A program made the position numbers and the translations under genes. Positions 1 to 27,023 of a stretch of DNA of 27,023 bases are shown one piece after another. The notes under the pieces were generated by a model that saw only the letters and a list, made by a program, of their open reading frames with translations, was not told where the DNA came from and did not search any database. This DNA comes from Amanita rubescens (lineage: Eukaryota > Basidiomycota > Agaricomycetes > Agaricales > Amanitaceae): contig WION01000635.1 in NCBI GenBank assembly GCA_015039365.1, positions 1 to 27,023 of the forward strand. The letters are read 5' to 3'. The first letter of the stretch is position 1; every line of letters starts with the position of its first letter.

Positions 1-230
1 ATCCCGCTCGGCTTTTTCATCAAGGCGTTCATTGACTCCGGAGATGTTCATGTGAGTTTATCGCGATGGTTGGCTCACCACTTATTCCACAATCCTAGTT
101 CGATTGGAAGGGCGTTTTGCAAATAGCCATTGACAGCGGACTCTGCGGTGCGTCCGAATCTTGTCTTTCACGAGTCTCAATATACTGAAAATAGATATCT
201 TTGACAGTCATGGCTCCGCTCGTTATTAAA
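1..230 (+). repeat. Left arm of an inverted duplication (partner 7463-7690)
   Basis: Positions 1-230 match the reverse complement of 7690-7463 with scattered substitutions and a few small indels, at roughly 90% identity by eye. The arm may continue beyond the window's left edge. The two arms bracket the decayed carrier remainder, the kinase pseudogene and the whole microexon GTPase gene, about 7.2 kb. The arms are carrier gene sequence and not transposon termini, so a rearrangement or segmental duplication is more likely than a foldback element. Confidence 0.8.
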
Positions 231-1050
231 CGGGACGACTACAGAAGATTTTCTCAATCTTCACGAAGACGGTGGGTGGAGGCGGTTCTACCACGGATTC
301 GTAGTCGCTCTCGTACATGCTCCCATCTCGGTTTGGCGACACGGCTTCGAGCGCTTGAACTCCTGCCTTGCTCGAGTCGAATCCGTTTATGAAGGAAATT
401 CCAGGCCCTGAAGATGATTGCGTCTGTCGGTGCTGCGGGGTTGAGGATGATATGGATGCCTATTGATACTGCCAAGACTACGTTGCAGACGATGGGGAAG
501 GGAGGGGTGACGAGTCTTAGGAATCGGGTAGGTGTTTGGAAGTGGAGTCCAGATTGAATGATCAACTGACGTGCGATTGTAGATCCAGACGAATGGTGTT
601 GGAACGTTGTGGCAGGGGACGTTGCTACCGCTGTTGCAACCTTTGTTGGACATTATCTGGTTCGTGTTTCTCAGCTTAAATCACTGCTAGTTTCTGACCT
701 GTTATCATTATTGAGGTGGTTCGGAACATACAATTATCTTGATGCTCATCTTCCGCAACCGCATATAACTTTAGAAAAGGTATTGCGGTATGGTTTGGTC
801 GCGTCCCTTCTTTCGGACACACTATCCCAATCTTTCGCTGTTGTAAAACACAAAAGCAAGTGAACGAGACACATATTGGATATGTGGAAGCTGCAAGAAC
901 GGTTATAGCTGCGCATGTGCTTTTCGGACGTGGGCTGAAAACGAGGCTTATGGTGAATGTGGTGCAAGGACCCATGTTCGTTGTGCTTTGGAAAACGTTT
1001 ACGAATGTCCTGGCACTCGCCGGAGGATCGAGGTGATTCCTTTATCGTCA
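1..1050 (+). pseudogene. Decayed mitochondrial carrier family gene (5' end outside window)
   Basis: In shifting frames the plus strand spells a mitochondrial solute carrier. IPLGFFIKAFIDSGD at the left edge is followed by a donor-like site and an intron. RMIWMPIDTAKTTLQTMGKG near 450-505 matches the carrier signature PxDxxKxxxQ. Further pieces are TNGVGTLWQGTLLPLLQPLL at 595-650, WFGTYNYLDAHL near 720 and IGYVEAARTVIAAHVLFGRG at about 875-935. These pieces lie in different frames with stops between them (for example a TAG after the LL..DIIW segment), so the copy cannot make a full carrier. The family sits in the inner mitochondrial membrane and moves small metabolites. The substrate cannot be told from this sequence. 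Part of the copy is repeated inverted at 7463-7712 and directly at 25780-25920. The 3' end meets the kinase pseudogene on the other strand. The carrier identity is fairly sure; the exact ends are not. Confidence 0.75.
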
Positions 1051-1650
1051 AGAGCCTTTTCTATCTCGTACTTCTGAAGTACCATACCCACAAACTCTCC
1101 CCATTCCGTGTCACGACCACCCATACAATGCATGCACTTCATATATTCCTAAATACGTCGGCCACTACCCCGCCATTTCCCAGTCGAGCACAGCGACATT
1201 GTGGACATCCCCATCGCCCAGAACCTTCGTCAGTACATTTCCGGGATTGAGGTCCCGTGCGTGAAGACAATGTCATGGTCGTCCTGAAGTTCTTTCCGGA
1301 TGATTTTTAGTCTCTCCATGGTCGGTTGATGTCTCGTCGAAATCGCCTGGACAACCGAAACGCGTCAACCATGGGATGCGCGCTCGTCCTCGAAGGGGCC
1401 GATGTATTCATCATCAAAGCGGTCTTCGCAAACGGTGCGGTCTTTAACAAATGCTATGCCAGTGGTGCCATAATTGTGGGACTGGGGTACTACATTGGTC
1501 GACGAACGCCTTCAACTCATGAGCGATGGTTCTCTTCTGTCCAGACGATAGCTTCGGAATACATCGCGAACGCTGTCTTTCCGCAAGGTGCGGAAGACGT
1601 TCGCGGCGCCCTATTGTGGGTGACCGGACATGGGATTCATGATGATCTTG
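1010..1650 (-). pseudogene. Decayed APH/choline-kinase-like phosphotransferase
   Basis: On the minus strand the catalytic core of an aminoglycoside phosphotransferase-type (PF01636-like) kinase is visible. HDIVFTHG (1277-1254) is followed, one base out of frame, by LNPGNVLTKVLGDGDVHNVA and LDWEMAG (about 1250-1165). Together these are the Brenner-type HGDLxPxN loop and the DWE metal-binding motif, with the loop Asp codon damaged by a one-base deletion. Upstream are IAHELKAFVDQ (near 1540) and a segment ending in FEDERASHG followed by TGA. Downstream a frame change is needed to read WWPTYLEYTKCMHCM and EWGEFVGMVLQKYEIEKALD. At least two frameshifts and one stop make this a pseudogene. Fungi carry many such kinases of unknown substrate. 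The plus-strand 136-codon ORF at 1326-1736 is only its antisense shadow. Confidence 0.75.
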
Positions 1651-2170
1651 GACGGCATTATTTGTGGGAGTTAGAAACGTGTTGCTGTGCGTCTCTTCCA
1701 GTCGTAGTTGAAGGTTCCCTGATTCCGCATGCGTAGGCAGCGTGGCTCTCGATCGTCTCTACATGAGCGATGACACATAGCAGAGTCGCAACTGTCAAGT
1801 TGTGTCATGAGTAGCGAAGTTCCCAAAGGGGCAAATACAAAGTAGTTGTCCAAAAACGTAAGACTCCGAAAAAGTAGCAGTAGTTCCACGATTGGTAATA
1901 GTCACCACGTTTGTTTGATTCCTTTCGTGCACTCTCTCAAGGTCTTACACCTACTAACGCATTGCCCTCTTGCCTTGCCGAGTCCTTGACTCTTAACCTC
2001 CACGGCATCTCTGGTGCCTTTCTCATTCATCTGCACTCTGAGCTCTCAGGCTTTTTCTCAACTTGAAGTGCCAGTGCTTGACATAAATTGCTTCCGAGCG
2101 TGCAGCAGAAATCTACCCTTGATCTTAATCATACATCCTTTCATTATCAGCACAACTTATACTAGACATC
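1651..2170 (+). promoter_or_regulatory. Intergenic segment with probable promoter/5' UTR of the GTPase gene
   Basis: No gene is recognised here. From about 1920 to 2100 the plus strand is rich in pyrimidine runs (CT-rich stretches at 1921-1990 and 2005-2060), as is common just upstream of fungal start codons. GC content drops at about 2030, where the AT-rich GTPase locus begins. The start codon at 2171 is preceded by ACTAGACATC. No clear TATA box or terminator was identified, so the promoter call is an inference from position. Confidence 0.3.
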
Positions 2171-5100
2171 ATGACAGACATTGCTGGTTCATCTAGTAAG
2201 CATAATCTCATGTCTTAACCTGATCAAAATCTGAGATGTGTAGATGCGGATGAAATTGCTATACGCAGAGAGCAATACAAGTGCCCCCAGTTCCGTATTC
2301 TTGTCATAGGCAGGGCTAATGCAGGCAAGACTACAATCCTTGAGAAGGTTTGTCATGTAGCAAAGGGAACACAGCCAATGATCATATATGATAAGAGTGG
2401 TAAGTTTGACACTAAAGCCCAATCCTTATCCTCAGTGCCTTTAGGTAAAAAACTGGCACAGGATGAAACCCATGTGACACCTTCAAATGAGGTAAGTTGA
2501 TGGTTACTAATAAATATGCATATGCTTTCTGATGACACTGTATTAAATTATAAGAGAGGCCTGCATGATATTGAGCACCAGGTTACATATAAAGGAAGCA
2601 ATTTTATCTTTCATGACTCAAAAGGTTTTGAGTCTGGTGGGGCAGGGGAGTTAGAGTTGGTTTGGGACTTTGTTGAGAAGCGGTCTGCTGAAGCTAAGCT
2701 GAAGGATCAGCTGCATGCAATTTGGTATCTTTGACTCCAAGTACTTTGCAATAAATATGTAACTAACCTGTTTTTCATCAGGTACTGCATACCCATGGAT
2801 GATACTCGGCCTATTTTGCCAGCAGAACTTGAGTTCTTCAATAAAGGAACAGGGAAAGGTAAGGCAATCAATGTTCTCAATAAAGTACTACTTTGAAACC
2901 ATCTCCACAGTTCCACTGGTGGCTGTATTCACCAAATTTGATGGGCAAATGATCCAAGAATATGGAAAGTTAGATAACATTGTGGATGATGAGGTTAAGT
3001 GGAACAGGGCAAGGAAGAATGCTGAAATATCCTTTCAAAGAGTTTATCTTCCTAAAATCTTTAATACTGAACACCCTCCAAAAGCATATGTGCAATTGGA
3101 AGGTGAGAGTGGTGAACATACTCTGTTTCAAAAAGGAGCCTATGATTTTTAATAGATATGGATATACCAGAGAACAACTGTCCTGAGTTAACTGAGAAGA
3201 CTGCTAGTGCCATTGATGATGCCAGTTTACAAGAACTGTTTGTCTCAACACAAATGAACAATCTTGGTCTCTGTGTTAAATATGGACTTAAGTGAGCATC
3301 ATGCTAAGATGTCAGATTCAAATGTTTGAGTTTTCAGACATGTCTTTGCCCAGGAGAAAATCTCTCTAGGAGATGTTTTTATCATTGTCCTCAGCAAGTT
3401 TCCACATTATTGGGTATTTTTTACAAATAAATTCATCTAATATGAAAAGCTGAGTTGAAACAGCTTGACAGAGAAGTCAGTTTAATTTCTATGCAAAAAT
3501 GTGACAGAAAATCTTATTGAGAACTATCCAAGCATGATGTGAGTGCTGTGATTTATTTTCCTTCAATAAGGATGTGTGGCACTAATAGACAATGAGCAGG
3601 ATGTATGTTCACTTGATTTTGCTTGTAAGACTCATAACATGACATAATATTTTACCAAGCCACACAATGAAGTTGATGTGAGCAATATTATGACATTTCT
3701 ATGGCTATATCTCATGCCTAGAACAATAGTGGGCAAGTAAAATCAATAGTTTTAGTCTTCAATGAGTGCTGATTTTATGAGAATAGTTTGTGAGTCACTG
3801 CACATTTCTATTCAAGAAATCTCAATGTGTGAAATAGGAAGTGTGTAATATTAGACTTTTCATGTGTGATGAACTGACTATGATAAAGAAGGTAAATATA
3901 CATACTTTTGAGAAACAATTCAATCATATTTCATTCTACTTGTCCAATAGGCAGTGAGTGACAATAGTTCTTACCAGGTCTATGACATGTCCAAATGCAT
4001 CCTGCACAGATTGTCAGTGACACCACACTCTTGATGACAAGCCTTGAAGCAGTTCATCTACTGATTCTTCTCCCATGACTGGCAGATAGTATGTGACATG
4101 GCACTGCTGCAGTCTTTTAGATCATGACATGACAAATAGAATGTGGGGAGCAGAAGCATTTGCTGTAATCATCACATCTGAAATGTGGCCAACAGGTAGT
4201 AAGCAGCACTGGACCTATTGTTGTGGAGTAGGAGTCTCATCTCCTTTCTCTCATACTAGGAAGTGAGTGATAATGCATGATTATCTGTAGCAGGGTCTCA
4301 ACTAAGTTGCATGGGCAGGAAGTGAGTATAGTTCATGTCTCTTTGGAAAGTTGCAGTTTCATCATAAGGTCAACAGGAAGTGAGCAAACTTGAGAACATT
4401 TTTGAAAGCTGTCTTAACATATTGAGCCAACAGAGAGTGAGCAATTGAATTATTTCTGCTGTAAGCCACAGCAAAGACCATTGAATCATCAACAGAGTGT
4501 TTGTGACACTTTATTTGGGACCAGAAAATGTCATCTCATAGTATATCTTACATATGACCAATAGTGGGTGAGTCATATAGCACTTGATGGTGCCAACTTC
4601 ACACTCGTTATATGATCTCATTGGCTGGCCAACAGATTGTGAGTGCCACAGTAATATCCATTTGCTATTATGCCTCTTCTCAGGCCATGACCAACAGGAT
4701 GTGAGTGACCTTTTCCAGGCAGTTTTCATTACATCACTTCTCATGACCAACAGTATGTGAGTGGCAACCCAATTTTTGATTTACTGAGGAGTCTCATAAC
4801 TTAAACAGATTGGGAGTGACATTTGCATTTTATTCTCTGCCAGGTGGTCTGACATATGTATTTGGCTTATAGGGAGTGAGTGACCCCACACTTTCCTTTG
4901 CTCATCACATTTCATACCATGACCACCAGTATGTGAGTAGTAGCACCACTATTTTTCTTCCCAGAGCAGCTTCATCATAACTCATTTGTGACCAACAGGA
5001 TGTAGGTAACAGTATAGCCATTCTTAATTATGCAATCTCACAACACTACATCCAATCACTGACAGCATGTAAACAATGTTGTATGCTGCATGTCATCAAA

Positions 5101-7022
5101 TCTGATCTTATGGTCAACAGAAAGTAAGCAACACTGCCTTTTTGGAGTATTGTTGCATCTCATCCCATCATCAACAGTATGTGGGTGACATTGCTATCGC
5201 TTTCTATTTACTAGACAAGCTCACATTATTTGTGTTTGACAGTTGGTGAGTGATACAGGATTTGCAGTAACTCTTGTTAGTTATATATATTTACAGAGTG
5301 TGAGTAACAGCAGTCATTCTTTGAAAGCAATCTCATTCCACCCTATCCACATGTCCATCACCAACAGCATGTGAGTGAAATAATGTTTTTTACTAATAGT
5401 CCCAAACATCTCATTCCATGATTAATAGGAAGTGAGATTCTTTTAAGGCAATCTCATCACATCTCAATTAATAACCAACAGCATGTAAGTGACAGTGCAT
5501 TCTCTTTTATTCCAGGCAATCTCATCACACAATTCACAGATTGTAGGTCCCACTCACTTTTCTACCAAGCAGATTCATTTAGTACCTTTTATTTCATGAC
5601 CCCAGGATGTGGGTCACATTACAACTTTTCTTTGTAGGCACATAATCATGTATCTTCCCATAACAAATAGGGAGTGAGTGACACTGCATTATTCTTTCAC
5701 TCACCATATAATCACACATTAGAAAGTAAGTGACAAATCTTTTTCCACTGATTTTGTCATCCACAACTAATATAATGGTGGCCAATAGCAAGTAAGTCAT
5801 GTCCACTATTTAAACAAATTAGCACTCTCATGGAGTCATGCTGTATTTGCAGGATGTAAGTTATGCCCCATTTTCTTCAACTTGACAGTAATTTCTTGCA
5901 TTCAATAACAAATAGAAAGTGAGCAGCATTGGGTTCTAATTAGCCAAGGTGTCTCATTTATAACCAATAGAGAGTGAGTGATTCCAGTATCACACCAGGC
6001 AGCCTCTCCTCAGCCCACCCTGATGAATAGCAAGTGAGTGCATGTGACCTTTCAGTTTGTCTCACTCATTTCTTGACAAATAGCAAGTAAGTGACACTGC
6101 CATATTTTCAGGCAAGCACTCCAATATGTATTATCCCTTGTGACCAACAGTTTGTAAGTGACACTGCGATTTTTCTAGAACACTTGTCTCATGCACCCCC
6201 AATATCATTAGTTTGTGAGTGACAGCAAACCTTATGATCCACCTTAGGAAATTTATTACCATTAAATACAGAATGTGAGCAACAATATTTCATTTTGTAA
6301 CAAATTTACCATGGCAACAGAGCGTGAGTGGCATTGTACTTTACCACAGAGTATATTATCTTGATATGAATTGAAACTTTGAAAGGAAGTGAGTGAAGAT
6401 ACCTTTGCTTATTTAAAATTTTCAGCAATTCTAACATTTGTAGATTGTAAGATATATGTATAACACTTTCATTTTCCATTCTTTCTTCCTGACTGCATTT
6501 TCCAGGTATAAGAAACAATCATTATGATATACAAATAATCATCCTGATTTCTGTTTAGCTTGTATGTCCACTACTGAACTGGACTTGATAATTTCACACC
6601 TTTTGTCATCAGCCTGAACTTCTCTTACTATTTGGACATAATTCAGCAGAATTTTCAGCAACTGTAAGACTTATGTTTATTACTGTGGTTTTAGAGTCAT
6701 CAACTAATCCTGTTGTAAACAGCCTACTGCCTGCAAAATCTTAGTTTGTAATACATCCTTTTTCATTTGCTTTTTGGGGGACTAATGTTCCAAAGCAATC
6801 AATATTATTGCAAAACTGTCCTTTTGGATAATGAAGCCAATGGAGCCAGCTGAAGAGTCACTCACACAACCATTTGAGGAGTCAATAAAAAATGCTTTAG
6901 ACCAATTCAGAGGACAAGGATGTGTGAGGAAACTGGAGATTTCCATCACCTCAGAGTCTTTGCCTTCTAACCATCAAGATTTACTTGCATTCCTCTATGA
7001 TCAGACTACTCAGCTCATCTGA
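2171..7022 (+). CDS. P-loop G-domain protein split into about 62 exons, most of them single-codon microexons
   Basis: Ordinary 5' exons: 2171-2195, 2244-2399, 2445-2491, 2555-2724, 2782-2858, 2911-3102, 3156-3291 and 3338-3413. Together they are 879 nt in an unbroken frame. They encode a GTPase fold: P-loop GRANAGKT (residues 31-38), DSKG as the G3 motif (97-100) and TKFD as G4 (166-169), ending in FPHYW (about residue 293). Then come short exons at 3464-3475, 3533-3538, 3600-3602, 3660-3677 and 3730-3732. The microexon array follows, with a last microexon at 6559-6561. C-terminal exons are 6613-6663 (17 codons), 6723-6747 and 6796-7022, ending LYDQTTQLI and TGA. Phases agree throughout, giving a protein of about 453 aa. 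Basidiomycetes have many such G-domain (MMR_HSR1-like) proteins of unknown role. The G domain is sure. Exons 3464-3475 and 3533-3538 and inclusion of every microexon are inferred from splice signals alone. Base composition is more AT-rich than in the flanking genes. Confidence 0.8.
3539..6612 (+). repeat. Array of about 48 one-codon microexons separated by related short introns
   Basis: The unit is: acceptor (mostly CCAACAG or AATAG), three bases, then donor (mostly GTGAGTGAC or GTAAGTGAC), followed by T-rich sequence, a CTCAT-type branch site and the next acceptor. Starts of the three-base exons: 3600 GAT, 3730 TGG, 3787 TTT, 3838 GAA, 3889 AAG, 3951 GCA, 4010 ATT, 4090 TAT, 4140 AAT, 4196 GTA, 4260 GAA, 4319 GAA, 4377 GAA, 4434 AGA, 4496 AGT, 4565 TGG, 4636 ATT, 4698 GAT, 4754 TAT, 4809 ATT, 4873 GGA, 4930 TAT, 4999 GAT, 5066 CAT, 5121 AAA, 5178 TAT, 5243 TTG, 5297 AGT, 5368 CAT, 5429 GAA, 5482 CAT, 5540 ATT, 5606 GAT, 5671 GGA, 5723 AAA, 5789 CAA, 5853 GAT, 5916 AAA, 5971 AGA, 6031 CAA, 6084 CAA, 6151 TTT, 6212 TTT, 6272 AAT, 6321 AGC, 6386 GAA, 6444 ATT, 6559 CTT. 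A six-codon exon lies at 3660-3677. Introns are 46-77 nt except around 6505. Whether every unit is spliced in is not known. Confidence 0.75.
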
Positions 7023-7462
7023 TGGTATGTGCACCATTAATCTACCTGTAAGGCTTATGTTATATGTATGCAGCTCAAAGTTACCATAACTTGATGGATC
7101 ATGTACTATGCAAATTTCAACACTTGAAGTTTGCTGACAATAAATATGTTTTCCCTCTGTGTACCAATAGCTCAAATTACATTGTCTTCTTGAATGTGTC
7201 TTTATATTCAGTCACCTTACATAAATCTCATGATATTCATCCAAGGCTGTTTTCCTCCCACTATGTGTGGGATTGTAAAATATAATTTGTGTTTGTATAT
7301 TTTTAACCTTACAGATGGCAGGTACATACTTAGTTAGACTGAGACAAAGAGGCCATGGACTCAACATTGATAGTTCATTATGGTCCTTAGAGGTTATCTT
7401 TTGATTACTATTATCGCGGAAATACTTGCAAGTAACTGAAGGGGGGCCAAACCATCAGAATA
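7023..7462. other. AT-rich sequence downstream of the GTPase gene, no gene seen
   Basis: This stretch probably holds the 3' UTR and terminator of the GTPase gene. It keeps the low GC of that locus. A GTATGT donor-like site lies at 7025, so an alternative last intron is possible, but I found no convincing downstream exon. Short ORFs on both strands here have no recognisable motif. GC content rises again near 7460, where the carrier-derived inverted copy starts. Confidence 0.4.
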
Positions 7463-7690
7463 CTTAATAACGAGCAGAGCCATGACTGTCAAGGATATCT
7501 ATTTTCAGTATATTGAGACTCGTGAAAGACAAGATTCAGACGTACCGCAGAGTCCGCTGTCAATAGCTATTTAAAGCACCCTTCAAATCAAACTACTAGG
7601 ATTATGGAATAAGTGGTGAGCCAACCATCGCAATAAACTCACCATCTCCGGAGTCAATGAACGCCAAGTTGATGAAAAAGCCGAGCGGGA
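7463..7690 (-). repeat. Right arm of the inverted duplication (partner 1-230)
   Basis: This is the reverse complement of the left arm; ends were judged by eye where the two sequences stop matching. It begins inside GC-richer DNA and its inner end coincides with the edge of the AT-rich GTPase locus. No target-site duplication was recognised next to either arm. Confidence 0.75.
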
Positions 7691-7712
7691 TCAGAGATAT
7701 TGCGACGTAACT
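7463..7712 (-). pseudogene. Mitochondrial carrier gene fragment, inverted copy of 1-230
   Basis: Read on the minus strand, this is the same carrier exon and intron as at 1-230. It starts YVAISLIPLGFFINLAFIDSGD, here split as YVAISLIPLG then FFINLAFIDSGD, followed by a GTGAGT donor and the same intron sequence. The copy here keeps the three bases missing from the left copy (FFIN-LAFID against FFIK-AFID), so it is nearer the intact form. Homology stops at about 7463, just after GGCTCTGCTCGTTATTAA, well before the remaining carrier exons. A splice acceptor for the exon may lie at about 7708-7712. Only one exon remains, so this is a fragment and not a gene. Confidence 0.75.
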
Positions 7713-7993
7713 CCCCAACCATTATCAGTAATGGGGAGGGAGAGGAGGCAGCTGAGGCGGGGCTAGAGCAATTCTCCGCCAAGTACGGTCTCCTGGTTCT
7801 CGAAGGTGTTGATGAGGACGTGGAGGGCCCCAATGCTATCATGCTAGACGAACTCATAATGTTGGCGCACGACGATCCGGTATGGAAGGAAGAGCTTAGA
7901 AGATACTTGCAAGAAGAGGAGAAAGAGAAAAAACAGATACAGAAGGAGCGTGCGGTGAGATTGGCTCACTGGCGGGAAGACGTGGCTGTTTAG
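7700..7993 (+). CDS. Hypothetical acidic/coiled ORF, possibly an exon remnant
   Basis: A 97-codon open frame encodes a charged protein with a helix-forming, Glu/Lys-rich end (EELRRYLQEEEKEKKQIQKE near residues 62-81) and no recognised domain. The minus-strand frame over the same bases is Ser/Pro-rich and looks less protein-like. The ORF start overlaps the end of the inverted carrier fragment, so its first residues are doubtful. It could be one exon of an otherwise lost gene. There is no homologue in the window, and I cannot assign a function. Confidence 0.3.
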   Translation: MRRNSPTIISNGEGEEAAEAGLEQFSAKYGLLVLEGVDEDVEGPNAIMLDELIMLAHDDPVWKEELRRYLQEEEKEKKQIQKERAVRLAHWREDVAV

Positions 7994-9175
7994 CCCGCAC
8001 CTCGAGATCCAGTTAACAATCTCCTGTGCCCATTCTTTGCGCTCAGGGCAATCGAATTGGCCTGTCGTGTAGTAATGAATTTGGGGCATATGCACCCTCT
8101 CGCCCCAGATCGATTATATATCTCTTGACGAGGAAAAAGACGGCTTAGCCTCATAAACCTTTCAATGCACGCTCCAAGGTCAACCACCAGTGTTGTCCTG
8201 ACTCATAATGCATGCCAGGGCCAGGGAATTCCGTTTCTAGTGCTCACTGCTAATTGTCGGACGTGACGTAGGACACCAACCGAGGGATATATCAAATCAA
8301 CCTGGCCCAAGGAGAGAAGGAGCAACTTAGGAACAGTTGGGCCGGGCCTGGGGGGTCGGTAGAACTATGGTAGTCATTCATCTATCGCGATTCGCACGTT
8401 GCGAAGACGTTTTCAACACTTTGGTCAGGAACGGTCCTTCTCGCTGTTACGTTACACCCTTAGTCCTCTTTATATCGTCGTTTTCTCCCCCTCCTCGCCT
8501 GTGTCTCGTCTCCGGTCGATCACCCCATCAGCAGCTTTTACAAGAACCTGAAAAACAAGGAGAAGGGAGCAGAGCGAAAGCCCTGGCGGTTTCGCAGACA
8601 GTCGAAGAAATATCGGCGCGAGAGTGCAAAGACACTGGCTAACTCGAGACACATGGTGTCGATGAGAGAGTGGATCAGTGGCCTCCTCATCCCAATTCTC
8701 GAGCAACTCACTGCGTGTTCATTTAAACTATCAGATTTACTTCATAATGCATTCTTGACAGCGCATTAAACAACCGCCCAAAGCGGCCTCAGCCTTACAT
8801 GAAAAAGACGAGACCAACAGACGAAGACGAAGCAGACTCCAGCAGACTCCAGAGGCTGGTTCTGCGTCCCAAACACCTGGTCAAACAACTTGAAGGTAAC
8901 TACGACCGCCCCCTCACGGCGAAAACGATCCTCGTCGTCGCCTCGAGCCTTCTGGTGTCTGCGATCGCTAATTGCGCTAAATAGGATGTTCAGGAATCTT
9001 TTTTATATTAAATACAATTATTTCTATGTGCTACGTCTCCCCGTTTGCGATCGCGGCTTGGATCCGGCCCTGATGCATTTCCCTATCATGTATATTACTA
9101 TATATCTTGAAGTGAAATTAACTTTGAATGCTTGCTCACGCGGTCACGGATTGGCTTCAATGACACGACGTGAAA
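7994..9175. other. Gene-free stretch, nothing recognised
   Basis: About 1.2 kb with only short open frames on both strands (for example 8337-8642 and 8799-8984, plus), none with a known motif or a partner exon that I could support. An 11-base direct tandem duplication (GCAGACTCCA-type) sits near 8834-8856. The part next to 9175 should contain the 3' UTR of the minus-strand gene A, created where the gene was truncated. Confidence 0.4.
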
Positions 9176-12100
9176 CTATTTTTCATGCCCGGCCGCTGCA
9201 TCGTGGATCGTCCTGACACCAGCAGCCCTCATCAGATTGGCGTAATTCCGGAGAAAACCTTTCACACTGTGCATGTCTCCAATGTCTTGCGGATCGTTGA
9301 TGAGGGTAGAGGCAGAATGCCATGCCCAGGGATCGGAATCAGGGTTGTCGACATTGAGGAATACTGGTTTCTGGTTTTCGTTCTTGATGACAGCAAGATT
9401 TTTTTTTGCGTTCTCGTTCAACCAGTTGTAGGTCGCTTTGAGGTCCGAAAGCAATGCCGAACGGTGACCATGCATTTTACCAAGCTCAGTGAGGGCTCTA
9501 AGATGTTTCACCTTTTTTAAATTAATGAGAGGCCGTAGCGACAAACGAAAGAATGATGCTTACCACTTCTTTTCCAGTTGGCTTGCCCAAATTTCGATAA
9601 GTGCCACACAAAGTGGGATTGGGTTGGGGTTCGACACAACCTCTTTGGCTCCAACATATAGCTTCGTAATCGGCAAGAGTAATTTTGCTCGGTGAGAGTA
9701 TATCATGTTGCATGTATTTCCTTATGTCCATCCCCTCATAACCCTTCCGGCTGGCAGAGCCTCTGGGAATAAACTTGAGTAGGTCCAGTTCACGGCATAG
9801 ATCAACGTCGCTTGGATTGAGGGAAAGCTTGTTGAAATATTCATATAATACTTCACTCCTCCTACGTTTGTTCCCGTCGCCCGGTCTGTCCTCGCCTTCG
9901 TCATCATCACCGTCTTCATCTTCGTCTTCGTCATCTTCATCTTCGCCTTCACCAACGCCCTCGTCTTCATCAACTGCACTCGCCCATTCTAAGAGCATAT
10001 TTTCGTCGTCATCGCTATCTTCGTCATCATCATCCTCGTCATCACCGTCACCGTCATCTTCATCTTCGTCATCACCAATGTCTTCGTCGTCTTCGTCTTC
10101 ATCAAATGCATTCGCACATTCGATGAACATGGTAAGATTAAGTCGATGCGTCAGATTCAAGTCATACTCTCCCAACGGCTCCGCAACGTCTTGGAAGCCG
10201 TTATGCAGGAGACGTTCGGGAGTCACTTTAAAAGCTGCTAAAAAGAGCTCATGGTGTTCGAATAAGTTCTCGGCTGGGCTAAGAACCCCTTCTTCATTTG
10301 GTAATAATAGCGAATACCCGGTGACCCTCTCGAGATTCAGAAAGCAGGTTATGAATTGCTTGTACTCCACTTCATGGGCCGGTGAATAGAGAATAGTGCC
10401 ATGTGAAATACACAGAAGCTCGGTGATGTCTTTCGCACTACACCCTTCTTTCTTGATACCCTGCATCCCGATCTCCCAGCTGATGACTGGATAATCGGTA
10501 AAAGGCAACAGAACGTGAGATGGCATAGAAACGGGAAGGACGATAGCGTCGTCCAGGGCGCCAAGGTGAGGGGATTTGGCACGTTGTTGAATGGACCAGA
10601 CGGGCAGCTTACAAGCGACATCCGTCAAGTTTGGTGGCGTGGAACTGAATTTTAGCCGAACCCAGCGGCCAAGCTCTTCGTGATCGCTTGATCTGAGGCT
10701 CAAGATCTCCTTGAGCCCTTTCGCCTCGTCTTTCTGCATGTATTCCAAGAAGCTTTCATAGATCGCCAATCCTTCCTTCACCTCTGTGATAAGTGAGGCA
10801 TATTTTCTAAGGATGATTATCATTCCAAGTTTCTGAAGGATACTATAGTCAAAGTCTTCTCCACTTCTTTCTGCATCGACGATTGAAACAGAAAGCTCGG
10901 AGATGCCTCTCAAAGAGATGAAGTAGTGTGGATCCAATGTTGGAATTAAAGGAATATGCGAGATCATCTTTGGCGCAATGTCCAGCTTAGCGTCCCAGAA
11001 AGAAGTGATCCATACGCGGTCCGCTTCAGCCCCAAGAAATTCCGATGCCGGCTTGATGCGTTCCTGTACGAATTCTACCATTCCCGCTTCACTTAGATGC
11101 GATACATTCACCCCGAGTTTCAGGAGGCCCTTGGGTACGTCGAAATCCCTGTGTACGAGACGATTGGCCGGGAAGATTGTATAGGCAGCAGCTAGTTTTG
11201 GCTCTACCACGTAATTGGTCTTGCTATATGACATTTGGATCTTCGCCCAGGAACCGTCCTCGAGCGGGATCAGTGAAAGCCCATCCAACGATACTGCGCC
11301 GCGTGATAGGTACCACAATAGGGTATTGATTTCATGCATGCTCATCCATTGGTTGGGTGGATTGGTATGCTCTAAAAGCGTTCGGACGAACGCGGCATCC
11401 AGCGAACATAACTGCGCCTTCACAGCATATTCGAACAAATGGCTGGGTAGCAACGATATTTTCAAAGGTCGAGTGGTAGATAGGACTTTAGACAGGGAGG
11501 CCTTGAGTGCTTTGAATTTATCTGCAGTTTCAGAATATAATATAACCTCGCCCGGGTTTAGAAAAGATTTATCATGGTATTTACTGGCGAAAACGCGTCT
11601 TGGAGTCTTCTTGAGGATATCGGAACTCCAAAAGGCATTCATAAAGATCTGGCTCGGAACATTAGCATCCCGGCTTTGTGTCCCAGGCCACCACAGAATA
11701 TTGGAGCCCTGAACCTGCAGTAACCTTTCAAGCAAGCCAAGGTATAGCCGCGGAATTTCGGACGACAACAACCATAGGTTATATTGTGATTCTATCCCAG
11801 TCCGGTCATTGTTGATGCGTATGTTTCGCCTCTCCTGTTCTAGGATCAGCGGAGCAGAAATGTGAGCTGGAATATTTGTGGTGATGGGCAGGGGTAAAGC
11901 ACAAAACAAGTTGTATTTCGACTTCTGAACTAGGTCACAATCCAGTTTTGCAGCGACACGCATCGGTAAAAGATGGTGCATGTCGTATCTGTCTGCGAGC
12001 TCCGCCTTGAAAGCGTCAGGGATGTTGACGTCCATCGTGACGATAAGCCATTTGGGTAATCGAAGGTTCCCTGATTTAAAAGTCACCGTTTCAGATTTGA

Positions 12101-15100
12101 GTGAATCGTCGGGTGTAAAATCGTCAGATATTCTGGTACTTTCGATGACGCGGAGAGCTTTAAAATCGTCACTCTGCCGCTTTTGCACCTCGATCCGATT
12201 GAGCCCTGTGAACAGAAGCGATTTGTACGCCACTTTATCGAACTCTCCAATAAACATCTCCTCGACCTTTTCTATGCTCCAGGGAATTGGTAATATAGGA
12301 TCATGGCTTGAATGCGATTCATTCCTAAGCGGCAGCCTGAACAACGTCTGGGAAATGGTTAGCACAGCAGAAGTCCTGGAAGGGATGATGGTACTAACCC
12401 CTTGGTACGATTCCGTGGAGAAAATATCAAAACCAAATAGTCCATTCAATGGCTTAAGATGATCGGCATAAAATCTGAAGCGGGAATCAAAATGGGAAAA
12501 ACGATCCCTTAACAGCTCTTACTTTTTCACACTTTGTAAGGGTAGAAGAAGCGAATGTCTCCCGCAGAATGATAAGTTGCGCTCTGAAGGGCTCATGAAA
12601 AGGACGTGACCCCCCGAAACAATCATGACAAACTGGGTAGGGTATATTAGCCTTCGGTATATCTGCCACGCCGCTTCGTACCTCCGTAAAGTGAAACATT
12701 GAGAGTGCACCTAGTCCAAAGTGACCTATTACACTGGTCCTCCCCCTTTTTCCGCCGATACCTGTCTGCAATATTCCTCTGAAATCTTTCGGAGAAAAGA
12801 TTCCGTCGTTGTGTACAACCAGTGATGCACCCTGAAAAACCGCTAGTCCTTGCGACAGAAGATGCTCGCTTGGGCCTTCCTGATCATCTATAAGAATGCT
12901 AAATCGTTTAGCACCTGCGTCTGATGCATTGGCAATGAACTCCGTGAAGAATTGAGTCGGTTCATATTGCCTCAAAGTGTTGCGAATGATGGTGATAGGC
13001 TTTCCTCCCAAGTCGACGCTACCCTCCACATCGTCTAGCAACGTTGGTTTTATTCCAATCTTCTCCGCAAGTTTTTCGCTGATAAGATGATGAGCGGTGT
13101 TCATCCTTCCGCCGTCAAAGTTAATCCCCCCTCTTTGATAACAAACACCAGCAGGCAAAGGCACGAGGTCACCGGTGTCTATCGGAATCAACAGAGAGGC
13201 CCGCTCTTCATCAGTCATGGAGTCAGGTAACGTTTCCAATAATTGCACTGCTTGCTCGACAACAGTTAGATCCGTTGTTGGTTTTTCGCGCAAACCACGT
13301 AGCTCGCTTGTGATCACCGGTATCGAAGGCCTGATTAGATTGTCAAATGAATCCGTTTCTCATTGCAAAAGAAACGTACCGCTCATGACACCCCATCTTC
13401 AGCAAGAACGAAAATACTTGTCCCTCTGCCTGCGAGAAGCTGATCTCATAGAAGTAGCCTGCGCTTGGATTATTAACAAACACGGAACGAGAGGGTGACA
13501 CTAATGTGCCAGACTCTGTAGGCACCCACGGCCGTCCAGCGATAACGGATTGGAGTGCTTTCAGATCTGCATCTTGGAGCTGGCGAATTGCTAGCTCTTT
13601 TATAATCTCGCGAATTTTGCGGTATTGCACGGCAGAACTCGGACGTCCCAGAACACGATCTAATTGGTTCAAAAGAACGTCGAAAGGAAGAGGCTTGTCC
13701 CAGTTTAATAGCGCCCGGAAAGAAGGTGTAATTGGAATAGTATGGTCGAGAGTGTTTAGGACTTCGTCGAACAAGTCAGTATCCCGGCGTTTGCTATTGA
13801 TACAGTTGTTGGAGCTGACAAGACCAGCTCGTGTCGGTAACCAGCGCAAGGAGTGGTCGATAGAAAGATCGGCACAAACGAAGCTTGGGTGATTGACGAG
13901 AGAAAGTAAAGAACGTGCGACGGTGAGCGCGTCAACTGAGGTGTGATTTTCTGAGATGTATGAAATTCGTTCTTGCACAATGTCTAAAGACAAGGACGAC
14001 TTCATCATTCCCATTTTCCGAAGGCCATCCAGTATTGTGCGATCGTAGTCGTCCTCCACAATTGGAATGAGCCTGCTGCTGGAAACCGCGGGGAAAAGAT
14101 CTTTAAGCCGTGACTCAGGATCGACAACCTCCATCGGCGATTGCAAGCCGCCGTCTGATGAACGGATGAACTGTGTCTTTCGGAGCGATGATACAATGCT
14201 ATCTGTCAACCGGTGTTTTCGCACGATGCGGGAGATGAACGAGGCTTGCAGATGCTTTGGTTGGGTAGAGAATTGACCGAGGGCAAGCAACAGGATGTCT
14301 TCATCCTTGAAAATGGGCAATTTAAGTGCCTTCCACAAAGAACACGATGGGTTGGTAATGCAGGACTTGTCTAAGAAATCGATCTTATCAATCAAAGGGA
14401 CAAGCGACGTAGGCGAGATTCCTTTGATATTAAGGCTGTCGATTGCACGCCACTTCACAGGTGCATTAGGTTCGATTAGAGGTTGAGAGACGGGGAAAAC
14501 TGGGAGTTGCTTCAACTTGGCCAAATTTTCGGTAGAAAGTGATTTGTAAGAAGTAGAAATATGGTCGAGCATAGACTTTGCTTCATCATCGCTAAGGGGC
14601 TGCAATGCCGCCAAGTCGATAGCCGCCAAGAAATGATTCATATCATTGGTTTCTTTGATTACTCCGTGATGATTTAGGAACTGAACCACCGTATTCGGAA
14701 GCACGGAACTGAGAAAGGGAAGTCCCAGTTTCTCAAACGATGGTAGATCTGATGCCCGGAACACGGGAGACGAGAGAAGCTGCGGGCCTTTGGACGTCGG
14801 AATGAGACGAAGCACAGAGCTGCATCTGAGGAGCACCATTACCGGATCACGGTGTTGCCATTTTTCTAACCACGTCCAAAACTTGGCCAATCGCTGCTTG
14901 CTGAGCGGTTGAGACTCGCTTATCAAGTAGGCAACGACAGAAGGTGGAGATAGCAGATCAATATTGGCTTGGGTCGCGCACTTTTCCCGTACTAACGCCG
15001 CCACTGCAGGTTGCAGCTGATCAAGAGGTATAGCATCGCCCGCTGATTCTCTGAACATATCGACTTCATCGGAGGTTAGGGCGATGTGGTATGAAGTTGC

Positions 15101-16946
15101 TGTTTTCCTGTTGCCAAGGGAGATATACGATCCACCTCGGAGAGTGGGGAAAAGGGGAAGGCCATATACGCTGCTAAGGTCCTTGTCCGAGAGGAAGTAC
15201 TCGCATAAGATCTTCTTTTGGTTCTGAGACAAGCCGTCAAATCCCACAGGGACCAAGCTGCGGTTCTTAATCTGGTCTCGAGCAGCGCGCGGAGTCAACT
15301 TGGTAATTGAGTCGTCAAGGAACTGCATGTGGGTTTGAGGCAGTTGGACCAATGTTAGACCAACCTGGGCCAAAGGAATAAGCACTTCCGAATGAACCAG
15401 GTCTTTAGCCACGACAAGGGAAGACTTCAAGTCAACATAAGTCGTCATATCCGTCTCAGACATTTTCGGCCAGATCGCTAAACCGGGTTGGGTTGCGAAC
15501 TTCAACGTCGCTTGGAGGATATTCCGCCAGTATATGCCATCGCCAGACAATATTGACGAACAGCATGGAGGCCAAGAACTGAAAATATCCTTGCATACAG
15601 TGTCCTCGGCCAAAGTTTTCAAAAGACAACTCCAAGCGTGGGGAATGTAGCAATCGAATAGCAGCCTATTCCATTTAACTAACACACTAAATAAATGCTT
15701 TCAACTTCAGATTGCGATAAAAGAAGATGCATGCATACTCGTTTTCAGATCCGGCTGCAATTGCGGTCTCGTTTCCGTTGCGCAAGCCCTGTCTTGACGA
15801 AGTTACTGCAAACAATGCATGTATATGTATGGGGAAACCCGTCTTGGACGGGAGCGGCAAGAACGTGAAGAGGCGACCAGCGGTGTACCCGTCAGAAAAC
15901 AATGGATAAGCGATGCGCACGTCAGGGCTTAACTTGTGTTTTTCGAATGTGCGATTCGTAGCATTGATAAACTTGCGACCCTTGCTGCTAACCTGAGCTG
16001 AGAGGCGGGACTTTGCCTCCTTTTCTGGATTCCGTGTCTGAATAATCCGCCAAGAAAACTTCTCGTCGCCGTTGGATAAGACCGAGTCATAGATGGAAAG
16101 CGGAGAGTCTGTGCTTTGTCGTCCACTGATTTTCATCGATTTGGTCCATGTAGATAGGTGCGTCTTATTTGCGTCATGAACCTCCCATAATTCAATCGCC
16201 CTGAGATTATTGAGGAATAAAAGAGAAATGTTTAATTCTTCAGCGGCATAGTCCCTGATCATCTGGTCAAGCTCTTCCACGAGTACGATGCGGTCGCTGA
16301 GTTTACTTGGTGACGACCGAAGTGGCAATCTGATGACAGTTCCGGGGAAAGAGGAAGTCTCGAAGATATCAAAAAAATCAAAACATTCAGGATAGTCTGT
16401 TTCCATAAATTTTTGGTAGTCAATTCGTTCACCGCCGGAATTGATAGGATCAAGAATGGCAAACGAGGTCCCGGAAAGGATCTGAGGTTCGTCGGTGATC
16501 TATATGTGTTTCAGAGTGGGTGGGGAGGAGCAGAATCGAGTGATGTACATGATAACAAGCTCTGAACCCTATGCCGTATTTGCCTATTTTACTACAGAAG
16601 AGGTTAGCGTTGGCTCAGCAAAACTAGACGATCTTATCTTACGAGGTATCTGCTCTTTTGGATGAGTCATGAATGGTTCGGATAGCCGTCCAATCCTCTT
16701 CGAGGAACTGAGAATCGTTGTATGCCATTAGCGCAGGGTCATCCCCCATGTCAAGAACAAAAATCTATCATGGGCATTGTTCAGTGTATGTTTCATGAAC
16801 GGTATAGCACAAACCTGCTTCGTGGCCCTTGCATCATCCGAATTCTGTAACAGTTCTCGAAAGATAGATGCAGAGAAGGGGTAATCATGGAGAATTGCTC
16901 TGATTGCAGGGACGGGACCAACAGTTTCATAGAAACTGCCGTTCAT
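9176..16946 (-). CDS. Sacsin-like protein with two GHKL ATPase modules, BTB region lost (gene A)
   Basis: Exons on the minus strand: 16946-16815, 16764-16643, 16591-16549, 16499-15739, 15686-13380, 13330-12682, 12632-12523, 12474-12399, 12347-9564 and 9511-9176. They total 7320 nt (2439 aa) with no stop or phase conflict. The first Bergerat ATPase shows N-box ELLQNSDDA (residues 31-39), AYNDSQF (58-64) and glycine box KIGKYGIGF (86-94). The second, about residue 1240 onward, shows FFTEFIANASDAGA, LVVHNDGIFS and IGHFGLGALSMFHFTE. The E-N-D residues expected for Mg-ATP binding are present in both. Sacsin-type proteins are thought to act as large chaperone-like ATPases; the role of the fungal members is unknown. 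The start ATG is fixed by alignment with gene B. The C-terminus stops at GVRTIHDAAAGHEK, where homology to gene B ends, so the BTB-like region is gone. The penultimate exon carries a long acidic insert. Confidence 0.9.
9888..10105 (-). repeat. Asp/Glu low-complexity tract within gene A
   Basis: Between ECANAF and KRRRSEVLY, gene A has 78 residues that are mostly Asp and Glu, where gene B has 14. The DNA is an impure GAT/GAC/GAA/GAG trinucleotide tract (ATC/GTC/TTC on the plus strand). A second, degraded copy of the preceding motif (LLEWASAVDEDE against FIECANAFDEDE) lies in the middle, so the tract grew by duplicating a block that included the motif as well as by triplet slippage. The plus-strand Ser-rich open frame at 9775-10389 is its antisense shadow. 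Confidence 0.85.
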
Positions 16947-17389
16947 GTTGCAGGCTGATGTTGTAAAGTGAAGCCTTCCACATATATGTATTACATAGTA
17001 GGCTTCCCCTGGCGGCAATCACGGTGTCTGCGCCTTGCCATCGCCTCGATGCATTTCACCTGCCAAAGGCACTGACAGAAGCGTACCTCGTGTTGTTCAA
17101 ACAAACACAAACATTCGTTCAAGTATACCGAGTAACCGACTTCTCCACCTACAGGTTGCACAATGAAACAAGGGCTTTTTATAATGGATCCCTATTCTGT
17201 TGGGGGTTTTAGATTGAAAGCTTTTCGATCCCCAGTTCAGTCTCGCGGCCGCATGTTATAATTATCAGAGTTTGATGACTTGTTTCCCGTTTTGCATAAT
17301 GGCTGACAGTGAGCGGTGATGTAGCGAATACCACGGCAAGGTGACATATATACCGATGGAATACCCTTTTTCCAACTTCAGCCTACACA
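16947..17389. promoter_or_regulatory. Shared upstream region of the head-to-head sacsin-like genes
   Basis: Only 443 bp separate the start codons of genes A (minus) and B (plus), so both promoters must lie here or overlap the genes. For gene B, CATATATACC at about 17345-17354 is TATA-like, some 40 bases before the ATG. For gene A, the minus strand reads TATAAAAAGCCC around 17180-17169 and has a second TATA-like ACATATATG near 16980-16988. A CCACCTACAGGTTGCACAAT segment at about 17145-17164 is unexplained. Co-regulation is an inference from the arrangement. Confidence 0.5.
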
Positions 17390-20300
17390 ATGAACAGCGA
17401 TTTTGGTGAAAGCGTCAGTCCCGTCGCTGCAATCCAAGCGATCCTGCATGACTGCCCCTTCTCTGCAAGTATCCTTCGAGAATTGCTGCAGAACTCAGAT
17501 GATGCAAGAGCTACGAAGCAGGTCTGTGCTGCACTGCCCAGGAGCCATCCGTTTATCTTGAAAGCCATAGATTTTTGTTCTCGACATGGGAAAAGACCCT
17601 GCATTAATAGCGTATAATGATTCTCAGTTTCAGGAAGAAGATTGGAAAGCGATCCAAACCATCCACAAGTCGTCCAAGAGAGAAGATACCTCGTACGATC
17701 TTTGACTCCCGCGTTCGACTATTGTTAACTTCGACTTTTTCAGTAAAATAGGCAAATACGGCGTAGGCTTTAGAGCTTGTTATCATGTATGCCGGTCAAA
17801 AGTTTGGCTCGTCATCACCTACTCTGAAACGCATCTAGGTCACGGATAAACCTCAAATCCTTTCCGGGTCATCGTTTGCTATTCTCGACCCCATCAGTTC
17901 CGGCGGCACGAAAATTGACTATGATAGCTTCAAAAATTTTTCAGACCATCGCAAACATTTTGATTTTTTCCCCAACTTGTCCGCATCTTCTTCTTTTCCT
18001 GGAACCGTCATAAGATTACCGCTTCGGTCAGCGTCGAGCGAACTGAGCAAGCGCGTCGTACGCGTATCAGAGCTCGATCAGATGATCAAGGATTATATCA
18101 CCCAAGAGTTGAACATTTCTCTCCTCTTCCTCGATAACCTCAGAACCATCGAAATTTGGAAGGTTCAAGGCACTAACAAAACGTGCTTAGCTAGGTGGAC
18201 CAAATCCGAGAAGAAGACCAAACGTCAAAGCAAAGAATCATCTCTTTTCTTTTACGATTCAGTCCTGTCTGATGGCCGCGCAGACTTCTCTTGGCGGATT
18301 ATTCAGACCCAGAATGCAGCAGATGATGCCAGGTCTCATCTCGCGAAAAAGTTTGGCGGTGACACTGTGAATCACGTATTCGAAAGACACAAATTAAGCC
18401 CTGGCGTCCGCATTGCCCATCCACTCTTTACTGATGAGAACATCTCTGGTCGCCTCTTCACGTTCTTGCCGCTCCCCTCTAAGACGGGTTTTCCTGTGCA
18501 TATACATGCGTTATTCGCATTAACATCATCAAGACAAGGCTTGCGCAACCAATACGATACAGGGATTGTAGCCGGATCTGACAACGAGTGCGCATGCATC
18601 TTACTTTTACCGCCATCTGGAGCTGAAAGCTTTTATTAAGCGTGTTAATTAAATGGAATAGTCTGTTGTTCGATTACTATATTCCCCAAGCTTGGAGCCA
18701 TCTTCTGAAAACTTTGGCCGAAGATGCTGCGTGCAAAGATATTATCAGTTCTTGGCCTCCCTATAGCTTGTCAATAATGGCTGGCGATGGCCTGTATTGG
18801 CAAAATATCCTCCAGGCGACATTGAATTTTGCCATCAAATCAGGTTTAGCAATTTGGCCGAAAGTATCCGATACGAATACAACAAGATATGTCGATTTGA
18901 CGCCTTCCCTTGTCGTCGCTACAGGCGAGGTTGATCCGGATGTACTTATCGCTTTGTCCCGGGTTGGTCTAACGTTGGTTCAACTGCCCAAAACCCATAT
19001 GCAGTTCCTCGACGACTCTATTACCAAGTTGACTCCGCATGTTGCCCGGGACCAAATCAGGCATCGTAGCCTGGGATTCAACGATTTGTCTCAGGACCAA
19101 AAGAGGAAGCTATGTGACTACTTTCTCTCGGACAAGGACTTTAGCAGCATATATGGCCTCCCCCTTTTCCCCACCATCGACGGACCGTATGTTTCTCTTG
19201 ATAAGAGGGGAGCAACGAATCGACGCTACATCGCCCTAGCGACTGATGAGGTTGATGTGTTCAGAACATTAGCGGGCGATGCTATATCTCTAGATGATTC
19301 ACCAAGCGAAGTGGCGGCGTTGGTACGGGAGAAGGGGATGACTCAGGCCAATATCGATCTCCTTTCCCCACCATCTGTCGTTGCTTACTTGTTACGTGAG
19401 CTTTCACCGCTCAGTGACCAGCGATTGGCGAAGTTTTGGACTTGGCTGGAGAAATGGCAACAACGTGATCAAGTAATGGCACTCCTAAAGTCCAACACCG
19501 TGCTTCATCTCGTCCCGACGTCGAAAGGCCCGCAGCTTGTCTCATCTCCTGCATTTCTGGCCCCATGTAATCAGCTATTTGAGAAGCTAGGACTTGCCTT
19601 CGTCAGCTCTGTACTTCCGAGTACGGTGGTTCAGTTTCTGAATAACCACGGGGTTGTTAAAGATACTAATGATATGAACCATTTTTTGGCGGCTATCAAA
19701 TTGGCTGCGTTGCGGCCTCTCAGCGATGGTGAACCAAAGTCGGTGTTCGACCATATCTCGACTTATTACAGGTCCCTTTCTAGTGACAACCTGGTCAAGT
19801 TGAAGAAGCTCCCCGTCTTTCCCGTCTTGAATCGGAATGTGCAGGCTCCAGTTAAACATGATAGTTCTGTGAAGTGGCAGGCCATCCACGGCCTTAACGT
19901 CAAGGGGATCTCGCCCATGTCACTTATTCCTTTGACAGACGACATAAACTTCCTTGACAAATCCTGCTTTAGCGACCCCTCAAGCTCTTTGATCAAGGCA
20001 CTACAAATACCCATCCTTAGCGACGAAGATGTCTTGTTACTAGCCCTCAGTCAATTCTCTTCACAACCAAAGCCCCTTCAAGCTTCATTCATCTCCTACA
20101 TCAGACAGAATCACAGGTGGACAAAGAACATTTTATCAGTCCTTCAAGAGACACGGTTCATCCGGTCATCCAACGGTGCCTTACAATCACCAATCGACGT
20201 CATTGATCCCAACTCAGGGCTTAAAAGTCTTTTTCTTGTGGCTTCCCGCGGCCGACTCATCCCAATTATAGAGGACAACCACGACCGTCAGATACTTGAT

Positions 20301-23300
20301 GATCTTCGGAATCTGGAGATGATAAAGGCATGCTTGTCTTCGGATATAGTGCAAGAAAGAATTGCGTATATCTCGGCAAATCGCTCCTCACCCGACACGT
20401 TAATCATCGCTCGGTCTTTGGTTTCCCTCATGAATGACTCAAGCTTCTCTTGTGCTACTAGTCTTTCCATTGACCAATCCTTGCACTGGTTGCCAACCCA
20501 GACTCGTCTCGTTAGCTCAAGAGAATGCATTGACTATGGACGCCGGGACGCTGACCTATTTGACGAAGTTCTCTGTACCCTTGATGAAACCATCTCGATT
20601 ACACCCTCTTTCCGGTCTCTCTTGGGGTGGGACAAGCCTCTTCCTTTCAACATAATTACGGAGCAATTGAATCGTGTTCTGGGACAGCCAGATTCTGATG
20701 CGCAGTATCGCAAAGTTAGTGAGATTATCAGGGAATTATCGGGTCGCCAGGTTTTAGATAGAGACATCAAAGCTATAGAGGAAGCCGCCGCCGAACGGCC
20801 TTGGGTACCTACCAAATCTGGCGTGTTAGTGCCGCCTTCACAGGCTGTGTTCACTGGCACATTCAATGCGAGTAGCTTCCATGAAATTTGTTTCTCCAAG
20901 GCACAAACGCCAATATATCAGTTTCTCCTGAGGATGGGGTGTAGCGAGCGGTATGTTTTATGTAAATAGGAGCAAAATAGTTTATCTGACAATCTAGCCA
21001 GACCTTCGGCATTGGCAATCATAATGGAACTTGAGGCTCTACGCAAGAAAGTAGGAACGGATGACACCATTATTCAGCAAGCGGTGCAATTGTTGGAAAT
21101 GTTACCTGATATGATAACAACCGAAGAACGGGCTTCCCTTTTAGTCCCTACAGAAGGAGGAGACCTCGTGCCAATATCCACCGGCGTATATTATTACAAG
21201 GGACGGATCAACGTAGACGGCGGAAAGATCATCGCTCATTACTTTATTAGTGAAAAGCTTGCACAGAAGATTGGGATACCATACTTGGGCACCGAGGAAG
21301 CTGAGATTGTAATCGATTTTGGAGGAAACCCCACCACCCTCATTCGCAACATCCTAACGCAATATGAACCGAACCAATTTTTCACAGAATTCATCGCGAA
21401 TGCATCCGACGCCGGTGCTAAACTATTCAACATTCTTGTAGACGATCATGTGGGCCCCACTGAGCATCTCGTCTCGGAAAGTCTAGCAGCCTTTCAGAAT
21501 GCGTCGCTGGTGGTACACAACAACGGGGTCTTTTCTGCACGAGACTTCAATGGAATATTACACACGGGTACAGGCGCAAAGAGAGGGGAGATGGGTAAAA
21601 TCGGTCGCTTCGGATTAGGTGCACTTTCAATGTTTCACTTTACAGAGGTAAGAAGCAGTACATGGTTGACGTTCTGAAGGTCTGAAGACTGACCTTTTTT
21701 TACACAGTTGGCCATGATCGTTTCGGGGGATCGCGTCCTTTTCCTAAGCCCGTCAAAAAGAACATCGTTTGGCGGGAAACACTCATTTTTCTGTCCTTTA
21801 CAGAACATGAAAATGTAACTAGTCTTTAGAGGACATGTTTGCTATGTTGATTCCCTTTTCAGATTATATGCCGACCATCTTAAGACGTTAGACGGGTTAT
21901 TTGGTTTTGATCTTTCCTCTACTGAATCGTATCCAGGGGTTAGCGCCATTCCTTTGAGGTCTTTCCTTGTGCTGATTATTTTCTAGACATTGTTCAGGCT
22001 CCCGCTTCGGAATAAAACTGATCCAAGCCAATATCCTGTATCAACAACGCCCTGGACTACAACAAAGGTCGAAGGGATTCTCCTCGCGGAGTTCGATAAA
22101 GTGGCGTACAAATCACTGCTGTTCACGGGGCTCAGTCGCATCGAGGTGTTTAGACGGCAGAATGGCCCCGACATCAAAACTCTTCGCGTCATCGAAAGTA
22201 CTCGAGTACCACATAGTTCTATGGGCGACAAGACATTCAAATGGGAAACGGTAACTTTTAAACCAGAAAACTTGGGATTACCCAAATGGCTTATCGTCAC
22301 AACGGACGTCAATATTCCCGACAATTTCAAGGCAGAGCTTAAAAACAAATATGACATGCATCACCTTTTGCCGATACGCATCGCCGTGACGCTGGAAAGT
22401 GACCATTTGAAAAAGAAGACGGAATATAACCTGTTTTGCACTTTACCGTTGCCCGTCGTCACGCCCGTACTAGCCCACATCTCTGCTCCACTGATCTTGG
22501 AACAGGAGAGGCGAAACGTACGAGTCAACGGCGCAGAATCCGAATATAACCGATGGTTGTTGTCGTCTGAGCTTCCGTGCTCGTACCTCTACTTGCTCGA
22601 AAAAATATTGCAGATCCGGGGCAGTAATATTCCGTGGTTACCCGGGATGCATAGCAACAGTGTCAATTCGCCCAGCCATATTTTCATGGGCGGCTTTTGG
22701 AGTTCCCAAATCCTCCGGAAGAGTTCCAGACGCGTTTTTTCCAGTAAATACAATCCTGGATCTTTCCTGAGCCCAAATGACGCTGTGCTATTTGCGCGAG
22801 AGGCACCGGAATACAGGAAATGCCAATTTACACTTCCTGAAGTCCTATCTGCTACTCGACCTCCGAATCTCGTGGAGCTCCCTGGTCATCTATTCTCTTT
22901 CGCTAAAAATAAGGCATCTTTACGGATCGTCGATACTGCCTTCCTCAAGCCACTTTTGGAGCGTGTTGATCCGCGTAGCCAATGGTTGAAAGTGGATGCA
23001 ATTGACGCATTATTGCATTACCTCTCACCGATACCGAGGTCACCGATGGTATCGTTGGATATGCTACCACTAATCCCGCTTGAGGACGGTTCCTGTGCGA
23101 AGATTGAACATCGCGCGACGACCCAGACAAAGTATTATGTCGTAGAGCCGGAGCAAATCGCTGCCTACAACATCTTTCCACCCAATCGTCTCATACACAG
23201 GAAGGCTCGCGAGACTAAAACCCTGTTGATAAACGCAGGTAATGTATTGCCTCTGGATGATGCTGGGATATCCAGACTTGTGGAAGAATGTATTGCGCCT

Positions 23301-25640
23301 GCTCATGAATGGTTTAAAGATGAAAAGCAACAAGCTTGGATTGCATCATTTTGGAACTCTGGGCTGAAAATCTTTCTGGAAAACATTTCACATCTTCCCC
23401 TGATTCAGACGATTCAGCCATCCAAATTCATCCCTTTGAACAGCATGAAGGACCCTTCTGTCACTGTCGTCGAGGCAAAAAAGAGTACAGAAGGCTTTGA
23501 ATATGTTATTCTACAGCAACTTGGAATGATGATCGTTGTTAGAGGGTACCTACCTCGAGCTTTACGTGAACGAGAGGGGAAGAGGCGGGCGCTTTATACA
23601 AGCTTCTTGGAGCACATACAGAAAAACGAGGCGAAAGGGCTCAACGAGATTTTGCGCCTCAAATCAGACGATCGCGAAGCGCTGGCTAGCTGGGTTCGTT
23701 CGAAGTTTCCTGACACCCCTCCGGCCTTGGCGAATGTAGCCCGTAAGCTGCCTGTCTGGTTCATTCGACAACGTGCCAAGCCCCTTCTCCTTGCCGCCCT
23801 GGCCGATGCTTCCGTCCTTCCCGTTTCTATGCCATCCGACATTCTGTTGCCTTTTACCGATCATCCAGTCATCGACTGGGAGGTCAGGATGCAGAGCGTC
23901 GAGAAGGAAGGGTGCAGTGCACAGCGTGTTACCAAGCTTTTGCGTACTTCTCAGGATACCATTCTTTATTCCCAAGAGGATCAAGTGGCGTACAAGCAAT
24001 TCATAAAGTGCTTTCTGGATTTTGAAAAGGTCAAGGGGTATTCGCTATTAGTACCGAATGAAGAAGGGGTCCTGAGTCCTGCCGAGAGCTTATTCGAACG
24101 CCATGAGCTCTTTTTCGCAGCTTTTAAAGCCAGCCCAGAACGCCTACTTCATAATAACTTCCAAGATATCGCAGAGTCGTTGGCAAAGTATGATTTGAAT
24201 CGGAGATGTCAACTTGATCTTTCCATGTTCATCGAATGGGCGAATGCATTTGTTGAAGACGAAGACAATGGCGACAGACTGGACGACGGGGACAAACGCA
24301 GGAGGAGTGAAGTACTATATACTTATTTCAACAAGCTTCCCCTCAGCCCAAGCGACATTGACCGATGCCGTAAACTGGATCGACTCAAATTTATTCCTAG
24401 AGGCTCTGCGAACAGAAAGGGCTATGAGAAGATGAACATAAAGAAATACATGCGGCATGATATACTCTCGCCCGGCAAAATTTCCCTTTCCGACTACGAA
24501 GCGATATGTTGGAGTCAGAGAGGTTGCGTCACACACGAACCCAACTCCACTCTACGCGGTACTTATCAAAACTTGGGCAAGCCAACCGGAAAAGAAGTGG
24601 TTAGTATCGTTGCTTTGTTGGTCGCTACAACGTCTCAGTAATTTATAAAAGGTGAAGCATCTCAGAGTCCTGACTGAGCTTGGGAAGAAGTATGGTCGCC
24701 GGCCGGCGTTGCTTTTGGACCTCAAAGCGACCTACAAGTGGCTGAACGAGAACGTAGACGAAATTTTCGTTCACATCAGGAACGAAAATCGGAAATCGAT
24801 ATTCCTCAATGTCGACAACCCTGATTCCGACTCCTGGGTATGGCATTCTGGTTCGACTCTTGTCAAGGGTCTGCAAGACATTGGAGACCTGCATGGTGTT
24901 AAGGATTTTCTCCGGAATTACAACAATCTTTTGATGGCTGCTGGTGTCAGGACGATCCAGAAAGTAACGACTGAGGCTGTCGCAGCCATGGACAAGACGC
25001 CATTGTTCCGAAGCCAATTTCGTGACATGCGCGAGCAAGGCTTCGAAGTCTGTGTCACTTTTAAAGCCCGTGACCATGAACTCCAAATTCCTCCTGCACA
25101 CAAAGCCTGGTTGAGTGTGAACAGCAAGCATTTCTGGCGGACATTTGTTGCTTCAAAGGCGGATCCATGCGTGGAGGTGGACGCGTCGGATTATTCAAGT
25201 CACTGCGTTAAGGAGACCATTGGTGAGCATTGAGTTAAAGATTTATCTGCGCTTTTAACTCAATTATGAACATAGATTGGATGTACGCCGGGGAGCTGCC
25301 TACGTCCATCACCAGTCCAAGCAGCAATAACGGGGAGTCAAAGGCGAAACTTGACCTAGCGCTTAACATTCTTAGCCTTGCTCATCGTTGGGAGATCACT
25401 GAGCTGCATCAACGTCTTCAAGAATTCATCGTCAATTTGTCAGATTTTATTAACCCGTACTGGGTTAAACATAGTAAGTTAAATGATTATGAGTTTGTCT
25501 GATGCCGACCGAGCTTTATAGTTTGCAAGTGCGCAGAGCTGGCGGAGGCGAAGGAGCTTTCTAGAGCTTGCAATGATTTTGAGGCTAAGAACCGGGACAT
25601 CATGCGTCAGACATCGTCGACGGAATGCAACCATGTTTGA
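17390..25640 (+). CDS. Sacsin-like protein with two GHKL ATPase modules and C-terminal BTB-like region (gene B)
   Basis: Exons: 17390-17521, 17571-17692, 17744-17786, 17839-18587, 18641-20950, 21002-21647, 21708-21814, 21863-21938, 21987-24599, 24652-25222, 25276-25473 and 25522-25640. They total 7686 nt (2561 aa) in one open frame. The first ATPase has RELLQNSDDARATKQ (30-44), AYNDSQF and KIGKYGVGFRACYH (86-99). The second has FFTEFIANASDAGA (E1248, N1252, D1255), LVVHNNGVFS and KIGRFGLGALSMFHFTE (about 1316-1332). The C-terminus from about residue 2387 looks like a BTB/POZ fold: FEVCVTFKARDHE, AHKAWLSVNSKHFW, DWMYAGELP and LALNILSLAHRWEITELHQR. It is followed by a helical tail with CAELAEAKELSRACNDFEAK. 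BTB regions often pair proteins or dock them on cullin-3 ligases, so a link to ubiquitin-based turnover is possible but inferred. The gene is paralogous to gene A at nine shared intron positions, roughly two-thirds identical in protein by eye. Confidence 0.9.
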
Positions 25641-25779
25641 ACGATTCCCAAGTCATAGCTCTGACTGCGTAATTCTTCGAATGTTTATCACGAGTGGCCC
25701 AGGTTTTATTTATATCGTGAATGATCGTGATCACGAACTTGTTATAACCCGACACGACAACTTACTATGTGCTAAACCA

Positions 25780-25920
25780 ATGACAGTGCGATTGTAGATC
25801 CAAACGAATGGTGTTGGAATGTTGTGGGACAATTGCTACCGCTGTCCAGTCCATTTAAATCACTTCTAGTTTCTGAAATATTATTATAATTGACGTGGTT
25901 CAAAACATACAGTTATATGT
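25780..25920 (+). pseudogene. Short mitochondrial carrier gene fragment, third copy
   Basis: The segment matches 565-735 of the decayed carrier in the same orientation: an intron end (GTGCGATTGTAG, here CAGTGCGATTGTAG), then TNGVGMLWDN-like coding sequence and the following intron. It has several internal deletions (about 30 bases lost between GCTACCGCTGT and TTAAATCAC). It lies between the 3' end of gene B and the Myb/SANT gene and cannot encode a carrier. Confidence 0.75.
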
Positions 25921-25929
25921 GCTAGTTGC

Positions 25930-26975
25930 TCACAGCTCAGCTTGGAGCATCTCAATCTCATTACGGAACGGGAGGAGCTCCAAACGTATCCATGCACGAC
26001 GAAGGACTGAATTTTGCTGTGCAATATAAGCGGATGCCTTGTTTGGTTGGTCAGTTACAAGTCGTATAAGGTATAATCGTTCAGCTGGGGTGAGGCTGTC
26101 CTCTGTCCTCTGTGCTCCATCTATCTTGGCCACAGCCGCTTGGATCGCGCCTTGCGTTGTTGCTTCGACTGACTTGACCGTTGCATCAACTAGGTGATCG
26201 AGAGCAGCTTGAACAGTAGCCATGGTTGGGGTGGAGGTGCCAAGAAAAGGGGCCATGCTTGCGACTGTCGCAGAAAAGGTGCTCAGTAGTGATGCCAACG
26301 AGGACTCGAACCTGGGGTCAAACCCAGAGCTAGAGAAGTAATCCTCATCCTCATCAGATGCTGGCTCAGATTCAGATGAAAAGTCGTTGGCGCTGGATGG
26401 TGTCATCGATAAAGGAGAGAATGCAAATCGGCCAGTAGCAGTGGATGGTGCTATCAAGTCATCAAGCTTGGAAAGTAAAGGCCACGACTTGTTTCTGATC
26501 ACGGATAGATGTGGTTTATCCTATGACCAAGTAAGCGTCAGCCTGGGAAGCAAGAGGGTAGGCCACAATTTACCTTTGGGTGGGCGGTCATGTACTGCTC
26601 AAAAACAGCGAACTCTGCTGGGGTACTAAAAAAAGCGCCACCCTTGGTAGCATCCCAGCCTACGCCCGAACTCTTGCGAAAACGATTGACAGCGGTCCAT
26701 TGAGCCTTGATCTAGGACACACCCTTGACTATCAGAGATGATCCGCGGTATGAAATTGTCAAACATACGTTGTTCCATTTGTTTCTCGTATTGGTGGCAT
26801 CCTTAGCCCCTCCCTCGGTGCGCATTGCTTCTAGATGAACAGCAGCCTTCCGAAACAATCGAGGTTTAAACTCTTCAATAGTGGCTCGGGATCGATACAG
26901 ATAATCGACGAGAGCAGTAATGTCGTCATCAGTCCACGATGCTGATGAAGGTGCTGAAGCAGGATGTGTTTCCAT
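25930..26975 (-). CDS. Myb/SANT-like domain protein
   Basis: Exons on the minus strand: 26975-26769 (69 codons), 26711-26574 (46 codons) and 26520-25930 (197 codons with stop), giving 311 aa, phase 0 at both introns. Residues 14 to about 130 look like a Myb/SANT-like DNA-binding domain (Myb_DNA-bind_3 type): WTDDDITALVDYL, NTRNKWNNIKAQWTAVNRFR, GVGWDATKG, FEQYMTAHPKDKPHLSV and RNKSWPLLSKLDDL, with the spaced tryptophans typical of the family. The rest is a Ser/Glu/Asp-rich linker (SESEPASDEDEDYFSSSGFD) and a helical tail ending EMLQAEL. In basidiomycetes such proteins are common and often accompany or descend from Harbinger-type transposons, but no transposase gene is in the window. Nuclear DNA binding is the likely role; the target is unknown. 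Confidence 0.8.
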
Positions 26976-27023
26976 GTAGTTTAGATGAAGGAGCGCAGCA
27001 GCGTCTCTAATCGCTGATCACCG
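26976..27023 (-). promoter_or_regulatory. Upstream edge of the Myb/SANT-like gene
   Basis: The last 48 bases lie immediately 5' of the Myb/SANT start codon on the minus strand. Too little is present to identify a promoter or a transposon terminus. The segment ends inside unknown sequence. Confidence 0.2.

Follow-up and report, generated by a model that had tools for sequence, protein, structure and literature searches.

About 45 probable one-codon exons in a row in a GTPase-like gene of the mushroom Amanita rubescens

The bicycle genes of aphids contain many microexons, and we know of no run of one-codon exons among them. They are presented as a rapidly evolving family found through gene structure (PMC9168663). 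The schistosome micro-exon genes (MEGs) are reported to have very small symmetrical exons, to encode fast-evolving proteins and to produce variants by alternative splicing (PMC4350168). Ultra-short exons have been reported from Arabidopsis (1 nt, PMC4674806), the CYP621A gene of Fusarium (1 nt, PMC12940212) and Drosophila homothorax (3 bp, PMC7392893), one fungal gene is described as having two 3-nt exons (PMC5639578), and functional microexons are said to have been undescribed in filamentous fungi before PMC11121469. Introners are described as introns of almost the same sequence that have spread within a genome (PMC9860276). Recursive splicing is described as a stepwise process: the next donor arises from the preceding step, and an RS-exon, once spliced, is spliced again (PMC6224609). 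Our literature search, with many subscription papers outside its reach, found no report of consecutive single-codon exons or of a gene with one residue per exon.

In the window, that is, the whole 27,023-nt stretch of A. rubescens DNA analysed here, a G-domain gene contains an array of such units, and the genome holds many one-codon arrays of this type. Taken as a whole, the data are probably best explained by about 45 one-codon exons in a fungal GTPase gene, spliced stepwise into one loop. Like the MEGs, the A. rubescens arrays have very small symmetrical exons in series: a splice-chain search free of any length requirement in 27 sequences, close copies included, gave 1,205 exons of exactly 3 nt out of 1,237. 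They differ from the MEGs in that each exon is one codon, with about 45 following one another in the window and a single chain of 71 at locus L014, in that the gene is a mushroom GTPase and, in the young arrays, in that near-identical intron copies surround varying codons. Furthermore, most of the coding sequence of MEGs is in tiny exons, whereas in the window model the array codons are 46–47 of about 452 and most coding sequence lies outside the one-codon exons. The ultra-short exons of Arabidopsis, Fusarium and Drosophila are likewise 1–3 nt long, but are described in these sources as isolated cases and not as consecutive arrays. Unlike introners, the intron copies belong, among the matches listed, to one gene family and stand in tandem at 3-nt spacing; unlike in recursive splicing, the product would retain one-codon exons by the dozen, joined in a stepwise order that we infer.

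The gene model of the window is given in Table 1. Its G-domain part comprises 293 codons (2171..3413), from the ATG to FPHYW. Between 3414 and 6612, the AG-N3-GT pattern occurs 64 times. Strong sites (YAG-N3-GTRNG) number 41 when the exon is 3 nt long, and no other length between 0 and 15 nt gives more than one. The rest of the window (7501–27023) has 0–4 of them whatever the exon length. Part of the AG-N3-GT matches are overlapping false ones (AG-TGA-GTG four bases later). The preliminary description had counted about 48 consecutive single-codon exons, with AG, three bases and GT recurring about 48 times 46–77 nt apart. The exon-length specificity confirms the array and the pattern holds, but the model contains 46 units (3730 to 6561), stated here as about 45 one-codon exons, and the spacings are 49–76 nt save for two gaps of 115 and 119 nt; one more one-codon unit (3600–3602) lies outside this run. 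Every acceptor and nearly every donor was regarded there as good; the sites are strong in 40 of the 46 units, and the TGG at 3730, followed by the GC donor GCAAGT, falls outside the AG-N3-GT pattern. When the 46 codons were concatenated, no stop was found in phase 0, while phases 1 and 2 contained 3 and 9, respectively, in agreement with the earlier reading that none of the three-base units is a stop and that the two other phases are closed. Phase 0 also suits both flanks, as had been argued, with FPHYW ending at 3413 and PELLLLFG beginning at 6613. The insert, predicted to place roughly 60 residues between the G domain and the C-terminus, amounts to about 59, a count that needs the small N-side exons of 12, 6, and 18 nt absent from that description. 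Tandem Repeats Finder reported nothing on the window array, probably because the units have diverged; compared with the close copy L011, 0 of 78 codon bases differ (26 units). Judged by its sequence, the window array is a real and coding one. The original proposal of single-codon exons in phase 0, forming one insert in a fungal G-domain gene, is supported by the length specificity, the absence of stops, the closed frames, the paralogue peptides and the intronless proteins.

Table 1. Parts of the gene model in the window; one-codon units are listed as residue and first base
Feature	Position	Strand	Basis
G-domain exons 1–4	2171-2195, 2244-2399, 2445-2491, 2555-2724	+	model, homologues
G-domain exons 5–6	2782-2858, 2911-3102	+	model, homologues
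G-domain exons 7–8	3156-3291, 3338-3413	+	read from sequence plus tblastn pieces
12-nt exon LDRE, N arm of insert	3464..3475	+	spliced alignment, 4/4 guides (L035, P0001, P0002, P0003)
6-nt exon HD, N arm	3533..3538	+	2/4 guides
One-codon exon GAT (D)	3600..3602	+	2/4 guides; the other 2/4 draw GAT 3571-3573 instead
18-nt exon PHNEVD, N arm	3660..3677	+	4/4 guides
One-codon exon TGG (W), first of 46, GC-AG intron behind	3730..3732	+	4/4 guides; same in L035
45 further one-codon units	3787..6561	+	pattern positions, spacings, frames, spliced alignment
Units, part 1	F3787 E3838 K3889 A3951 I4010 I4086 N4140 V4196 E4260 E4319 E4377 R4434 S4496 W4565 I4636	+	
Units, part 2	D4698 Y4754 G4873 Y4930 D4999 H5066 K5121 Y5178 L5243 S5297 H5368 E5429 H5482 I5540 D5606	+	
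Units, part 3	G5671 K5723 Q5789 D5853 K5916 R5971 Q6031 Q6084 F6151 F6212 N6272 S6321 E6386 I6444 L6559	+	
Probable decayed unit ATT: CAG before, GGGAGT after (GT donor lost), inside 116-nt intron	4809..4811	+	sequence, inferred
Exon PELLLLFGHNSAEFSAT, C side of insert	6613..6663	+	sequence and phase; aligns to PELFSVFGEHSTFFSAT of P0002 and P0003
Exon PTACKILV plus one base	6723..6747	+	sequence, homologue alignment
Last exon, C-terminal helical domain, stop TGA 7020-7022	6796..7022	+	sequence, homologue alignment, related tail matches in genome

The guides of the first spliced alignment ended in the window's own tail and consequently gave no support for 6613..6663; the alignment was repeated without the tail and with shuffles. 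Of the 46 units, the L035 guide drew 44 as one-codon exons in the first alignment, and the repeat drew 36–42. Some units were skipped or merged by the guides: in the first alignment K3889 appeared with one guide out of four, and H5066 never as a codon of its own, so that these two units are supported by the splice pattern. The comparison of the spliced model with related proteins, suggested in the preliminary description, gave a score above all 20 shuffles with each of the four guides, but identities only slightly higher than those of the best shuffle (27 vs. 25, 25 vs. 22, and 36 vs. 30) and, for P0003, lower ones (21 vs. 23).

At 20 loci in the genome, 1,110 hits were counted for an exon length of 3 nt vs. 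38–86 for any one of the remaining lengths up to 24 (from 0); these loci were chosen for holding one exact unit, and the presence of arrays in 20 of 20 is thus no estimate for the family. The 21-base unit core with a free codon had 1,059 exact matches in the genome and its backwards control had none. A chance origin of the arrays was rejected on these core counts and on the length specificity in the window and the 20 loci. The related tail exon gave at least 150 matches in the genome, which indicates a large gene family. One or more arrays follow same-strand G-domain exons ending in FPH[FY]W at 18 of the 20 loci, as in the window, while no G-domain match was found for L010 and L027 within the stretch examined around each. 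The peptides at both array ends are conserved between paralogues. Without seven close copies, the chain search gave 866 exons of 3 nt out of 890, and not one stop was present among these 866 codons, where 55.8 were expected (P about 9e-26); their third base was A or T in 803 cases. An intermediate set, without L024, L018, L017, L025, L027, and L011, gave 912 out of 938 and 0 stops where 56.4 were expected, and the final set additionally drops L040, a close copy of L021.

Several database proteins carry array peptides. The spliced alignment of P0001, a protein of 478 aa from a contig of 1,486 nt, to the paralogue L035 reached 58 identities in 74 residues across 55 introns with a score of 422, whereas 12 shuffles reached at most a score of 228 and 33 identities. 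P0015 and P0062 could be aligned to all 12 subfamily-A loci tested with 20–28 identities of 36–37, and all 24 scores exceeded those of their own 6 shuffles. Searching the A. rubescens genome with P0001 and P0062 gave best pieces of 85–90% among the matches listed; as no identical locus was among these, both proteins probably come from relatives. The matching proteins are, by sequence, intronless, since their contigs leave no room for introns, and the shortness of these contigs suggests cDNA. Among 15 JGI proteins with FPHxW, 9 continue for 74–169 residues with an array-like peptide (8 with WF, P0008 without), P0019, P0032, P0087, P0110, and P0134 end within 16–26 residues, and P0077 continues past the motif with a different sequence. 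A number of A. brunnescens gene models likewise stop shortly past FPHxW, no more than a hint that arrays may exist in other Amanita.

If the array were a long intron or satellite with decoy splice sites, removed whole, its codon-sized units would be incidental. P0026, an annotated A. rubescens protein, would fit this reading, as it passes from FPHYW straight to the tail with no array peptide, and so would the 12 A. rubescens gene models examined that reach FPHxW, 11 of which end 0–50 residues after the motif. P0026 is a product of gene prediction, but may also represent an array-free gene or a skipping isoform; one-codon exons would themselves explain why annotation cuts the genes of this family short after the G domain. 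The lack of stops, the conserved peptides at both array ends and the contiguous proteins carrying array peptides residue by residue led us to reject the decoy intron, which we hold to be highly improbable.

A second subfamily, A, has hypervariable array centres, in which codons vary between introns that scarcely do. At L014, the introns are 0.85% from the modal intron and the codons 55% (based on the 68 of 70 introns that are 62 nt long). Among 1,287 pairs with introns at least 99% identical (mean divergence 0.0), the codon was shared in only 15.9%; the comparison covered same-length introns, kept L011 and left out L024, L018, L017, L025, L027, and the window. L014, L016, L021, L026, L036, and L037 have the same 62-nt modal intron and are 87–99% identical in their upstream regions, and paralogues 98–99% identical upstream carry unrelated array centres. 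Because blastn between paralogues misleads when identical introns pair in the wrong register (L021/L026 included), codon strings were compared with shuffles. L025 and L026, 99.3% identical upstream, have only 11 codons in common order (shuffle mean 10.7), whereas L025 shares its order with L021 (33 of 37), as exchange would predict. At the protein level, 18 of 300 shuffles scored as well as the L021/L026 centres, 298 as well as L021/L037 and 238 as well as L026/L037; the L021 and L026 centres are not clearly beyond chance either way. Codons this diverse between near-identical introns suggest a new route to hypervariable peptides.

Part of this diversity could be artificial, because consensus errors would hit the codons that vary and might make the youngest arrays look more hypervariable than they are. 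In the main chain of L037, 5 of 49 exons are 2 or 4 nt long and the frame is broken, so that this locus is either a pseudogene or shows consensus error in a nearly perfect repeat; its odd lengths fall on the codons, and the codons of this locus are mostly CAA, CTA, or CGA. Nevertheless, L014 and L024, on separate contigs though possibly copies of one molecule, agree at 141 of 141 codon bases, the separate database proteins P0002 and P0003 show the same contrast (279 of 292 residues identical in the G domain, 9 of 25 aligned in the array centre), and codons are varied in the window and L035 too, where the introns have diverged. That the variable codons are largely assembly or polishing errors, with true arrays less diverse, thus appears distinctly unlikely to us.

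Slightly more credible, though still unlikely, is the repeated insertion of a mobile, introner-like 62-nt intron between the original codons of an older plain exon. The modal intron common to six loci is what it predicts, and some introners are reported to make target duplications of 3–9 bp (PMC9860276), of which a 3-bp one would add an in-frame codon. However, random insertion predicts all exon lengths and not the near-uniform 3 nt of the chain search, and exact intron copies fall, among the listed part of 410 matches, on 11 contigs, each of which carries loci of the GTPase family. Target duplication would also yield equal neighbouring codons, which were counted in 74 of 639 cases vs. 59.3 ± 6.8 in 1,000 shuffles (maximum 81), a weak excess as a mark of very recent duplication. 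Finally, an 18-unit block resembles a tandem duplication, although 16 of its units were picked by hand within 53 pairs at shift 18.

Under the preferred reading, the spliceosome would join the one-codon exons in succession, so that they encode one loop of the peptide. Because a 3-nt exon cannot hold the 3′-site complex and U1 together, splicing would be intron-defined and stepwise, probably from 5′ to 3′: with every intron removed, the exon upstream would grow by one residue, and only then would the next donor become free. Dozens of consecutive 3-nt exons would put intron definition under an extreme test and offer a natural system for stepwise splicing. Nearly all exons appear symmetric, and partial skipping might therefore yield many loop variants per gene: the donors and acceptors of subfamily A are nearly identical and loss of any 3-nt exon keeps the frame, but short intron definition favours neighbouring sites, and we regard such a switchboard as rather unlikely. 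As to evolution, arrays of the window type, in which all introns differ and codons are unchanged between copies, would be old and conserved, while those of subfamily A, in which a single 62-nt intron is present in tens of copies per array and recurs at several loci, would be young and still active. Through unequal crossing-over and gene conversion from one identical intron to another, single codons could be added, dropped, swapped or exchanged, and diversifying selection could keep them different; on its own, recombination would leave the codons as alike as the introns, and strong selection or a process aimed at codons would be needed in addition. The codon register of an array would also record, residue by residue, past duplications, swaps and exchanges. 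We tentatively propose a codon-resolution diversity generator, which we consider possible but less than even in probability, where constant introns would act as recombination tracts and spacers and codons as movable letters, so that a eukaryotic family of GTPase genes would rewrite a recognition loop residue by residue, through recombination of arrays over evolutionary time and perhaps also through in-frame skipping per RNA.

The insert most likely sits, as the sequence suggests, as a loop between the G domain and the C-terminal helical domain. In the predicted structure of P0001, residues 316–359, inside the array-coded part, are mostly at pLDDT <50, and the C arm helix 361–382 is mostly confident. 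The product would be a disordered, fast-evolving loop, suited to self/non-self recognition or defence; its variability and a distant fold resemblance are what may suggest such a role. The P-loop motif GxxxxGK[ST] is present in the window (GRANAGKT), and the predicted structure of the relative P0001 resembles those of GTPases. For four proteins no Pfam family exceeded its cut-off, MMR_HSR1 and Arf appearing only below theirs, and P0015 matched no family. Structure comparison with immunity-related GTPases (IRGs; Irga6/IIGP1, Irgb6, Irgb10, and GM4951) gave an rmsd of 6.6–8.3 at 10–13% identity, and nearly equal scores were obtained with a chain of a tubulin-cofactor complex (13.4), EngB/YsxC (12.9), and septins (12.5). 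In the second comparison, with VIA-align, a family missing from the results is not thereby excluded. The first row of the Foldseek search with the P0001 model was the dynamin-like BDLP.

In the pattern count over positions 3414-6612 of the window, 41 strong sites (a YAG acceptor, the exon and a GTRNG donor) enclosed an exon of 3 nt, against none or one at any other length between 0 and 15, and the remaining window (7501-27023) contained 0-4 such sites whatever the exon length. Tandem Repeats Finder reported no repeat in the array. The run of about 48 consecutive single-codon exons that the preliminary description had placed at 3600-6561 is thus present, with 46 units in our model. When these 46 codons were joined, phases 0, 1 and 2 contained 0, 3 and 9 stops, respectively, in agreement with the phase 0 proposed earlier. 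Some individual units are poorly supported, K3889 and H5066 foremost. Two possible fossil units were seen within longer introns, the second being less clear, and a GC-AG intron directly follows the conserved W codon in both the window and the paralogous locus L035 (position 1651).

Features of the window and membership of its subfamily
Feature	Position	Details
GTPase gene, predicted	2171-7022	ATG to TGA, about 452 codons
One-codon units of the model	3730 to 6561	46 units, strong sites in 40
GC-AG intron	3730	GCAAGT
Possible fossil unit	4809	donor changed to GGGAGT at 4812, in a 116-nt intron
Second possible fossil unit	near ~6506	in a 112-nt intron
Inverted repeats	17-229 / 7464-7672	arms of 109, 48 and 30 nt, 90-96% complementary
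Long open frames, (-) strand	9522-16499	contain FGLGALSMFHFTEVRS
Long open frames, (+) strand	17839-25233	contain FGLGALSMFHFTEVRS
Subfamily B members		window, L011, L015, L009, L017, L035

Similar arrays are abundant in the genome. The exact unit CAACAG GAT GTGAGTGAC had 66 matches in the 75.7-Mb assembly and a longer unit core with a free codon had 1,059, while both backwards controls gave 0; the tail exons of the gene had at least 150 matches, copies on separate contigs counted. Twenty loci, picked for containing such an exact unit, comprised 1,110 exons of 3 nt versus 38-86 at any other single length between 0 and 24. A splice-chain search permitting exons of any length between 1 and 30 nt assigned 3 nt to 1,205 of 1,237 exons in 27 sequences, and to 866 of 890 after removal of seven close copies. 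No stop occurred among these 866 non-redundant codons, although 55.8 were expected from the base frequencies at each of the three codon positions (P ~9e-26). Of the 866, 803 had A or T as the third base, which is also base -1 of the donor; C-ending codons were rare and NNG codons few. Several loci form near-identical pairs on separate contigs or far apart (L009/L017, L013/L018, L014/L024, L010/L027 and L021/L040), which may stem from recent segmental duplication or from uncollapsed haplotypes.

Intron length was 45-79 nt in 860 of 943 cases, and splicing of such introns would proceed by intron definition. It would be stepwise, one codon being gained per step, because a 3-nt exon has no place for two complexes at once. 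In the literature searched, single 1-3-nt exons and micro-exon genes are on record, and a run of one-codon exons was not found. We rate the one-residue-per-exon layout as new in kind; on a stricter reading it may be an extreme variant of micro-exon genes.

Evidence that the codons are joined and translated came from database proteins. A search with the window composite yielded 994 relatives; among the 136 examined, 15 JGI proteins reached the FPHxW motif at the end of the G domain. Nine of them continued with an array-like peptide (P0001, P0002, P0003, P0008, P0015, P0018, P0062, P0133 and P0135), five stopped 16-26 residues beyond the motif and one (P0077) had a different sequence. As a point against this reading, the array peptide is absent from P0026, a predicted protein of the species itself. 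P0001 requires 1,434 nt and its contig has 1,486 nt, which leaves no space for introns, and we infer that this contig is a cDNA. Aligned to L035 with phase-0 introns permitted, P0001 matched 74 residues, 58 of them identical, across 55 introns (score 422), versus at best 33 identities and a score of 228 when its middle was shuffled (n = 12). P0015 and P0062 aligned to all 12 subfamily-A loci tested, in the style FPHFW|VDRE|E|MANKQLSETQ|W|F|E|Q|G|K|K|E|T|D|R|E|I|K|Y..., and all 24 scores exceeded those of their own six shuffles. The window itself is more distant from these proteins: its scores of 276, 270, 273 and 237 with four guides all surpassed 20 shuffles (maxima 234, 226, 241 and 213), but the identities were 27, 25, 36 and 21 (shuffle maxima: 25, 22, 30 and 23). 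These alignments show that the codons of such arrays stand in a coding order, and they do so on relatives' proteins, which do not derive from the window locus.

The assignment of the array to a fungal G-domain gene was also borne out, as at least one array lies 3' of G-domain exons ending in FPH[FY]W in the window and in 18 of the 20 chosen loci; L010 and L027 had no G-domain match within the stretch examined. Exons such as HELFSMF, PTDCQVLV and IIIIAKLSFWI follow most of the 13 arrays viewed; in L011, and behind the second array of L010, the sequence is unrelated. Our model leaves the window gene intact from start to stop codon. Inverted repeats bracket it together with about 1.9 kb on its upstream side, as if it lay between inverted copies of a neighbouring-gene fragment. 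Beyond them lie two similar, divergently oriented sets of long open frames, which look as if they encode large proteins of the ATPase/chaperone type, akin to sacsin.

Read in order, the array codons give peptides recurring across loci. Subfamily-A arrays mostly start with W-F-x-x-G-K-K and many end with K-I-C or L-K-I, while in subfamily B F-E or F-R stands close to the start and E-I-L ends several arrays. In the window type, all 27 introns of the chain differ from one another; compared with its close copy L011, the window differs at 0 of 78 codon bases, 11 of 1,774 intron bases and 41 of 4,029 bases outside. One 62-nt modal intron is common to the presumably young subfamily-A arrays of L014 (41 copies), L021 (23), L026 (20), L036 (11), L037 (41) and L016 (4), whose upstream regions are 87-99% identical to one another; in further subfamily-A arrays (L012, L013, L028 and others) the introns are all different. 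Among 1,287 same-length within-array pairs with introns at least 99% identical, the codon was shared in 15.9%. The 68 introns of 62 nt in L014 deviate from the modal intron at 36 of 4,216 bases, and 117 of the 213 codon bases of its array depart from the mode at their position. The 49-exon array of L037 (2820-5942) has nearly identical introns and mostly CAA, CTA and CGA codons, in which the middle base alone varies; five of its exons have 2 or 4 nt and the frame is broken, pointing either to a pseudogene or to a consensus error.

Identical introns would offer routes for codon exchange and reshuffling, with selection for difference added. L014 seems to carry a duplication of an 18-unit block: at a shift of 18 units, 42% of 53 codon pairs agree versus a mean of 14% over shifts. 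Units 28-43 show this most clearly: 12 of their 16 codons remain as they were, and two of the four changes (CGA>CAA, GAT>TAT, TAT>CGA and CGA>TTT) are whole-codon replacements. The upstream region of L025 is 99.3% identical to that of L026 and 98.1% to that of L021; its array is nevertheless of the L021 type, 33 of 37 codons occurring in the same order in both, and it shares 11 with L026 (shuffle mean 10.7). Between L026 and L037, whose upstream regions are 99.0% identical, 10 codons recur in the same order; shuffling gives a mean of 9.7. For the protein pair P0002/P0003, agreement is 279 of 292 residues over the G part, 23 of 29 over the N arm and 89 of 96 over the C part; in the centre, 9 of 25 aligned residues agree, which is inside the range of 300 shuffles.
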